A stretch of DNA of 64,000 nt, taken from Polyangiaceae bacterium. GTDB lineage: Bacteria; Myxococcota_A; Polyangia; Polyangiales; Polyangiaceae. Both the position numbers and the translations under genes were made by a program. Below, in pieces: positions 1 through 64,000 of the stretch (the first letter of the stretch is position 1; each line of letters opens with the position of its first letter). The stretch covers positions 248,001-312,000 of the forward strand of contig JANXOF010000037.1 of NCBI GenBank assembly GCA_025353725.1, read 5' to 3'. Below the pieces are notes generated by a model that was not told the origin of the DNA, searched no databases, and saw nothing but the letters and a program-made list of their open reading frames with translations.

Positions 1-92
1 CAATAGGGACGAGAATCTTTGGGCCGGTGGCGCGGGAGCTAAGGGCCAAAAAGTTCATGAAGATAATATCGCTCGCGCCCGAGGTGCTCTAG
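1..92 (+). CDS. rplN: 50S ribosomal protein L14, C-terminal end (partial)
   Basis: Only the last 29 codons are in the window. In the frame beginning at base 3 the translation contains GPVARELRAKKFMKIISLAP and ends in EVL followed by TAG at 90-92, which is the typical L14 C-terminus. L14 is a 23S rRNA-binding large-subunit protein at the subunit interface. Its stop shares one base with the GTG start of rplX (TAGTG), so the two are translationally coupled in the spc operon. Confidence 0.95.
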   Translation, partial: IGTRIFGPVARELRAKKFMKIISLAPEVL

Positions 93-448
93 TGACGGTT
101 CAGCGTATCCAAAAAGGGGACACGGTTGTTGTCATCTCTGGCAAAGACCGGGGCAAGCAGGGGAAAGTCATGCGCGTCTTACGTGAGGACGGCAAGGTAT
201 TGGTAGAGGGAATCAACTTGGTGAAGCGGCACACCAAGCCTAGCGCGCGCCTGCAACAAGGCGGCATCGTTGAACGTGAAGCGCCCCTGGCGGACTGTAA
301 AGTCATGCTTCGTGACCCGGAAACGGGCAAGCCTACGCGCTGCCGTGTGAAGGTGAGCGAAAATGGCACGAAGGTTCGAATCGCTGTCATCAGTGGGGTG
401 GAGATTCCGTCACCGCGTGTCGCTAATAGCGGTCCACGCGCCTTATGA
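92..448 (+). CDS. rplX: 50S ribosomal protein L24
   Basis: This 118-residue protein is an assembly-initiating large-subunit protein that binds the 5' end of 23S rRNA. The N-terminal KOW motif is clear: KGDTVVVISGKDRGKQGKV near residues 9-27, then a conserved EGINLVKRHTKP stretch. The GTG start overlaps the rplN stop by one base. The C-terminus, rich in Pro, Arg and Ser, is about 10-15 residues longer than most L24 proteins. rplE follows after 11 bases. Confidence 0.97.
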   Translation: MTVQRIQKGDTVVVISGKDRGKQGKVMRVLREDGKVLVEGINLVKRHTKPSARLQQGGIVEREAPLADCKVMLRDPETGKPTRCRVKVSENGTKVRIAVISGVEIPSPRVANSGPRAL

Positions 449-459
449 GGGCTTGAGTC

Positions 460-1125
460 ATGGCTGACCAGACGACAGAGAAGACCGACAAAAAAGATAA
501 GAAACCTCGCGATCCGAAGAAGGGTCGAGATGCGGCTTCTGCGAGGGAGAAGCCGAAGGTTGTCTCTGAGAGTGCAGCCGTTCCTCCTCGCTTCGCCGAA
601 AAGTATAAGGCGACGGCAGTGCCGTCGTTGCTAAAGCAGTTCGGTTATTCGAATCCGAACCAAGTGCCCAGGCTTCAGAAGATCGTGGTCAATATGGGAC
701 TTGGTCAGGCAGTTACGAATCCGAAAATAATAGACTCGGCGGTAGAAGAGCTCAGAGCTATTACCGGTCAAAAGCCAGTGGTTACCCGTTCCAAAAAAGC
801 GATCGCTAGTTTCAAGCTGCGGGCTGGGCTTCCGATTGGAGCGATGGTGACGTTGCGGCGGGACCGCATGTGGGAATTCTTGGATAGGTTCATCACGATA
901 GCTCTACCCAGGATGCGGGATTTCCGCGGTGTATCCCGGCGGGCTTTTGATGGCCTTGGCAATTATACTATCGGCCTAAAAGAGCAGATAATCTTCCCCG
1001 AGATAGACTACGACCGAATCGACGTAATAAAGGGGTTGAACGTTTCGTTCGTGACGTCTGCGCGCACTGACGAGGAGGGGCGCGCACTTCTTCACCACAT
1101 GGGAATGCCCTTCCGGGCGACCTGA
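460..1125 (+). CDS. rplE: 50S ribosomal protein L5 with long charged N-terminal extension
   Basis: L5 binds 5S rRNA and the central protuberance. The L5 core begins near residue 45 ([20 protein letters not shown]) and contains the landmark KIVVNMGLG and the tail LLHHMGMPF. The first 44 residues are a Lys/Asp/Glu-rich, low-complexity extension that standard L5 proteins of about 180 residues lack, giving 221 residues here. The ATG at 460 has a purine-rich upstream sequence (GAGGGCTTGAG) and fits the 11-base gap after rplX. I see no equally good internal start at the core boundary. Confidence 0.95.
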
Positions 1126-1156
1126 CGACAGTACCCGGAAAAAGGAGATAGAAGTT

Positions 1157-1342
1157 ATGGCCCGTGCTTGTCAGTTTGCAAAGCTCAATCGAGCGCCGAA
1201 ATTTGCGGTGCGTCATGTTAACCGTTGTAAGGTGTGCGGGCGCGGTCGCGCCTACTACCGTAAGTTCGAACTCTGCCGTATTTGTTTACGGCTCTACTCT
1301 CTCCGCGGTGAGATTCCCGGTGTGATTAAGGCGAGCTGGTGA
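1157..1342 (+). CDS. rpsN: 30S ribosomal protein S14, type Z (zinc-binding)
   Basis: This 61-residue protein is the short, zinc-containing form of S14. The four zinc ligands are Cys24, Cys27, Cys40 and Cys43 (CKVCG and CRICL). It binds the 3' major domain of 16S rRNA in the small-subunit head. A very strong Shine-Dalgarno (AAAGGAG) precedes the ATG. The zinc-free C-minus form of about 100 residues does not occur in this window. Confidence 0.97.
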
Positions 1343-1346
1343 TTCG

Positions 1347-1760
1347 ATGATGACCGACCCCATCTCCGATATGTTGTCTAGGATTCGAAATGGCTCGCTT
1401 GCGCGTCATGACCGAGTCGAAATGCCTCATTCTACTCTTAAGTTTGCGCTCGCCCTGGTGCTGAAGGGCGAGGGGTATATCGATGAGGTGCGCGAGAGCA
1501 GTGCTGAGGGTCCAAGGACTCTCACCTTAGTATTGCGGTATAACCGCGAGAAGTCCTCTGCGTCTGAGAAGCAGAGCGCAATTGACGGCGTGAGGAGGGT
1601 TTCGGCCCCTGGACGTCGTGTATATGTACGCTTCGATCGCATCCCGCGCGTGCGGAGCGGCATGGGGATTTCGATTCTCTCCACAAGCCGCGGTGTAATG
1701 GCTGACCGGCAGGCGCGTGAACAGCGTGTCGGCGGCGAGCTCCTCTGCGAGGTTTGGTGA
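1347..1760 (+). CDS. rpsH: 30S ribosomal protein S8
   Basis: S8 binds the central domain of 16S rRNA and nucleates platform assembly. The sequence starts with the classical DPISDMLSRIRNG and ends with the C-terminal pattern GGELLCEVW. The length of 137 residues is slightly above the usual 130. Two ATG codons are adjacent at 1347 and 1350 and either could be the start. It follows rpsN after 4 bases and precedes rplF by 5 bases. Confidence 0.97.
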   Translation: MMTDPISDMLSRIRNGSLARHDRVEMPHSTLKFALALVLKGEGYIDEVRESSAEGPRTLTLVLRYNREKSSASEKQSAIDGVRRVSAPGRRVYVRFDRIPRVRSGMGISILSTSRGVMADRQAREQRVGGELLCEVW

Positions 1761-1765
1761 GAAAT

Positions 1766-2392
1766 ATGAGTACGTCCTCTATTACCTCTGGTGGTTTGGC
1801 TACCGGTGTTAGCTCTCTCGCATCTGTCCATTTGAAACAGTCCAGGGTTGGCAAGCAGCCGATTCCCTTGGTAGCAGGGGTTACTGTTTCCATTGCGCAC
1901 GGTTCGATTTCGGTTCAAGGGCCTAAAGGTGCCTCGGTACGTCAAATCAGTCCAAACGTTTCTGTTACAATTTCAGCTGGGCAGGTTTCTGTCGCTCCGA
2001 CGGTGCCGGGTCGCGATGGCGCACGGTATCAAGGGCTCGCCCGCTCAGTGATACAGGGGATGATTACGGGCGCCTCAGTGGGGTACGTCAAAACCTTGCA
2101 GCTGGTTGGCACTGGCTACCGAGCTGAGGTGAAGGGCAGAGTCTTGAATCTCGCGCTCGGTTTTTCTCACCCGGTCAATTTCCCGATTCCTGAGGGAGTT
2201 AAAGTAGAGATCCCGACCGACTCTAAGGGAACGCTCATTGTGTTGTCGGGGCCGGACAAGGGAGTGATGGGTCAGACTGCAGCCACAATACGTGGATTTC
2301 GTCCGCCTGAACCCTACGGTGGGAAAGGTGTGCGGTTTCAGGGCGAAAAAGTACGCGAAAAAGCCGGTAAGGCTGCAAAGGGCGGTAAGTAG
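1766..2392 (+). CDS. rplF: 50S ribosomal protein L6 with N-terminal extension
   Basis: L6 sits near the GTPase-associated centre of the large subunit. The core begins at [10 protein letters not shown] near residue 25 and continues with GPKG and the C-terminal repeat ending in [16 protein letters not shown]. Before the core lie about 24 extra residues rich in Ser, Thr and Gly. I prefer the ATG at 1766, which has a GGTGAGA sequence just upstream. A TTG at 1832 would give a normal-length L6 but has no visible ribosome-binding site. The mature length is 208 residues. Confidence 0.93.
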
Positions 2393-2394
2393 TT

Positions 2395-2754
2395 ATGGGG
2401 AGTCAGCTGATCGGGCGCGAGAGACGAAAGCTACGAGTGCGGGGCCGAATAAGCGGAACGGCCGAACGCCCACGGCTCACCGTCTTTCGAAGCCTCGCGC
2501 ACATGTATGCCCAGGTGGTCGATGACGGAGCTGGCGTAACCCTCGCCCACTGCTCGACGCTTACCTCGACACTTCGTCCAGCGGTGGCTGAGTTGGATAA
2601 GAAAGGTGCGGCCGAGAAAGTGGGCGAAGCGATTGCGCAAGTACTTTTAGCTTCTGGCGTGAAGAAGGTAGTTTTCGATCGAAACGGTTACATGTACCAC
2701 GGCCGTGTCAAAGCGTTGGCTGAGGCCGCGCGCAAAGCCGGACTCGAATTTTAG
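2395..2754 (+). CDS. rplR: 50S ribosomal protein L18
   Basis: L18 binds 5S rRNA together with L5 and L25. The 119-residue sequence carries the family pattern [18 protein letters not shown] and a C-terminal motif around [20 protein letters not shown]. It starts 2 bases after the rplF stop, so translation is probably coupled. Length and order are standard. Confidence 0.97.
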
Positions 2755-2775
2755 TACCCCATAGGAAATTTAGTT

Positions 2776-3324
2776 ATGGCGACCGACCACATCGACGAAG
2801 ACAAGCTTAAAGAACGCATCATTCACATCAATCGGGTTGCGAAGGTAGTGAAGGGCGGGAGACGGTTCAGTTTCGCCGCCCTCGTTGTCGTCGGTGACGA
2901 GAGCGGTCATGTTGGCGTGGGGCTTGGAAAAGCGAACGAGGTTCCGGAAGCTATTCGGAAGGGGAACGATCAGGCTCGTAAGAATCTGTTCAAGGTGCCT
3001 CTAGACGGTGTAACCATACCTCACATTTCGGAGGGGCATTTCGGGGCGGGCAGGGTATTTCTTCGCCCGGCGTCACAGGGAACCGGGGTTATCGCTGGCG
3101 GAGCGGTCCGGGCAGTTGTTGAGTCTGCTGGGATCCATGACATCCTAACGAAGTGTATCGGTAGCGCGAATCCTCACAACGTCGTCCACGCGACGCTGGA
3201 CGCGCTCAGGCAGCTCAAAAGTTTGGACATGATTGCTTCGAAACGCGGAATGGCAAGTGCCGATGTCGTTCTTCCGTCTCTCCCTAAAATTAAGAAGGTC
3301 GGTACTTCTGGAGCGTTGCAGTGA
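2776..3324 (+). CDS. rpsE: 30S ribosomal protein S5
   Basis: S5 works with S4 at the mRNA entry pore and in decoding accuracy. The N-terminal double-stranded RNA-binding domain covers about residues 12-75, with [20 protein letters not shown] and [15 protein letters not shown]. The C-terminal half follows from [16 protein letters not shown]. An AGGAAA purine run precedes the ATG. Its stop overlaps the GTG start of rpmD by four bases (GTGA). Confidence 0.97.
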
Positions 3325-3512
3325 AGGCAAGATTGCGAGTCAGGCAGGTGCGCAGCATGATTGGGATCAAACATGGCCAGCGCGAAAACCTTTTAGGTCT
3401 CGGCTTGGGTAGAATTGGGGACCTCGTAACGGTGGCTAATACGCCATCGTTTCGTGGCGCGATAAAAAAAGTATTACATCTAGTGACGGTTGAAGAGGTG
3501 GAAATTGGCTGA
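3321..3512 (+). CDS. rpmD: 50S ribosomal protein L30
   Basis: This small protein of 63 residues is peripheral on the large subunit. The start of the translation ([20 protein letters not shown]) and the downstream [20 protein letters not shown] match the L30 fold. The GTG start lies inside the rpsE stop (GTGA), and the 3' end overlaps the preferred start of rplO. Confidence 0.93.
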
Positions 3513-3975
3513 TGTACTTAGTCGCCTCGCGAAGCCCGAAGGTGCAACCCGAGACAAGGTACGGAAGGGGCGTGGCGTCGGTTCGGGCTTGGGAAAGACG
3601 GCCGGCCGGGGGCAAAAAGGTCAGTACGCTCGGCGTAGTACGTTTAAACCTTCGTTTGAGGGCGGGCAAACGCCCCTAGCGCGGCGACTTCCGAAGCGTG
3701 GGTTTAAAAAGCCGTTTAGGGCAGCAGTTGCCGAGGTGAATTTATTTCAGCTTGAGATGTTCCAGGCTGGAGAGCGCGTTGACGAATCCGCCCTACGTCG
3801 GATGGGCTTCGTGAAAGGGCATGCTGACAAGGTCAAGATTCTTGGCGGGGGCGACCTTACAAAAAATCTTGTTGTTGTGGCGGATTGTTTCTCAAAGGGT
3901 GCTTCGGAGAGGATCATCCTTGCAGGTGGGAAGGCTTTACTCTCGTCTGCCGGTTTTGTGGCTCCCACCACTTAG
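3505..3975 (+). CDS. rplO: 50S ribosomal protein L15
   Basis: L15 is a late-assembly large-subunit protein. Its N-terminus carries the diagnostic glycine-rich rRNA-binding segment GRGVGSGLGKTAGRGQKGQ at about residues 23-41. The reading frame is open from a TTG at 3490. I prefer the TTG at 3505, which gives [17 protein letters not shown] and has a GAGGTGG sequence five bases upstream. It overlaps the end of rpmD by 8 bases. No ATG is available near the N-terminus. Confidence 0.92.
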   Translation: MADVLSRLAKPEGATRDKVRKGRGVGSGLGKTAGRGQKGQYARRSTFKPSFEGGQTPLARRLPKRGFKKPFRAAVAEVNLFQLEMFQAGERVDESALRRMGFVKGHADKVKILGGGDLTKNLVVVADCFSKGASERIILAGGKALLSSAGFVAPTT

Positions 3976-3999
3976 CTTGGAGCGAAGGGCGCGATCAAG

Positions 4000-5340
4000 A
4001 TGTCTGTTTTCGGTGGTTTAGCCAGTGTTGGTAAGGTTCCTGAGCTGCGCCGCCGCGTTTTCTTCACGCTCGCGATGCTGGCGGTCTACCGAATAGGTGC
4101 CTTTGTTACCATTCCTGGTGTTGATAGAAATGTCATGCGCGCGGTGATGAATCGGCAGGGGGGCGGCCTGCTAAGCTTTTTTAATATGTTCTCCGGCGGA
4201 GCGCTCTCGAATCTTTCAATATTTGCTCTCGGCATAATGCCTTACGTGAGCGCGAGTATTGTGCTGCAGCTGCTAACAATGGTTTTTAAACCCCTCGATG
4301 AGTTGAGGAAAGAAGGCGAGCACGGCACCCGGGCGATCAACCAGTATACGCGCTATGGAACCATTGGGCTTTCGCTATTCCAGAGTTTTGGAATCGCGAT
4401 GCAGCTCGAGGCTCTTAACAACGCGGATTTCGCGGGTGGAGCTACGGGCGATGTGGTGACTCACGCGGGGTGGGCTTTTCGGCTCCTGGCGATAGTCACG
4501 CTCACGACCGGTACTGCCTTTGTCATGTGGGTAGGAGAGCAAATTACTGAGCGCGGGATAGGTAATGGCATCTCGCTCATTATTTTTGCCGGGATTGTTA
4601 CGGATATCCCTTCGGGGGTTATTGGGTACTTTCAGACCCACAAGGGAGCTGTGCAGCCCCTCAACTTGTTTGCAGTGTTCGGGATTGTCGTTCTGACGGT
4701 CGCCACTATCGTTTTCTTCGAGCGCGGGCAGCGTCGTATTCCGATTTACTACGCTCGCCGCACTGTTGGGCGGCGGGTTTACGGTGGACAGACTGCACAT
4801 CTTCCGCTCAAGGTTAACACGGCCGGAACGATACCGCCAATCTTCGCAAGTTCTTTACTCATGTTTCCCGCAACGCTCGCGGGGTTGCATGTGCCTGGAA
4901 TGGCTCAGCTTCAGTCCAGCCTTGAGCGTGGTGACTGGCTTTTTAATGCATTTTATGTCGGGCTTATTGTCTTCTTTTGCTTCTTCTACACTGCGGTTAC
5001 ATTTCAGTCGGTTGACGTCGCGGACAACCTGAAGAAGCAGCAGGCCTTTATTCCCAGCGTTAGGCAGGGAAAGCAGACGGCGGAGTATATCGACCGCGTG
5101 ATGACTCGCATTACCCTGGGGGGCGCGTTCTACGTCGCTGTAGTGTGTGTAGTTCCGACGGTGATAAGCGAATACTTTAAGGTGCCATTTCGTTGGGGCG
5201 GCACGTCGATTATGATTGTCGTTGGAGTCGCGCTAGACACTGTCTCTCAAATCGAGGCGCACCTCATAACGAGGAATTACGAGGGTTTATCCGGTGGGGG
5301 TGGGCGAGCTACTCGCGTGCGCGGAAGGAGGGATTTGTAA
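4000..5340 (+). CDS. secY: Protein translocase subunit SecY
   Basis: SecY is the channel subunit of the SecYEG translocon in the inner membrane. The 446-residue sequence begins with the family pattern VPELRRRVFFTLAMLAVYRIG and shows alternating hydrophobic segments for the ten expected membrane helices. The cytoplasmic loop motif ERGIGNGISLIIFAGI is near residue 185. The C-terminus ends in a basic stretch (GRATRVRGRRDL). A strong ribosome-binding site for adk (GGAAGGAGG) lies inside its 3' end, and its TAA overlaps the adk ATG by one base. Confidence 0.97.
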   Translation: MSVFGGLASVGKVPELRRRVFFTLAMLAVYRIGAFVTIPGVDRNVMRAVMNRQGGGLLSFFNMFSGGALSNLSIFALGIMPYVSASIVLQLLTMVFKPLDELRKEGEHGTRAINQYTRYGTIGLSLFQSFGIAMQLEALNNADFAGGATGDVVTHAGWAFRLLAIVTLTTGTAFVMWVGEQITERGIGNGISLIIFAGIVTDIPSGVIGYFQTHKGAVQPLNLFAVFGIVVLTVATIVFFERGQRRIPIYYARRTVGRRVYGGQTAHLPLKVNTAGTIPPIFASSLLMFPATLAGLHVPGMAQLQSSLERGDWLFNAFYVGLIVFFCFFYTAVTFQSVDVADNLKKQQAFIPSVRQGKQTAEYIDRVMTRITLGGAFYVAVVCVVPTVISEYFKVPFRWGGTSIMIVVGVALDTVSQIEAHLITRNYEGLSGGGGRATRVRGRRDL

Positions 5341-5984
5341 TGCGTTTGGTTTTCATGGGGGCTCCTGGGTCGGGCAAAGGCACCCAGTCACTCGTCTTAT
5401 CCAACCACTTAAAGGTTCCGCAAATTTCGACGGGCGATATGCTTCGCGAGGCTGTATCTACCGGTTCCCTTGGTCGAGGCTTTTCCGAGCTTATGGAAGC
5501 CGGCGGGCTTGTTCCTGACGACGCGATGGTGTCCCTCGTCGAAAGGCGGACCGCAGCGTTGGATGCCCGCGGCGGGTTTTTGCTAGACGGATTTCCCCGT
5601 ACCATGGGTCAGGCTGTCGCGCTCGATGGGATATTGGCCGCTCGGAACCAGAGTTTGACATCAGTTATCGTGCTCGAGGTTGCCACTGAACTCCTCGTAG
5701 AGCGTGCTTGTCTTAGGCGTACTGACAAACGCACTGGACAGATTTATCACTTGAAGTATAAGCCACCACCTGCGGGTGCGGACCTGGCTCATCGATCTGA
5801 TGACTTCGAGGAGGTCGTGCGAGCTCGGCTCGAGGTATACTCGGCTGTCACTGCCGAGTTAGTTCCGTACTACGATGATTTGGGTCTGTTAGCTAAGGTG
5901 GATGGTGTTGGTTCAGTGGCAGATGTGAGCTCGCGGGTGCTAGCACTTGTCGACCAAATGATGGCAAGGAAGAGGCCGAGTTGA
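5340..5984 (+). CDS. adk: Adenylate kinase
   Basis: Adenylate kinase interconverts ATP plus AMP and two ADP in the cytoplasm. The P-loop GAPGSGKGT is at residues 7-15, followed by the AMP-binding [10 protein letters not shown] and [10 protein letters not shown] motifs. A LID region ([19 protein letters not shown]) is present, somewhat short and without the Cys4 zinc site. The length is 214 residues. The ATG overlaps the secY stop (TAATG) with GGAAGGAGG upstream, so it is coupled to secY. The frame is open further upstream inside secY but that part is not coding for adk. Confidence 0.97.
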
Positions 5985-6226
5985 TGAGTGAGCGGCGTGA
6001 GCGTAAGGAGCCCAAGGGCGACAAGCTGGAGTTCGACGGCGTCGTCCAGGAGGCTCTGCCAAATGCAATGTTTCGTGTAAAGTGCGACAACGGCCTCGTC
6101 GTACTTGCGACGATAAGCGGCCGGATGCGGCAGTTTTATATACGGATCCTGCCTGGAGATCGCGTCACCGTCGAGGTGAGTCCATACGATCCTAGTCGTG
6201 GCCGCATAACATACAGGCACAAATAG
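5984..6226 (+). CDS. infA: Translation initiation factor IF-1
   Basis: IF-1 occupies the ribosomal A site during initiation. It is a single S1/OB-fold of 80 residues with the typical [39 protein letters not shown] and final GRITY segments. The ATG at 5984 overlaps the adk TGA by one base. A methionine aminopeptidase gene (map), often found between adk and infA, is absent here. Confidence 0.96.
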
Positions 6227-6273
6227 ACACAGGCGCGTCCCATTGCGGATACCGCACTGCACGTAGGTAGATC

Positions 6274-6387
6274 ATGAAAGTCCGGCCCTCAGTAAAGAAG
6301 ATTTGTGACAAATGTAAGGTCGTCCGACGCAAACGTGTCGTGAGGATCATTTGTGATAACCCTCGCCACAAGCAGCGCCAGGGTTAG
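6274..6387 (+). CDS. rpmJ: 50S ribosomal protein L36 (zinc-binding)
   Basis: This 37-codon gene encodes a protein starting [20 protein letters not shown]. The four zinc ligands are Cys11, Cys14, Cys27 and His32, so it is the zinc-binding C-plus form. L36 is the smallest large-subunit protein and contacts 23S rRNA near the L7/L12 stalk base. The TAG at 6385 overlaps the AGGAG ribosome-binding site of rpsM. Order and spacing are standard. Confidence 0.96.
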
Positions 6388-6400
6388 GAGAAGAACTGAC

Positions 6401-6784
6401 ATGGCCCGTATAGCTGGCGTGGACTTGCCGCGACATAAACAGATTGCTTATTCTCTCCCATACCTTTATGGCGTTGGGCGAACGTTGGCCAAGGAGATTT
6501 GCCGTAAAGCGGAAATTCCTGAGGCGAAGAAGACTGACGAGCTGACTGAAAATGAGATCAAACGGATTCGTGAGCTCCTCGAGACAGAGTACCGTGTCGA
6601 GGGAGATCTGCGTCGCGAGGTTCAGCTGAACATAAAACGCCTTATGGATCTCGGCTGTTACCGGGGGCTAAGGCACCGCCGGGGGTTGCCCGTTAACGGC
6701 CAGCGTACGCATACAAATGCCCGTACTCGGAAAGGGCCCCGTAAGGGTGTGCTCTCGCGTAGCGGCCCACGGAAACCGGTCTAA
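6401..6784 (+). CDS. rpsM: 30S ribosomal protein S13
   Basis: S13 lies in the small-subunit head and contacts the P-site tRNA and the B1 inter-subunit bridges. The sequence has the expected [13 protein letters not shown] start, a helix-two-turn-helix region, and the basic tail [20 protein letters not shown]. The length is 127 residues. The ATG at 6401 has AGGAG upstream. The frame is open to 6353 but that part has no L13-type homology and overlaps rpmJ. Confidence 0.97.
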
Positions 6785-6812
6785 TCGTGCTTTTGAAGGA
6801 ATCGAGTAAGTA

Positions 6813-7238
6813 ATGGCGAGCGCTAAATCGACTGCGACGGCTGGTGCAGCGGGCTCTAAGGGAAAGCAGCCTAAGAAGAAGGCCAAGAAGAATATTGCGA
6901 CGGGTATCGCTCACATTCAGTCTTCCTTCAACAATACAGTTGTTACGATAACTGATGTCAATGGTAATGCCGTCGCCTGGTCGAGTGCTGGTGCGCGCGG
7001 TTTTAAAGGCTCGCGGAAATCTACTCCCTTCGCTGCCCAGCTCGCCGCCGAAGAGGCCGCTAGGAAGGCAATGGAACATGGGATGCGTTCGGTTGCAATT
7101 TTTGTTAAAGGACCTGGGGCAGGGCGTGAGAGTGCACTTCGTGCCCTTCAAACTGCAGGGTTCAAGGTCACTTTGATTCGTGATGTTACTCCAGTGCCCC
7201 ACAACGGGTGCCGGCCCCCAAAGAGACGTCGAGTTTAG
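6813..7238 (+). CDS. rpsK: 30S ribosomal protein S11
   Basis: S11 forms part of the platform near the mRNA exit. The core contains [38 protein letters not shown] and the C-terminal [16 protein letters not shown] Lys/Ala-rich N-terminal extension of about 12-15 residues makes it 141 rather than about 129 residues. Instead of rpsD following closely, a spacer of more than 1 kb begins here, with a hairpin 10 bases after the stop. Confidence 0.97.
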
Positions 7239-7248
7239 TTACGTCGGC

Positions 7249-7274
7249 TGCCCTCGCGGCTCACGACGAGGGCA
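7249..7274 (+). promoter_or_regulatory. Hairpin just after rpsK
   Basis: TGCCCTCG (7249-7256) and CGAGGGCA (7267-7274) form a perfect 8-bp stem with a 10-base loop, starting 10 bases after the rpsK stop. It is not followed by a run of T, so it does not look like a complete intrinsic terminator. It could protect the 3' end of the upstream mRNA, mark a processing site, or attenuate transcription into rpsD. Confidence 0.5.
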
Positions 7275-7779
7275 ATTGTCCGGCTGATATCTTCCCTCAG
7301 TCGTGCTTCTTTCGCGACGCTTTCCTATTCGTTTGTTTGGAGGCTCGTCGTTGATGTTGTGGTGGTCCGTTTTTATGGCGGTGCTCTGCATCTTTCGCGT
7401 CGGGCTACGGGCTGTGTTGGTAGTGTCCGCTCGGTTATGTGGGACTTGTTTTGCGCCGTTTATTCTTGCGGGTCTGCTTCGCAGACGCATTACGTACATC
7501 GCGGGTTTGCGATATCTTTTGTGTATTTTACTTCTTTCGGATGCTCTTCGGCGTTGCGACTTTCCGGGCTTTACCGATTTCCGGTGGTCGTTTTTCTCTT
7601 TCTCGTAGCTGTGATGTTGGCACACGGCATTCTCAATCCGTTTGGTTTCTTACTCTTCGGCACTCGTAGTTCCGCCTGGTAGGGCTGTGCGGGTGACGGA
7701 GCGATACTTTCCTTTTTTGGCATGCTTGTTTTTCTGATGGGGCCCGAGCGGTAGGTCGTAGCAGTAGAGTGTTCGTTGA

Positions 7780-7820
7780 GCCGGCGCTCCTTTCAGCTCG
7801 GCGCCGGCGGATTCTCCGCC
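7780..7820 (+). promoter_or_regulatory. Two overlapping, mutually exclusive hairpins
   Basis: GCCGGCGC (7780-7787) pairs with GCGCCGGC (7801-7808) as a perfect 8-bp stem. GGCGGA (7806-7811) pairs with TCCGCC (7815-7820) around a 3-base loop. The stems share bases 7806-7808 and so cannot both form completely. This arrangement is typical of switching leaders, but it may be coincidence in GC-rich sequence. Confidence 0.3.
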
Positions 7821-8125
7821 AGCTTAGCGGACGCGAGGCGGTTCTGAGCTCCCGTTCGGCGCCTACTCTTTACTCCCTCGAAGGCTACCGCTGTCACCGA
7901 GGATTGCTGGACGCGACTTACGGGCTGGCTAGTCACGTAGAAGTAACTCTTCGGATTTTAGTGGCAGGGTTGAGTAAGTGCTTGACCACCGGCAGCGAGG
8001 GCTGTGTGCCGTTGTCGGCGTTTGGTTTCGAAGTCGAGCCTTGTCACCTTAGGGTATCCGTGTCGCTAGTCATGGTTAGGGACAGGCCTACCAATCTGGG
8101 CCGGTCGGGTTCAGGCCTCTAGTGC

Positions 8126-8181
8126 TTGCTTTTATGATTGGCTCGCGTATAAGGTCGAGAGTGGCGTTCGCTTTGAACGCC
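8126..8181 (+). promoter_or_regulatory. Possible internal promoter and leader hairpin for rpsD
   Basis: TTGCTT (8126-8131) and TATAAG (8148-8153) are separated by 16 bases and resemble a sigma-70 promoter, with a good -10 and a weak -35 element. About 10 bases further on, GGCGTTC (8163-8169) and GAACGCC (8175-8181) form a perfect 7-bp hairpin with a 5-base loop. A start here would give rpsD a leader of roughly 160 bases. The assignment rests on sequence resemblance only. Confidence 0.3.
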
Positions 8182-8319
8182 CTATGGCATGTCGGGACGA
8201 CGTCTCAGGTCCGGCCTCGGATGCGCTGAAGCGGTTCGAGGCGCATTGGGTATTTGAGATGTAAACCGGTTTTCGGTCCGCTCATACTTGGGCGGTCGCT
8301 AAAAAGAGGACGAGTACGA

Positions 8320-8949
8320 ATGGCTCGATATATTGGCCCAGTTTGCAAACTTTGTCGCCGTGAGGGTATGAAGCTCTTCCTGAAGGGAGACCGTTGCTAC
8401 ACGGACAAGTGTTCGGTGACGCGACGACCGTACCCGCCTGGACAGCACGGTCAGGGGCGGATTAAGCTTACTGAGTATGCCGTTCGGTTACGAGAGAAGC
8501 AAAAGGCTCGTCGTATTTATGGGGTCCTCGAGAAGCAGTTTCGCAAGTACTATTTCGATGCAACTCGTCGGAAGGGGCGGACCGGGGAGCAGATGCTCGG
8601 CATTATTGAGAGCCGCCTCGATAACGTGGTCCATCGTGTGGGTTTTGGCGCGTCGCGCAACGAAGCTCGGCAGCTTGTGAAACATCAGCACATTCTGGTT
8701 AACGGTAAGCGCGTCGATATCCCGTCCTACTTGGTGAAAGCGGGAGATAAAATCGAGGTCCGGGAGCAGAGTCGCGGGCTGAAGTTTGTTGCCGCATCCT
8801 TGGCTCAGATTGAACGCAGAGCTCAGTTGTCATGGATCGAGACGGACAAGGCGAACTTCGCGGGCACTTTCAAAGGCTTGCCGGTACGGGAAGAGCTCAA
8901 TGAGCCTCCAATTCGCGAGCAGTATATCGTGGAGTATTATTCGAGGTAG
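8320..8949 (+). CDS. rpsD: 30S ribosomal protein S4 (zinc-binding)
   Basis: S4 is a primary 16S rRNA-binding protein that nucleates 30S assembly and, in several bacteria, represses its own operon by binding mRNA. The N-terminus carries four Cys (9, 12, 26 and 31), the zinc-binding form. The S4 RNA-binding domain is near residues 95-155 (SRLDNVVHRVGFGASRNEAR, then HQHILVNGKRVDIPSYLVK). The length is 209 residues. The ATG at 8320 has AAAGAGGA upstream. The open frame extends to 8254 but lacks family similarity. rpoA follows after 121 bases. Confidence 0.96.
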   Translation: MARYIGPVCKLCRREGMKLFLKGDRCYTDKCSVTRRPYPPGQHGQGRIKLTEYAVRLREKQKARRIYGVLEKQFRKYYFDATRRKGRTGEQMLGIIESRLDNVVHRVGFGASRNEARQLVKHQHILVNGKRVDIPSYLVKAGDKIEVREQSRGLKFVAASLAQIERRAQLSWIETDKANFAGTFKGLPVREELNEPPIREQYIVEYYSR

Positions 8950-9070
8950 GCTTTCTGAATGTTTCTTCGATAGACACGGGCTGGCGGCGGCTGCGACCGG
9001 AGAGCGGGTTCGATGGCGCAGTGGGATCGTCGCGTGAACGACCGTTTTATGTATTTGGAGTGGCGCGCAC

Positions 9071-10093
9071 ATGAGCAATATTACGACGCGTAACTGGCGA
9101 GATTTGATTCGTCCTCGCGGTATTCAGATTGATCTCGAATCGCTGACAGATTTTTACGGTCGTTTTACGTGTGAGCCGTTAGAACGCGGCTACGGCATAA
9201 CGCTTGGAAACTCTCTCCGGCGTGTTTTGCTCTCTTCGCTTCAGGGGGCGGCCGCGACGGCTATTCGCGTAGACGGGGCTTTGCACGAATTCACGACGAT
9301 CGGTGATGTAGTCGAGGACGTAACGGACATTATCCTCAATCTCAAGGAGGTCGTTTTTAAGTCAGCAACGGCAAAGTCCTACCAAGTGCGAATTGACGCT
9401 GTGGGACCCGGCGCCGTTTATGCGAAGGACGTTGCTTTAGTTGATGGCCTCTCAGTACTCAACCCTGATCACCTGATTGCGACCCTTGACAAGAAGGGAC
9501 CGCTCGCAATGGAGCTAACGGTTAACGTGGGACGTGGATACGTACCGGCGGAGAGGAATAAGACTCCCACGATGCCAATTGGGACAATTCCAATTGATGC
9601 GCTTTTTTCGCCGGTTCGAAAAGTCAACTACACCGTTACCAATGCCCGAGTTGGTCAGGTTACCGATTACGATAAGCTTACGCTGGAGGTTTGGACGAAC
9701 GGCAGCGTGAAGCCTCAAGATGCGGTTGCTTATGCTGCGAAGATTTTGAAGGAGCAGCTGTCCATCTTTATCAACTTTGAAGAAACGGAGGAGACATCCT
9801 ATGTCTCCGGGACCACAGAGGAAGAACCTCTTAATGAGAATCTCTTTCGCTCGGTTGATGAGCTCGAACTGAGCGTGCGCTCTGCTAATTGTCTTCAAAA
9901 TGCAAACATCACGCTTATTGGTGAACTTGTCCAGCGCACTGAGCAGGATATGCTGAAGACAAAGAACTTTGGCCGCAAGAGCTTGAAGGAAATCAAGGAA
10001 ATTCTTTCGAATATGGGCCTTGCTTTGGGTATGAAAATCGATAGCTGGCCCCAGATGCTTGAGCGCTGGAAGACACAGCAGGCACAAAATTGA
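9071..10093 (+). CDS. rpoA: DNA-directed RNA polymerase subunit alpha
   Basis: Alpha dimerises to seed RNA polymerase assembly and contacts upstream promoter DNA and activators. The N-terminal domain shows [20 protein letters not shown] near residues 40-60 and [20 protein letters not shown] near 175. After a linker of acidic residues, the C-terminal domain spans about residues 260-320 ([20 protein letters not shown], then [15 protein letters not shown]). The length of 340 residues is standard. Confidence 0.98.
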
Positions 10094-10136
10094 GTTTGGC
10101 GCATGAGAGCGTCGTTAGAGAAGAAATAAAATAGTC

Positions 10137-10637
10137 ATGCGCCATTCGAATTCCGGCCGGAAGTTTGATCGTAACACCAGCAGTCGTCGAGCAATGTTTC
10201 GTAACTTGACGGCGAACTTAGTTTTGAATGAAAGGATTGAGACGACGGACGCCAAGGCCAAAGAGCTGCGACGGGTCGCTGAGCGGCTTATCACGAAGGC
10301 AGTTCGTTTGGGTGCGGTTGCGTATTCTCCCTTTGAAACGCTGTCCGAGGTTGACAAGGGGCGTCGGTTAGCAACGAAGCGTTTAATTGGTGCCTTTCTC
10401 CCCCGTTGGGGAACCCGTGTCGAAAAGGGCGGCGCCACCGAGAAGGTTGATCTCGTCGAGAAGGTTATGATCGACCTCGCTCGCAGGTTTGCGTCGCGCC
10501 CGGGTGGCTACACGCGGATTGTTAAGCTGGGTCAACGGCGGGGCGATAACGCTCCTTTAGCGTTCGTTGAGTTCGTGGATAAGGCCGCCGTTTCTCGCGA
10601 CGCTTCGGTAGAGGCTGGTCTCGTTACACCCGTCTGA
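10137..10637 (+). CDS. rplQ: 50S ribosomal protein L17
   Basis: L17 lies near the peptide exit of the large subunit. The diagnostic N-terminal half (MRHSNSGRKFDRNTSSRRAM, then AKELRRVAERLITKA) and the RPGGYTRIVKLGQRRGDNAP segment are present. At 166 residues it is longer than the usual 115-130. The extra length comes from an internal insertion around residues 60-105 and a short C-terminal tail. It is the last gene of the alpha operon, followed by an intrinsic terminator. Confidence 0.96.
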   Translation: MRHSNSGRKFDRNTSSRRAMFRNLTANLVLNERIETTDAKAKELRRVAERLITKAVRLGAVAYSPFETLSEVDKGRRLATKRLIGAFLPRWGTRVEKGGATEKVDLVEKVMIDLARRFASRPGGYTRIVKLGQRRGDNAPLAFVEFVDKAAVSRDASVEAGLVTPV

Positions 10638-10762
10638 TGTTGGTTTGCTGGACGATTTTGCTTCGGTTTTTGGTCGGCTCGGGTTGTCTAGTTTATATGG
10701 CGCTTTGATTTCAAAATGAGGCATGTAGCCTTCACTAGGGCTCTTGTCGCGCGGAAGTTGTG

Positions 10763-10790
10763 AGGCCCCCTTTTTGGGGGCCTTCTTCTC
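10763..10790 (+). terminator. Intrinsic terminator of the alpha operon
   Basis: AGGCCCCC (10763-10770) and GGGGGCCT (10776-10783) form a perfect 8-bp stem around a TTTTT loop, followed by the pyrimidine tail TCTTCTC. It lies about 125 bases after the rplQ stop in the direction of transcription and is the clearest rho-independent terminator in the window. Confidence 0.85.
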
Positions 10791-11177
10791 TTGACATTAA
10801 GGCATCGTTTCACTGGATTGCTCCACGGAGCCCCCGCGATCACATTCGTTATTGGCCGCAGCACGTGGCTTTTTCTCCTCTGGTCCCTATGTTAGCTGCT
10901 CGTTGCTACTCGACTCGCGTACTCGGTTTGGTCTTTATACCTTGGCGATTTGTAGTTGCGCTTGCTCTTTGTAGGTTTTGACATTTCGAGTTGCGTGCGT
11001 TTTCTTTCTCGGGGTCACTGATTAGATCGCGTTTAGGGTTTTCGATTCTGCTGTTGCTGCAGGTTGCTTTTTTGCGGTGGCCGTGGCGGAGCGGCATGGC
11101 CAGTCCCTGGACGGGTTACCTTCGGCCTGTCCTGTTTACCCCATGTCGCTTTTGCTCCGTGGTAGGTTGGTCTGGAG
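10791..11177. other. Gene-free, T-rich spacer upstream of the DUF2760 gene
   Basis: No open frame here resembles a known protein. In 10921-11040 I counted about 14 A against about 52 T, the same strong strand asymmetry as the rpsK-rpsD spacer. Perfect TTGACA hexamers occur at 10791-10796 and 10978-10983, but neither has a good TATAAT-like partner at 16-18 bases. A promoter for the following three-gene block is expected here. Confidence 0.5.
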
Positions 11178-11756
11178 ATGGATCGTAACCTTGGTTCACG
11201 TTCGGAAGTTGTCCGCCTGACCTTGTTCGGCCGGCTTGTTTTTGCTTATCGAATGTTTGTGAAGGTGCTTTCTCGCGGGGGTGCCGTTGATGCTCGCGGC
11301 TCGGCCCAATTACCTCCGCCCGTCGGATTGGCGAGTGGTGGCGGCGCCGCGGAGGGCGTCGCCGCCGAGTGTCGCTCGGAACTGGACTCGGCGATGCGGC
11401 TCCTTGCCCTATTGCAGCGCGAAGGGCGCTTGGTCGACTTTCTACAGGAGGATGTTGCGCATTTTTCTGATGCGGAGGTCGGGGCTGCCGCGCGCCTTGT
11501 ACATTCAGGTTGTCGCAAGGCAATGCGTGAGCATTTGTCGCTCGTCCCTATTCGCTCCGAGGCCGAGGGAAGTCGAGTCGAGGTCCCGCCGGTTTTCGAT
11601 GTTTCGTCGTTACGGCTTACTGGAAGCGTCGTTGGGCCAGGTCCTTACTTAGGAATCCTGCGGCATAGCGGGTGGCGGGTGGTGAAGATTAGCTTGCCCC
11701 ATACGGTGGGCTTCCACGACGTGCAGGTGCTTGCGCAGGCTGAGGTGGAACTATAA
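11178..11756 (+). CDS. DUF2760 family protein (Hsp70-associated)
   Basis: The conserved C-terminal domain starts near residue 68 with AMRLLALLQREGRLVDFLQE, followed by HSGCRKAMREH, VFDVSSLRLTG and WRVVKISLP, which I recognise as DUF2760. The function is unknown, but the family commonly sits beside atypical Hsp70 genes, as here. The N-terminal 60 residues are variable and contain a Gly/Ala-rich stretch. The length is 192 residues. The TAA overlaps the ATG of the next gene by one base, which indicates coupled translation with the Hsp70 protein. Confidence 0.8.
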   Translation: MDRNLGSRSEVVRLTLFGRLVFAYRMFVKVLSRGGAVDARGSAQLPPPVGLASGGGAAEGVAAECRSELDSAMRLLALLQREGRLVDFLQEDVAHFSDAEVGAAARLVHSGCRKAMREHLSLVPIRSEAEGSRVEVPPVFDVSSLRLTGSVVGPGPYLGILRHSGWRVVKISLPHTVGFHDVQVLAQAEVEL

Positions 11757-13660
11757 TGGTGGAGGACGCGTTAGTAGGGCCGCGTTACGTTGTGGGTATA
11801 GACCTTGGAACAACGCACACCGCTCTTGCGTATGCGGCGATTTCGGAAGGGCCCGCGGGTCCAGCAGGGACGCTACGAATGTTGCGCATTCCGCAGGTGG
11901 TCGCACAGGGCCTCGTGGACGAGCGTGAGCTTCTCCCGTCTTTTCTTTATATTCCTCATCCGAGTGAAGGAGCGCAGGCCCTTCCTTGGGATGCTTCGCG
12001 CCGTTATGTTGTTGGCGAGTATGCCCGTTCGCGCGGGGTAGATGCCCCTTCTCGCGTCATCTTGAGTGCGAAGAGTTGGCTCGGTCACCCTACGATGGAC
12101 CGGCGAGCGGGCATTTTGCCTCCGGGTGCACCAACGGACGTCGAGCGGATTAGCCCTGTGGAAGTTTCCTGGCGGCTGCTCGAGCACGTCGTTGAGTCCT
12201 GGGACCACGTGATTGCGAAGGGCGACCCCGACCTCGCGCTCACGAAGCAAAGCATCGTGCTCACGGTTCCAGCTTCATTCGACGCATCAGCCCGCGAGCT
12301 CACCACGGAGGCAGCCTATGCGGCAGGCCTCGTCGACCTCACGTTGTTGGAAGAGCCGCAAGCGGCATTCTACGCATGGCTTGGACTTCGCGGCGAAGCT
12401 TGGCGGCATGAGGTTAAAGTCGGAGATGCTGTGTTGGTCGTCGACGTAGGCGGAGGGACGACCGACTTCTCGATCATTGCGGCCTCGGAAAGCGAAGGAG
12501 CGCTTTTGCTCGAACGCGTTGCCGTCGGTGAGCACATTTTGCTTGGTGGCGATAATATGGACCTCTTGCTCGCTCACATCGTGGAGCAGAAGTTGGTCCG
12601 CGATGCCGAGGGTGCTGGCCCCGCTCCTGAACTAGATCGATGGCAGCGAGTCGCTCTCCAACATTCAGTAAGGAGCGCCAAAGAAGCGTTGCTTGGCGAC
12701 GCTTCGCTCGCGTCGGCGCCCGTGGCTGTCGCCGGAAGGGGGAGTAAGCTTGTGGGCTCTATACTGCGCACGGAAATCACCCGTGAGGAAGTGACCTCAT
12801 CGATCATAGACGGGTTTTTCCCTATCGTCGACGCCGCGACTAGGCCGACGGGGCGAGCGCGTGCAGCGCTTACACAGCTCGGGCTTCCCTACGCGCACGA
12901 CCCAGCGGTCACTAAACACCTCGCCGCGCTGCTCACGAAGCATGCCTCCTCTCTCCCTTCGTCCACGCCGAAGACGATCGACGCTCCTGATCAGGGCGTA
13001 TCCAACGCTGCACGGAGCCTCTTGCATCCTACACGCATTCTATTTAACGGCGGTGTGATGAAGAGTGCCGTCCTGCGCGAGCGACTATCGTCCAGCGTCG
13101 CTCGCTGGGTCGAGGCCGAGGGTGGCGTCGCTCCAGTCGTCCTTGACGGAACGGACCTGGACCTTGCTGTCGCGCGAGGCGCGGCGCTTTACGGATTAGC
13201 GAGGCGCGGCCGTGGCGTGAGGATTCGCGGGGGTACCGGTCGGGCGTACTACGTAGGTATCGAAAGCGCGGTTCCTGCGGTTCCAGGTATGGACCCACCG
13301 GTCACGGCACTTTGCGTGGCGCCCTTCGGGATGGAGGAGGGCACTGTCGCAGAGATTCCAGGGCAGGAGCTTGGCGTGGTCGTCGGCGAAAAGGTTCGCT
13401 TTCGCTTCTTTGGCTCCACCGTTCGTCGTGACGATGCCGTGGGAAGCACGCTAGAGCGCTGGAGAAAAGATGACCTCGACGAGCTCGCACCGATTGAAGT
13501 CGACCTTCCCGCCGAGGGGCGCAGCGCAGGGGATATCGTGCCCGTGACGCTTCGGTCCAGCATTACTGAGGTGGGAACGCTTCTCCTCGAGGCGCTACCG
13601 CTGCACCCGCAAACGAAGGACGAGCGCTGGAAGGTCGAACTCAGCGTCCGCGCCGACTGA
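11756..13660 (+). CDS. Hsp70-family chaperone, first of a pair
   Basis: This 634-residue protein has an actin-like ATPase domain. It shows the phosphate-1 motif VVGIDLGTTHTALAYA near the N-terminus, the phosphate-2 motif VVDVGGGTTDFSI near residue 230, and the adenosine motif LFNGGVMKSAVLRERL near residue 425. A beta-rich region of about 150 residues resembling a shortened substrate-binding domain follows. It diverges from DnaK: it has no lid helix bundle and no EEVD-like tail. It is cotranscribed with DUF2760 and a larger paralogue. Clients and cochaperones are unknown. Confidence 0.85.
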   Translation: MVEDALVGPRYVVGIDLGTTHTALAYAAISEGPAGPAGTLRMLRIPQVVAQGLVDERELLPSFLYIPHPSEGAQALPWDASRRYVVGEYARSRGVDAPSRVILSAKSWLGHPTMDRRAGILPPGAPTDVERISPVEVSWRLLEHVVESWDHVIAKGDPDLALTKQSIVLTVPASFDASARELTTEAAYAAGLVDLTLLEEPQAAFYAWLGLRGEAWRHEVKVGDAVLVVDVGGGTTDFSIIAASESEGALLLERVAVGEHILLGGDNMDLLLAHIVEQKLVRDAEGAGPAPELDRWQRVALQHSVRSAKEALLGDASLASAPVAVAGRGSKLVGSILRTEITREEVTSSIIDGFFPIVDAATRPTGRARAALTQLGLPYAHDPAVTKHLAALLTKHASSLPSSTPKTIDAPDQGVSNAARSLLHPTRILFNGGVMKSAVLRERLSSSVARWVEAEGGVAPVVLDGTDLDLAVARGAALYGLARRGRGVRIRGGTGRAYYVGIESAVPAVPGMDPPVTALCVAPFGMEEGTVAEIPGQELGVVVGEKVRFRFFGSTVRRDDAVGSTLERWRKDDLDELAPIEVDLPAEGRSAGDIVPVTLRSSITEVGTLLLEALPLHPQTKDERWKVELSVRAD

Positions 13661-13661
13661 T

Positions 13662-16457
13662 ATGACCGCGCGATTCGTCGTCGGTATCGATCTTGGGACG
13701 ACGCATACCGTCGTGGCCTACGCTGCAATCGACTCGAAGCGTAAGGGAGCCCCTGAGCCGCGCATCCTCGACGTTATGCAACTCACGTCAGCGAGCGATG
13801 CGGAAGCTCTCGCGCTCTTGCCTTCTTGTCTTTATGCGCCGATCTCAGGTGAGGTTGCCGATGAACAGACGTGGATCGTCGGTGAGATGGCGCGCCGTCG
13901 GGGCGCTGAAGTCGTTGGCCGCACAGTCTCCTCGGCGAAGAGCTGGCTCTCACACGGTAACGTTGATCGACTTGCGCCTATCCTTCCCTGGGGAGTTGCA
14001 GACGCACCAGAATTAGAACGACCTCCGCGTCTCTCGCCGGTGGAAGCAAGCGCCAAGATCCTCGCCCACATCCGGGAGGCGTGGGATCGAGACTTCCCCG
14101 ACGCGCGCCTATCTGAACAAGACGTCATCCTCACACTGCCTGCTTCGTTCGATGAAGTCTCGCGCGAACTCACCCGCCAGGCCGCAGAGCAGGCAGGCCT
14201 CCACCCCGTCCTTCTCGAAGAGCCCACAGCAGCATTTTACTCGTTGCTGCGTAATGAGGCTGTCATCCGTGAGCTTGTTGAAAGGTGTGGAGCGTCTGAG
14301 GGCTCAGTGCTCGTATGCGATGTTGGTGGAGGAACAACCGACTTGTCTTTAATGGGCGTTGCCAAAGCAAGCGCTCCACCCTGGTTTTCGGTGCGTCGCA
14401 TCGCCGTCGGGCGGCACCTCCTGCTCGGTGGCGACAATATGGACCTCGCACTCGCAGGGGTCGCGGAGGAACGCATTGTTGACAAGGGTGGAACGCTTGG
14501 GGCCGCAGAGTTCGCACAACTCGTGGTTTCCTGTCGAGACGCGAAGGAAGTCTTGCTTGCTCATGGCGCGCCCGACCAAATCACCGTTGCCGTACTCGGT
14601 CGTGCCTCCAAGCTCGTAGGTGATGCCCGCTCGGCGACGCTTACGCGTGAAGACGTCGAGCGTATCGTCCTCGGAGGTTTCTTCCCTGCGCAGAAGGAAC
14701 ACGTTCCCTCAAAGTCCCGCGGTGGTGTCGTCGCTTTTGGGCTGCCCTACGAGCGCAATCCAGCAATTACTTCGCATGTCGTGGGGTTTCTCAAGCGTCA
14801 CGCGACTGAACTCCCCCGCGGTACGCCGGACGCGATCCTCTTAAATGGGGGAGTCTTTCGTGCAAAGCCGATTGTTCAGGCACTCGTACGCGCGCTCGCC
14901 GACGAAGGCGGCAGGACGCCGTCTGTATTGCACGGAAGCGACCCAGACCTTGCCGTAGCTCGCGGAGCAGTACTCTATGGTTTCGCTCGTCGCGGAACGG
15001 GAGTTCGAATCGAAAGCGGAGCGTCACGAGGGTATTACGTGGCGCTTGCCCCCGTCGAGCGGCAGGAGCATGTGCATGCGGTCTGCATTCTTCCGCGCGG
15101 TGCCAGCGAAGGCGTACGTTACTCTGTCCGACGCTCGTTCGATCTTGCACTCGGACATCGTGTGCGCTTTGATCTCTACGCTTCGGATGTCGCTCGCGAT
15201 GACGTCGGTACAGTGGTCACCCTCGCAGACGGGACCTTCGAGCGCCTTCCGCCGATTACCGCTCATCTTCCTTCCTCCGGGAAACGGCAAGCGCTCGCCG
15301 TTCATCTCGGCGGTGAGCTGCTTACGACTGGGCAGCTCGAACTGTCGTGTAGCGAAGCGGTCGCGCTCGAGGGGGTGCCGGGACGTACTTACCGCTTGGA
15401 GTTCCAGCTCCGTGAAAGCTCGAGCCTGCGACCTTCGCGCGCGCCTGTGCCGCCTTCGTTTGCGCCTCCACAAGTAGGCGACGGCGCATCGTCGTTGGTT
15501 GATGAGGGCGCGCGCATCTTAGACCGGGTCTTCGGCAGGCGGACCGACGCCATGCCGAGGGAGGTGAAGGACGTTGTACGAGACCTCGAGAAGGTCCTCG
15601 GCGAGCGCGGAACATGGACCATGGACGTGGCGCGAGCGCTGGCAGATCGCCTCTTGATCAACACGGGCGCTCGTCACCGTACGCCCGACCACGAACGCGC
15701 GTATTGGTCGCTTTTGGGATTCTGCATGCGCCCAGGGTTTGGCGATGCGCTTGATTCTGCGCGTATCGAGTGTATCTACCCGCTTTTTAGCGGTCGCCTT
15801 GCTTTCCCGAACGAGGCTCGGGCTTGGCCGCAGTTCTTTATTGCCTGGCGCCGCATGTCGGGGGGCCTTGCCGAAGGCATCCAGACGATGATGCGCGACG
15901 CACTGGACCCCTTGGTTGCTCCGCCCGAAGCGAAGCTCAAAAAGCCAAAGCGTGTGCCCGAGGGCGCCGATGAGGTACTCACAACGCTGGCGGCCTTGGA
16001 GCGTGTTTCTACTTCGCGTCGTGTGCAATTAGGAGATTGGACCGTCGAAAAAACGTGGTCGTCGAAAGACGCGCGCTTGTGGACCGCCATCGGTCGCATT
16101 GGCGCACGCGTGCCGCTCTACGCGAGCGTGCACCACGTCGTCCCCCCGACTGTCGCTGAAATCTGGATTGAACTTCTGCTTCGGCAGGATTGGGCCTCCA
16201 TCACGACAGCGGCCTATGCTGCCGTTCAGCTCGCGCGAGTCACCGGGGACCGCGCGCGCGACGTCTCGCAAAAAACGCGAACTGAAGTGTCCGCGCGTTT
16301 GGAGGCAATAAGCGCACGACCGGAATGGGTGAGGGCCGTGCGCGAATTGGTCGAGGTCGACGACGACGACCGTGTGTCGATGCTCGGCGAAAACCTCCCG
16401 CTCGGCTTGCGACTCAGCGTCGACGGCTCACCAGGCGCAAGGGGCATAGTCCTTTAG
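13662..16457 (+). CDS. Hsp70-family protein with C-terminal DUF3731-like domain
   Basis: At 931 residues this is a longer paralogue of the preceding gene. The ATPase domain has VVGIDLGTTHTVVAYA, VCDVGGGTTDLSLM and LLNGGVFRAKPIVQAL, followed by a short beta-domain to about residue 590. The C-terminal 320 residues are helical, with repeats rich in Trp and Arg, and resemble DUF3731, which is known to follow Hsp70 domains. The gene starts 1 base after its neighbour ends. Its last 30 bases overlap the 3' end of the oppositely oriented SDR gene. Confidence 0.82.
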   Translation: MTARFVVGIDLGTTHTVVAYAAIDSKRKGAPEPRILDVMQLTSASDAEALALLPSCLYAPISGEVADEQTWIVGEMARRRGAEVVGRTVSSAKSWLSHGNVDRLAPILPWGVADAPELERPPRLSPVEASAKILAHIREAWDRDFPDARLSEQDVILTLPASFDEVSRELTRQAAEQAGLHPVLLEEPTAAFYSLLRNEAVIRELVERCGASEGSVLVCDVGGGTTDLSLMGVAKASAPPWFSVRRIAVGRHLLLGGDNMDLALAGVAEERIVDKGGTLGAAEFAQLVVSCRDAKEVLLAHGAPDQITVAVLGRASKLVGDARSATLTREDVERIVLGGFFPAQKEHVPSKSRGGVVAFGLPYERNPAITSHVVGFLKRHATELPRGTPDAILLNGGVFRAKPIVQALVRALADEGGRTPSVLHGSDPDLAVARGAVLYGFARRGTGVRIESGASRGYYVALAPVERQEHVHAVCILPRGASEGVRYSVRRSFDLALGHRVRFDLYASDVARDDVGTVVTLADGTFERLPPITAHLPSSGKRQALAVHLGGELLTTGQLELSCSEAVALEGVPGRTYRLEFQLRESSSLRPSRAPVPPSFAPPQVGDGASSLVDEGARILDRVFGRRTDAMPREVKDVVRDLEKVLGERGTWTMDVARALADRLLINTGARHRTPDHERAYWSLLGFCMRPGFGDALDSARIECIYPLFSGRLAFPNEARAWPQFFIAWRRMSGGLAEGIQTMMRDALDPLVAPPEAKLKKPKRVPEGADEVLTTLAALERVSTSRRVQLGDWTVEKTWSSKDARLWTAIGRIGARVPLYASVHHVVPPTVAEIWIELLLRQDWASITTAAYAAVQLARVTGDRARDVSQKTRTEVSARLEAISARPEWVRAVRELVEVDDDDRVSMLGENLPLGLRLSVDGSPGARGIVL

Positions 16458-18029
16458 GAACTTGCCCCAGACGTGATTGCCGGTCAGAAGGCCTGAAAAG
16501 AAGGGGTCGCAGATACGTGCGGCGCCGTCGACGATGTCGAGCGGTGGCTGGAAGTCGTGCATTTCTTGCTTTCGGGCTGAGAGCGCGACCGGGTCTTCAT
16601 CCGTCACCCAGCCGGTGTCGACCGCATTCATGAAGATGCCATCGGCCGCGTAATCTGGGGCACTCGTAAGCGTCATCATGTTAAGAGCCGCCTTGGCCAT
16701 GTTTGTGTGAGGGTGCTTGTCGGTTTTGGTACGTCTCGAAAACTGACCTTCGACCGCCGACACGTTGACGATGTGTTTTTCGAGAGTCGGCGTGCGCTGC
16801 ATCAGTGATTTGAGCTTGCTGCACAAGATGAACGGCGCGACAGCATTCACGAGTTGAACCTCAAGCATTTCGGGAGACGGAATATCCGCGAGTTTTAGTC
16901 GCCAGCTGTTGTTCGATCGCAAATCGACTTGCTGGAGGTCTGCATCGGACCTGCCCACGGGGAATATCTCAGCGTCGTTCGATGGGTCGTCGTACGCACA
17001 CGGCACCTGCGAAAGTAGGGCTGACGACCGAATGCCGACCCCCGGGCCTTCACCGCGCCACGCAACGAACCCTGTAGCCTCGGCCTTCTGTTGCAACCCA
17101 GGCTCAAGCGCATGAGGCATCGCATCGCTTTGAACGTCGAGCGACATCGACGCTTTGCATGCCTCGTGACCGCGTAGGAGGGACTGTATCTCGGGCGCCA
17201 AGTGGTCGAACGAACGCTGCTCCAATTCGAGCATATGGGCGTAAAACCCGGCCGGCCGCCGTACCGTTTGGGCCGCATTGTTAATAAGAATGTCGAGCCG
17301 GTCTTTCGTCTGCGTCAGATAACGCGCAAACATCTCGACGCTTGGGGAGTGGCGAAGATCGAGGCCGTGTACCTCAAGGTTTGCATGCCATTTCGAGAAA
17401 TCTGTCTCGCGGGAAAACCGGGAGGCCGCATCACGCGGGAACCGTGTTGTGACGATGACGCGCGCGCCGGCTCGCAACATCATGAGCGCGGCGTGAAAGC
17501 CTATCTTGACTCTCGCTCCTGTAATGAGCGCCACTCGGCCGTTAAGAGACGCCGTTTGAAAACGCTTTGCGTAGTTCAGATCTCCGCATGAAGCGCACAT
17601 GGCGTCGTAGAAAAAGTGGACCTTTTTAAACCACGTTTTGCACACGTAGCAAGCGCGCGCCTTTACGAGCTCACCTGGCGCTCCCGACGCCTCGTGGCCC
17701 GTGCTCGTTTGCGGCGCAACTTGGGCCGGGTATTCGGCTTGAATGAGCTGCGGAGGCGCAGCGAAGACGTCAGCCAGGCGTGCAACTCGTATCGAGGTGC
17801 TCGCTCGGACTTCGCGATCGTGAGTTTGAATTTTTTTCCGCACAACCCGACGAAACGCCTTTGCGCTCTTTCGGTTGTCGTCGCGGCTGGGACGCGACAC
17901 GCGGCCTGCGGCGATCATGAAGGCGACGCGGAGTTCGTCGGGCATCTCACTGAGGCGCGACCGATCTTCCAGGATTGATTCGAGGAGCTCGAGACTTCGC
18001 TGTAGCTCTTCGGGCGTAAATTTCGACAT
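16428..18029 (-). CDS. Atypical short-chain dehydrogenase/reductase-like protein with Cys4 motif
   Basis: This 533-residue protein has about 110 N-terminal helical residues, then a CxxC pair at 127/130 and a second at 145/148 (zinc-ribbon-like). A Rossmann SDR domain follows with TGARVKIG (170-177) and INNAAQ (249-254). An insert of about 110 residues separates the two halves. The usual catalytic Ser is present (Ser424) and so is the Lys (Lys446), but the position four before Lys, normally Tyr, is Thr442. It is the last gene of the molybdenum operon, 8 bases after modC. The reaction is unknown, and without the Tyr it may be a binding or regulatory protein. Confidence 0.7.
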   Translation of the reverse strand: MSKFTPEELQRSLELLESILEDRSRLSEMPDELRVAFMIAAGRVSRPSRDDNRKSAKAFRRVVRKKIQTHDREVRASTSIRVARLADVFAAPPQLIQAEYPAQVAPQTSTGHEASGAPGELVKARACYVCKTWFKKVHFFYDAMCASCGDLNYAKRFQTASLNGRVALITGARVKIGFHAALMMLRAGARVIVTTRFPRDAASRFSRETDFSKWHANLEVHGLDLRHSPSVEMFARYLTQTKDRLDILINNAAQTVRRPAGFYAHMLELEQRSFDHLAPEIQSLLRGHEACKASMSLDVQSDAMPHALEPGLQQKAEATGFVAWRGEGPGVGIRSSALLSQVPCAYDDPSNDAEIFPVGRSDADLQQVDLRSNNSWRLKLADIPSPEMLEVQLVNAVAPFILCSKLKSLMQRTPTLEKHIVNVSAVEGQFSRRTKTDKHPHTNMAKAALNMMTLTSAPDYAADGIFMNAVDTGWVTDEDPVALSARKQEMHDFQPPLDIVDGAARICDPFFSGLLTGNHVWGKFLKDYAPCAW

Positions 18030-18037
18030 GACGCGGC

Positions 18038-18763
18038 CTACTTAGCCGCCGCGCGGATCTTCGGCAACGACAGCGTTGGGTCGTCAATAGACGCCGTGCG
18101 AACCACCCGCCCTTTGTCGAGTAAGACCACGCGTTCGCCGAGTACGGCAGCCTCGTCAGCGTGATGAGTGACCAACACGGCGGGAATTCGTTCGCGCGCA
18201 AGCCACTCACCCACCTCGGCGAGGAGCTCCACTTTGACGCCGCTGTCGAGCGCAGAAAACGGCTCATCGAGAAGTAAAACCCTCGGCTTCATGGCAAACG
18301 CGCGGGCAAGCGCGACCCGCTGAGCTTCTCCTCCCGAGAACGTCTGCGGTTTTCGGGTACCAAGGTGGGCCACTCTCATTCTCGCTAGCATCTCGTTTGC
18401 GTGGGCCTTTCGTTCGGCCTTTGGGATGTCGCGCGCGATTCCGTAGGCAACATTTTCGAGGCCGGTCATGTGTGGAAAAAGTGCAAGCGTCTGAAAGACG
18501 TACGCTACGCGCCGCTCATGAATCGGTCGCTCGATGGCACGCGAAGCGTCAAACCAAACGTCGCCTCCGAGGGTAATCCGTCCACCACCCGGGCGTACGA
18601 TTCCGGCGATGCAGGCGAGCGTTCGGCTTTTTCCTGATCCTGAAGGACCGAAGAGCACCGTCACGCCAGGTTCGACCGCGAACGCGACATCAAGTGCGAA
18701 GGATCGCGTGTGCAGGGCCACCCGGACCTCGAGCTTTTGTGCGCTTTCTGGACGGGATATCAT
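18038..18763 (-). CDS. modC: Molybdate ABC transporter ATPase ModC (no TOBE domain)
   Basis: This is the energising subunit of a molybdate importer. The Walker A motif is GPSGSGKS at residues 39-46. The signature FSGGEAQRVALARA and Walker B VLLLDEPFSAL follow in the usual spacing, then a switch His in VTHHADE. At 241 residues it consists only of the nucleotide-binding domain. Typical ModC proteins of about 350 residues carry a C-terminal molybdate-binding TOBE domain that is missing here. The start overlaps the modB stop (ATGA). Assignment to molybdate rests on the neighbours. Confidence 0.82.
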   Translation of the reverse strand: MISRPESAQKLEVRVALHTRSFALDVAFAVEPGVTVLFGPSGSGKSRTLACIAGIVRPGGGRITLGGDVWFDASRAIERPIHERRVAYVFQTLALFPHMTGLENVAYGIARDIPKAERKAHANEMLARMRVAHLGTRKPQTFSGGEAQRVALARAFAMKPRVLLLDEPFSALDSGVKVELLAEVGEWLARERIPAVLVTHHADEAAVLGERVVLLDKGRVVRTASIDDPTLSLPKIRAAAK

Positions 18764-19425
18764 TGGTCGCTTGGCCGCTGAGAAGTCAGCTTGTTCACGG
18801 CGTAAAGCAAGGAGAGGACGAGAACGGTAAGGACGACGACCATCGCCATGGCCTCCTGCTCACGCTGTCCTTGAATCGCTCCGTAGATTGCGAGTGAGGC
18901 CGTGCGTGTTTTGCCTGGGATGTCGCCCGCAACCATGAGCGTGACGCCAAAGTCACCGATTGCCCGTGCGAACGCGAGCATGAGGGCGGCTATGATTCCG
19001 CGCGTCGCGAGCGGAAACTGCACCGTGAGGAGCGCGCGAAGTTGGGTTGCGCCGAGCGTGCGGGCCGCGAGGATCAGCGTCGGATCGGTCGCCTCGAGGG
19101 CGGCGCGAACGCTCTTCACGACCAGCGGTAGCGCCCCGATGGTGGCGGCTACGACCGCGCCCGTCCGCGTGAACACGATGGAGCTTCCCGTGAGCGCCTC
19201 ATAGGCACGACCAAGCATGCTGCGCCTTCCGAGGAGCACAAGGACGTAATACCCGAGCACGGTGGGCGGCATGACCATCGGCGCCGTGAAAAGGACATCG
19301 ACCAGCTCGCGCCCCGGAAAGCGAACGTTCGCAAGGAGCGCCGCGACGAAGACCCCCGAAACAGCCGCAATAAGCGTAGCGATGGTGGCTACCTCGAACG
19401 ACAGGAAAAGGGGGGCGAGATCCAC
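18760..19425 (-). CDS. modB: Molybdate ABC transporter permease ModB
   Basis: This inner-membrane permease has 221 residues and about five hydrophobic segments. The coupling-helix region with the EAA-like motif (AARTLGATQLRALLTVQFPL) lies near residues 140-160, and FARAIGDFGVTLMVAGDIPG is characteristic of ModB. It starts with GTG at 19425, 41 bases after modA, and overlaps modC by four bases. Confidence 0.88.
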   Translation of the reverse strand: MDLAPLFLSFEVATIATLIAAVSGVFVAALLANVRFPGRELVDVLFTAPMVMPPTVLGYYVLVLLGRRSMLGRAYEALTGSSIVFTRTGAVVAATIGALPLVVKSVRAALEATDPTLILAARTLGATQLRALLTVQFPLATRGIIAALMLAFARAIGDFGVTLMVAGDIPGKTRTASLAIYGAIQGQREQEAMAMVVVLTVLVLSLLYAVNKLTSQRPSDQ

Positions 19426-19466
19426 GGTCGCCTTGACTCTACCTTTTTGCGGTTCCTCGGCCCTGT

Positions 19467-20294
19467 CTACTTTGACGAGGGGAGTGTCTCACCCGGAAGG
19501 AGAAATCCGTACTTGCGCATGAGTGTGCGCCCCGCGTCGGACGAGACGAACTCGACAAAGGAGCGTGCCTCGTTGGGCTTTCCGCCGCCGCTGCCCCCGC
19601 TGCAGACCACCATCGCTTGGTCGAGCGGGGCGTGGAGCTCGGGGTCGATGAGGGCGTAGCTGCCTCCCGACGTGAGTGCCAGAGATAAAGCAACCACGGC
19701 GACTTCCGCGTTGCCCGATTGCGCAAACATCATCGTTTGCTGCACGTTCTCGCCGTAGACGGTGCGAGGCTCGACAGATAGCCAGACTCCTGAATTGGTC
19801 AGCGCTTCCTTGGCCGCGACGCCGTAGGGCGCGTGGTCCGGATTGGCTATGGCTACCTTTGCGTACTTCGCATTCGTGAGGTCGCTGAGCTTGGTGGGCA
19901 GCTGCTCTTTGTATTTTGACCAAAGGACGATACGGCCGCGGGCGTAGAGACGTTGCGTGTCGGGGTTGCACGCTTTTGCTCGGACAACCTCGTCGACATA
20001 CGAAATGTTGGCCGCTGCGAAGACGTCGAACGGGGCGCCCTCGCTGATCTGCTTAGCGAGGAGTCCCGTTGACCCAAAAGTGAAGGCGACTTTTTTGCCA
20101 GACGCGCGCTCGAAGGCCGCGCCGACTTCGGTGAACGCAACGGCGAGGTCGGCGGCTGCGGCTACGCGTACCGGATCGCCGCGACGGCCGGCGTTGTGAT
20201 TCGGCTCACGTCCGCAACCCCCCAACAAGGCCGAGGCTAGAGCTGCGATAAACGCTCCAAAACCGCTACGCTGCAGTGATGAGCGTACCGACAT
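19467..20294 (-). CDS. modA: Molybdate-binding lipoprotein ModA
   Basis: This periplasmic binding protein has 275 residues. A signal peptide ends in the lipobox LLGGC (Cys27), so it is probably membrane-anchored. The mature part begins with PVRVAAAADLAVAFTEVG and has FGSTGLLAKQISEGAPFDVF, the ModA pattern of anion-binding Ser and Ala main-chain contacts. The start lies within the last 29 bases of the upstream storage-protein gene, implying translational coupling. Tungstate could also be a ligand. Confidence 0.88.
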   Translation of the reverse strand: MSVRSSLQRSGFGAFIAALASALLGGCGREPNHNAGRRGDPVRVAAAADLAVAFTEVGAAFERASGKKVAFTFGSTGLLAKQISEGAPFDVFAAANISYVDEVVRAKACNPDTQRLYARGRIVLWSKYKEQLPTKLSDLTNAKYAKVAIANPDHAPYGVAAKEALTNSGVWLSVEPRTVYGENVQQTMMFAQSGNAEVAVVALSLALTSGGSYALIDPELHAPLDQAMVVCSGGSGGGKPNEARSFVEFVSSDAGRTLMRKYGFLLPGETLPSSK

Positions 20295-21081
20295 CTTCGC
20301 CCTCCAGAGCGCGGGTGATCATACCCCGCTCGAGCCCGTTGACGATTTGAAGCTCCGTGCAAAATCGCGCGCGCGTGAGGTATTGAATGACGATGCGCTC
20401 AAGGACCATGTCCGGTAAGTCGGCTTTGATGAGCTCGCGCGCCGTGATGCGCGGGATGTGTTTGGCCGCCTTGTTCTTCTTGGGATCGTCGTCAAAAAGA
20501 CCCGCCTCATCTTTGATGAAGATCGCGCGCTTCACGCCTAGCGCCTCAGCGGTAAGAAAGACTCCTGCGTCGGTACGATGCTCCGGAATGCGACCGCCTT
20601 CGCTCGGTTTTTCCCAATAGCCAAAGGGAGGCATTCCCGTCATAATAGGAATACATCCTAGGTTGAAGTAGAGCGGCAGTTTCTCGAAGTCATCATTCAT
20701 GATGTAAATGCCACCGTGCTTGGCGAGGAGCATTTGCATCATGCGAGCATTCTGGCGCGGAACATAACCGCCCAGCGCGGCTAGCAGGCCGGTCGGCAAT
20801 TCAAGATCGCTCGCCACGGCGTAGATGTGACGCGCGCGCGTTCCACCTCCGCAGCATACGAGCAGCTTGTGCGCGTCTTTGGCCGCCACGAGCTCGTCGA
20901 GAATCGGGAATACCGCCGCTCGGCCGCGGTCCATGACAGACTGACCGCCCATCTTCAGGACTTTCACGTCGGGCATCATCGCGACGGGCGAATAGTTGAG
21001 GGCGCGCGCATCACCCGGAGAGGTGAGGGCCGAGTCGGCGAGTGTGCTCGGGAGTTTGCGTCGTTCGTGGGGGCTGTTCAT
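20266..21081 (-). CDS. mosB: Molybdenum storage protein subunit, MosB-like
   Basis: This 271-residue member of the amino-acid-kinase/UMP-kinase fold resembles the beta subunit of the Azotobacter molybdenum storage protein. That known complex is an alpha3-beta3 cage which uses ATP to deposit molybdate as polyoxometalate clusters. Visible matches are KMGGQSVMDRGRAAVFPI, the nucleotide loop GGGTRARHIY, RTDAGVFLTAEALG, FIKDEAGLFDDDPKKN and the C-terminal QIVNGLERGMITRALEGEDV. A GAGGAG sequence precedes the ATG. It lies between mosA and modA. A plain UMP kinase is less likely because of the paired paralogue and the modABC context. Confidence 0.82.
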   Translation of the reverse strand: MNSPHERRKLPSTLADSALTSPGDARALNYSPVAMMPDVKVLKMGGQSVMDRGRAAVFPILDELVAAKDAHKLLVCCGGGTRARHIYAVASDLELPTGLLAALGGYVPRQNARMMQMLLAKHGGIYIMNDDFEKLPLYFNLGCIPIMTGMPPFGYWEKPSEGGRIPEHRTDAGVFLTAEALGVKRAIFIKDEAGLFDDDPKKNKAAKHIPRITARELIKADLPDMVLERIVIQYLTRARFCTELQIVNGLERGMITRALEGEDVGTLITAA

Positions 21082-21091
21082 GGGGGTCTCC

Positions 21092-21931
21092 TCACTCCTT
21101 CACGATGACGGTGCCGACGGGCTCCCCTGCGAGCGCTTTCGTAAGCTGCCCGGGGACGAGACCGTTGACGATCTGAACGTGTTTAATGTGTCGTGCGCGC
21201 TCCCAGGTCGTGAAGAGCGAGCGGTCGAGGATTAGCTCGTCGGGTAAGTTTTTCATGAGGTCGCTCAGCGTGGTGTGAGCGATGAGCTTTGCGTCAACGT
21301 GCTTCTTAGGGTCTTTGTCGTAGAGGCCGTCTTCGTCTTTCACGAAGATAATCCGGCGAGCACCGAGGACCTCGGCGTGAATGAAGAGGCCAAAGTCTGA
21401 GCCGTGGACCGGTAAGATTCCGTTGTCTTCGGGAGGTGGCTCCCAGAAGTGATAGGGGGGAATTGAGATGACGATCGGGAGCATCCCGCTCTCGAGGTAG
21501 AGCGGTAGCTCCCAGAAATGCTCGCGTTGCATGACGATCGACCCGTACTTCGCCAAGAGCGCGTTGAGGAACACCGCGTTGCATTCCTCCATCGCGCCGA
21601 CGAGTTGGGCGACGCCGCCGAGAGGGAGGCCGAGGTCGAGAGCGACGCTCATCGTGTGGCGCACGCGCGTGCCGCCGCCGACCGAGAGCACGATCTTGTG
21701 CTTCGTTTTGCCCGCGCGGATGGCTCGAAGCTCCTCGACGAGCGGCCTTACGGCGCCTTTGCCGCGGTCGAAGATCGACTGGCCACCGATGCCGACCATC
21801 ACCACGTCGGGCATAATGGCGAACTCGCCCTCGGAGCTCGTCTTCGCGATCACGCGGCGATCGACGAGTGACTCGCGCATAAGCGTCGACTCAATGTGCG
21901 TGCGACCGTCGTCGGTGATGAGTTTGCTCAT
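21092..21931 (-). CDS. mosA: Molybdenum storage protein subunit, MosA-like
   Basis: This 279-residue paralogue of the next gene has the same fold and probably provides the other subunit of a hetero-oligomeric cage. Motifs include GIGGQSIFDRGKGAVRPLVE, GGGTRVRHTMSVALDLGLP, FVKDEDGLYDKDPKKH and QIVNGLVPGQLTKALAGEPV. The segment around residues 165-185 (PPYHFWEPPPEDNG) is rich in His, Trp and acidic residues, in the area where Mos proteins line the metal cavity. Which gene is alpha and which beta is my inference from remembered sequences. The ATG overlaps the upstream gene's stop (ATGA). Confidence 0.78.
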   Translation of the reverse strand: MSKLITDDGRTHIESTLMRESLVDRRVIAKTSSEGEFAIMPDVVMVGIGGQSIFDRGKGAVRPLVEELRAIRAGKTKHKIVLSVGGGTRVRHTMSVALDLGLPLGGVAQLVGAMEECNAVFLNALLAKYGSIVMQREHFWELPLYLESGMLPIVISIPPYHFWEPPPEDNGILPVHGSDFGLFIHAEVLGARRIIFVKDEDGLYDKDPKKHVDAKLIAHTTLSDLMKNLPDELILDRSLFTTWERARHIKHVQIVNGLVPGQLTKALAGEPVGTVIVKE

Positions 21932-23238
21932 GTCTCTTCCCTCGTTATGCCGTCATCGATGTGCGTGCCATCAGTGGATGCCGTCACGGCGTACTCTTTC
22001 GTAAGCGCGCGGATAAGCGGCGAGCTGACCAGTCCCGAGAGTATCCCAAAAGTCGTGTGGATGAGCAGTCCCGGAATAAGAAACGCCCATGCTACAGCCG
22101 GCGCCTGCACGGACAGCGTCACCGTAAAGATCGTGGCGAAGCGACCAAGGCCCATCAGGCCGCCGACGACGGACCACGCCAGCGCCCCCGGTGTTCGCGT
22201 GCCGTAGAGGCGTACGACGAGAGGTACGCAAAAGTCGCAGACGATGCCCGGCGCCACGTGCTTGAGGATCTCGAAGATGCCGTAGCGCCCGTCGCCGAGG
22301 AGGAAGGCTACGGACCCCATCACAAGACCCGTGAGTGTTGCACCAAAACGCGTGCGCGTGCGGAGGGTGGCGACCACGTAGAGCGGCGTGAGCAGCACAA
22401 GCTTGTGGCCCGGAGCGAACGGGATATTCGGAAGGAGCTTCAGGGCTTTGATGCCGAGCATAGTGAGCGAAAGCCCCGAGATGATGGCGATGTCTCGTGC
22501 GAGCTCGCGATCGCGCGGGACGCGTGGCGCGTGGTCACCGTCGTGGTGGTCATCGGCCGTGGCGACGTATTCCTCTGCGCGCGCGATGTGGCGGTTCATG
22601 CGCTCGACGATCGGACCGACGTCGCCGCGTGCTATGCGGACCAGGCTCGCCCGAAACCCGCGTAACGCCGTGAGGAAGCCGCGCGGGCTTCGATGTCCAC
22701 CGCCACCGCCACCGCCACCGCCACCGCCACCGCCACCGCCACCGCCACCATTTCCACGGCCGCGCATGCGCTCATCGTTACCCAAGAGCGCCAGGACGGC
22801 ATCCATGGAGGCTGCGATGACATCGGGCGTGCCGAGCTTTCGGAGTCCGAGCGCGATGGCGCGCGAATCGCCGGTGCGGGAGATGCGCGACGCGAGCACA
22901 ACGGTCAGCACGCGCAGCACCATCAGGGCGCCCACCGCGAGGCCGCCCATGTTTATTGGGAGACGCGCGAAGCCGACGTTGAGCCGAACCCAGCGGTCGA
23001 CATGTGCCTCTTCACCGGTGAAGGCGTATGACGCGAGAATAAACGCCGCGAAACCCCAAAGTTTCGCCACCTGTCGCCACAACGGCCGGGCGCCGTGACC
23101 CAGTGCGAGCCACGCAGCGGCGTGGAAGAGGGCGACAATTGCCGCAATGCGCGCGTCCTTAATGATGAACGCCGCAACCGCAATGGCGGCGAGGTAGACC
23201 ACTCGGAGGCGCGGATCTATCGTGGGGCGCGCTGTCAT
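21928..23238 (-). CDS. Fused ECF-type transporter protein: T component plus S-like domain
   Basis: This 436-residue inner-membrane protein has two parts. The N-terminal half (about 1-160) has helices and a cytoplasmic segment like energy-coupling-factor T subunits (DPRLRVVYLAAIAVAAFIIK, then SRISRTGDSRAIALGLRKLG). The C-terminal half (about 240-420) has five or six hydrophobic segments and PFAPGHKLVLLTPLYVVAT, like a substrate-specific S component. A linker with 18 consecutive glycines (residues 164-181) joins them. No ECF ATPase gene is nearby, so it may borrow ModC or a distant ATPase. The ATG at 23238 is preferred to an upstream start at 23343 because the extra residues look non-coding. 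It heads the molybdenum operon, but its substrate is not established. Confidence 0.65.
   Translation of the reverse strand: MTARPTIDPRLRVVYLAAIAVAAFIIKDARIAAIVALFHAAAWLALGHGARPLWRQVAKLWGFAAFILASYAFTGEEAHVDRWVRLNVGFARLPINMGGLAVGALMVLRVLTVVLASRISRTGDSRAIALGLRKLGTPDVIAASMDAVLALLGNDERMRGRGNGGGGGGGGGGGGGGGGGGHRSPRGFLTALRGFRASLVRIARGDVGPIVERMNRHIARAEEYVATADDHHDGDHAPRVPRDRELARDIAIISGLSLTMLGIKALKLLPNIPFAPGHKLVLLTPLYVVATLRTRTRFGATLTGLVMGSVAFLLGDGRYGIFEILKHVAPGIVCDFCVPLVVRLYGTRTPGALAWSVVGGLMGLGRFATIFTVTLSVQAPAVAWAFLIPGLLIHTTFGILSGLVSSPLIRALTKEYAVTASTDGTHIDDGITREET
22696..22749. repeat. Hexanucleotide microsatellite encoding 18 Gly
   Basis: The plus strand is almost pure CCACCG repeats, which on the minus strand alternate GGT and GGC glycine codons inside the ECF fusion gene. 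Such simple repeats change length by replication slippage in multiples of six bases without shifting the frame. Confidence 0.9.
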
Positions 23239-23299
23239 CTGAGGAACGTACCTGAACGCTGCGACGAGCGAGCGCGCGTTGGCGCCCGCGAAATGCGCG

Positions 23300-23473
23300 T
23301 CAGCGGCTCTGCTCTTCTTTGTTCTTGAGCGGTGTACACACACTCCTCAGGATCTTCTGTTTCACCGGCGGAAGAGCACGAAGATACTTCACGATCGAGT
23401 AGACCTCGAAGTCGCACATGTCTGCCTTGATGGCTGTCTGCATTGCAGACGTGAGCTTGTGCGTCGACGAACT
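23300..23473 (-). pseudogene. Remnant of a duplicated cytochrome c gene
   Basis: Reading leftwards from 23473 the frame gives CDFEVYSIVKYLRALPPVKQ and then KILRSVCTPLKNKEEQSR before TGA at 23302-23300. This parallels the last 45 residues of the intact cytochrome gene immediately upstream (TDFEVFSIVKYLRSMPPVKQ, then KILRSVCPPLKSKAEQSG). An in-frame TAG at 23476-23474 ends the homology on the other side, and no haem motif or signal peptide remains. The piece therefore looks like the surviving 3' end of a tandem copy. It also occupies the upstream region of the ECF fusion gene. Confidence 0.75.
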
Positions 23474-23480
23474 CTAAGTG

Positions 23481-24029
23481 TCATCCTCCGCTTTGTTCAG
23501 CCTTCGATTTCAGAGGAGGGCACACCGAGCGAAGGATTTTCTGTTTCACCGGTGGCATTGAACGAAGGTACTTAACAATTGAAAATACTTCAAAGTCCGT
23601 CATTTCCGCAAAGTGCGTCATCTGCGGGCAGAGCTGGAGGTCGTCTTTGTCGTATCCGTTGCGAATGGCTCGAGCGAGAGCGAGGTCGGTGTAGCCACGC
23701 TTCGCGGGGTCAGCTACCGAAGAATCTCCGAGTCCCGTCTCGATATCGGGCGTGAGATTGGGGGCGTAAAGCTCCACACGCGGATCGCTCGTGACGCCGT
23801 CAATAGCCTTCGTTGAACCGGCCATGTTGTCGCCGTGGCAGGTTGCGCATTTTCGCTTCATCACGGCTTCGGCTCCCTTCGGTACCGTCGCCGCTTCTCG
23901 GGTCGTCGCGCTTGAGTCACCTCCGTCGGTCGCACCTAGGGCACTCGCGGCGTCCGTACCTCCGCAGCCCAACGTTGAAAGCAGACTTCCAAAAATGCCC
24001 AATAGGGTCATTCCTCGTTTCCGCGTCAT
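23481..24029 (-). CDS. Mono-haem c-type cytochrome lipoprotein
   Basis: This 182-residue protein has an N-terminal signal peptide ending at Cys22 (LLSTLGC lipobox), a Ser/Thr/Ala linker, and one haem-binding CATCH motif at 61-65. The C-terminal half has RGYTDLALARAIRNGYD and DFEVFSIVKYLRSMPP, typical of small class I cytochromes that feed electrons to or from a partner. The ATG at 24029 has GGAGAAG seven bases upstream and is preferred to one 42 bases earlier. It is located in the envelope. The partner is unknown. A truncated copy lies directly downstream. Confidence 0.82.
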   Translation of the reverse strand: MTRKRGMTLLGIFGSLLSTLGCGGTDAASALGATDGGDSSATTREAATVPKGAEAVMKRKCATCHGDNMAGSTKAIDGVTSDPRVELYAPNLTPDIETGLGDSSVADPAKRGYTDLALARAIRNGYDKDDLQLCPQMTHFAEMTDFEVFSIVKYLRSMPPVKQKILRSVCPPLKSKAEQSGG

Positions 24030-24073
24030 TCGAGTGCTTCTCCTCGGACGCTCTGCTCGCCCGTCATGCAAAG

Positions 24074-24110
24074 ATGCCTCGCTGGGCGGTGTGCTGGCGA
24101 GGCATTTTTA
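24074..24110. promoter_or_regulatory. Hairpin in the cytochrome leader
   Basis: ATGCCTCGC (24074-24082) and GCGAGGCAT (24097-24105) form a perfect 9-bp stem with a 14-base loop, followed on the plus strand by TTTTTA. On the plus strand it has terminator form, yet no plus-strand gene precedes it. On the minus strand it lies 45 bases before the cytochrome ATG, so it may be a leader structure or stop antisense transcription. Confidence 0.45.
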
Positions 24111-24450
24111 GGGATTATGACTAACGATGGTTGGACTAGCTCAAGTGCGTGACGCAGTGCCGACCGGGCGATTCCCTGATGTCGTTTGCTTCGCACTTTG
24201 TGGGCCTGAATGAAATGCCGCTTCGATTCTCTGCTTGCCACGAAGATTAGGCGCTTGTTGCCTGCGCGCGGGGACGTCTCGATGGGTGCCGGAGCGGTCG
24301 GCAAGCTTCTCGCATCCGTCGAAGACCGTGGCCACCACCTTTCTCGGCGTGAGTAACGCGCCTCGTTGATCAAAAAAGGCGCGCGCGGACTTCGCATGAT
24401 CACCCGCGCCGGCCAGATCCCGCAGTCATGCTAGCTTAGAGCGGCTTACT
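24111..24450. other. Gene-free interval between cytochrome genes
   Basis: A 125-codon minus-strand frame spans 24026-24403, but its Arg/Ser/Pro-rich translation matches nothing I know and overlaps the start of the cytochrome gene. I see no repeat or clear terminator apart from the hairpin just to the left. A promoter for the cytochrome gene is expected here. Confidence 0.5.
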
Positions 24451-25440
24451 TTACTTGCCGCACGTTCCAGCTGCGTGCTTCGCAATCGTGTCGTCGACGA
24501 ACGCCTTGATTCCAGCCTTTACCGTATCTGGCATCTTGAAAAGTGGGTGGCTGTACGCCGTACCCATCTCAATGGTGTAGGTCGACTTTTTCTCGATACC
24601 GTTACTCGCGACAAGCGTTCCGTCCGGCGACGTCGCGAAGTATTGACGGATATAGCTGGGGAACAGCTTTTTGCTTTCCTCAAAGGTATAGTCCGCTGGA
24701 AGCAGCGGGTTGCCGACGGCGCACACGAACCCCGTAATGCTATCGGAGGCGTGGCATGTCGCGCATTTCGTCGGCGCACCCGTGACCTGATTCGCGTTTT
24801 CCGTCACTTTTTTTGGATTGTTATTCGCGGTCCTAACCTCGGTCTGAAGCGATTCCAATTTGATCGCGTCGAACTTGGCTTTGTCGAAGCAAGTTCCCAG
24901 GCTCTCTAAAACATTTACCTGTGCTTTTTGCCCGCCGTCCGCAGCTTCGGTCTGGACCCACGTAGCCCACTTCGATTTCTCGTCTTCCGTTAGAGCGGGA
25001 GCGCCACCGCCGGAATGGACCCCTTTGGTGACAATCCGTGAAGCGGGGATCGCGTATCCGTTGAGGTAAATCATATCATACGTCTTCGAAGCGTCGCCTT
25101 TCGCCATCCACGTCGGTTGGCCTGCTCCGCCCTCCACGTGACAGCCCGAACACTTCGCTTCGAGAATCGGACTCACGTTCGCGGTGAAGAAAGCCTTACC
25201 TGCCTTACTGTTGGTCGGTAGGTTACCCGGTACCGGAGGCGCGCCGGTCGACGTATCGGTAGAGCCGGGGGACGTCGGTGCGGTTTGTGAGCCCGGTGCC
25301 TGCTTCCCGCTAACCGTTTCGGCGGGATTTTGCGTGACGCCGCCCGTACCAAGTCCGAGCTGACTCGTCTCGGCGTCGACGCACGCCGTGAGCGCGCCGG
25401 CTGAGGCGACAACTGCGCTGAGTAGGTTTCGAAAGTTCAT
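24451..25440 (-). CDS. Di-haem cytochrome c-like lipoprotein
   Basis: This 329-residue protein has a signal peptide ending at Cys20 (ALTAC) and a long Pro/Thr/Gly/Ser linker to about residue 75. It has two haem motifs, CSGCH at 97-101 and CATCH at 226-230. The stretch before the first (FFTANVSPILEAKCSGCH) is the planctomycete/myxobacterial-type cytochrome signature. The ATG at 25440 has AGGAAGAGG seven bases upstream. It lies 2 bases after the MYXO-CTERM gene and is certainly cotranscribed. It probably transfers electrons at the cell surface or in the periplasm, with an unknown partner. Confidence 0.8.
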   Translation of the reverse strand: MNFRNLLSAVVASAGALTACVDAETSQLGLGTGGVTQNPAETVSGKQAPGSQTAPTSPGSTDTSTGAPPVPGNLPTNSKAGKAFFTANVSPILEAKCSGCHVEGGAGQPTWMAKGDASKTYDMIYLNGYAIPASRIVTKGVHSGGGAPALTEDEKSKWATWVQTEAADGGQKAQVNVLESLGTCFDKAKFDAIKLESLQTEVRTANNNPKKVTENANQVTGAPTKCATCHASDSITGFVCAVGNPLLPADYTFEESKKLFPSYIRQYFATSPDGTLVASNGIEKKSTYTIEMGTAYSHPLFKMPDTVKAGIKAFVDDTIAKHAAGTCGK

Positions 25441-25442
25441 GA

Positions 25443-27365
25443 TCAAACCTCTTCCTGCTTACGACGGAGCGCGAGAATCACACCAGCAACCGCGACGAGA
25501 AGAAGGCCGTTGTTCGAGTTGGATGTCGATCCGCTCGAGACTGCGCACCCTCCCGCGTCGCTGCCAAGATCGCCGCGACCGCGCGATCCGCTCCCTGTTG
25601 GGTCGTCAGGCGAGGTTGCTTCCGTACCCCTCAGCACGTTCGGGTCGGCTGCCTGGCTACTTGCGCCCTTGATTCGCGGTGCCGGCCCCGTGACGGACGG
25701 ATTGCCGTTCGCATCGACGCTGGGAGTTCCGGTGGGAGAGCCGGGAACGACTTGGATACCGGGCGCAGCGCCCGTTGGGACGACAGACAGCCACAGTCCT
25801 TGTCTCTTTGCGAGCGTCGCGGCGGTCGCGTCCTTGTAACCGTTGCCGACGACAAGCGTGAGCTGTTTGAAGTCAGTCATGAAGCCATTGGCGATTCCAG
25901 CGAACGGGTTCGCGTGAACTATCGAGGTCGCGAGATTGCATCGCCCCTGGTTGTTCGGATTGCGGAGCCCGCGCGAGCAGGTCGCGCTATCGGCGAAATT
26001 CGCGTAGGAGACTAAGCTGTTTGCCGACTTTGCACTCAACGTTGAGCCGTCTAGCGAATACGTTTGGAGAAATCCATTCTTCGTCCCGATCGCCGGCGCT
26101 CCCATTACCGCGATCCCGCCTGCCCCGTACGGAACCACTTTCGTGTGGCTACCTACAGGGCCGACCCCTACGGTCTCAGGACCCTTCGGCTGAAGATCGG
26201 CACCGAGACAACGAGCGGCGGCGAGCGATGATACACCGTTATTCATATGCCCGTCACCGCCATTCGGCTTCCCGTCAAGCTTCGCCCCACGCGTATAGCT
26301 GACCAAGTATGCACAGTCAGGGTTACCGAGCGCAACCACAGATGGTTGGCCTATGGACTGCTTCTTATTTTGATCACCTTGAGCGACAGTTGCCTGCTTG
26401 ACGATAGCGCCCGTCGCGACGTCGAGAATTGCGCATTGCGCTGCATAGCCGGGTTGAGTGTTCGCCTTAACTGCACAGGTTACGACCTGCTTTTCGTCGG
26501 CTAACAGGGCAGCGTCGGGTCGGCAGTGTCTGCAGTCGTCAGAAATGCGCTTGAACCAATTTACTTTGACTGCGTTGTCGGCCGCTATCGAATAGCTGAA
26601 TGCCTCGAGCGCCTGGTTGTTATACTGAACAAACGCGATCTGATTGTTTTTTGCCAGTCCGCCGGGCTTGCCGCTGCCGACGACCGCTTTCATCGTCCCG
26701 CGCTGGTCACCAGGGTTAGGTACGTTGATGCCTTGGGCAAGGGCCGCCTGGACGAGGTTCGTTCCGAGTTCGGGCCTATTCGCGTCAACGTTATTATTTT
26801 TCGTGGGAACTGTCGTTCCGTCCGCGAGGCGGTGAAGAGAAACGACGAGCTGAGGGTTGTTGTTATCGTTGCCGTTGTGCTCGGTCGCGATGATCGAAGC
26901 TAGAATGGGCTCGGCCCCTTGCGGAGTGACGGCATTGGCTTGAGGCAAGTTGCATGCCCGCTCGCCCTCTCTGGGAACAAAGTCTTTCTTGTAGTCGACG
27001 GCGAAGCCCGTGGACTTGAGCGTTCCCACGACTAGCGCACATTGAATATAACTCGTCTTCGCGGCATTTTGGTTGGGCTTGTCGGCGCCGAGCATGGTCA
27101 CTGCGATGATGCGAATCGATCCGTCCGGATTTTGCATAGTCGTGAAACTTGGCGCGTTCACGCCATTCAGCGTAAGCTTTCCAAGTTTCGGCGAGCCATC
27201 TTTTTCCTTCGCGCCGGTACCCGTGGTGTCGAATGCCAGCGTTGTATATGGATTAGCGACGATGGTGTCGTTCAATCCAGCGGCAGGTCCGTCTGCTCGG
27301 GCGTAGTCCGAGGCGAACATTGCCAGCATCGAAACCACTCCTGCACAAATTCGAGTTGTCTTCAT
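25443..27365 (-). CDS. Secreted protein with MYXO-CTERM-like anchor
   Basis: This 640-residue protein starts with a Sec signal peptide of about 24 residues. The body is rich in Asn, Gly and Val with repeated beta-type stretches, and a single CxxC (CRHC) sits near residue 287 without a following His. The C-terminus has a Gly/Ser linker, GGC, a hydrophobic segment (LLLVAVAGVILAL) and RRKQ. This is the tripartite tail that myxobacteria use for surface anchoring or processing. The function of the body is unknown. It lies in one operon with the di-haem lipoprotein, so the two may act together at the outer membrane. Confidence 0.7.
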   Translation of the reverse strand: MKTTRICAGVVSMLAMFASDYARADGPAAGLNDTIVANPYTTLAFDTTGTGAKEKDGSPKLGKLTLNGVNAPSFTTMQNPDGSIRIIAVTMLGADKPNQNAAKTSYIQCALVVGTLKSTGFAVDYKKDFVPREGERACNLPQANAVTPQGAEPILASIIATEHNGNDNNNPQLVVSLHRLADGTTVPTKNNNVDANRPELGTNLVQAALAQGINVPNPGDQRGTMKAVVGSGKPGGLAKNNQIAFVQYNNQALEAFSYSIAADNAVKVNWFKRISDDCRHCRPDAALLADEKQVVTCAVKANTQPGYAAQCAILDVATGAIVKQATVAQGDQNKKQSIGQPSVVALGNPDCAYLVSYTRGAKLDGKPNGGDGHMNNGVSSLAAARCLGADLQPKGPETVGVGPVGSHTKVVPYGAGGIAVMGAPAIGTKNGFLQTYSLDGSTLSAKSANSLVSYANFADSATCSRGLRNPNNQGRCNLATSIVHANPFAGIANGFMTDFKQLTLVVGNGYKDATAATLAKRQGLWLSVVPTGAAPGIQVVPGSPTGTPSVDANGNPSVTGPAPRIKGASSQAADPNVLRGTEATSPDDPTGSGSRGRGDLGSDAGGCAVSSGSTSNSNNGLLLVAVAGVILALRRKQEEV

Positions 27366-27438
27366 GGGGATTCTCCGAAAATTGGAACAATGATGCGAGT
27401 GCCGACCTCGCGGAGCCGCGCTGCCGCGCGGGAAGCGG

Positions 27439-28563
27439 TTAGTCGCGTGTGGCTGCAGTATTTGATGCTATTTGGACGCTTAAGTCCGTGTCTTCCGAGA
27501 TCGCGGTGAGCTCACGAACGGTTGGTGTCGTTGTCTTGAAGACTTGAATACTGCTAACGAGCGCGTCAGCGTCGATGGTGGCAGGACCTGATTCGGTCTT
27601 CGCTTGGAGTCCGGCTGGCGCGTGAATTCGGACTTTTCCGTGATTGTGCTTGGGTAGTTCGAAGTAGAAGTCTTGCGCGATCGTTGCGAACTTAGTGCCG
27701 TCCGCACTCGCGATAACATCGTCGCCTGCGACAAAGTTGACCGCTCGAATGCCGCTCTTCTCTACGCCGAACCCGGCAAGTACCTTCGCGAGATTATACT
27801 TTCGTTCCGAGGCGTCCCCCATGGCCATCGCCTCCGTCAGCTGGCGGCGCTTCACAAATCCAACCATCTTGCCGTCGACATAGACCCTCGTGCCTTTTAC
27901 GGCATCGCCCGAAGCATAGGGAACGGCATCCGAGCAGGCGCCGTCGGCGCCAACGTGGCAACCGCGCTTCGGGTCAATCAGCGCAGAGGCCTTAGTAACA
28001 TAGAGAGTTATCTTCCGAATTTCCTGAACGTTCGTCTTATTCTTCAGGCCATCGGTCGACCAACACGTCACCGGCGCACCTGTCGTTCCGGACAGGAATT
28101 GAAACTTGAATCGGTCGGCGAACTTCTGCAGTTCCGCGCCTTCGATGCTAGCAATTCGATCTCCGTTTCCGTGAAGGTGAATCGACTTCAAGCTGTCGAG
28201 CGACACGCCGATCGCTTTTAGATATTCTGCGAGCCCGTAGCGGCGCGTTCCGTCATCCAGAGTTGTAAACGGCATTGGCGGCAAATCGCCATAGCGCAAG
28301 ACAGATGCTTGTACGCCGTCGACGAACACGCCAACGTCGAGCCCCATCATCTTTCGCGCCCCGTGCTTTGGGTCGTTCGGATCGAGCTTGCCGTCGCCTG
28401 ACTTTGACTCGCGTTCTGACGTAACAGCTGCGGCAAGCGCCACGCCATTCGGGAGAGCTTGTGGGGTATTGTGCGCAGCTTGCTCCGGCGTCCGACGTGA
28501 GCAGGCGACGAGGGCGCATGTCGCGAGAACGAAGGAGAGGCAGGTGCGGAGGGAGTTTGCCAT
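27439..28563 (-). CDS. Large lipoprotein of unknown function
   Basis: This 374-residue protein has a signal peptide and lipobox LVAC, with Cys about residue 21 after the ATG at 28563. An in-frame start 39 bases upstream would place charged residues before the signal and is disfavoured. Two similar segments appear: a VFVDGVQASVLRYGDLPP-type block and later VYVDGKMVGFVKRRQL. Each is followed by a LAEYLKAIGV/LAKVLAGFGV-type block and a VxxVxLHG/VNFVAGDD stretch, so the protein may contain two copies of one domain. No haem motif is present. It is 73 bases upstream of the MYXO-CTERM gene on the same strand. Confidence 0.65.
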   Translation of the reverse strand: MANSLRTCLSFVLATCALVACSRRTPEQAAHNTPQALPNGVALAAAVTSERESKSGDGKLDPNDPKHGARKMMGLDVGVFVDGVQASVLRYGDLPPMPFTTLDDGTRRYGLAEYLKAIGVSLDSLKSIHLHGNGDRIASIEGAELQKFADRFKFQFLSGTTGAPVTCWSTDGLKNKTNVQEIRKITLYVTKASALIDPKRGCHVGADGACSDAVPYASGDAVKGTRVYVDGKMVGFVKRRQLTEAMAMGDASERKYNLAKVLAGFGVEKSGIRAVNFVAGDDVIASADGTKFATIAQDFYFELPKHNHGKVRIHAPAGLQAKTESGPATIDADALVSSIQVFKTTTPTVRELTAISEDTDLSVQIASNTAATRD

Positions 28564-28986
28564 CGCGGTACAACCCAGCCTCGTGCACGGGATGTGCCGC
28601 AAAGGCGTTGTCGCGTCCTACATCGACTTTTGGCGAAGTCTGTACTCTACGGCGGCAGGTCTCACCGTTGTAACCGCGATGTAACGATGATCCACGCGTG
28701 CTGTCCGTTCTGCTCAGTGGAAAGGTGCGCCGCTCGAATGCCATAAAAAGCGATGGATCATCTCAGCTCCAAGTGAGCGCTTTTGGCCGCTAAACGCCTG
28801 TAAATGAGGGCTGTAAAGCTCGCGTGAAGACGGACTTTTGACAGCAGGTGCGACCCCGCGCATCGGTGTACGGGGAACCAACGACCGAGTTCCTGGAAGC
28901 ACGGCCGCGATTCGTTTGCGCTTACGGCGTGCGTGAGTAAATCGCCGTCTCGTCTGGACGCGTCGAACGGCTTACTCTCGCGCCCT
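28564..28986. promoter_or_regulatory. Divergent intergenic region
   Basis: This region separates the lipoprotein gene (leftward) from the di-haem peroxidase gene (rightward), so promoters in both directions are expected. A 9-bp inverted repeat, GATGATCCA at 28686-28694 and TGGATCATC at 28754-28762, lies in it. I see no gene. Confidence 0.4.
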
Positions 28987-30072
28987 ATGACGCGCCTTCC
29001 CGCTCGCCAATGTTTGCTGGCCTTACTTACTACCGTCGTTGGATGTGACAAAAAGGCGCCGGGCCCCCTACCGTCTGCCGTAGAGCCGCAGGGCACTCAA
29101 GCGGTCGCCGTACGGAGGTCCTTCGACCCCGCGCAGCTTGCCGTTTTTGAGCCGCTCCCTTCGGTTATCGAGCGCGCGGACAATCTGCTTACGGCGGATA
29201 AAGTGGCGCTAGGAAAGATGCTCTGGTTCGATTCGCGTCTGTCGCAGGCGCAGGACGTTTCATGCAACTCATGTCATGACGTCGCGACGTCGGGGGCGGA
29301 TACAATTCCACTCTCGGCGGGTACAAGAGGCCAGAGAGGTACACGCAACGCCCCGACTGTCTTTAACGCGGCCGGCGGGTTTGCCCAGGGCTACTCGGGC
29401 CAAGCAGGTCTAGTCGAGGACTTTGTCTTGCCGCACGCAGGGCAATCAGCCGTCATGGGGACCAACGAGAAGAAGCTCATCGCTGTCGTCGCTTCCATCC
29501 CCGGCTATGTTCGGGCGTTCAAGAACGCGTTTACAGATGAAAAGGGGGCCGTCACGGGTAATACCGTTTCCAAGGCAATCGGGGCCTACTCAAGGAGACT
29601 CCTCACCCCTGCACGATGGGATCGATTTCTAGCAGGTGATCAAGGCGCCCTCACCGATGACGAGAAGTCGGGCTTAGGCGCGTTCATAGATGCCAATTGT
29701 GCGACATGTCATGCAGGTAAATATATCGGGGCGGCGGAATGCAAAAAACTTGGCGTCGCGATGGTGTGGCCATCGAGTACGGATTTAGGGAGGTACGAGA
29801 CTACGAACGCAGAGACCGACCGCGGTGTTTTTAAGGTGCCGTCGCTTCGCAATGTAACGAAGACAGCCCCCTACTTGCATGACGGGTCTATCACGTCACT
29901 CGAACAGATGACAAAGCTCATGGAACGCCACCAGGTTGGCAGAGAGCTAACCGACGTCCAGACGAGGTCCATCGTCGCCTTCCTCGGTTCTCTGGAGGGC
30001 GTTGTTCCTCGGGATCTTGCCAAGAGGCCCGAGCTCCCGCTCTCCGGCCCCAATACACCTCCCCCGGAATGA
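28987..30072 (+). CDS. Di-haem cytochrome c peroxidase / MauG family lipoprotein
   Basis: This 361-residue protein has a lipobox ending at Cys20 (TTVVGC) and two haem motifs, CNSCH at 93-97 and CATCH at 238-242. Between them lie the family segments GKMLWFDSRLSQ, RGQRGTRNAPTVFNAA and GYSGQAGLVEDF. The C-terminal part has FKVPSLRNVTKTAPYLHDGS, the typical CcpA/MauG end. It probably reduces hydrogen peroxide with electrons from a small cytochrome, or oxidises a protein substrate. The ATG at 28987 gives a clean signal peptide; a GTG at 28933 is in frame but adds 18 charged residues. The neighbouring cytochromes are plausible partners. Confidence 0.85.
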   Translation: MTRLPARQCLLALLTTVVGCDKKAPGPLPSAVEPQGTQAVAVRRSFDPAQLAVFEPLPSVIERADNLLTADKVALGKMLWFDSRLSQAQDVSCNSCHDVATSGADTIPLSAGTRGQRGTRNAPTVFNAAGGFAQGYSGQAGLVEDFVLPHAGQSAVMGTNEKKLIAVVASIPGYVRAFKNAFTDEKGAVTGNTVSKAIGAYSRRLLTPARWDRFLAGDQGALTDDEKSGLGAFIDANCATCHAGKYIGAAECKKLGVAMVWPSSTDLGRYETTNAETDRGVFKVPSLRNVTKTAPYLHDGSITSLEQMTKLMERHQVGRELTDVQTRSIVAFLGSLEGVVPRDLAKRPELPLSGPNTPPPE

Positions 30073-30395
30073 GGCGCTTCGCACTTCTAGGAGAAGTTGA
30101 TCTAGGTCCGTGGGCTCGTTGTCCGAATGAGACGCCGACGCTGGTGTGGATTTACTAAATTCGCATTGCGTTAGAAAATTTGATACCATTGCCGCCGCGA
30201 ATATTCGATATGTGTGCCCACTTGTGCTGTTAAATGTCGCTGGACGACGTGTGCGACTTTTGTGGTAATCCACGATATATTGTAATATCCGCTAACACGC
30301 ACTATCAAATTTCCTGTACGTCGCGTGCTCCTGTGGGTTTTTCGTGTGCCTCTTGGCTGGAACTTTCGTCGCGCTAGGAAAATCGCGAGCGATGT
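30073..30395. other. AT-rich gene-free island with 10-bp inverted repeats
   Basis: The stretch of about 30150-30330 is visibly richer in A and T than its neighbours. AAATTTGATA (30176-30185) recurs as its reverse complement TATCAAATTT (30303-30312), and GATAT (30274-30278) faces ATATC (30285-30289). No coding frame is convincing. It may hold the promoter of the lpxC-like gene, or be a small element such as a MITE-like repeat. Confidence 0.5.
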
Positions 30396-31214
30396 ATGAC
30401 TACACTCGTGCTCGGTACCATCGTGGGGAAGGGTTTGCATTCAGGCGTGGCAAGCCGCGTCGGGTTCGTCCGTGCGGACGGCCCCGTCGTTCTACGCGTC
30501 GGCGCAGTGGAGGCGGAGATCAGACAGCTCGTCGTCGTCGACACTTCGCGCTCGACCACCGTGGCCAACGCGGCCGGTACGCTGCGCTTGGCAACAATCG
30601 AGCATGTTTTTGCCGCTCTTGGCGGCCTTGGTGTGTACGAGGGACTGGTTGTTGCCTTTGAAGGAGCGGAGGCGCCGCTTGCCGACGGCGGTGCTCGCGC
30701 CTTCGCGGATGCTCTTTGTGTGGCCCGCGTGCGCGCTTCGGCGCCGCATCTTCGCGTCGCCGTGAATGGTTCTATTTCGGTGGGCGCCAGCGTCTACGAA
30801 TTTGGCATCGCCGACCACACTGACGTTGAGGTGCATGTCGACTTCAATGACGCGCGTCTTGCGAGGCACGCGCGTTGGCGCGGCGACGCGGAAGACTTCT
30901 TCGAGCGAATCGCGGTGGCGCGGACGTTTGGCTTCGAACACGAAATAAGGGAACTCCTCGCCCGCGGGCTCGCTTCTCACGTGGCGTCCGAAAGTGTGGT
31001 TGTCATCGGAGCCGCGAGCATCGTCTCCGCGGGACGCGCGTTTACCTCCGATGAGCCGGCGCGCCACAAGCTGCTTGACCTCATCGGTGACCTTTACCTC
31101 TACGGCGGACCACCTCGTGGCACCGTTCGCGCGTCTCGGCCGGGCCATGCAGCGACCCATACGGCCATGCAGCGGGCGTTCGACTTAGGGCTCGTTGCGC
31201 GCACGCGCGGGTGA
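30396..31214 (+). CDS. LpxC-like UDP-3-O-acyl-N-acetylglucosamine deacetylase
   Basis: LpxC performs the committed step of lipid A synthesis. This 272-residue protein has the zinc motif Glu69-His70 (TIEHVFAAL), the second zinc site His223 and Asp227 (ARHKLLDLIGDLYLYG), and a catalytic-type His251 in PGHAATH. ARTFGFEHEIRELLARGLA is the usual helix near the active site. It is shorter and more diverged than standard LpxC (about 300 residues) and stands alone instead of in a cell-division or lipid-A cluster. It may be a second, specialised copy. It starts with ATG. Confidence 0.78.
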   Translation: MTTLVLGTIVGKGLHSGVASRVGFVRADGPVVLRVGAVEAEIRQLVVVDTSRSTTVANAAGTLRLATIEHVFAALGGLGVYEGLVVAFEGAEAPLADGGARAFADALCVARVRASAPHLRVAVNGSISVGASVYEFGIADHTDVEVHVDFNDARLARHARWRGDAEDFFERIAVARTFGFEHEIRELLARGLASHVASESVVVIGAASIVSAGRAFTSDEPARHKLLDLIGDLYLYGGPPRGTVRASRPGHAATHTAMQRAFDLGLVARTRG

Positions 31215-31260
31215 GGCCCCACACTCTGCTTCCTTGAGGTAGCCTCGCGGGCCACCCGTG

Positions 31261-33417
31261 ATGCGCGGCACTCTTCTCATAGCGTCAGCGTTCTCTGCGT
31301 TGTCGATCGCGGCTCCTACCCTCGCGCGCGGGCAGGACGCTCCGCCCGCAGCGTCGGCTGCCGAAGTGAGGGTCATCGGGGACAAGGCAGACTCGCTCCA
31401 GCAAGTTCCAGGGTCGGGTACGCGGATTACGCAAAAAGAGATCGAGCGAGCGGCTCCTCTCGACCTCGCGGAGACGCTTCGCCGCGTTCCTGGCGTGCAA
31501 GCGCGGCAAGAGTACGGCGGGGGAGGTCGACTCGACGTGAGCGTCCGAGGCCTCGATGCGGGACGCAGCCGCCGTATTTTGATGCTCGAAGACGGCATTC
31601 CGATCGCTATCAATCCTTATTCAGAACCTGATATGTACTACGCGCCGCCGGTCGAGCGGATGCGCGGTATCGAGGTTGTGAAGGGGAGTGGTAATATTCT
31701 TTTCGGGCCCCAGACGCTTGCCGGCACTATTAATTTCTTGACGCTCGCGCCACCTGACGGGCGCGCCGTGCAGGCCGACCTCGACGTCGGCACGTTTGGC
31801 TACCTTCGCGGGCTTGCAAGTTACGGTGACTCGTACGGCGGCGCTCGGTACGTCGTTCAGGTGCTCCACCGGCGCGGAGATGGCTTCCGCGAGCAAGGGT
31901 TCGAGTCGACGAACGGGCTCGCGAAGGTCGCGTTCGACACGGGCGGCAACGGCGAAGCGACGCTCAAGTTCGGATTTCATCGCGACGAGTCGGGCTCCGA
32001 GGACGTCGGCTTGACGCGTGATATGTACGCGCGCGAGCCGCGTCGTAAGACCCTTTCGCCGCTTAGTCGACTCGTGCTCGATCGTTACGACGTGTCGCTC
32101 ACCCACGTTCAGCGATGGGGCGCTCGTACAAAGTTTACAGCTCTCGCGTATGGCTACATGACGGATCGCGTTTGGCGACGCCAGAGTTACACGCGAAGTC
32201 CCTCCCCGGGCGAATCGTACGATCGGGTCGAAGGTGATCCGCCTGTACCCGGCGGGTCTATCTACTTTTCCGCGAGTAACCGCGTTCTCGACCGCGCTTA
32301 CGCCGTGCTCGGCTTCGAGCCTCGCTTCGAGCATCGCGTAAAAACCGGTAATGTGGGTCATACGTTCGAATTCGGAGGGCGCGTGCTCCGGGAGAGTGCG
32401 CACTATCAAGATAGAAGGGGCGATTACCCTGAGTCTTTCAGCGGCGACGCGCGCTCGGAGGAAAAGCATCGCGGGCTGGCGTTTGCAGGATATCTCCAAG
32501 ATCGCATCGCGCTACGCGACGACCTGCTCGTGACGCCTGGGATTCGCGTCGAGCATCTCACGTCGAATCGCACGATTCTTCGCCAAGAAAATGGCGCTAC
32601 TTCGCGCGACGTGTTCCTTGACGGCAGTAGTGACGTCAACGGCATCATCCCCGGTATTGGAGCTATTTATGGCTCGAAAACGACGCACGCCTTTGGCGGT
32701 ATGCACCTCGGGTTTGCGCCGCCGCGCTTCGGTTCGTCCGTGAGTGTCGCGGGGATACCCCAGCGCGTTTCGGCCGAGAAAAGCCTCAACTGGGAGCTCG
32801 GCACGCGTCTGGCCGCAGTGAAGTGGCTTCGAAGCGAGCTTACAGGGTTTCTTTCGACGTATTCGAACCAAGTCATCGCCAATACGGCCTCGGAAACAGC
32901 GGATGCTACGGCTTTGAGCGACGCCGGGGCCACGAACGTCGCCGGAGCTGAAACCGGAACGACTGCACAAATCGGTACGCTCCTGAAAGCGGATGCCGTA
33001 GTGGATGTTGGGCTTCGCTATACCTATTCGCGCGCGACGTTTCGCTACGGGCGATTTGCCGGAAATCTGCTCCCGTACGCGCCAGTGCATTCGTTAAATG
33101 CCAATGTCGATGTCGAGCTTCGTAGTGGCTTCGGCGGGCAACTGGCTTATCGGTTCGTGGGGTCACAGTTTGCCGATGAGGCCAATACAAAAGCGGAAGA
33201 CGCCACGGGGCGTATCGGCCTCATTAATGGCTACCACGTTGTTGACGCTACGCTTCACTACCACCACCGGCCGACAGGGCTGACGTTCCGCCTTACGGGC
33301 AAAAACTTGCTTGACAGTGACTTCGTGGTGGCGCGGCGACCTGAGGGGATCTTCACCGGCGGGTTTCAACAGTTTCTTCTTGGGGTGAGGTGGACCGCGC
33401 GCGTTTCCCCACCCTGA
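31261..33417 (+). CDS. TonB-dependent outer-membrane receptor (FecA-like)
   Basis: This 718-residue outer-membrane beta-barrel imports a bound substrate, usually a ferric chelate or other metal complex. After a signal peptide of about 25 residues the plug domain has ITQKEIERAAPLDLAETLRR, GLDAGRSRRILMLEDGIPI and ERMRGIEVVKGSGNILFGPQ. The barrel ends with a terminal aromatic strand (FLLGVRWTARV). The resemblance to ferric-citrate receptors is weak evidence for iron. No TonB box is obvious. A GTG at 31258 is also in frame, one codon upstream. Confidence 0.85.
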   Translation: MRGTLLIASAFSALSIAAPTLARGQDAPPAASAAEVRVIGDKADSLQQVPGSGTRITQKEIERAAPLDLAETLRRVPGVQARQEYGGGGRLDVSVRGLDAGRSRRILMLEDGIPIAINPYSEPDMYYAPPVERMRGIEVVKGSGNILFGPQTLAGTINFLTLAPPDGRAVQADLDVGTFGYLRGLASYGDSYGGARYVVQVLHRRGDGFREQGFESTNGLAKVAFDTGGNGEATLKFGFHRDESGSEDVGLTRDMYAREPRRKTLSPLSRLVLDRYDVSLTHVQRWGARTKFTALAYGYMTDRVWRRQSYTRSPSPGESYDRVEGDPPVPGGSIYFSASNRVLDRAYAVLGFEPRFEHRVKTGNVGHTFEFGGRVLRESAHYQDRRGDYPESFSGDARSEEKHRGLAFAGYLQDRIALRDDLLVTPGIRVEHLTSNRTILRQENGATSRDVFLDGSSDVNGIIPGIGAIYGSKTTHAFGGMHLGFAPPRFGSSVSVAGIPQRVSAEKSLNWELGTRLAAVKWLRSELTGFLSTYSNQVIANTASETADATALSDAGATNVAGAETGTTAQIGTLLKADAVVDVGLRYTYSRATFRYGRFAGNLLPYAPVHSLNANVDVELRSGFGGQLAYRFVGSQFADEANTKAEDATGRIGLINGYHVVDATLHYHHRPTGLTFRLTGKNLLDSDFVVARRPEGIFTGGFQQFLLGVRWTARVSPP

Positions 33418-33550
33418 CGGAGAAAGCCCCCGAGGCGCAGGCAACCCAGCGCGCGCGGTTCGCAGGAACCGCCATTTCGACACTGAGAGCCTCGACTAGC
33501 GCCGATCCTCGCCGAAGGACGACCGGTACGGCTTATGCTTGCAGAGCTGC

Positions 33551-33970
33551 ATGACCGGTCAAACGACAATCTTCGTGGGTGTGCTCGTTGTCGCGGCTTC
33601 CTTGTTCGGCTGTTCGGCTGACGACGGTAAACCGTCGATTGGCTCTTCAGCGACCACCGTAAACGACAGCGGTGCGGGCGAGGGTCTCGGAGCGGGTGGA
33701 GGCCAAAGCGTCGATGGCGGCTTGAGCCCACGCGCTGACGGTGGACCCTCACCCGATGCCGGCGAAACTACTAATTCCGGCACAATGACGGGCACAAAAA
33801 AAGCGGCCGCGGAGGTCTGTAAAATGGACGCCGACTGCGCAAGCGGTGTCTGTTACGTCGGCGAACAGGGCAGTTACTGTTCTCTAAAGTGTACTGCCGA
33901 TACGGGTACGACGGTGTGCGTGGCGCCCTTCGTGGGGACTTGCAACAAGAAGGGCTTTTGCAAGAAGTAG
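33551..33970 (+). CDS. Small Cys-rich lipoprotein
   Basis: This 139-residue protein has a signal peptide ending in the lipobox SLFGC and a low-complexity Gly/Asp/Ser linker to about residue 85. A C-terminal Cys cluster follows, with CKMDADCASGVCYVGEQGSY and further Cys pairs up to CNKKGFCKK. This disulfide-rich pattern occurs in many myxobacterial surface lipoproteins. The function is unknown. It lies 133 bases after the TonB receptor on the same strand. The ATG at 33551 is preferred to 33539 because the signal peptide then starts directly. Confidence 0.65.
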   Translation: MTGQTTIFVGVLVVAASLFGCSADDGKPSIGSSATTVNDSGAGEGLGAGGGQSVDGGLSPRADGGPSPDAGETTNSGTMTGTKKAAAEVCKMDADCASGVCYVGEQGSYCSLKCTADTGTTVCVAPFVGTCNKKGFCKK

Positions 33971-34031
33971 CTCTTGCAGAAAGGCGCAAGGCTGGCTCGA
34001 CGGCGCTCGCGACGTCGGGTAGTCGACATCC

Positions 34032-35162
34032 GTGGCCTCCGCGAGTCGTACCTTTCGCGCTTGTCTAGCGGGTGTTGCCCTGCTCGGACTCTCTGCGCCC
34101 TCGGCAGCAGCCGGTGATACGTCGCTCAAGGTGTGGGTCCCCGAGGAGAACAATCTTCAATACGTTGCGTTTTGGGCCGCGAAAGCCTGCGGATCGTTCG
34201 CTCGCGAGCATCTTGACGTCGTCGCCGTAGCGTCGCCGACGGCGGTGGGAGCCCTGCCCGCGGCGAGCCTCCTCGAACGAGGGGACGTCGACGCTGTCGT
34301 GGCGACTCCCGAAGTTTACCTCGGGATGATTGGCGCTGACGCTCCTGTGGTCGTGGTTGCAAATCTCTTTGCCAATGATCCCTACGCGCTTGTGGTGCGC
34401 CGCGAGGTTGCTGAGGCACGCAAATTCTCCGCAGACGCGTCTCTTCGCGAACGCGTGAACGCGGTTCGGGGAATGTCGATTGGCTACGCCCCTGCGAGCG
34501 TGGGGCGTCTCCGGAGCCTCCTCGCCTCTCAGGGCGTCGACTTTGACAAGGACCTCACGCCTCACCTGTTGGCCCCGTGGGAGGAGACCACCGCGTTTCC
34601 CGGGTCTGAAACCGACGCCGCGTACCTCGCGTCGCCTCAGCTTGAAAGAGCGGTTGTCGCTTCGGAAGCGTGGGTGCTCGTCAATCAGGCCCGCGGTGAG
34701 GTGCGTGAGCTTGCCAATCGGCAGACCCACGTCCTCGTCGTTTCGCGGCGAACGGTCGAACAGCGGCGCGACGTTGTGCTCAGACTTGTGCGGGCCATCG
34801 GTGACGCTGAAGCGCGTATTCACGCGGCGCGTAGCGAGGTGGTCGACGCTCTTTCTTTCGCGTTGAAAGGCCACACGCGCGAAACGCTCGAGACAGCGCT
34901 CGCGCTTTACGAACCCGCGGTTCCTTCTTCCCCAGCTGTTCGCGTAGAGGCTCTTCTTCCGGCGCTGGCGCTCCTTCCAGAAGGCGTATCAAAACCAAAC
35001 TTCCGCGAGTTGGACCTGACGCGCTTCGTGGCCTCCGACCTCGCGGCTGAGGCTACGAACCTCCGCGCAAAGCCCGAGGGTGTGGCCTGGCGTTCGGTCG
35101 GTATGGCCGTTTTCCTTCTCTTTGGGGTCATTCTTGTCGTTCGACGAAGGCGCGCCCGTTAG
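34032..35162 (+). CDS. NMT1/THI5-like substrate-binding protein with C-terminal membrane anchor
   Basis: This 376-residue protein has a signal peptide, then a periplasmic-binding fold with LKVWVPEENNLQYVAFWAAK, ERGDVDAVVATPEVYLGMIG and GMSIGYAPASVGRLRSLLAS. These features match binding proteins for riboflavin, pyrimidine or aromatic-sulfonate importers. It has no adjacent permease or ATPase. Instead, residues about 350-368 are one hydrophobic helix followed by RRRRAR, so it appears fixed to the membrane. It starts with GTG at 34032. Position after the TonB receptor suggests a role in import, but the ligand is unknown. Confidence 0.7.
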   Translation: MASASRTFRACLAGVALLGLSAPSAAAGDTSLKVWVPEENNLQYVAFWAAKACGSFAREHLDVVAVASPTAVGALPAASLLERGDVDAVVATPEVYLGMIGADAPVVVVANLFANDPYALVVRREVAEARKFSADASLRERVNAVRGMSIGYAPASVGRLRSLLASQGVDFDKDLTPHLLAPWEETTAFPGSETDAAYLASPQLERAVVASEAWVLVNQARGEVRELANRQTHVLVVSRRTVEQRRDVVLRLVRAIGDAEARIHAARSEVVDALSFALKGHTRETLETALALYEPAVPSSPAVRVEALLPALALLPEGVSKPNFRELDLTRFVASDLAAEATNLRAKPEGVAWRSVGMAVFLLFGVILVVRRRRAR

Positions 35163-35184
35163 CCGCAATTCTCCGCAGTGTCGG

Positions 35185-36105
<921 letters not shown>

Positions 36106-36339
36106 CAGGCACCTCTGCAACGCCGACGAGCACGGACCGTGCCTCGCCGCCGCGAGACTCTCCGGCGACGTTTCGTTGGCGCTTTCGGGAGTCGTCGGCG
36201 ATGGCTCGGAGCGTGGACTACATCGGCAGGTGGATCCGGCTTGCGCTACTACAAGATCCAGCTACGTCGCGAAACTGTGTACTACGTTCTGCTCGATTGA
36301 CCCGCTCGTATGCCTATTAGGCTGTGACGAGCCGTCTTC

Positions 36340-38088
<1,749 letters not shown>

Positions 38089-38838
38089 TCAGCGCGACCG
38101 AAGCGTGCCCAGGCCTCCGTCGACGCCGAAGACTTGGCCGGTGACCCAGCGTTGCGAGGGGTCCAGGAGCCAATCGATCATGCTCGCGACATCGTCGGGT
38201 TCGCCGATTCGTCCGAGCGCGTGCATGGACTCGCTCACCTTGAGAGAGGCCTCGTTGCTCACGATACGCGCGGCGAGGGTCGTTCGGACGAGCCCCGGAG
38301 CCACGGCATTGACGCGAATGCCGCGAGGCGCGTAGGTGGCCGCGGACGAAAGCGTCAGGCCGATGACGGCGGCTTTCGCTGCGGCGATGGCGTCGTGGTT
38401 GGCGAGGCCAATGCGCGCGGCGGCCGACGACATGAGGACAATCGAACCCGATCCCGCGCGGCTCATCGAAGGCGCCACCGCACGAACCAGCGCGAACGCG
38501 GTCCTGAGATTCGTCGCCAACACCTCGTCCCACTCCTGCGCCGAGGTGGAGTGCGCCGGCTTGAGGAGAATCGAACCCGCGAGATTGACAGCTCCGTCGA
38601 TACGTCCGTGCTTTTCAAGGCTGTGTGCAACCGCGGACCCTACGTCGTCGATGTCGCGAGCGTCGACAGGGAGGACGTCGCCGCCGACCTCGCTCGCGAG
38701 GGCCTGAAGGCGTCCCTCGTCGCGCCCCGCAAGAATCATCGTGGTGCCGCGCGCTGCAAGTCGGCGGCAGAGCGCGGACCCGATTCCGCCTGCGGCCCCG
38801 ACCACAAATACGACTTGATTCCCTGGGTTTGAAGTCAT
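38089..38838 (-). CDS. SDR-family protein lacking the catalytic Tyr
   Basis: This 249-residue single-domain Rossmann protein has the cofactor motif VGAAGGIG at 13-20, NLAG near 86, Ser138 in VLMSSAAA, and Lys155 in AAAKAAVIGL. Position 151, where the proton-donating Tyr normally sits four before Lys, is Ile. The C-terminal half (GIRVNAVAPGLVRT, then QVFGVDGGLG) is standard. A classic NAD(P)-dependent alcohol/ketone reaction is therefore doubtful. The sequence NHDAIAAAKAA recalls a known SDR subgroup with this replacement. It lies 72 bases upstream of pyrG on the same strand. Confidence 0.78.
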   Translation of the reverse strand: MTSNPGNQVVFVVGAAGGIGSALCRRLAARGTTMILAGRDEGRLQALASEVGGDVLPVDARDIDDVGSAVAHSLEKHGRIDGAVNLAGSILLKPAHSTSAQEWDEVLATNLRTAFALVRAVAPSMSRAGSGSIVLMSSAAARIGLANHDAIAAAKAAVIGLTLSSAATYAPRGIRVNAVAPGLVRTTLAARIVSNEASLKVSESMHALGRIGEPDDVASMIDWLLDPSQRWVTGQVFGVDGGLGTLRSR

Positions 38839-38860
38839 AGCGCTTCGATCTTTCTGCGGC

Positions 38861-38890
38861 GTGGTGCGGCGTGGTGCGGCGTGGTGCGGC
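38861..38890. repeat. Three tandem copies of a 10-bp unit
   Basis: GTGGTGCGGC is repeated exactly three times at 38861-38890, with a partial copy (GCGGC) just before. It lies 22 bases upstream of the leftward SDR start and in the region between two divergent genes. It could be a protein-binding array or a chance slippage repeat. Confidence 0.7.
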
Positions 38891-39031
38891 GCTCATCCGT
38901 TCGCAACGGAAGACCTAGGGCCGAATCTACCCCGCGGAAAGATAGGAAGTCCGCCTTCGATGGAATCTCGGTCGAGGCCGTTGTCTCATCGCCGTGTCGG
39001 CGTAACGTCGCTTGGCTGGTAGAGTCTCCTC

Positions 39032-40057
39032 ATGGCCGATCAAGTCGAGCGCGCACTTGCGGACTATGGCCGTGCGTACGGCGACCGCACAAGGATCGAA
39101 CGCGAGCTCGAAGCCGTCCGCACGCGCCTGGAAGAGCTCGTGACAGATGCCCTCGCCTCGCATGTGTTGGGGTACCTCCGCGATCGGGCGTTACCTCTCA
39201 CGTTCGCTATCAAAGGAACGCGTCCTAAGGGCTTTTCACTCGTGCGAGGTATTCAACAAACGCCCTACTTCGTTATCCTTGTCGACGAATCCTGGCAGCT
39301 CATTGCGCGGCATGCCCACGGACTGCACGCCGTCGTTACGCCAGTGTCGATTCGAGGTTTTATCGACGTTTTCGGTGAAGATGCGCTTTGCTGTCTCCTC
39401 CATTCGCTGGCCGCGGCCGAGAGGTTTGCGGCCTCGCAAGCGGTTAGCACCCCGCGCTCGCTAGCCACTCTTCCCGCGGTCGCCGGGTCGCAAGCGAGGA
39501 TGGCACCGCATGGTGCGCGAAGGGTGACCCCACGCGCCGAAGACGGAGCCTTGCCGGGGAAGCGCGACGCAACGGGTAGTACCCAGGTGAAGGTTGAGTG
39601 CTGCATCCGCAGGGGTCACGGCGTCGAACCCGGTGAGTCGCTTTCTCCTGGCGCGTCGACTCCCGCCCACCAATTTTGTCGGATGTGCAATGCGCGCCTC
39701 CCAAGAGGGCGACTTGATGCCCACATGTCCGCAGCGCACGGAGTTTTCCATGTGCACCCGAAAAGTGCCGCCGCTGGCCGAGCGTCGCGTCGCGAGTTCG
39801 TGAGAGCCTCATCGCCGTCCAGTCCGTTCCGACCCGTCCGAATCGGCGTTAGCCTTTTGAAAAGCGTTTCCGATGGCGGTCCTCTCGACGGATCGCTGAT
39901 TCACGCAACCTCTGCGGGGCGCGATTTTCTTCGCGAGACGCGCCTTGAGAGAAATTTAGTGGAGCGCGCTGAATCGCCGCACCATGACCGCGACAAGACC
40001 GGTAGGTTTTCCGACGCTCCCGCTGTCGAGCGGATGGACGATGACTCTGACGCTTGA
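39032..40057 (+). CDS. Protein of unknown function with a C2H2-like motif
   Basis: I do not recognise this 341-residue protein. The first 45 residues are helical and probably coiled coil (ERELEAVRTRLEELVTDALA). A compact domain to about residue 140 has a Trp/Tyr-rich core (PYFVILVDESWQLIARHAH). A low-complexity basic middle follows. Near residue 215 lies FCRMCNARLPRGRLDAHMSA, continuing AH, a possible C2H2 zinc site with spacing CxxC and Hx3-4H. The tail is disordered and rich in Arg, Asp and Ser. It is divergently oriented to the SDR gene. It could be a nucleic-acid-binding regulator, but that is inference. Confidence 0.5.
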   Translation: MADQVERALADYGRAYGDRTRIERELEAVRTRLEELVTDALASHVLGYLRDRALPLTFAIKGTRPKGFSLVRGIQQTPYFVILVDESWQLIARHAHGLHAVVTPVSIRGFIDVFGEDALCCLLHSLAAAERFAASQAVSTPRSLATLPAVAGSQARMAPHGARRVTPRAEDGALPGKRDATGSTQVKVECCIRRGHGVEPGESLSPGASTPAHQFCRMCNARLPRGRLDAHMSAAHGVFHVHPKSAAAGRASRREFVRASSPSSPFRPVRIGVSLLKSVSDGGPLDGSLIHATSAGRDFLRETRLERNLVERAESPHHDRDKTGRFSDAPAVERMDDDSDA

Positions 40058-40165
40058 TGCTTTTATTTCGATGAAACAACGAATCTTGGCCTCGGCGGAA
40101 GTCTCGCGCGAACTCGAAAGAGAAGCGTCACAGCGCTTGCGCTAAGGTAAGATTTGCGGACCTCG

Positions 40166-41347
40166 ATGCGAACGACGGCGGCGACTGCGTTTTCCACTTC
40201 TTTCGACGTTCCTGCTGTTGCCGCGGCAGCCCTTCAGGCCGCCTCGCGTCTACGCGGTCAAAAAGCGAATTACGGGTTTCTGTTCGCCTCGCCGGGCGTC
40301 GACCTTCAAGCCTCGATGGCCGCGGTGCGCGAGGCTACTGGGGTCGCCGAGCTTATCGCGTGCACGACAGCGGGCGAGGTGACAGAGAAAAAGCTCCTTC
40401 ACGGAGGCGTATCGCTCATGCTCGTGGCAGGCGACGTTACGACGCAGTCGAACGTTGCGCTCGGCTTGAAGCGAGACCCATTGAAAGCTGCCGGAGTGCT
40501 CCTTGATAATCTCCCGGCAACGCGCCGAGCTGCAGCGGCGCGCGAACATCGCCACCTCACGACTGTGCTCTTGACCGACGGCCTCACGGGCACCGCGGAG
40601 AGGCTCGTGAACGCGATGTATGACGCGAACGTACACGGGTCGACGCAGATCGTCGGAGGTGCGGCGGGCGACGAAGGCGCGTTCAAGGAGACACGCATAG
40701 GCGTCAATCGTTTCGTGGCGAGCGATGCCGCAACGGCCTTGCACGTGTTCAGTGTCAAACCCTGGGGCGTGGGCGTGGGGCACGGCTTGGAGCCTACAAC
40801 GAAGCAAATGCGCGTCACAAAAGCCCACGACAACGTGGTCGTCGAGATTGACGGTGAGCCAGCGTTTGCGGTCTATGAGCGACACGCTGCCGCGCGCGGT
40901 ATTCACCTGACGCGCGAGAACGCGAGTCGTTACTTAATTGGTAACGAAATGGGAATTCACTTTTTCGAGAAAGTCAGTCGCGCGCGCGCGGCTTTGTCCG
41001 TAGACGAACATGGCGCACTGGTGTGCGCGGCCGAGGTTCCAAAAGGCTCGATGATCAGCATTCTCGACGGCCAGTCCGCAAAGATGATCGCCGCGGCCCG
41101 AGCGGCAGCCGAACAAGCCCACGCGCGCCTGAACGGCGCTCCCGTCGCGGGTGTCCTGCTGTTCGATTGCGTCTGCCGGGGAATGATCCTTGCGGACGCC
41201 TTTTCGAGCGAAATCGAGGCCGTTCGCGGCGTTTTCGGCGAGGTGCCCGTGGCGGGCTTTCTGACCTACGGCGAAATCGCACGTCACCCTCGAAGCCTCG
41301 ACGGCTGGCACAATGCTACCGCTGTCGTGGTCGCCATTCCTGCCTAG
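40166..41347 (+). CDS. FIST-domain sensory protein
   Basis: This 393-residue protein consists of FIST_N followed by FIST_C domains, which are thought to bind small ligands and often occur in signalling proteins. Visible motifs include NYGFLFASPGVDLQASMAAV, ELIACTTAGEVTEKKL, STQIVGGAAGDEGAFKETRI and, near the end, LLFDCVCRGMILADAFSSE and VPVAGFLTYGEIA. No output domain (kinase, GGDEF or methyl-accepting) is attached, so a partner is expected. The ATG at 40166 is preferred to a TTG at 40154. It precedes hpd by 71 bases on the same strand. Confidence 0.82.
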   Translation: MRTTAATAFSTSFDVPAVAAAALQAASRLRGQKANYGFLFASPGVDLQASMAAVREATGVAELIACTTAGEVTEKKLLHGGVSLMLVAGDVTTQSNVALGLKRDPLKAAGVLLDNLPATRRAAAAREHRHLTTVLLTDGLTGTAERLVNAMYDANVHGSTQIVGGAAGDEGAFKETRIGVNRFVASDAATALHVFSVKPWGVGVGHGLEPTTKQMRVTKAHDNVVVEIDGEPAFAVYERHAAARGIHLTRENASRYLIGNEMGIHFFEKVSRARAALSVDEHGALVCAAEVPKGSMISILDGQSAKMIAAARAAAEQAHARLNGAPVAGVLLFDCVCRGMILADAFSSEIEAVRGVFGEVPVAGFLTYGEIARHPRSLDGWHNATAVVVAIPA

Positions 41348-41418
41348 CCGCTGCGGCGCTCGCTCGCCGAGAAGCGGTCCTACTTCCGACCTTTGCGTAC
41401 CCGTGCTACCTCGCTCGC

Positions 41419-42630
41419 ATGGCGGCCGAACACGTAGGAATCCTGGGCTATGACAGCTTTCACTTCGTCGTGGAGAACCTCGAGCGAAGCCGGAAGTTTT
41501 ACCTTTCGAAGTTTGACTTCAAGGAGGTCGCTCGGGCGAGCGACGAGCTCGTCGAGCGCACCGGCCAGCAGTCCGTTGTGTTCGGCGCGGGCGAGGTCCG
41601 CGTTTGCGTGTCGACACCTCTCAGTCAAAAGTCGAAGGCCGCGCGTTATCTTTCGCGTCACCCCGCTGGCGTCATGAGTCTCGGTTTCCTCGTGACAAGC
41701 CTCGACGAGACGATGGCGTTTCTCGAGCAGCGCGGAGGTACGTTCCTTGCCGACCCCATTGAGGACAAAGACGGCAAAGGCACGTACCGCTCGGTCGAAA
41801 TCGCTACGCCGCTCGGCGACGTCGCCTTTCGGTTCGTCGAGCGCCGCGACTACGCGCGATTCGCACCGGGGTTCGTCGACTCGGGAGTGGGCAATGCGGG
41901 GCACCCGGAAAACATTTATGGCATCAAGCGGATTGACCATGTCACGGCAAACGGCCTCACGATGCAGCCGATCATTGCTTGGTACCGCGATGTTCTAGGG
42001 TTCGAGCCGTTTTGGGATATTACGTTCCACACCAAAGACGTGAGCGGGCAGCCGCGGAAGCCGCAAAGCAAAGACGATAAGGGCTCCGGGCTCCGGTCGA
42101 TCGTCATGCACGATCCCGTGAGTCACGTGAAGTTTGCCACCAACGAGCCTCTGAGACCTAACTACCGCGAATCTCAGATTACGAAATTTGTCGACGATAA
42201 CGGCTCGGCCGGTATTCAGCATATCGCGATGGCCGTTGACAACATCGTGTGGAGTATCGAGGAGCTCAAACGCCGCGGCGTCGATTTTATGGATACGCCG
42301 AAGGCCTACTACCAAGCTCTCCCAGAGCGTCTCGCGAACCTCGGCATCACGAACGTTGCCCAAGAGCTGGCCGAGCTTGAGCGCCTCCAGATCCTCGTGG
42401 ACGGTGCGCAAGACAAGTACATGCTTCAGATTTTTCTCCGCGAGGCGAAGGCGCTCCACGACGACCTTCGCGCGGGCCCCTTCTTCTTCGAAGTGATCCA
42501 GCGGTGCGGCGACGAGGGATTTGGCTACGGCAACTTTCGCGCACTTTTCGAGAGCATCGAGCGATTCCAAAAGACAGGTTCGGGCGCGCTTGCCAGCGGC
42601 GAAGTGGGGCGCGCGCGAGAAGGCGTATGA
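41419..42630 (+). CDS. hpd: 4-hydroxyphenylpyruvate dioxygenase
   Basis: This enzyme converts 4-hydroxyphenylpyruvate, oxygen and Fe(II) to homogentisate in tyrosine catabolism. The 403-residue protein has two VOC (glyoxalase-like) modules. The iron ligands of the second module are His174 (RIDHVTAN), His268 (GIQHIAM) and Glu358 (PFFFEVIQRCGDEGFGYGNF). The ATG at 41419 fits the family N-terminus. An in-frame upstream region overlaps the FIST gene and is not coding. The TGA overlaps the hmgA ATG by three bases (ATGA), giving a two-enzyme unit. Confidence 0.95.
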   Translation: MAAEHVGILGYDSFHFVVENLERSRKFYLSKFDFKEVARASDELVERTGQQSVVFGAGEVRVCVSTPLSQKSKAARYLSRHPAGVMSLGFLVTSLDETMAFLEQRGGTFLADPIEDKDGKGTYRSVEIATPLGDVAFRFVERRDYARFAPGFVDSGVGNAGHPENIYGIKRIDHVTANGLTMQPIIAWYRDVLGFEPFWDITFHTKDVSGQPRKPQSKDDKGSGLRSIVMHDPVSHVKFATNEPLRPNYRESQITKFVDDNGSAGIQHIAMAVDNIVWSIEELKRRGVDFMDTPKAYYQALPERLANLGITNVAQELAELERLQILVDGAQDKYMLQIFLREAKALHDDLRAGPFFFEVIQRCGDEGFGYGNFRALFESIERFQKTGSGALASGEVGRAREGV

Positions 42631-43826
42631 TCGATCGTATGAGCTGCGGGATGATGCCCGCAAAGCCGCACACCGTGCTCCGAGACGCGGACGGGAACCT
42701 CCTTCACGAGGAGATGTTTACGCGCAGCGGCTTTAGCGGAGCCTTCTCGTACTTTTACCATCGGTATCCGACGACAGCGGCCATCGACGTATCCGTCTCA
42801 AAGCGTGGCCATGCTGTTGCGCAGTCTTCGTTTGCGCCTGAGGGGCTTGCGCCGCTTAAGCGTCGCCTCTACGACTCAAGGAAGGTTCACGTCGGCGGCA
42901 TGCCCTTCGAATGCCGCGTGCCATTGCTTTTCAATAAAGATCTTGCGGTCTATTTCGCGTGTCCGTCTCAAACCGATGACGTGTATTTCGCGAACGGCGA
43001 CGGCGACGAACTCTGGTTCGTGGAGAAGGGGTCGGCAAGGCTCGAGTCGAGCTGCGGGTGGCTTGCCGTGGAGGCTGGAGACTACGTTGGTATCCCCAAA
43101 TCGATGGTCCATCGGTGGCATATCGATCCGGCGAGTGGGCCGATGCGCATGCTGTGCTTTGAGGGGCACGGCGGAGTTTCTATCCCGAAAGAGTTTCGCA
43201 ACCCCGTCGGTCAGTTGGTTATGGATGCGCCATACACGCATCGTGACTTCGTTCGTCCTATCGGACCCATCGCAACGCTTGACACGGAGCCCGTAGGCCC
43301 GAACGAACTTGTCGTCAAAAAGGGCGGAGCGTTCACGCGTCTTCGGCTCGAACGTTGCCCGATGGACGTCGTCGGGTGGGAGGGTTTTGTCTACCCATGG
43401 GCGTTCGCTATCGAGAAGTATCAACCCAAAACAGGCCTAATCCATCTGCCGCCGACGATCCACGGTACGTTTGCCGGGCCCGGGTTTCTTGTATGTTCGT
43501 TCGTGCCGCGCGTGACAGATACGCATCCTCACGCGATTCCATGTCCGTATCCGCATTCGAGTGTCGATTGCGACGAGCTTATCCTCTACGTGAAGGGGAA
43601 CTTTACAAGTCGGCGCGGCGTAGGGCCGGGTGCGATTTCGCTTCATCCTGCGGGGGTGGCCCACGGACCCCATCCCGGTGCCTATGAGGGAAGCATCGGC
43701 AGCACGCGGACCGATGAAATTGCGGTGATGATCGACACATTCGCCCCTCTCTTGCCTACGACTTACGCCGTGAGCGTCGAAGACCCGGGCTATCAAGACT
43801 CATGGCGTACCGCGCCGCTCTCGTAG
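42627..43826 (+). CDS. hmgA: Homogentisate 1,2-dioxygenase
   Basis: This enzyme opens the ring of homogentisate to maleylacetoacetate, the step after hpd. The 399-residue cupin-type protein has metal-binding residues in PYPHSSVDCDELILYVKGNF and LHPAGVAHGPHPGAYEG, with a typical GDYVGIPKSMVHRWHI segment upstream. It is smaller than the human enzyme and belongs to the bacterial short form. The gene overlaps hpd (ATGA), and its last 25 bases overlap the next small gene. No maleylacetoacetate isomerase or fumarylacetoacetase gene is nearby. Confidence 0.9.
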   Translation: MIDRMSCGMMPAKPHTVLRDADGNLLHEEMFTRSGFSGAFSYFYHRYPTTAAIDVSVSKRGHAVAQSSFAPEGLAPLKRRLYDSRKVHVGGMPFECRVPLLFNKDLAVYFACPSQTDDVYFANGDGDELWFVEKGSARLESSCGWLAVEAGDYVGIPKSMVHRWHIDPASGPMRMLCFEGHGGVSIPKEFRNPVGQLVMDAPYTHRDFVRPIGPIATLDTEPVGPNELVVKKGGAFTRLRLERCPMDVVGWEGFVYPWAFAIEKYQPKTGLIHLPPTIHGTFAGPGFLVCSFVPRVTDTHPHAIPCPYPHSSVDCDELILYVKGNFTSRRGVGPGAISLHPAGVAHGPHPGAYEGSIGSTRTDEIAVMIDTFAPLLPTTYAVSVEDPGYQDSWRTAPLS

Positions 43827-44215
43827 CACTCTTCACTACGTTAGCGTTCGCGCCGAAAGTGTGCGCGTCGATGCCTACGAGCTCGGTAGAACCGACCGCG
43901 GCGGCCTCCGCTCCGACCGCGATCGGCGCGATCGCGACCACGCCTCCGATCTGGAGTCCCCCTGACATCCCTGGCGACGGAGGAATAGCAACCCCGCCGC
44001 CGCTCGTGAACCTCGAGCTGTTGAAAGCGCGCGCGGCCGCGGAGTCGAAGGACTTTAAAAAAGTTCGTTCAATTCTTGAAAAACGAGTGCTTCGAGGCAA
44101 AGGATCATCCGAGGAGTTCCAACTTCTCTCCCGCGCGTGTGCTCAGCTAAAGGACCGAGCATGCGTCGAGGCCGTTCGAGCGAAACACGCCGAGGAGCTC
44201 ACAGATTCCCCCTAG
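43802..44215 (+). CDS. Small secreted protein, TPR-like C-terminus
   Basis: This 137-residue protein has a signal peptide (about residues 1-23) and a Pro/Ala/Thr-rich linker. A helical C-terminal half (LKARAAAESKDFKKVRSILE, then LSRACAQLKDRACVEAVRAK) could be one or two TPR-like repeats. The function is unknown. It starts inside the last 25 bases of hmgA. Its TAG is inside the palindrome CTAG, which also contains the stop of the oppositely oriented next gene. Confidence 0.55.
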   Translation: MAYRAALVALFTTLAFAPKVCASMPTSSVEPTAAASAPTAIGAIATTPPIWSPPDIPGDGGIATPPPLVNLELLKARAAAESKDFKKVRSILEKRVLRGKGSSEEFQLLSRACAQLKDRACVEAVRAKHAEELTDSP

Positions 44216-45747
44216 TGCGAGAAGGGAAGGCCGGCGAGGGACAGCCATCGACCGTCGGCGCTCGGAACGAACGTTTGAGCCCGCTCGCTCACGACGGCCA
44301 CATGGTCCTCGTGCCACAACGGTATGAAAAGCGCTTCGTCTCGAATCCTTCGTTCGAGAGCCGCGTAGATTAACTTTCGAGCATCGGCGTCGAGCGTTTC
44401 TGCGCCCTCATCGAGGAGGCGGTCTACTTGTGCATCTTGCACGCGACCGCGGTTCGCGCCTAGAGGTGGAATGTTTGACGAGTGCAGGAACACGCGGAGC
44501 ACGTTGGGCTCCGTGATCTCCGGCAGCTGCAGCGTCGCTAGCTCGAAATCACCTGCGCTTAGGCGGCCTATGAGGGTACCTAGTTCGAGCGGAACGACGT
44601 CAACCTCAATGCCCACTTCGCTGAGCTCTTGCGCCAAGAACCGCGCGATTGTCCCGCGCAGCCGATCGGTCGAGGTGAGAAGTGTGAGGTGGAGACGGTG
44701 ACCGTACGCCTTCGTTATCGCATCGCGCGCGGACGACGGGTCAAACGCCCACTCCGTAGCGTGCGTATGCGCCCAATGCTGGGGCGGTAAAACGGTTGTT
44801 GCAGGCCGCGCACGCCCGGCAAGTAACGTGCTTGTGATTCGTGGGCGATCGATAGCGGTCGCGATGGCCCGGCGAAGACGCGGATCGCGCAGTGCGCCGC
44901 GGTCCGTGCGCGCGAGAAGATACGTCAGGTTTGCGCCGTGACGCGTGTTGATATGCACGCCGTGAGCCCCTTCGAAGGCTGGAAGGAGGGTGGGTGAAAA
45001 GCCGTTGACGACGATGTCTGCGCGCCCGGCGTGCATGCGCAGCGCGCGGGCGTTCTCATCGTGCACCGTCGTCAAGGTGACACCGCGCCGTGGCAGACTT
45101 AGCGCCCCGCTCGCCGGTGCCAGCTCGACGCTACCCGCGCTGCGACGCGCGATGACAAAGGGCCCAAGGCCGTCCAATGAGCCCTCGGGTCGTGGCGCGC
45201 CGGTGGCCTCGTCTGCCCGTAAGATAGGCAGTTCGAGGTCGGTGAGCAGCGTCGCGTGGGGACGCAAAAGGTGGATCACGAGGAGATGTGGCGTCAGGAT
45301 ATCGATGTCCCCTATCGCATCAACGACCCGCGCGTGGCGTGAGCCGACGGCCTGCGAGGCGAACGCTCGAAGCGTTGCGCGAACATCTTCTGCGGTGAGC
45401 GGCGTGCCTGAGTGGAAGCGTATTCCCTCGCGCAGCTCGACCCGAAGCGTCCGCGCATCGAGCCATGTCCATCCGCGAGCGAGGTACGGGACGGGCTCGA
45501 GCGTGTCGGGGTCGAGTCGCACAAGGCCGGCGTGGATGAGGCGGGTCACTCGGACGGCCACGGCGTCGGTCGCGTAGCGAGGGTCGAAGGTCTCCGCGTC
45601 GGTGGCTACGAGCATCTCTAAAGGACGTTGCCCCCGCAGCTCCGCCCGCGATGGGGCATCGCGCGAGGAGCCGTTGCAGCCCAACCACAGAAGGCATGCG
45701 ACGCCCATCGGAAGCGCCGCACCGAGAGCTTTCCTAGCAGGGCTCAA
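44212..45747 (-). CDS. Peptide-type ABC transporter substrate-binding lipoprotein (SBP family 5)
   Basis: This 511-residue protein has a lipobox ending at Cys24 (LLWLGC). The SBP family 5 signature follows: ATDAETFDPRYATDAVAVRV, LVRLDPDTLEPVPYLARGW, VELREGIRFHSGTPLTAEDV, and later RRAIATAIDRPRITSTLLAG. Family members bind oligopeptides, murein peptides or sugars. There is no permease or ATPase beside it. The start at 45747 is TTG and provides Arg and Lys before the hydrophobic stretch. The ATG at 45708 would leave too short a signal. It faces dacB head to head with only 17 bases between starts. Confidence 0.8.
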   Translation of the reverse strand: MSPARKALGAALPMGVACLLWLGCNGSSRDAPSRAELRGQRPLEMLVATDAETFDPRYATDAVAVRVTRLIHAGLVRLDPDTLEPVPYLARGWTWLDARTLRVELREGIRFHSGTPLTAEDVRATLRAFASQAVGSRHARVVDAIGDIDILTPHLLVIHLLRPHATLLTDLELPILRADEATGAPRPEGSLDGLGPFVIARRSAGSVELAPASGALSLPRRGVTLTTVHDENARALRMHAGRADIVVNGFSPTLLPAFEGAHGVHINTRHGANLTYLLARTDRGALRDPRLRRAIATAIDRPRITSTLLAGRARPATTVLPPQHWAHTHATEWAFDPSSARDAITKAYGHRLHLTLLTSTDRLRGTIARFLAQELSEVGIEVDVVPLELGTLIGRLSAGDFELATLQLPEITEPNVLRVFLHSSNIPPLGANRGRVQDAQVDRLLDEGAETLDADARKLIYAALERRIRDEALFIPLWHEDHVAVVSERAQTFVPSADGRWLSLAGLPFSH

Positions 45748-45764
45748 CGTCGTAGAAGCTCCCG

Positions 45765-47273
45765 ATGCGACAGCGCTCGTCTCTCTCTACGATCGTCGCG
45801 ATAACGCTCGCCAGCGCGTTCCTTCTCTGCGGACAAGGAGCTCGCTCCCAATCGGGTGAACCGTTGACCGTGCCCGCCGCGTCGGCCCAGGGTCGAGCTC
45901 CAGAGCTTGAGGCTGCCGTCCGTTCGCTCGTTTCCGACCGCTCGCTCAGAGATGCCCAAATAGGCATTGTTATCGTCGACTGCGATGGCGGTAACGTGCT
46001 CGCCCAGTCGGGACCCCATGTGGTCGTGAACCCCGCCTCGAACGCGAAAATCTATACCGCGGCCGCGGCTCTGGCGATTCTCCACGGCGCCCACAGGTAC
46101 CAGACCACCCTGAGCGGCACGACGAAAAGCGGCGCTGTTGAGAACCTTGTCTTGCGCGGTCACGGAGATCCGTCTCTGCGCTCGCAGGACCTTTGGGAGC
46201 TGGTGCAAGAGGTCAAGGCGCACGGCGTACACCGCGTCGACGGTGACATCACGGTCGACCAGCGATTCTTCGACGAACAGACGACGCCCCCCGCGTTCGA
46301 GCAGCAGCCCAATGAATGGGCCTCATTTCGCGCGCCAGTGAGCGCTGTGGCGCTCAACGAAAACACGATCACGATGACCGTGCGGCCGCAGTCGGCGGGC
46401 TCGAACGCGAATGTTAGGTTTGATCCCCCAGGTTTCGTCGACGTCGAGGGCACCGTGAAGACCTCGGATTCAGGGGCGGACACCGTAGGGCTCGAGCTCA
46501 CCAAGACAGGGGAGGGAGGGCGCCGTCTCGCGGCGAAGGTGTCGGGGGCAGTCGCGGCGGATTCGCGCCTCGTTCGGTACACGAGGCGCGTCGACGACCC
46601 GCAGCTCCTCGCGGGGTATGCCCTGAAGGCCATTTTCGAGGAAAGCGGCGTCAAGGTTTCGGGGGCCGTTAAACTCGGCGCCACCGGCAAGGCGGCAGAC
46701 GTAAAGGGAAACGTCCTCGCGCGGCACGACTCTGAGCCGTTGTCTACGCTGCTTTACGCACTCGGCAAGAGTAGCGATAACTTCTACGCGGAGATGATTT
46801 TCAAGTCGCTCGCGGCCGAAACAAAGGCGCGTCCAGCGAAGAGCCAAGAATCCGCCGAGATCGTCACGACGTGGCTTCAGCGAAACGACTTGAGCGATGC
46901 AGGGCTCATCGTGAAGAACGGCTCGGGTCTCTTCGACGCCAACCGCACGACAGCTCACAGCATGACAAGGCTTTTGCGGTGGGCGTGGCAAGACTCGAGT
47001 ATTCGCAACGAGTTTGTGGCGCAGCTGTCGATAGGCGGCGTGGATGGAACGCTGCACAAGCGCTTTCGAGAGGATCGGTCGCACCGAGCGATCCGCGCGA
47101 AGACCGGAACCCTCGACGACGCGATTGCGCTCTCGGGTTACGTGCTTGGCCCACCGGGGAAGGGAACGATCGCGTTTGCCATCCTTTTTAACAAGGTGTC
47201 CGGACGCGGCGGTTCGGCGCGTGCCGCGGCGGACAAACTCGTCGAACTCATTCACGATCGCCAGTGGAAGTAA
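45765..47273 (+). CDS. dacB: D-alanyl-D-alanine carboxypeptidase/endopeptidase, PBP4 type
   Basis: This is a class C penicillin-binding protein that trims peptidoglycan stem peptides or cleaves cross-links in the periplasm. The 502-residue sequence has a signal peptide, the nucleophile motif SNAK (Ser92 to Lys95), SDN in KSSDNFYAEMIFK, and KTG in RAKTGTLDDAIALSGY. An extra domain is inserted between the first two motifs, as usual for PBP4. Divergent orientation with a peptide-binding lipoprotein may link peptide release and uptake, but that is inference. Confidence 0.93.
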   Translation: MRQRSSLSTIVAITLASAFLLCGQGARSQSGEPLTVPAASAQGRAPELEAAVRSLVSDRSLRDAQIGIVIVDCDGGNVLAQSGPHVVVNPASNAKIYTAAAALAILHGAHRYQTTLSGTTKSGAVENLVLRGHGDPSLRSQDLWELVQEVKAHGVHRVDGDITVDQRFFDEQTTPPAFEQQPNEWASFRAPVSAVALNENTITMTVRPQSAGSNANVRFDPPGFVDVEGTVKTSDSGADTVGLELTKTGEGGRRLAAKVSGAVAADSRLVRYTRRVDDPQLLAGYALKAIFEESGVKVSGAVKLGATGKAADVKGNVLARHDSEPLSTLLYALGKSSDNFYAEMIFKSLAAETKARPAKSQESAEIVTTWLQRNDLSDAGLIVKNGSGLFDANRTTAHSMTRLLRWAWQDSSIRNEFVAQLSIGGVDGTLHKRFREDRSHRAIRAKTGTLDDAIALSGYVLGPPGKGTIAFAILFNKVSGRGGSARAAADKLVELIHDRQWK

Positions 47274-47318
47274 GAAGTCGCCGAGCCTTCCCTCGAGCGC
47301 TGGTATGTTTGAAGGACG

Positions 47319-47639
47319 ATGGACGACAAGCGAAAGCTCAAGGGCATGCTCGCGCGCATCTTCTCCGACGCCACCGCGGAGGAGTCCGAGCGCACGGAGC
47401 TTACGGCTTACCTCGCTTCGTGTCCGCTCTCGGTTGCCGAGGTCAAGCAAGTCTTCTACGATTTTGTGCAAACTACATGGAAGATCACGATGGCGGATGG
47501 GGTGATTTCCGACGTCGAGCGGAAGCGTCTCCAAGAGATCGTTCAGGTGCTCAAGCTCGATGTCGAATCGCTACCACTCGCGTGGGCGCAAGTGCTCGCC
47601 GCTCCTCGCCCGCCGGTAGTCTCGTCGCGAGAGCCTTAG
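47319..47639 (+). CDS. TerB-like small protein
   Basis: This 106-residue cytoplasmic protein is probably all helical. The central region KITMADGVISDVERKRLQEI resembles the acidic metal-binding turn of TerB-type domains (ADGxxxxxE). No signal peptide is present. Its TAG directly abuts the stop of the oppositely oriented lepB. It lies 45 bases after dacB and may be cotranscribed. The function is unknown. Confidence 0.55.
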   Translation: MDDKRKLKGMLARIFSDATAEESERTELTAYLASCPLSVAEVKQVFYDFVQTTWKITMADGVISDVERKRLQEIVQVLKLDVESLPLAWAQVLAAPRPPVVSSREP

Positions 47640-48236
47640 CTAAAGCGGCATCATCGTGATGCGTCCCTCGCGAGCGATGACGCGCAGCGCTCGGCCCAGC
47701 ACGCGATCGCGGTCGACCCATCCGAACGTCCGGCCGTCACGGCTGTTCCCTCGGTTGTCCCCTAGAAGAAGCACTTTGCCGGTCGGCACGCGTACGGGGC
47801 CGAGGTCCGGGCCGCCGCCGAAGTCGAGCGAAATTTGAGCTTCGGGTACCTCATGACCGTCGATGTGGACATGGCCGCTTTTCACTTCGACCAGATCGCC
47901 TTCTGTCGCCACGACGCGTTTTAGTAGCACGGAGCCGAGAGCGCCGTCCGACACCGCGCGCGATGATTCAGTGTCAGACTCTGGCGGCTGAAGGACCACG
48001 ACGTCGCCACGCGCAGGTGCCTTGAAATGCAAAACGTACGTATCGGTCAGCGGGAGTCGCAGCCCGTAGGCCGCCTTCGAAACCACGATGTGGTCGCCGA
48101 CGTGCACCGTGGGCTCCATCGAGCCAGTAGGGACACGGTAATGATCGGCAAGTGACGCGCGTGCGGTGAGCGCGACCGCCGCCGCGGAGGCAATTTGTAG
48201 CGAAGTGCGGCAGAAGCTGCTCTTGGACGAAATCAT
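47640..48236 (-). CDS. lepB: Signal peptidase I
   Basis: Signal peptidase I cleaves Sec and Tat signal peptides at the outer face of the inner membrane. The 198-residue protein has one N-terminal hydrophobic segment, the catalytic Ser39 in PTGSMEPTV and Lys106 in LLKRVVATEGD. Box E is present as GDNRGNSRDGRTFGWV. It is short compared with E. coli LepB (two helices, 324 residues) and resembles Gram-positive-type or compact LepB forms. The open frame extends to 48539, but the extra residues overlap the DUF2007 gene and do not look coding. ATG at 48236. Confidence 0.9.
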   Translation of the reverse strand: MISSKSSFCRTSLQIASAAAVALTARASLADHYRVPTGSMEPTVHVGDHIVVSKAAYGLRLPLTDTYVLHFKAPARGDVVVLQPPESDTESSRAVSDGALGSVLLKRVVATEGDLVEVKSGHVHIDGHEVPEAQISLDFGGGPDLGPVRVPTGKVLLLGDNRGNSRDGRTFGWVDRDRVLGRALRVIAREGRITMMPL

Positions 48237-48287
48237 CGCGTACGCAACTATGCGTGCGCTCGGTTCATTCCCGCGTAAGCTGCCATC

Positions 48288-48524
48288 GTGGCAGATCCGG
48301 CAGACGTTGAGTGGGTGCTCCTTCGTTCGTTCAGCGATCGCTCGCAAGCCGAGCTCATGGGAGAATTTTTGGGTCGTGAAGGAATCCAGGCGAGCGTGGA
48401 GGGCGCGTTCTCGTCCGGCGTTCTTCCTGGCGTCGCGGGCGTCCGAGTCATGGTTCCGTCCGACAAGCTTACCGAGGCTCGCGAAGCTGCTGAGGCTTTC
48501 GACGGAGGAAGCCCACGCGCTTGA
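48288..48524 (+). CDS. DUF2007 family protein
   Basis: This 78-residue protein starts with GTG. EWVLLRSFSDRSQAELMGEF, LGREGIQASVEGAF and GVRVMVPSDKLTEAREA match the DUF2007 family, proposed as small signal-transducing or metal-binding proteins, with no established activity. It lies divergent to lepB, whose start is 51 bases away, and 41 bases before the stop of the convergent sigma-factor gene. Confidence 0.8.
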   Translation: MADPADVEWVLLRSFSDRSQAELMGEFLGREGIQASVEGAFSSGVLPGVAGVRVMVPSDKLTEAREAAEAFDGGSPRA

Positions 48525-48565
48525 AGCGTGGACTTCCAAAGAGCGGCTTGCGGTGCGTGAACGCG

Positions 48566-50077
48566 TTAGTCCCTCATTTGCTTGCGGATCTTCCCAAGCG
48601 CCTGTTCTTGTAACTGCCGAATTCGTTCGCGCGACAAATTGTATTTGTCGCCGATCTCCTTGAGCGTGAGCTCGTCTTCGTCGTCAAGCCCGAAACGCCA
48701 CCGAATGATGCGTGACTCAATCGGCGTGAGGTGACCGAGGAGACGGCGAACTTCTTCGCCCCACTTTTGAGAAACGAGCGTTTCGTAGGGCGACTGCGAG
48801 TTGTCGTCTTGAAGAAAATCGATGAACTTTCGACCGTCTTCATCGCCCACGGGTCGGTCGAGCGAGAATGGAGTCTCCGCCCAAGAGCCCTTTACTTTGT
48901 CGAGCTTCTCCTGCGGTATCCCTGTTTCTTTCTCGAGCTCGTCGAGCGTAGGGTCGCGCCCCGTGCGCGCGATGACCGCCTGGGTCGCTCGCTGTACGCG
49001 GTTGTGTGTATCAAGCATGTGAACGGGGATACGTACGGCGCGCCCCTTGTCTGCGAGCGCGCGACTTATGGCATGTCGAATCCACCAAGACGCGTAGGTC
49101 GAAAATCGATATCCACGGGCGTGGTCGAACCGTTCGACGGCTTTCATGAGGCCGATGTTGCCTTCTTGGATAAGGTCAATCAGAGGGAGTCGGCCCCGGT
49201 TGTAGCGACGAGCGATAGAGACCACGAGGCGCAAATTCGCTTTTACAAACTTGTTTTTCACGCGCTTCGCGACGCGGTTCATTTCGCTGATTCGATCGAG
49301 GTACTTTTTGTAGCCGAGCGTGTTGGCTAGCGACGCATCGTTCGCGGTCGCCGCGGGGGTGGGCACTGCAATGCCCTCGTCCTCGCGGTCTTCGATCGCG
49401 ATGGATTCGCCAAGCTTGCGAACGACTTCTTCGGCGTGAGCTATCCACAGCCTATCCGAGTCGGCGAGGCGAATGGCTCGAGCGAGGCTTTCGCAGGTCG
49501 CTCGGTATTTCTTCTCTTGCTCGCGCGTGAGCTTATTTCGCTGCTTCTTGTAAGCCTTGCAGTGCTTGCGCAGTTCCGGGACTTGCGGGAGCTCAATCGC
49601 CTCTTCGTCTTTTGGTAGGTCCGCCTCGAGTGTATCGAGCGCGAACTCCGCCGCGGGAAGATAGGCAAGAATGGAGCACCACTGCTCGACCTCGGCGCGC
49701 TCTACATCGATGGCTGTTCCGAGCTCTTCGTCCGCGCCCATCACCGAGTGTGTCGCCATCTCTCGGAAGTACCGGGCGAGCATCGTGTCACCACCGCCCT
49801 CCTCGGAGGCTGTCTTCTTTTTCGCCGCAGGTTCGGGTGCCTCCTCGGCTTCCTCGACTTCGGCCGCCGCGTCCTCGAAGTCGAATTCTTCTTCGGCCTC
49901 GTTCACCGCGGCGCTACTTGGTCGACTCGTAGCTTCGCTCGCGACGACGTCCTCGCTTTCGTCGTCCTCGGTATTCGCCGGGGCCGAGCGCGCAGAGCTG
50001 TCGTCATCTGCCTTGAGTGCCCGAACACGCGAGGTGGCGGCGGGTTCGATCCGCGCGGCGCTGCTCTTCTTGCTCAT
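48566..50077 (-). CDS. Sigma-70 family RNA polymerase sigma factor
   Basis: This 503-residue sigma factor has an N-terminal disordered part rich in Asp, Glu, Ala and Ser (to about residue 90), then region 1.2 ([20 protein letters not shown]). A non-conserved region with charged helices follows. Region 2 is at about 285-345 ([20 protein letters not shown], then [16 protein letters not shown]). Region 4 ends the protein ([20 protein letters not shown]). It is group 1/2-like but lacks a standard region 1.1, so I would not name it rpoD. ATG at 50077 is preferred; the frame is open to 50299 without homology. Confidence 0.9.
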
Positions 50078-50380
50078 GAAAGTCTCACTCTTTTCGGGTT
50101 TCTGTGGCGGGCGGCGCGGCACGGGCGAAAGGATCTGCGGCGAGAGATGGTAGACCGTCGGTTTGACAAGCGAAGATTTCGAGGTCATATCAAACGGTAA
50201 GGCGTTCTTTCTCGTGGGCACCGGCCTCTCGCTAGATCGTGCAGATCTCGCTGACGAAAAGAGAAAGACCGTGCCGACTGAAGCGGGTCGACGACTCATC
50301 GTACCGAGTCCTTTCGTTCGCGTGCGCTCGAAAAACTAGCCATTTGCGTTCCCCCACGGAGCGGATGTACGTCCGTATGT
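50078..50380. promoter_or_regulatory. Divergent region between the sigma-factor and ABC-exporter genes
   Basis: This region of about 300 bases separates the leftward sigma-factor gene from the rightward ABC gene. Frames continue into it from both sides but show no family similarity. No clear -35/-10 pair, repeat or terminator stands out. Confidence 0.4.
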
Positions 50381-52306
50381 GTGAAGACTCGATCGCTATA
50401 CGCGCGCGCTTGGCGGGCAGTCCGTGGGGCGCCGTCGTTGGGGTTTGCCATTGTTGTCGGATCTTCGTTGCACGCATTCGGCCACGCCGTTCTTGCCGCC
50501 GCAGCCGGGGTTCTCGTACGCACGCTCGCGGGCAGCGCAGATCTGGTGGGCGGGCGATCCAGCACCGTGCTCCGCTGGTTCGGTCACGGAGACGCACTCT
50601 TTGGCCTCGCGATAGCTGGCTTCCTTGCCGCTTCGGCGAAGATGTTCGGCCGCGTGTTCGCGGGATGGGCGGAGGCTCGCGTGGCGGGCGAGGTAGGCGC
50701 CGCGCTTCGTTTGGAGGTGTTGGACGGCATTTTCACCGTCACATCCTTGCGTGCGCCAGGTCATGCCGGTCATGGAGATCGCCGTGCCCAGTCTTCATCA
50801 CTTTCGCCGTCGGCGTCCGTGTCGTCTCGAATCTCCCCGGAGACTACAAAACTCGCGGCACTTACCGTGCGCGTCTCCGACATTGAGAGGGGCGTGGCGG
50901 AGGGGCTGTTCGTCGAGGCGCGTGCGTTCCTGACGCTCGTACCGCTCGTCGCGCTTCTCGCGTGCTTGGCGCCGCGTCTTGCCGCGACATCCGCGCTTGC
51001 TCTCGGCGCTTTTGCAGTGCTCGTCATGTACGGGCGTCGTGCACTCAGGAGAAACTATGTGCGCGCCGAGATTGAAAACGACGCGCTTCTCGGAGCCGCG
51101 GATGAAGCGGTGACGCACGCGGACCTTTGGGCCACGTACGGCGCAGAGGGCGTGATCCGGGCGCACGTTGCCGCTCTCGGGCGCACGCTCGTGTCTACGT
51201 CCGCACAGCTTCGGGCACGCGCGGCCATGCTCTCCGGAACGAGCGAGGTCCTCGGAGCGCTCGCGCTCGTCGTTACCGTCGGCTTTTTGAGCTCAGGCGC
51301 TATTGGTGGCGTCGACCGAGCGTCTATCGTGCCCTTCGCCATCGCATTTTTTATGACGTACAAGCCACTGCGCGAGGGGGTCGAAGGGCGTCTCGAGCGC
51401 GCGCGGGGCGAAGCCGCTCTCGCTCGCGCGCCACTTGGCAGCGTCGACCGGGCTATGCGCGCATTCGCTGGTGATGATGCGTGGCAACCGGGCGCGACGG
51501 GGTCCGCTAGGCGTGAGTGGCCTCTCGCGCCGTTGATGGTGCGGGGACTCGTGAGTCAGGGCGGTCAGCACTCGCCGCTCGATATGCACGTCTTGCCCGG
51601 CCAAATCGTGGCGATTGTCGGACCTACAGGAGTTGGAAAGACATCCCTTCTTCGCGCTCTTCTCGGGCTGGACGCGCTCCGTGCTGGAACCGTCGTGTGG
51701 GGCGACGAGGACCTCACTCAACAAGGCGTCGGACCGAGCGCGCGCCCATTTGCCTGGGTTCCTCAGGATGCGCCCGTCCTCGGCGAGACGCTCGAGGTCA
51801 ACGTGGCGCTCAATGCCGCTGGCACCCTCAGTGCCCAGAACCATTCAGAAATCGTGGCCTCTTTGCTCGAAGATCTTGGGGCCCGCGGCCTCGCGGCTTC
51901 GATAGGCGACGCGGTGCTCGTCACCCACCGCGCAGTGTCGGGGGGCGAACGTCAGTGGATTGCCGTGGCGCGCGCGCTAGCGACGCGTTTGCCTGTGCTC
52001 TTGCTCGACGAGCCGACGAGCGCTCTCGATCCGGCCGCACAAGTTCGATTGCTCCGCGCACTCGAAGGATTACGTGGAAAGCGCACGGTCGTCATCGTGA
52101 CGCATCGCACGGAGCCGCTCGCGATAGCCGACGTCGTCATTCGCCTTGAGGTTGCGCCCGAAACGCTAACACGAAAGAATACGCAGGACCGGCCCAGCCG
52201 TGACACGCAAGGATCGCGTGAGGAGGAGTTCTCCGTCGAGCACATAGGCACTCTTGTCACCGAACCCGAGGGTCACGTGTGTCGCGATCTTGTCGATAGT
52301 GTCTGA
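50381..52306 (+). CDS. ABC transporter, membrane domain fused to ATPase
   Basis: This 641-residue half-transporter is probably an exporter that works as a dimer. The N-terminal part has about five hydrophobic helices (to residue 330), somewhat diverged from the usual six. The nucleotide-binding domain has Walker A GPTGVGKT (414-421), a SGGERQW signature near 525 and Walker B LLLDEPTSALD near 547, then VTHRTE. The last 46 residues form a charged tail (from about 595) encoded antisense to the 3' end of the neighbouring lipid-kinase gene. It starts with GTG. The substrate is unknown. Confidence 0.8.
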   Translation: MKTRSLYARAWRAVRGAPSLGFAIVVGSSLHAFGHAVLAAAAGVLVRTLAGSADLVGGRSSTVLRWFGHGDALFGLAIAGFLAASAKMFGRVFAGWAEARVAGEVGAALRLEVLDGIFTVTSLRAPGHAGHGDRRAQSSSLSPSASVSSRISPETTKLAALTVRVSDIERGVAEGLFVEARAFLTLVPLVALLACLAPRLAATSALALGAFAVLVMYGRRALRRNYVRAEIENDALLGAADEAVTHADLWATYGAEGVIRAHVAALGRTLVSTSAQLRARAAMLSGTSEVLGALALVVTVGFLSSGAIGGVDRASIVPFAIAFFMTYKPLREGVEGRLERARGEAALARAPLGSVDRAMRAFAGDDAWQPGATGSARREWPLAPLMVRGLVSQGGQHSPLDMHVLPGQIVAIVGPTGVGKTSLLRALLGLDALRAGTVVWGDEDLTQQGVGPSARPFAWVPQDAPVLGETLEVNVALNAAGTLSAQNHSEIVASLLEDLGARGLAASIGDAVLVTHRAVSGGERQWIAVARALATRLPVLLLDEPTSALDPAAQVRLLRALEGLRGKRTVVIVTHRTEPLAIADVVIRLEVAPETLTRKNTQDRPSRDTQGSREEEFSVEHIGTLVTEPEGHVCRDLVDSV

Positions 52307-53200
52307 CCCAAGCAACCCGCGACCTGCGAGCACGAGTGGCAATTGAGGACCTAGTTTGGATGCGCGGAGCGGCGTCGCCACAACGTGGAAACGCTGTTCC
52401 TCTTCTGCCGCGCGATAGAGAAGCCGAATGCCCAACCCGAGGTTACGTACGACGCTTGCGCAGACGAGACTCGTGCGGACGAACGGCGCTCTCACGCTGT
52501 CGACCGTGATCACGCAAGGCATCGGTGCGAGGACGTGTTTGGCAAGTGCGCCGTTCGTAAAACAGCCTGCGAAGACGCGCAACATCAGGCTCGCCGCGTG
52601 ACCGTGCCCGCCGGCGCCTTGCGCGTTGTAAGTTTCGAAAAATCGCGAAACGAGACCCGCGCCCACGATGAAACCGATACGCGAAGCGCTATCGTCTTCG
52701 CAACGGAGCGTAGGGCGACGCGTCACCGTCGCGCGCTGTGAGGCCACGGCATCGAGCAATCGGGCGGTGTAGGCGGCGGTGCCGCCCTCCAGGAAGGCAC
52801 CTCGGAACCCCCAGTTGCGCGCTACCGTGTTTACGGTTCCACCAGGAACGAGCGCGATGGGAGGCAGCGCATCAACGCTAAGGCCTTCCGAGGCGAAGGC
52901 GCGAACGAGTGCGCTAGCACCCGCCATGTGGGAGCCGTCGCCACCTGCGAGCACAATAGCCTCGGGGATCGCGCGCGCTATCTCTTTCGCCGCGACTTCC
53001 AGCTCGGTGACAGAGCAGGTTTCCACGACGTTTACCCCGGCTCGCCGCGATCGGAGTACGTCGAGCAACGCGTTGGAGCCAGAGGCACTCGACGTTGAGA
53101 GACCACGCGCCCGCCGGTTCGCGAGGACCACCACACGCACAGAGGGGCCGGGAGCGTGCGTTGAGGTGTGGGGGCGCGGGGGGCTCGTCAATTTGTTCAC
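52166..53200 (-). CDS. Diacylglycerol/sphingosine kinase-like protein
   Basis: This 344-residue protein shows the lipid-kinase fold. An N-terminal VVVLANRRARG segment is followed by the nucleotide loop AGGDGSHMAG near residue 86 and PGGTVNTVARNWG near residue 124. The usual GGDGT reads GGDGS here. The C-terminal beta domain (FVRTSLVCASVVRNLGLGIR, then VLDGELL) matches YegS/DgkB-type proteins. The probable reaction is ATP-dependent phosphorylation of a membrane lipid. Its last 141 bases overlap the convergent ABC gene. Confidence 0.78.
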   Translation of the reverse strand: MNKLTSPPRPHTSTHAPGPSVRVVVLANRRARGLSTSSASGSNALLDVLRSRRAGVNVVETCSVTELEVAAKEIARAIPEAIVLAGGDGSHMAGASALVRAFASEGLSVDALPPIALVPGGTVNTVARNWGFRGAFLEGGTAAYTARLLDAVASQRATVTRRPTLRCEDDSASRIGFIVGAGLVSRFFETYNAQGAGGHGHAASLMLRVFAGCFTNGALAKHVLAPMPCVITVDSVRAPFVRTSLVCASVVRNLGLGIRLLYRAAEEEQRFHVVATPLRASKLGPQLPLVLAGRGLLGSDTIDKIATHVTLGFGDKSAYVLDGELLLTRSLRVTAGPVLRILSC

Positions 53201-53327
53201 ATCTCGCGCGCGCGAAGCGTAACGGAAGCGAGAAACTAGAAGGTTAATCCGTCCTTACGGGGATAAATGGCCGGCACGCATGTTGCCTTAGCCGCCAACT
53301 TCAACGCCCCGTGGAGATGACTACCAG

Positions 53328-56300
53328 ATGCGCCTTCGTGTTCGTCGATTCTCTCGTTCCAATCTCCGCGTCACGTCATCGTCCCTGCTCACGTCCTCGG
53401 TGAGCCAACGCGCGCTTGTTTTCGCGATGGGCACGGCGCTTCTGGCGGCGTGCAGCGGCCCTGAAGCTACGCCTTCGCCCGCTGCGAGTGAGCTCGCGCC
53501 GGGCGCGGATTCGAACGCGGCGGTCGTCGTTTCGCGCGACGCGAACGGAGCTCCGAAGTTTCTTTGGGCCGGGAAGGCGGCACAAACGGCGCCTCTTCGC
53601 GGCTCGGTCAGCGTTATCGCGCGCGCACACCTCAGTCAGTATGCGTCCGCGTTAGGGTTTGATGCCGGCGTCGCCAAGACCGCCGGACTCGCGAGCGAGC
53701 ACGCCGTGCCCGGTGGTGGAAACGTCGTCTCGTTTTCGCAGCGCATCGAGGGCGTTGAATTGTTTCGAACGCGTGCCAGCGTCGTTCTTGATGCGAGCAA
53801 CCACCTGGTCGCGATTTCAGGCACGTTGCGTGCGCCTGCCTTTCTCTCAACGACGGCGAAATCGTTCACGCTTACCCCCGAGCAAGCCCTCGCGCGCGCT
53901 TATCTCGACAGGTTTGGGCTCGCCCTTCCGACCTCCGCGGTTCAGCAGGTCGCCCTGGACTCGAACGGCGAATACCGAACGTTTCGCGTCGTGACGCTCC
54001 CGGGCGTCCCGTCGGTGGTCGACACGGCGCGCGTCCGCAAGGTTTACGTCACGCAAAAAGGCCGCCTCGTCGCGGCTTACCACGCCGAATTTCTCGCGCG
54101 CGAGGTGGGGTCGAAGAGCAATGACGGCTGGCTTTATGCCATCGCCGCCGATGACGGTCGCACGCTGGTTCGAGACAACCTAACGGCTCACGAAACGTTC
54201 GCCTACCGCGTGTGGGCGGAGACGTCGCAGCACGGGATTCCTACCGACGGTCCGCTCGCCGACACCACGCCACTCTCCACGGGGCCATCGCAAAGCAAGG
54301 AGGCCGCGTTCACGGCTCCGGTCCTCGTCTCCGTGGATGGGTTTAACAAGAACGCGAACGGCACGTTCGACCCCTGGCTGCCTACAGGTGCCACGGAGAC
54401 GAAGGGAAACAACGTCGACGCGTACAGCGACCGCAACAGTGATCCGAACGGGCCGGGCGATGGTTTTGACGGCGCCGATAGTCGAGCGGATGTGACGGGT
54501 CCTCAGACGTTCGACCGAGCGTACGACCCGACGCGTGCGCCAAACAGCAGCCCCGACCAAGTTAAAGCCGCGATTACGCAGATTTTCTACGTCACCAACT
54601 GGATGCACGACTTTTGGTACGACTCAGGATTCGACGAGCGGTCAGGCAACGCGCAAGCGAACAACTACGGACGAGGCGGAAAAGACGGTGATCCTCTCCT
54701 TGCCGAAGCGCAGGACGGAGCCGACGTCGGCCAATCCAACAACGCGAATATGAGTACGTTCAGCGATGGCAAGTCGCCGCGCATGCAGATGTATGTTTGG
54801 GACGGAGTTCAGAATACGTCGATTAGCTCGGTTCCTGCGCTGCCTTTTGCCGATGGCCTCGGCGTTGCAGCCTACGGGCCGGAAGCGTTTATCCTGACGG
54901 GGACGGCCGCTCTCGCGTCACCCGCTGACGCGTGCAGTGCGCCCGCAAACGTCGCGGGGAAGATTGCCATTGTCGACCGCGGTGCCTGCAACTTTGTTAT
55001 CAAAACACGCAACTGCCAAGCAGCGGGCGCTCTCGGTATTATCATCGTGAATAATGTGCTCGGTCACGTCGCGCCGATTTCGCCTTTCCCGTTCCCGGAT
55101 ATCACGATTCCGTTTTTCGGAATGAGCCTCGAGGATGGTGCGCCCCTCAAAGCCAGTGTGGGGGCGGGCGCCGTCGACGTCACGATGCGGCGCGGGGAGA
55201 CGGTACAACGCGACGGCACCATCGATAACGGCGTCGTGGCTCATGAGTGGGGTCACTATCTCCATCACCGTCTCGTTCAATGCGGCGGCCTGTCGTGCAG
55301 TGGCATGAGCGAGGGGTGGGCAGATTTCAACGCGCTTATGATGATTATCAAGCCGGAAGACGTTTTGGAAGGTACGACATTCCCGCTGACGCAGTACGCC
55401 GGTGGTGCACTTTCGTCGTCGAGTTCTTACTTCGGTATTCGACGAGCTCCGTATTCGTCGGACCTCGCGAAGAATCCGTTTTCCTTCAAGCATATCCGTA
55501 AGGGCGAAACGCTCCCGCAAGGCGCGCCTCTTGCGCCTGCGAGCCCCGACTTGAGCGAGTCCCACAATGTCGGTGAGGTGTGGGCGCAGACGCTTTTCGA
55601 CGCCTACGTCAATCTCCTGCGTGACACGAAAGGCCCGAATGCGCGCCTCACGTTCGAACAGGCCAAACGCCGCATGGCTGACTACGTGGTTGCGGGAATG
55701 AAGGCGGCGCCGCCGGAGCCAAGCTTCGTCGACCAACGAGACGCTTTGCTTGCCGTGGCTCTCGCGCGCGATCCGGCGGACTTCAAGGCCCTTGCGAACG
55801 GTTTCGCGAAGCGCGGGCTCGGTGTCGGCGCGGTTGCGCCACCCGTTGAATCCAAGGACTTGAACGAGGCTGTCGAGGATAATTCCTTCAAAGGAAAGCT
55901 TGCTTACGTCGATAGCGTCATCGACGATTCCGTACGCTCGTGTGACAACGACGGCTTCCTCGACGCCGACGAAAAGGGCGAGGTCACGATTCGCATCAAG
56001 AACGCAGGGTGGGTAAGCCTCGCCAACACCCGCGTCACCGTGACGAGCCCCGCGCCCGATGTCACCTTCGCGAACGGGGGCAATGCGACCGTCGAAAGTC
56101 TTGACCCGTTCGGAGTCGTCAAGCTTCGCGTCGGGCTTTCGCTGGGGGCTGGGGCGCGGAAGCCGATGACGATTCCCGTCTTGGTGACACTCGCTAATCC
56201 CGATTCAATCGTCGCGACCGTAGCCGGCGAAATCGAGCCTCGAGCCAACCTCGATGTGTTGCCGGCGTCCTCCGCCGCCGATGACGTGGAGAGCTCAAAA

Positions 56301-57392
56301 ACGCCATGGGTTTTGGCGCACGGTGCGGTCACGCCGAGCGACGCGTGGTCGCGCCTCGCGAAAAGCGATGTCGCCGGAAAACTCGTGAGTCCGCCGGACT
56401 TTCATTGGCACGGGAAAGACCTCCCGCGCCGCAGTGATGAGAGCCTCGTTTCGCCGCCGCTCGTCGTAAGCTCGAGCGAGCGGCTGAAGATCTCGTTTAA
56501 ACACAAATACGCGTTCGAGAGCGGCCCCGACGCGCCGGGCAATCCGCCTGTCTACTTCGATGGCGGCGTCATTGAAGTCTCCTCAGATGCGGGCGCGACC
56601 TGGACGGATCTCGCGACGTTTGCAGACCCGGGGTACACCCAGTCAATCTACGTCGCAGCGACGCCGTCGGAGGAAGACAACCCGCTTACCGGGCGCCGCG
56701 CTTATGCGGGGCTCCTGGCCGAGTGGACACCGGTGACGCTTGACCTCGGAACCCAACTTGCCGGGAAGACCATACAAGTCCGTTTCCGCGTGGGCTCTGA
56801 CAGCGGGGTTGGTGACGGCGGTTGGGACATCGACGACTTCGCCTTCGCGGGGCTGTCAAACACGCCGTTCCCGACGCTGGTGGACAACGCTGGAAGCTGC
56901 ACTCATGTACCCACGGCCTTGGCAGGACCTGCACAGACTGTAGCGTCAGGGGCGGCCGTGACTCTTGACGCGTCAGGTAGCTCAGACCCCGACAAGAACG
57001 CCCTGACGTTCACGTGGGAGCAGCTCGACGGACCTTCAGTCGCGCTCGCGTTTACCAAATCGGACAAGTCCGATGCGAAAGCTACCTTCACCGCGCCGCG
57101 GGTCGCCGCCGACACGAAGCTGGTCTTCCGATTGGTGGTTGCGAATTCCAAACAGTCCGCGAGCAGCACTGTCGAGGTTCTCGTTCAATCCCCCGCGCCA
57201 GCAGCGCTGGGATCGACGAGCTCCGGAGGCGCCGACCCTGGGAGTCCCGGTACGCCCGCAGACCCGCCTTCGAGTTCGTGTTCGGCTGCTCCACTCGGCG
57301 CGTCGAATACGTCAAATGCCGGAAATCGCTGGGTCGGACTTATAGCGGCCTTAGGCGTCGCCGTCGCCAGTCGCCGCCGTCGCGGCATGTAA
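53328..57392 (+). CDS. Secreted M36 (fungalysin-type) metalloprotease with MYXO-CTERM-like tail
   Basis: This 1354-residue exported zinc protease starts with a signal peptide containing a lipobox-like LLAAC. A propeptide of about 270 residues (FTP/PepSY-like) precedes the catalytic domain. The zinc site is HEWGH (639-643) with Glu662 in MSEGWADF. A PA domain with DRGACNFVIKTRNCQAAGAL is inserted before it, as in several M36 proteases. Later parts include beta-sandwich regions and a PKD/REJ-like repeat (VTLDASGSSDPDKNALTFTW). The tail has a Cys, a hydrophobic helix (WVGLIAALGVAVAS) and RRRRG. It probably degrades extracellular protein, as in predatory myxobacteria. Confidence 0.88.
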   Translation: MRLRVRRFSRSNLRVTSSSLLTSSVSQRALVFAMGTALLAACSGPEATPSPAASELAPGADSNAAVVVSRDANGAPKFLWAGKAAQTAPLRGSVSVIARAHLSQYASALGFDAGVAKTAGLASEHAVPGGGNVVSFSQRIEGVELFRTRASVVLDASNHLVAISGTLRAPAFLSTTAKSFTLTPEQALARAYLDRFGLALPTSAVQQVALDSNGEYRTFRVVTLPGVPSVVDTARVRKVYVTQKGRLVAAYHAEFLAREVGSKSNDGWLYAIAADDGRTLVRDNLTAHETFAYRVWAETSQHGIPTDGPLADTTPLSTGPSQSKEAAFTAPVLVSVDGFNKNANGTFDPWLPTGATETKGNNVDAYSDRNSDPNGPGDGFDGADSRADVTGPQTFDRAYDPTRAPNSSPDQVKAAITQIFYVTNWMHDFWYDSGFDERSGNAQANNYGRGGKDGDPLLAEAQDGADVGQSNNANMSTFSDGKSPRMQMYVWDGVQNTSISSVPALPFADGLGVAAYGPEAFILTGTAALASPADACSAPANVAGKIAIVDRGACNFVIKTRNCQAAGALGIIIVNNVLGHVAPISPFPFPDITIPFFGMSLEDGAPLKASVGAGAVDVTMRRGETVQRDGTIDNGVVAHEWGHYLHHRLVQCGGLSCSGMSEGWADFNALMMIIKPEDVLEGTTFPLTQYAGGALSSSSSYFGIRRAPYSSDLAKNPFSFKHIRKGETLPQGAPLAPASPDLSESHNVGEVWAQTLFDAYVNLLRDTKGPNARLTFEQAKRRMADYVVAGMKAAPPEPSFVDQRDALLAVALARDPADFKALANGFAKRGLGVGAVAPPVESKDLNEAVEDNSFKGKLAYVDSVIDDSVRSCDNDGFLDADEKGEVTIRIKNAGWVSLANTRVTVTSPAPDVTFANGGNATVESLDPFGVVKLRVGLSLGAGARKPMTIPVLVTLANPDSIVATVAGEIEPRANLDVLPASSAADDVESSKTPWVLAHGAVTPSDAWSRLAKSDVAGKLVSPPDFHWHGKDLPRRSDESLVSPPLVVSSSERLKISFKHKYAFESGPDAPGNPPVYFDGGVIEVSSDAGATWTDLATFADPGYTQSIYVAATPSEEDNPLTGRRAYAGLLAEWTPVTLDLGTQLAGKTIQVRFRVGSDSGVGDGGWDIDDFAFAGLSNTPFPTLVDNAGSCTHVPTALAGPAQTVASGAAVTLDASGSSDPDKNALTFTWEQLDGPSVALAFTKSDKSDAKATFTAPRVAADTKLVFRLVVANSKQSASSTVEVLVQSPAPAALGSTSSGGADPGSPGTPADPPSSSCSAAPLGASNTSNAGNRWVGLIAALGVAVASRRRRGM

Positions 57393-57536
57393 GGCAGATG
57401 TCGGCTCGGTCCGGCTAAGGGCCTACGGCAGTGAGGAAAGACGAGTGAAGCATCGCGACGAAAAACACGCTATCCCAACCGCGCTGCAATGAGGCACGGC
57501 TCAAGGGTGACGGGCTCGCTCGCGCAATGTTCCCGG

Positions 57537-58916
57537 ATGACGTTTTCGGTTGTGGCGACCCCGGCGTGGCTTCTCGGCTTGTTCCTCGCCACCGCTGTGT
57601 CGTCCGTGGGAGCACTTTCGTGCGCAAACAGCGTGTGCCGCCTGCCCGATGGCGCGGACTCTTCGTTGTGGCAACGCGCGCTTGCCTCGAAGCACCAGCG
57701 GGGGGCCGTGTCGAACGAAGACGCGGCCTGTCTCGCTCGTTCGGTGGCCTCGCGGGAGTTGCTTGCGACGAAGTCTGAAGCCGAAGGCTTCATGCGTCTT
57801 CAGGAGTCGGAAGCCTGCGCGGCCGAGCTCGACGACGCACTCTCCGAGCGGATGAAAAAGCATGATGGCGCTGGCGCGTTAGCTGCCCTCGAGCGCCTCG
57901 AAAGCGGCCGATTCGACACGGATGAGGCGCGTGCGTTTCTCTCCGAAGGTGACGAGCGATGGCATGCGGTGGGGGTGCGCGCGCTTCAGGGGACGCGGAT
58001 AGGCGACCGAAAGCTACGTCAGTCCGCGGTACTAGACGCTAGCCCACGCGTGAGGCGAAGTGCTCTTCGCGCCTCATCCGACGCGAAAGACGTGGCGGAT
58101 CTCGATCTCCTTTTCGAAACCGCGCGCGTCGATCCAGACCTCCTTCTTCGCAATGAAGCCGTGCGCGCGATTCGCGAAATTTTGCGCGGTGACCGCGCGA
58201 ACGCCCTCGCGCCTGGGTCAGTCAATCGGCTGCAAGACCTCTGGATAAGTGGCGATGACGCGGTAAAGGCGGATGTTGCCGTGACCTTGGCCCTTCCGCC
58301 GTTTTTTACGAACGGCGGTCGTGAGGCGCTTCTGGTTCGAATCGCTCTCGGGAACGGTTCCGGTGCGATCGCCGCTGCCGGGGTTGTGTTAAGCGCGGCC
58401 TGGCGCGACGCAGAGCTGTTGTCCGCCGCGAGCGCGCTCGTTTCACGACATGTCGCGGAGGGCTCGCGTCGCGATCGCTTGCACGCGATTCGTTTCGCGC
58501 GCCCTCTCGGCGTGGAGCTTGATGGACTGCGGAAGGCCGCAACGGACGGGGATCGTGAAATTCGGATCGCCGCCCTCGCGCGGCTCCGCGACTCATCCGG
58601 AGACCGCGAGTCTGCAACTGCGGACCTCCTTGCGATGGCGGGGCAGGGGGTTAGGCCTGGCCCTGCCGTGGACGATCCGAGCGTTCGCGCTGCGGCTTTG
58701 CTTGCTCGGTCCGTGCTCGCACGAGCAGGCGATCGACGCGTGCAGGCGTGGATTGAGCAGGACCTCAACTCGCCTGACGCAGACCTTCGGCGAGGTGCGG
58801 CGTCGTCGCTCGCGGCGCTAGGACTCCCCGCACGCGCCGTGATGCTCTTAGTCGACGCAGACCCCAGCGTCCGCATGCGAGCGGCGTGTACCATCCTTGT
58901 CGCGTCGCGTCGTTGA
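57537..58916 (+). CDS. HEAT-repeat-containing exported protein
   Basis: This 459-residue protein has an N-terminal hydrophobic segment (TPAWLLGLFLATAVSSVGAL) that is probably a signal anchor, then Cys-containing loops. It then has serial helical repeats, for example SPRVRRSALRASSDAKDVAD, RNEAVRAIREILRG and DPSVRMRAACTILVASRR, which look like HEAT/PBS-lyase-type repeats. Such solenoids bind other proteins. It sits directly upstream of the TRAP/TatT genes on the same strand, so an accessory role is possible. The ATG at 57537 is preferred to 57489 because the hydrophobic segment then begins near the start. Confidence 0.62.
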   Translation: MTFSVVATPAWLLGLFLATAVSSVGALSCANSVCRLPDGADSSLWQRALASKHQRGAVSNEDAACLARSVASRELLATKSEAEGFMRLQESEACAAELDDALSERMKKHDGAGALAALERLESGRFDTDEARAFLSEGDERWHAVGVRALQGTRIGDRKLRQSAVLDASPRVRRSALRASSDAKDVADLDLLFETARVDPDLLLRNEAVRAIREILRGDRANALAPGSVNRLQDLWISGDDAVKADVAVTLALPPFFTNGGREALLVRIALGNGSGAIAAAGVVLSAAWRDAELLSAASALVSRHVAEGSRRDRLHAIRFARPLGVELDGLRKAATDGDREIRIAALARLRDSSGDRESATADLLAMAGQGVRPGPAVDDPSVRAAALLARSVLARAGDRRVQAWIEQDLNSPDADLRRGAASSLAALGLPARAVMLLVDADPSVRMRAACTILVASRR

Positions 58917-58953
58917 CACGTCCGCTTCACCGCTTGTACGACTCGAGCGAGCG

Positions 58954-59949
58954 ATGAAAAAAAAGCTGGCTTCGGCATTCTTCGTGGCAATTCTCGCGGC
59001 GGCGAATGGCGGCTGCGTGAAGAGCATGATCCTCAACAGCACCATCGCCTCCACCCGGGTTGGAGCCGGTGCAGCTGATTCTATCGGTGACTATGAGCTG
59101 GCGCGCTCGGCCGCATCGGCCGGACTTCTCCAATTCGAGGGAATGCACCGTCTGGCCCCCGACAACGAGGATGCTCTCTTTCTGCTTATGAAAGGGTGGG
59201 CTGGTTACGGCTATGCGTTTGCGTCGGACGACTTCGAGGCCGCTGAGCTCGTCGAGGACACGGTTGCGGCGGCGTATCATCAAAAGCGTGCCAAGCTCGC
59301 GTTCGACAGGAGCATTGCTTACGGCGCGGAGCTTATGAGCAAAGAGGCGGAAGGATTCGACGCCGCCGCCGACAAAGATGCCGACACCATCCAAGCTTGG
59401 CTGAAAAGACATTTTGTCGAGAGAGACGACGCCCCGGTGCTCTTCTGGACGGGCTCGGCGTGGCTCGCCCGCGTAAACTTACTCAAGGATCAGCGCCACT
59501 ACGTCGCAAAGCTGTTCGTCGGCGTCGCACTTGTCGAGCGCAGCCGAGAGCTCGATCCGGCTTACCTTTCGTGGGGAGCCAACTCTATTTTGGCCTCTTA
59601 CCATGCGCGAACGCCAATGGCGGAGCTTGATCTGGCCAAGAAACTTCTCGATGAGGCGCTCGCAAAAACTGCCCGGAAGTCACTGGGCGTTCAGCTGAAT
59701 TACGCGAAGTACGCTTGCGCGAAGAACGACCAAGCGCTCTACGAGAAAATGCTCAACGAGATCGTCACGACGGACGACCCCGACCCCGAGCTGCGGTTGC
59801 AAAATACGGTCGCCAAGCGTCGGGCTCTACGCGCGCTCTCCAAAGCCGCGATTGAGGAGTGCGGATTCCGGCTTCCCGCAGCCCCTGCCGTCGCGCCTCC
59901 TCCGGTGAATTCTGCGACGCCGCAAAAGCCGGCGAATTCCGTGAATTGA
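58954..59949 (+). CDS. TRAP transporter accessory lipoprotein TatT-like
   Basis: This 331-residue lipoprotein has a signal ending in AANGGC (Cys about 21). A TPR-type helical body follows: YELARSAASAGLLQFEGMHR, EDALFLLMKGWAGYGYAFAS, and ERSRELDPAYLSWGANSILA. This matches the TatT family, known from Treponema Tp0956, where the trimeric TPR protein binds the TRAP substrate-binding partner. The C-terminus is Pro/Ala-rich. It lies 80 bases upstream of dctP, in agreement with a TatPT-type system for hydrophobic ligands. Confidence 0.8.
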   Translation: MKKKLASAFFVAILAAANGGCVKSMILNSTIASTRVGAGAADSIGDYELARSAASAGLLQFEGMHRLAPDNEDALFLLMKGWAGYGYAFASDDFEAAELVEDTVAAAYHQKRAKLAFDRSIAYGAELMSKEAEGFDAAADKDADTIQAWLKRHFVERDDAPVLFWTGSAWLARVNLLKDQRHYVAKLFVGVALVERSRELDPAYLSWGANSILASYHARTPMAELDLAKKLLDEALAKTARKSLGVQLNYAKYACAKNDQALYEKMLNEIVTTDDPDPELRLQNTVAKRRALRALSKAAIEECGFRLPAAPAVAPPPVNSATPQKPANSVN

Positions 59950-60029
59950 GGGCGCGTAGGGCCGTCCAAACGGAGTCTTTTTTGCGCTCTGCGGGCTAGT
60001 TTTTCAGCGTTGCGAGGAGGTTTTGGATC

Positions 60030-61106
60030 ATGATTTGTAAGCTTTTTGTTAGCGCGGTCGTTACCTTCGCGGCACTCGCCGGGCCAGCGGTCACGGGGAT
60101 TGCAGGAGCCGAGCCTGCCGCGAGCGGCGAAGCGAAGAAAATAAAGGTCGGCACGCTTGCTCCGAAAAACTCGGAGTGGGGCAAGTATTTCACGGCATGG
60201 GCGCGCGCAGTGAAAAAGGAAACCAACGGCGCCTACGAACTCGATTGGGCTTACAACGGGTCGGCTGGCGACGAAGCTGGGATGATCGGAGGAATGCGCT
60301 CAGGTGCGCTCCACGGAGGTGCGCTTACGGCGACTGGCCTCTCGAGCATTTTCCCGAGTGTGGTCGCGCTGCAGATGCCCGGTCTGGTTGACAGTTGGGC
60401 GCAGCTCGACAAGGTGCGCAACGACGCCAAAGGAAGTTTCGATACCGCGTTTGAAGCTGCCGGCTTTAAGATTCTCGGATGGGGCGATGTCGGTATCGGC
60501 CACGTCATGTTCCGTGATCCGCAAAAGGATCCAAACGACTCAGCGAAGGGTTTCGCGAAGCCTGAGATTCGAACGCCCGCGGACCTCAAGGCCTACAATA
60601 CCTTTTATATCTCTGGCGATGCGATTGGGTCGAAGTTCCTCGAGGCGCTTGGAGTCTCGTCACCGCGAGCGTTGAGCGTTCCGGCGATCCTTCCGGCGCT
60701 GGCTGGACGCGAAGCCTCCTCCATCGACGTGATTACGACACCAGCGATTGCGGCTGAGCAGCTTCAGTGGGCGCCGCACGTCACGCACGTGGTCGACATG
60801 CCCGTCGGCTTCGGGATTGGCGCGCTCGTGATAAACAAGAAGTTCTTCGCTGAACTGCCCGACAACATTCGCAAAATCGTTGAAGATACGGGAAAGAATA
60901 CAAGCGAACTTCTTACCACTGCAATCCGAAATAAAGATCAAGAAGCCTGGAACGAACTTTTGAGGACTAAGAAAGTCGTCAAGCTTACCGATGCCGAAAA
61001 AGCTCAGTGGCAAACGAAGTTTAGCGATGTGCGCAAAGTTCTCAAAACCGAGGGCAAGGTCAAGGCGGATGTATTCGATGCCGTGACCAAGGCCGCTGGC
61101 AAGTAG
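60030..61106 (+). CDS. TRAP transporter substrate-binding protein DctP/TatP-like
   Basis: This 358-residue periplasmic protein has a Sec signal peptide (to about residue 26) and no lipobox. IKVGTLAPKNSEWGKYFTAW and YNGSAGDEAGMIGGMRSGAL begin the mature domain, followed by TRAP features FRDPQK, TPADLKAYNTFYISGDAIG and VTHVVDMPVGFGIGALVINK. The conserved Arg that holds carboxylates in many DctP proteins (around residue 155) is not clear to me. With TatT next to it, the ligand may be hydrophobic or amphipathic. Confidence 0.86.
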   Translation: MICKLFVSAVVTFAALAGPAVTGIAGAEPAASGEAKKIKVGTLAPKNSEWGKYFTAWARAVKKETNGAYELDWAYNGSAGDEAGMIGGMRSGALHGGALTATGLSSIFPSVVALQMPGLVDSWAQLDKVRNDAKGSFDTAFEAAGFKILGWGDVGIGHVMFRDPQKDPNDSAKGFAKPEIRTPADLKAYNTFYISGDAIGSKFLEALGVSSPRALSVPAILPALAGREASSIDVITTPAIAAEQLQWAPHVTHVVDMPVGFGIGALVINKKFFAELPDNIRKIVEDTGKNTSELLTTAIRNKDQEAWNELLRTKKVVKLTDAEKAQWQTKFSDVRKVLKTEGKVKADVFDAVTKAAGK

Positions 61107-61256
61107 GAGTTCGTCGAGGGCTAGCCTTCCGCTTTGCGAGGTTCGGTCCGATGTTTTGGTTTTCTATCCCCCGCGGGATGTCATTCGTCACCGAATGGCG
61201 TCGCCGGGGGATTCGTGTTTGTGGGGCCACGGTAGGGTGCGGTACCCTGCGCGGCC

Positions 61257-62486
61257 ATGAGCGAAGACGAGGAAGCACGGAAAAAGGAGGCTTCTTCACC
61301 ATGGCCAAGCGCACGGAAGTCCGAAGTGCCAACGGCCGTGCGTTCGCCGGAGGTGCCGGCCGGCGCGCCCCGCGCTCGCAAGGCGGCCTGGGCGGCGCCA
61401 CTCGACCGACTCGACAAGGCGTGGACGACGCTCGACGCACGGCTCTGTGCGGTGGTTCTCCTCGCGGACGCCGCAACGCTTGTCACATGGATTTCGCTAA
61501 AATCGCTTGCGAGTACCGGCAGCGGCGGCGCAGGTCGCGTGTTCCGCTGTCTGGTTTCAGCGCTGGTCCTCGGTGGCCTTGCCCACGCGATGGCGCGCAA
61601 GCGGGTAGCTCGCCACGAGAGAGTTACGACGGGCGCTGTCGTGTTGGGAATGCTCGTCGGTACGCAGTGGGGCGAATTCGGCGTTAGCTACTTCGGTAAC
61701 GTCCTCGCTTGGCTGCAAAACGCGTCTTTTTTGGTCTTTTTCGGCGGAGCTAGCGACGTCGCGAAGCGCCTCACGCTTTGGCTCGCTCTTCTTGGCGCTT
61801 CGGTCGCCACCGGACAAGGAAAGCACATCAACGTGGATGTGGTGATGCGGTTTCTTTCGCCGCGTGCGCGTGTCCCCGTCGCCGTGCTCGGGTGGATGGT
61901 CGCAGCCGTCGTAGCCTTTGCCGGCGTGTGGGGCTTTTTCGACCACGTCGCGGTCGTCGACTACAAGGCGCCAGTGACTGTGCCGTGTCCGGACAAGCCG
62001 GCTAAAGAGTGTCAAGCGTCGCCGGGATCTAAAATTGAATTCGTGAGGAACGAAACGAAGCGCGATCTCTTTCTCGCCGGTCGCCAAATCGCGCTCGATT
62101 GGAAGAGCTTACCGAAGGTTCTCTCCGGAGTGCCGTATGCGCAGTGGCTTACGGCACGCGAGTGGAATACCTGGGTCCACGAGGGGACGTGGGAGACGTA
62201 CTTTGCGAAAGCGGATATCCGAGCGATGGAAATGGACGAAACCGAAAGTGCGTTTCGCACCCCTGCTGTAACGGCGATTCCGGGCGCTGGGGAGCGCGTG
62301 TTCCAGCTGCTCGTTCGGGAGTGCAACTTTATTTTTGCGTTTGGCCTTCTCGTCATCGGTCTTCGTTTCGTCTTACGTTCCTTACTTGCTATTGCAGGAT
62401 GGATTAACGTCGACCCCGATGCCGCGCACGGCGACGAAGATCTCGAGCACGCTCATGAAGGCGTGAGCCCGACGGAGCTCTCGTGA
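61257..62486 (+). CDS. TRAP transporter small permease DctQ, enlarged
   Basis: This 409-residue protein carries the four-helix DctQ core with the signature GQGKHINVDVVMRFLSPRAR. Normal DctQ is 160-200 residues. The extra length comes from about 55 N-terminal charged residues and from a roughly 130-residue soluble insert, rich in Cys, Trp and charged residues, between the third and last helices (about residues 240-360). The insert probably faces the periplasm. The final helix is FIFAFGLLVIGLRFVLRS. The stop overlaps the start of the large permease (GTGA). Confidence 0.78.
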   Translation: MSEDEEARKKEASSPWPSARKSEVPTAVRSPEVPAGAPRARKAAWAAPLDRLDKAWTTLDARLCAVVLLADAATLVTWISLKSLASTGSGGAGRVFRCLVSALVLGGLAHAMARKRVARHERVTTGAVVLGMLVGTQWGEFGVSYFGNVLAWLQNASFLVFFGGASDVAKRLTLWLALLGASVATGQGKHINVDVVMRFLSPRARVPVAVLGWMVAAVVAFAGVWGFFDHVAVVDYKAPVTVPCPDKPAKECQASPGSKIEFVRNETKRDLFLAGRQIALDWKSLPKVLSGVPYAQWLTAREWNTWVHEGTWETYFAKADIRAMEMDETESAFRTPAVTAIPGAGERVFQLLVRECNFIFAFGLLVIGLRFVLRSLLAIAGWINVDPDAAHGDEDLEHAHEGVSPTELS

Positions 62487-64000
62487 GCGTCCCAAGCGGT
62501 TTGGAAGCGACGGATGCGAAGGCTGCGCGCCTGACGTTCGGCCTTATTGGAGGAGCGGTGCTGCTGCTCAGCGCTACAGGTGGCCTCCTCGTCGGCGTCG
62601 TCGCGCTGCTTGCGTTGCTTGGCACTCCCCTTTTCGCGGTGATGGGAGGTGTTTCCGAGCTCGCTTGGCTGACGGACGCGGACCCGAGCCAGCAATTCTT
62701 AAGGCGACTCGCGCCCGAGGTTTTTGGTTCGCGCTTCGCGGGATCGCCGATCCTCACGACGATTCCACTCTTCACGTTTGTTGGCTACACGATGGCCGAG
62801 TCCAAAACGCCCGAGCGGCTCGTTCGCGCCGCGAACTCTTGGGTCGGTTGGCTACCCGGCGGTCTTGCGATCGTTTGCGTCCTCGCGAGCGCTGTTTTTA
62901 CGCTTTTCACCGGCGGAAGCGGCGTCACCATTATTGCCGTCGGCGGACTACTTTTGCCAGCCTTGAAGCAAAAGGGCTATTCCGACAACTTCGCGCTCGG
63001 GCTGGTCACGACGGGCGGGTCGCTAGGGTTGCTCCTGCCGTACGCGCTGCCGCTCCTTGTTTACGCGATGGTGACAGGACTCGACTTTCAGCTCGTTAAC
63101 AAAGCCGTGCTCGCGCCCGGAGGCCTCGTTCTCGCGCTTTTTGTCGGGTACGCCGGGTACATCGGCGTGAAGGAAAAAATTCCGCGTCAGCCCTTTGCCT
63201 TGAAAGAGGCGGCGCTTGCGACCTGGGCCTTTAAATGGGAGCTCGGGGTCTTCGTGTTGCTCGTTCTTGGCATTAAGACGAACATGACGGACATCGATGA
63301 AGCTGCGGCGCTTGTTGCTCTCTACACGCTCGGCATCGAGTGCTTTGTCTACAAGGACCTTTCGTTCAAGAAGGATCTCGTGCGCGTGGCGAAAGGGGCG
63401 ATGGCTCTCGCGGGCGCGGTCATTCTTATTCTTGCGATGGCTAACGCGCTTACGTACTACATCGTAGACAAGCATATTCCAGAGCGTCTCATCGAGGCGA
63501 TGCTCAAGCTGGGACTCGACAAGACCTGGCAGTTCTTGATTGTCATGAACGTTTTCTTGCTCGTCTTGGGCATGGTGATGGATGGATTTAGCGCGATCCT
63601 CGTCGCTATTCCACTCGTGCTTCCCTTTGCGGCACACTTTGGACTCGGACCCTTCCACGTCGCAATTATGTTCGTGTTGAACCTCGAACTCGCGTTCTCG
63701 TGTCCGCCTCTCGGGCTCAATCTTTTCATTTCGAGCTTTCGGTTCAACCGACCCGTTGTGAGCCTTTATCGCCTTGTGCTGCCATTTATTGGCTTGCTTG
63801 CGATAGCGTTGCTCGTCGTGACGTACGTCCCAAGGATTTCGAATGTCCTTGTTCTTGGTGACATCGCAGAATGGCGTGCCAAAGCCGGGAGGGATGGGCG
63901 CACGCCGCGAGAGGCATGGAGACTCGAGTGCGTGCAGCACGATAATTCGAATCCGTTGCCCTGCTCCGCATCGGACAAGGCGGCCTATCCTCAAGGCCGA
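62483..64000 (+). CDS. TRAP transporter large permease DctM (partial, runs off the end)
   Basis: This frame starts with GTG at 62483 and is open for 506 codons to the last base, so the C-terminus is missing. It shows many hydrophobic helices and family motifs such as FTGGSGVTIIAVGGLLLPAL, KQKGYSDNFALGLVTTGGSL and LNLELAFSCPPLGLNLFISS. DctM forms the sodium-coupled transport channel together with DctQ. The start overlaps the dctQ stop by four bases. Confidence 0.88.
   Translation, partial: MSVPSGLEATDAKAARLTFGLIGGAVLLLSATGGLLVGVVALLALLGTPLFAVMGGVSELAWLTDADPSQQFLRRLAPEVFGSRFAGSPILTTIPLFTFVGYTMAESKTPERLVRAANSWVGWLPGGLAIVCVLASAVFTLFTGGSGVTIIAVGGLLLPALKQKGYSDNFALGLVTTGGSLGLLLPYALPLLVYAMVTGLDFQLVNKAVLAPGGLVLALFVGYAGYIGVKEKIPRQPFALKEAALATWAFKWELGVFVLLVLGIKTNMTDIDEAAALVALYTLGIECFVYKDLSFKKDLVRVAKGAMALAGAVILILAMANALTYYIVDKHIPERLIEAMLKLGLDKTWQFLIVMNVFLLVLGMVMDGFSAILVAIPLVLPFAAHFGLGPFHVAIMFVLNLELAFSCPPLGLNLFISSFRFNRPVVSLYRLVLPFIGLLAIALLVVTYVPRISNVLVLGDIAEWRAKAGRDGRTPREAWRLECVQHDNSNPLPCSASDKAAYPQGR

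Follow-up and report, generated by a model that had tools for sequence, protein, structure and literature searches.

The genes for a membrane protein that joins two transporter-like domains in one chain (the fusion) and for two relatives of the molybdenum storage protein MoSto (Mos1 and Mos2) form a conserved core, and they follow one another in this order in 58 of 80 fetched loci, in seven phyla. This recurrence is not chance. The locus quite possibly mediates uptake and storage of molybdenum (or tungsten) oxyanions by means of a motor-less membrane carrier dedicated to Mos.

Gene order and conservation of the locus

The window, i.e., the whole 64-kb stretch of DNA that was analysed, had been taken from its sequence alone to be myxobacterial, and the search of the species collection bears this out (Polyangiaceae-like). 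The seven genes at 16428-23238, all on the minus strand, and the domains of the fusion are as follows.

21928..23238, minus strand: T-S fusion membrane protein, 436 aa, core gene 1 (CbiQ profile, AF2, VIA)
22759..23238, minus strand: EcfT-like membrane domain of the fusion, residues 1-160 (profile vs. EcfT chains)
22681..22758, minus strand: Gly-rich linker of the fusion, residues 161-186 (mostly pLDDT < 50)
21967..22509, minus strand: S-component-like domain of the fusion, residues 244-424 (VIA, conserved columns)
21092..21931, minus strand: Mos1, 279 aa, core gene 2 (MoSto match, alignment)
20266..21081, minus strand: Mos2, 271 aa, MosB-like, core gene 3 (MoSto match, alignment)
19467..20294, minus strand: ModA molybdate-binding protein (TIGR01256, 187 bits, cut-off 62.5)
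18760..19425, minus strand: ModB permease (TIGR02141, 212 bits, cut-off 182.6)
18038..18763, minus strand: short ModC-like ATPase, 241 aa (TIGR02142, 204 bits, below the cut-off of 285)
16428..18029, minus strand: SDR-like protein with an N-terminal extension, outside the conserved module

All the genes that the sequence-only reading had placed here are present, and their spacings match: the fusion and Mos1 genes overlap by 4 bases, Mos1 and Mos2 are separated by 10, Mos2 and ModA overlap by 29, ModA and ModB lie 41 bases apart, ModB and ModC overlap by 4, and 8 bases separate ModC from SDR. The fusion starts at the ATG at 23238, in line with its homologues, so that a longer GTG ORF, to 23343, is unneeded. 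An Rfam scan of the window gave no match, hence no Moco riboswitch was called. The molybdate importer proposed earlier is supported, as ModA and ModB score above the curated cut-offs; unlike the known ModABC importer, however, the locus encodes a short ModC, which matches positions 3-218 of 353 in TIGR02142 and lacks the C-terminal part past 218.

When the species collection was searched with Mos, 337 stretches matched, of which 80, covering seven phyla, were kept for comparison; the genomes compared are largely MAGs. One carrier that can be cultured is Alcanivorax sp. 1008. Overlaps of 4 or 8 bases between core genes are common, and the fusion and Mos1 genes overlap in this way in many loci. 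ModABC is a frequent but optional neighbour of the core in the 80 fetched loci, whereas the SDR gene is found at the locus in two close relatives only (L056 and L057); it was rejected as a member of the unit because it is missing from nearly all loci compared, and genes upstream of the seven are linked to the core more often. The seven-gene operon described earlier thus holds with respect to genes, strand, and spacing, but not as a conserved unit.

Among 379 Myxococcota genomes, Mos is present in 18 of the 19 that bear the fusion, and in the nineteenth, which has no Mos, the contig runs out at the end of the fusion. The hypergeometric p for this co-occurrence is ~9e-25, a value that overstates the evidence owing to the kinship of the genomes. 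The fusion without Mos is hardly ever seen. Mos without any fusion in the genome occurs in some cases (e.g., G368, G371, and G045), and therefore the fusion is not essential to storage. In the plasmids searched, Mos was found only in Azospirillum and the fusion in none; unlike the loci described here, these Azospirillum loci have neither the fusion nor ModABC nearby.

Mos1 and Mos2 are relatives of MoSto

Like MosA and MosB of Azotobacter vinelandii MoSto (PDB 2ogx, 6gu5), Mos1 and Mos2 are two paralogous subunits of the amino-acid-kinase fold encoded by adjacent genes. MoSto itself stores polyoxometalate in an (alpha-beta)3 cage in an ATP-dependent manner. Their assignment to Mos, tested as MoSto vs. 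UMP kinase, stands: both proteins are much nearer to MoSto (E 1.6e-61 for Mos1 and 7e-70 for Mos2) than to the best other kinase (1.6e-6 and 4.5e-7, respectively), UMP kinase and isopentenyl phosphate kinase both being more distant.

Glu129 and His156 of MosA have been named as metal-cluster ligands (PMC4504029). With regard to the cavity residues, the result is mixed, i.e., of the three known MosA cluster ligands (Glu129, His140, and His156), the Mo8-binding His156 alone is retained (in 74 of 76 Mos1 sequences), whereas Glu129 and His140 are replaced. Mos1 has also lost the Lys of the KxGG motif; in Mos2, the two kinase-family lysines are found in 80/81 and 81/81 sequences. In the tree, the canonical MoSto pair stands apart from these Mos proteins, which form a separate clade (support 96/87), and AU tests of MosA/MosB subunit orthology did not reject the alternatives (p 0.29 and 0.15).

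MoSto is known from nitrogen-fixing bacteria and has been discussed as part of nitrogen fixation. The earlier statement that Mos is known mainly from nitrogen fixers needs qualification, since Mos-family genes, with 80 kept loci (of 337) in seven phyla, are not confined there. No nifH above the cut-off was found in the 24 Mos-bearing Myxococcota genomes or in 13 genomes of other groups; weak nifH matches, all under the cut-off, were rejected. Thus, the absence of nitrogenase noted in the window extends to the source genome, a difference from MoSto, and to the other Mos-bearing genomes tested. Molybdoenzymes, the search for which had been proposed with the sequence-only reading, are encoded in the genome.

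The fusion resembles ECF transporter components

The description of the fusion as ECF-like is supported by profile matches and by AF2/VIA comparisons, which point to an EcfT-like domain, a Gly/Arg-rich linker, and an S-component fold. The fusion matches CbiQ (2.3e-9) with its N-terminal part only, and the profile of the fusion family matches EcfT chains (1.2e-8) over its first ~155 positions only. In the AF2 model (pLDDT 86, pTM 0.84), residues 6-168 are predicted to resemble EcfT (VIA Z 9.8; EcfT fold Z about 9-10) and residues 244-415 to resemble ThiT (Z 12.3), the S-component matches being 4tkr (Z 12.3) and 6zg3_C (Z 12.2) with rmsd about 3 over 163-170 residues. Foldseek gave nothing under 1e-3, though its highest-ranking rows included EcfT chains and S-components; phmmer against PDB gave only artefacts of the Gly-rich linker, and Pfam on the S domain gave only Trep_Strep at 0.047, below the cut-off.

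The linker (62% Gly in 45 fusions, with plentiful Arg/Lys) occupies the place where EcfT would have its ATPase-coupling region. All fusion matches to the CbiQ profile end at ~142 of 216, whereas the ordinary CbiQ proteins of some of the same genomes reach ~210, and in these profile matches the EcfT coupling domain with its Ala-Arg-Gly motifs is not recognisable. The fusion is the sole CbiQ-family match in 8 of 14 genomes searched, and no tandem EcfA/EcfA' pair lies beside the 58 fusions at their loci, with ModC as the probe. The fusion looks like half a vitamin transporter without its motor. The invariant residues of the 45 fusions are mostly in the S domain (P270, P273, G277, K279, P285, G308, G315, G320, D335, R366, and G398); H278 is found in 37 and R297 in 40 of them, and K279, R366, H278, and R297 would fit an anion substrate.

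Upstream genes in Myxococcota

Upstream of the seven genes, the following are encoded.

23481..24071, minus strand: c11, monohaem cytochrome c, optional (PF00034, 1.5e-6)
24451..25446, minus strand: c3, cytochrome c lipoprotein with two CxxCH motifs (PF00034, 4e-4)
25443..27365, minus strand: c6, ~640 aa, with a MYXO-CTERM sorting signal (TIGR03901, 22.2 bits, cut-off 20)
27439..28563, minus strand: c4 lipoprotein (AF2 pLDDT 79, VIA)

In 21 well-flanked Myxococcota loci, c4 and c3 are each linked to the core in 16 and c6/c7 in 14; c11 was found in 7 of the 80 loci. The first domain of c4 is predicted to adopt a sulfite-oxidase/PruR-like fold, and its second half appears repeat-like in the AF2 model. 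VIA against structures gave Z 8.6-5.9 in 26 rows, which are SUOX-family or PruR except for 9a64_A, and the next rows are at most 3.9.

Discussion

Quite possibly, molybdate enters the cell through ModABC, and Mos1/Mos2, as a heteromeric relative of MoSto, capture it at the expense of ATP and keep the metal as metal-oxide clusters. The fusion would then be a membrane partner dedicated to Mos, in which the S-component-like domain may bind the oxyanion and carry it across the membrane, whereas the EcfT-like domain, having lost its recognisable EcfA-coupling part, would hold the S domain and may dock on Mos. Storage by the ATP-using Mos would pull the oxyanion flux through the fusion. The more specific proposal that ATP-driven trapping of molybdate/tungstate by Mos1/Mos2 replaces the ABC motor and drives import by way of the fused S-component-like domain, with the EcfT-like scaffold docking on Mos and not on EcfA, is unlikely.

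Against a Mos-dedicated carrier, it can be argued that, with ModABC already at the locus, a second molybdate importer would be superfluous; the fusion may therefore carry something else or export. Mos-bearing genomes without the fusion also speak against it. These genomes, together with the adjacency of ModABC and Mos and with the Mo-enzyme genes, favour a plain storage operon, in which ModABC imports, Mos1/Mos2 store for ordinary Mo enzymes, and some other substrate (e.g., a metallophore or vitamin) is imported or exported by the fusion in an accessory role, possibly with EcfA encoded elsewhere. We consider this somewhat unlikely, as the fusion is found almost only alongside Mos, shows no recognisable coupling region, and has no paired ATPase next to it in any of 58 loci.

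The loss of Glu129, His140, and the KxGG lysine of Mos1 likewise weakens the uptake-and-storage proposal, and it would suit a metal-sensing or regulatory kinase-like pair with the fusion as membrane receptor, especially as the S-component fold is present in histidine-kinase receptors (PMC11109136). Nonetheless, Mos2 lacks none of the lysines, His156 persists in Mos1, ModABC is linked, and the AF2 model of the fusion has no signalling domain, which makes such a function very doubtful. Hardly less improbable is that the main role of the locus in Myxococcota is to serve the surface module encoded upstream (cytochromes c, MYXO-CTERM protein, and SUOX-fold lipoprotein), to which the fusion would export stored oxyanion or cofactor. 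The linkage of c4, c3, and c6/c7, the predicted fold of c4, and the position of the module directly before Mos1, with the fusion missing, in some loci agree with this; however, in other named phyla none of the 11 well-flanked loci has the module, and the conserved columns of c4 include no conserved Cys beyond the lipobox.

If a Mos-dedicated carrier is assumed, metal storage and transport may be coupled in a previously undescribed manner. Searches of openly readable papers found no description of an ECF system for molybdate or of MoSto outside nitrogen fixers, and in 2019 MoSto was reported to lack known homologues in the protein databases (PMC6448029). Its relatives occur in seven phyla, accompanied by a dedicated, apparently motor-less ECF-like protein. 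Outside the canonical clade, none of the genomes tested has nitrogenase. Thus, it can now be tested which route the metal takes from the membrane to the storage cage and what use stored metal would be to non-fixers.

The fusion may represent a new class of oxyanion carrier. It shares predicted EcfT-like and S-component-like folds with ECF transporters (EcfAA'T plus S-component; CbiMQO), but has T and S in one chain, with a Gly-rich linker replacing a recognisable coupling region, lacks a paired EcfA at its loci, and is tied to a storage protein. The solitary S-components BioY and BtuM are reported to work as transporters independently of an ECF module (PMC11109136); the fusion would parallel them in ATPase-free transport, whereas it retains a T-like domain in the same chain. 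Storage of Mo/W, the putative role of Mos1/Mos2, is also known for the TOBE-domain proteins Tub/Mop (PMC11980592), which differ from Mos in fold and in each hexamer hold few oxyanions, e.g., eight tungstates in Tub, in contrast to the large metal-oxide clusters proposed for Mos.

Organisation and conservation of the cluster

The seven minus-strand genes recognised in the sequence-only reading occupy the positions, and show the overlaps and gaps, that this reading had assigned to them:

21928–23238, minus strand: T-S fusion membrane protein (436 aa; EcfT/CbiQ-like domain, Gly/Arg linker, S-component-like domain)
21092–21931, minus strand: Mos1, a relative of the Azotobacter storage protein MoSto
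20266–21081, minus strand: Mos2, likewise
19467–20294, minus strand: ModA
18760–19425, minus strand: ModB
18038–18763, minus strand: ModC
16428–18029, minus strand: split SDR with an N-terminal extension, the last gene

The scores of ModA and ModB exceed their curated cut-offs; that of ModC, which is shortened, falls under its own. Beyond the SDR gene, two successive ORFs that look Hsp70/DnaK-like by sequence lie on the plus strand (11756–16457), the second overlapping the SDR 3' end by 30 bases, tail to tail.

A species-wide scan matched 337 stretches, from which 80 loci were kept; because the query was the window's own Mos family, these are biased towards the window's type. They span Myxococcota, Pseudomonadota, Planctomycetota, Bacteroidota, Nitrospirota, Gemmatimonadota and Cyanobacteriota (group names taken from the record titles; most of the genomes are MAGs). 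The fusion was found in 58 of the 80, with all seven phyla represented, and many of the loci with no detected fusion are short contigs or Kofleriaceae-type loci. It sits immediately before Mos1, commonly with an overlap of 4 or 8 bases, large negative gaps being due to over-extended ORF starts. Mos is present in 24 of 379 Myxococcota genomes. Nineteen gave a strong fusion match, 18 of them also with Mos, and in the nineteenth the fusion stops at a contig edge. Among 21 well-flanked Myxococcota loci, ModB is close by in 10 and the SDR in one. Azospirillum plasmid Mos loci differ in having neither the fusion nor ModABC nearby. For nifH, matches stayed under the cut-off in all 24 Mos-bearing Myxococcota genomes and in all 13 genomes from other Mos loci.

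Some loci show variant arrangements. In a Gemmatimonadales MAG (L119:6928–9913), two Mos1-like genes flank the fusion, one on each side. At L038:7987–9852 (the same region as L081), the end of a 621-aa open frame matches Mos1 residues 197–279 only and the remainder matches no window protein, which may be a gene fusion or a misassembly. Two neighbour-gene families, c14 and c15, are found repeatedly in the vicinity of Mos, in loci of Myxococcota and Gemmata (L077, L080, L122, L125).

Mos1 and Mos2

Mos1 and Mos2 had been read as storage proteins, as opposed to UMP kinases devoid of the cavity residues. In phmmer searches of the PDB, the best match of both is MoSto beta (Mos1, 1.6e-61; Mos2, 7e-70), with MoSto alpha second, and nucleotide and isopentenyl phosphate kinases reach only about 1e-6 or weaker. 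With MoSto so far ahead of the kinases, the storage reading is not refuted on similarity; on the cavity residues the outcome is split. In MoSto, His156 and Glu129 are covalent octamolybdate ligands, and a tungsten cluster involves three symmetry-related histidines (PMC4504029). Of 76 Mos1 sequences, 74 have His at the position of His156. The tungsten-cluster histidines are presumably His140, a numbering that fits the MosA sequence, and both this position and that of Glu129 are substituted in Mos1 (76 sequences).

The KxGG lysine is absent from Mos1 and retained in 80 of 81 Mos2, and a second lysine (VKDEDG), replaced by Glu in canonical MosA, is retained in every Mos1 and Mos2. Hence, both the canonical and the Mos1/Mos2 lineages have one subunit with the full lysine set and one lacking a single lysine, although the missing lysine is not the same: that of KxGG in Mos1, that of VKDEDG in MosA. 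In the tree, canonical MosA and MosB group together and stand apart from Mos1 and Mos2; Mos1 and Mos2 each cover several phyla. Since alternative subunit pairings were not rejected by tests on the tree, two independent duplications, one for the canonical pair and one for Mos1/Mos2, are put forward only as possible.

The fusion protein and its proposed role

The AlphaFold model of the fusion (38 homologues; mean pLDDT 86.4, pTM 0.84) aligns over residues 244–420 with ThiT 4tkr (Z 12.3, rmsd 2.9, 163 residues) and PanT 6zg3_C (Z 12.2, rmsd 3.0, 170 residues), and over residues 6–168 with EcfT 7nnu_D (Z 9.8, rmsd 5.9, 157 residues) and 8bms_C (Z 9.4, rmsd 3.1, 140 residues), although in helical membrane proteins a Z of up to about 13 may reflect a mere common arrangement. 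The assignment is therefore based on the fact that EcfT or S-component chains, each on its own half of the fusion, fill nearly all top structural rows. Independently of the model, the family profile finds EcfT in the PDB at 1.2e-8, over its first ~155 positions only. The ECF-like fusion suspected earlier is thus borne out, with EcfT-like and S-component-like halves.

The recognisable coupling region of the EcfT half has been lost. The Pfam CbiQ match of eight fusions, the window's included, ends near position 142 of 216; in ordinary CbiQ proteins from four of those genomes it reaches ~210 or beyond. The place of the unmatched part is occupied by the linker, which is 62% Gly overall, has many Arg and Lys, and ranges from 8 to 48 residues across homologues. 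In the window it is coded by a GGTGGC-type simple repeat (22681–22760), which is likely to be prone to length change. Distant homologues retain Gly/Lys/Arg-rich linkers written in other letters, and in a few fusions (L122, L125, L130) the linker is short and poor in Gly. A search with ModC as probe found no tandem ABC ATPase pair beside any of the 58 fusions. Invariant residues cluster in the S domain, in the helix 1-2 loop (P270–K279) and the helix 3-4 loop (G315–G320) and at D335, R366 and G398; in S-components, loops of this kind commonly gate the substrate.

The favoured reading, whose chances we put slightly short of even, is a locus for oxyanion uptake and storage with a dedicated carrier, compatible with the gene order, homology, predicted folds and loss of the recognisable coupling region. 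The carrier would take an oxyanion as its substrate, transport would be directed inwards, and the fusion might dock on Mos.

Upstream neighbourhood

Upstream of the cluster, the window has genes for two cytochromes c, the second of them a lipoprotein with two CxxCH motifs, then for a MYXO-CTERM protein and another lipoprotein. The families of the last three are linked to Mos in 14–16 of the 21 well-flanked Myxococcota loci, and at some loci (L088, L097, L107) these upstream families directly precede Mos1, with no fusion. The first domain of this last lipoprotein is predicted to adopt a sulfite-oxidase/PruR fold (26 structural rows at Z 5.9–8.6, nearly all of that fold, before Z falls to 3.9). 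The lipoprotein alignment contains no conserved Cys other than that of the lipobox, and molybdopterin binding is therefore not claimed. Between the first cytochrome c gene (23481–24071) and the fusion, positions 23299–23440 contain a degenerate copy of that gene's C-terminal end. Adjoining the cytochrome/lipoprotein module, but on the plus strand, is a gene that resembles MauG/cytochrome c peroxidase (28933–30072; PF03150, 9e-40).
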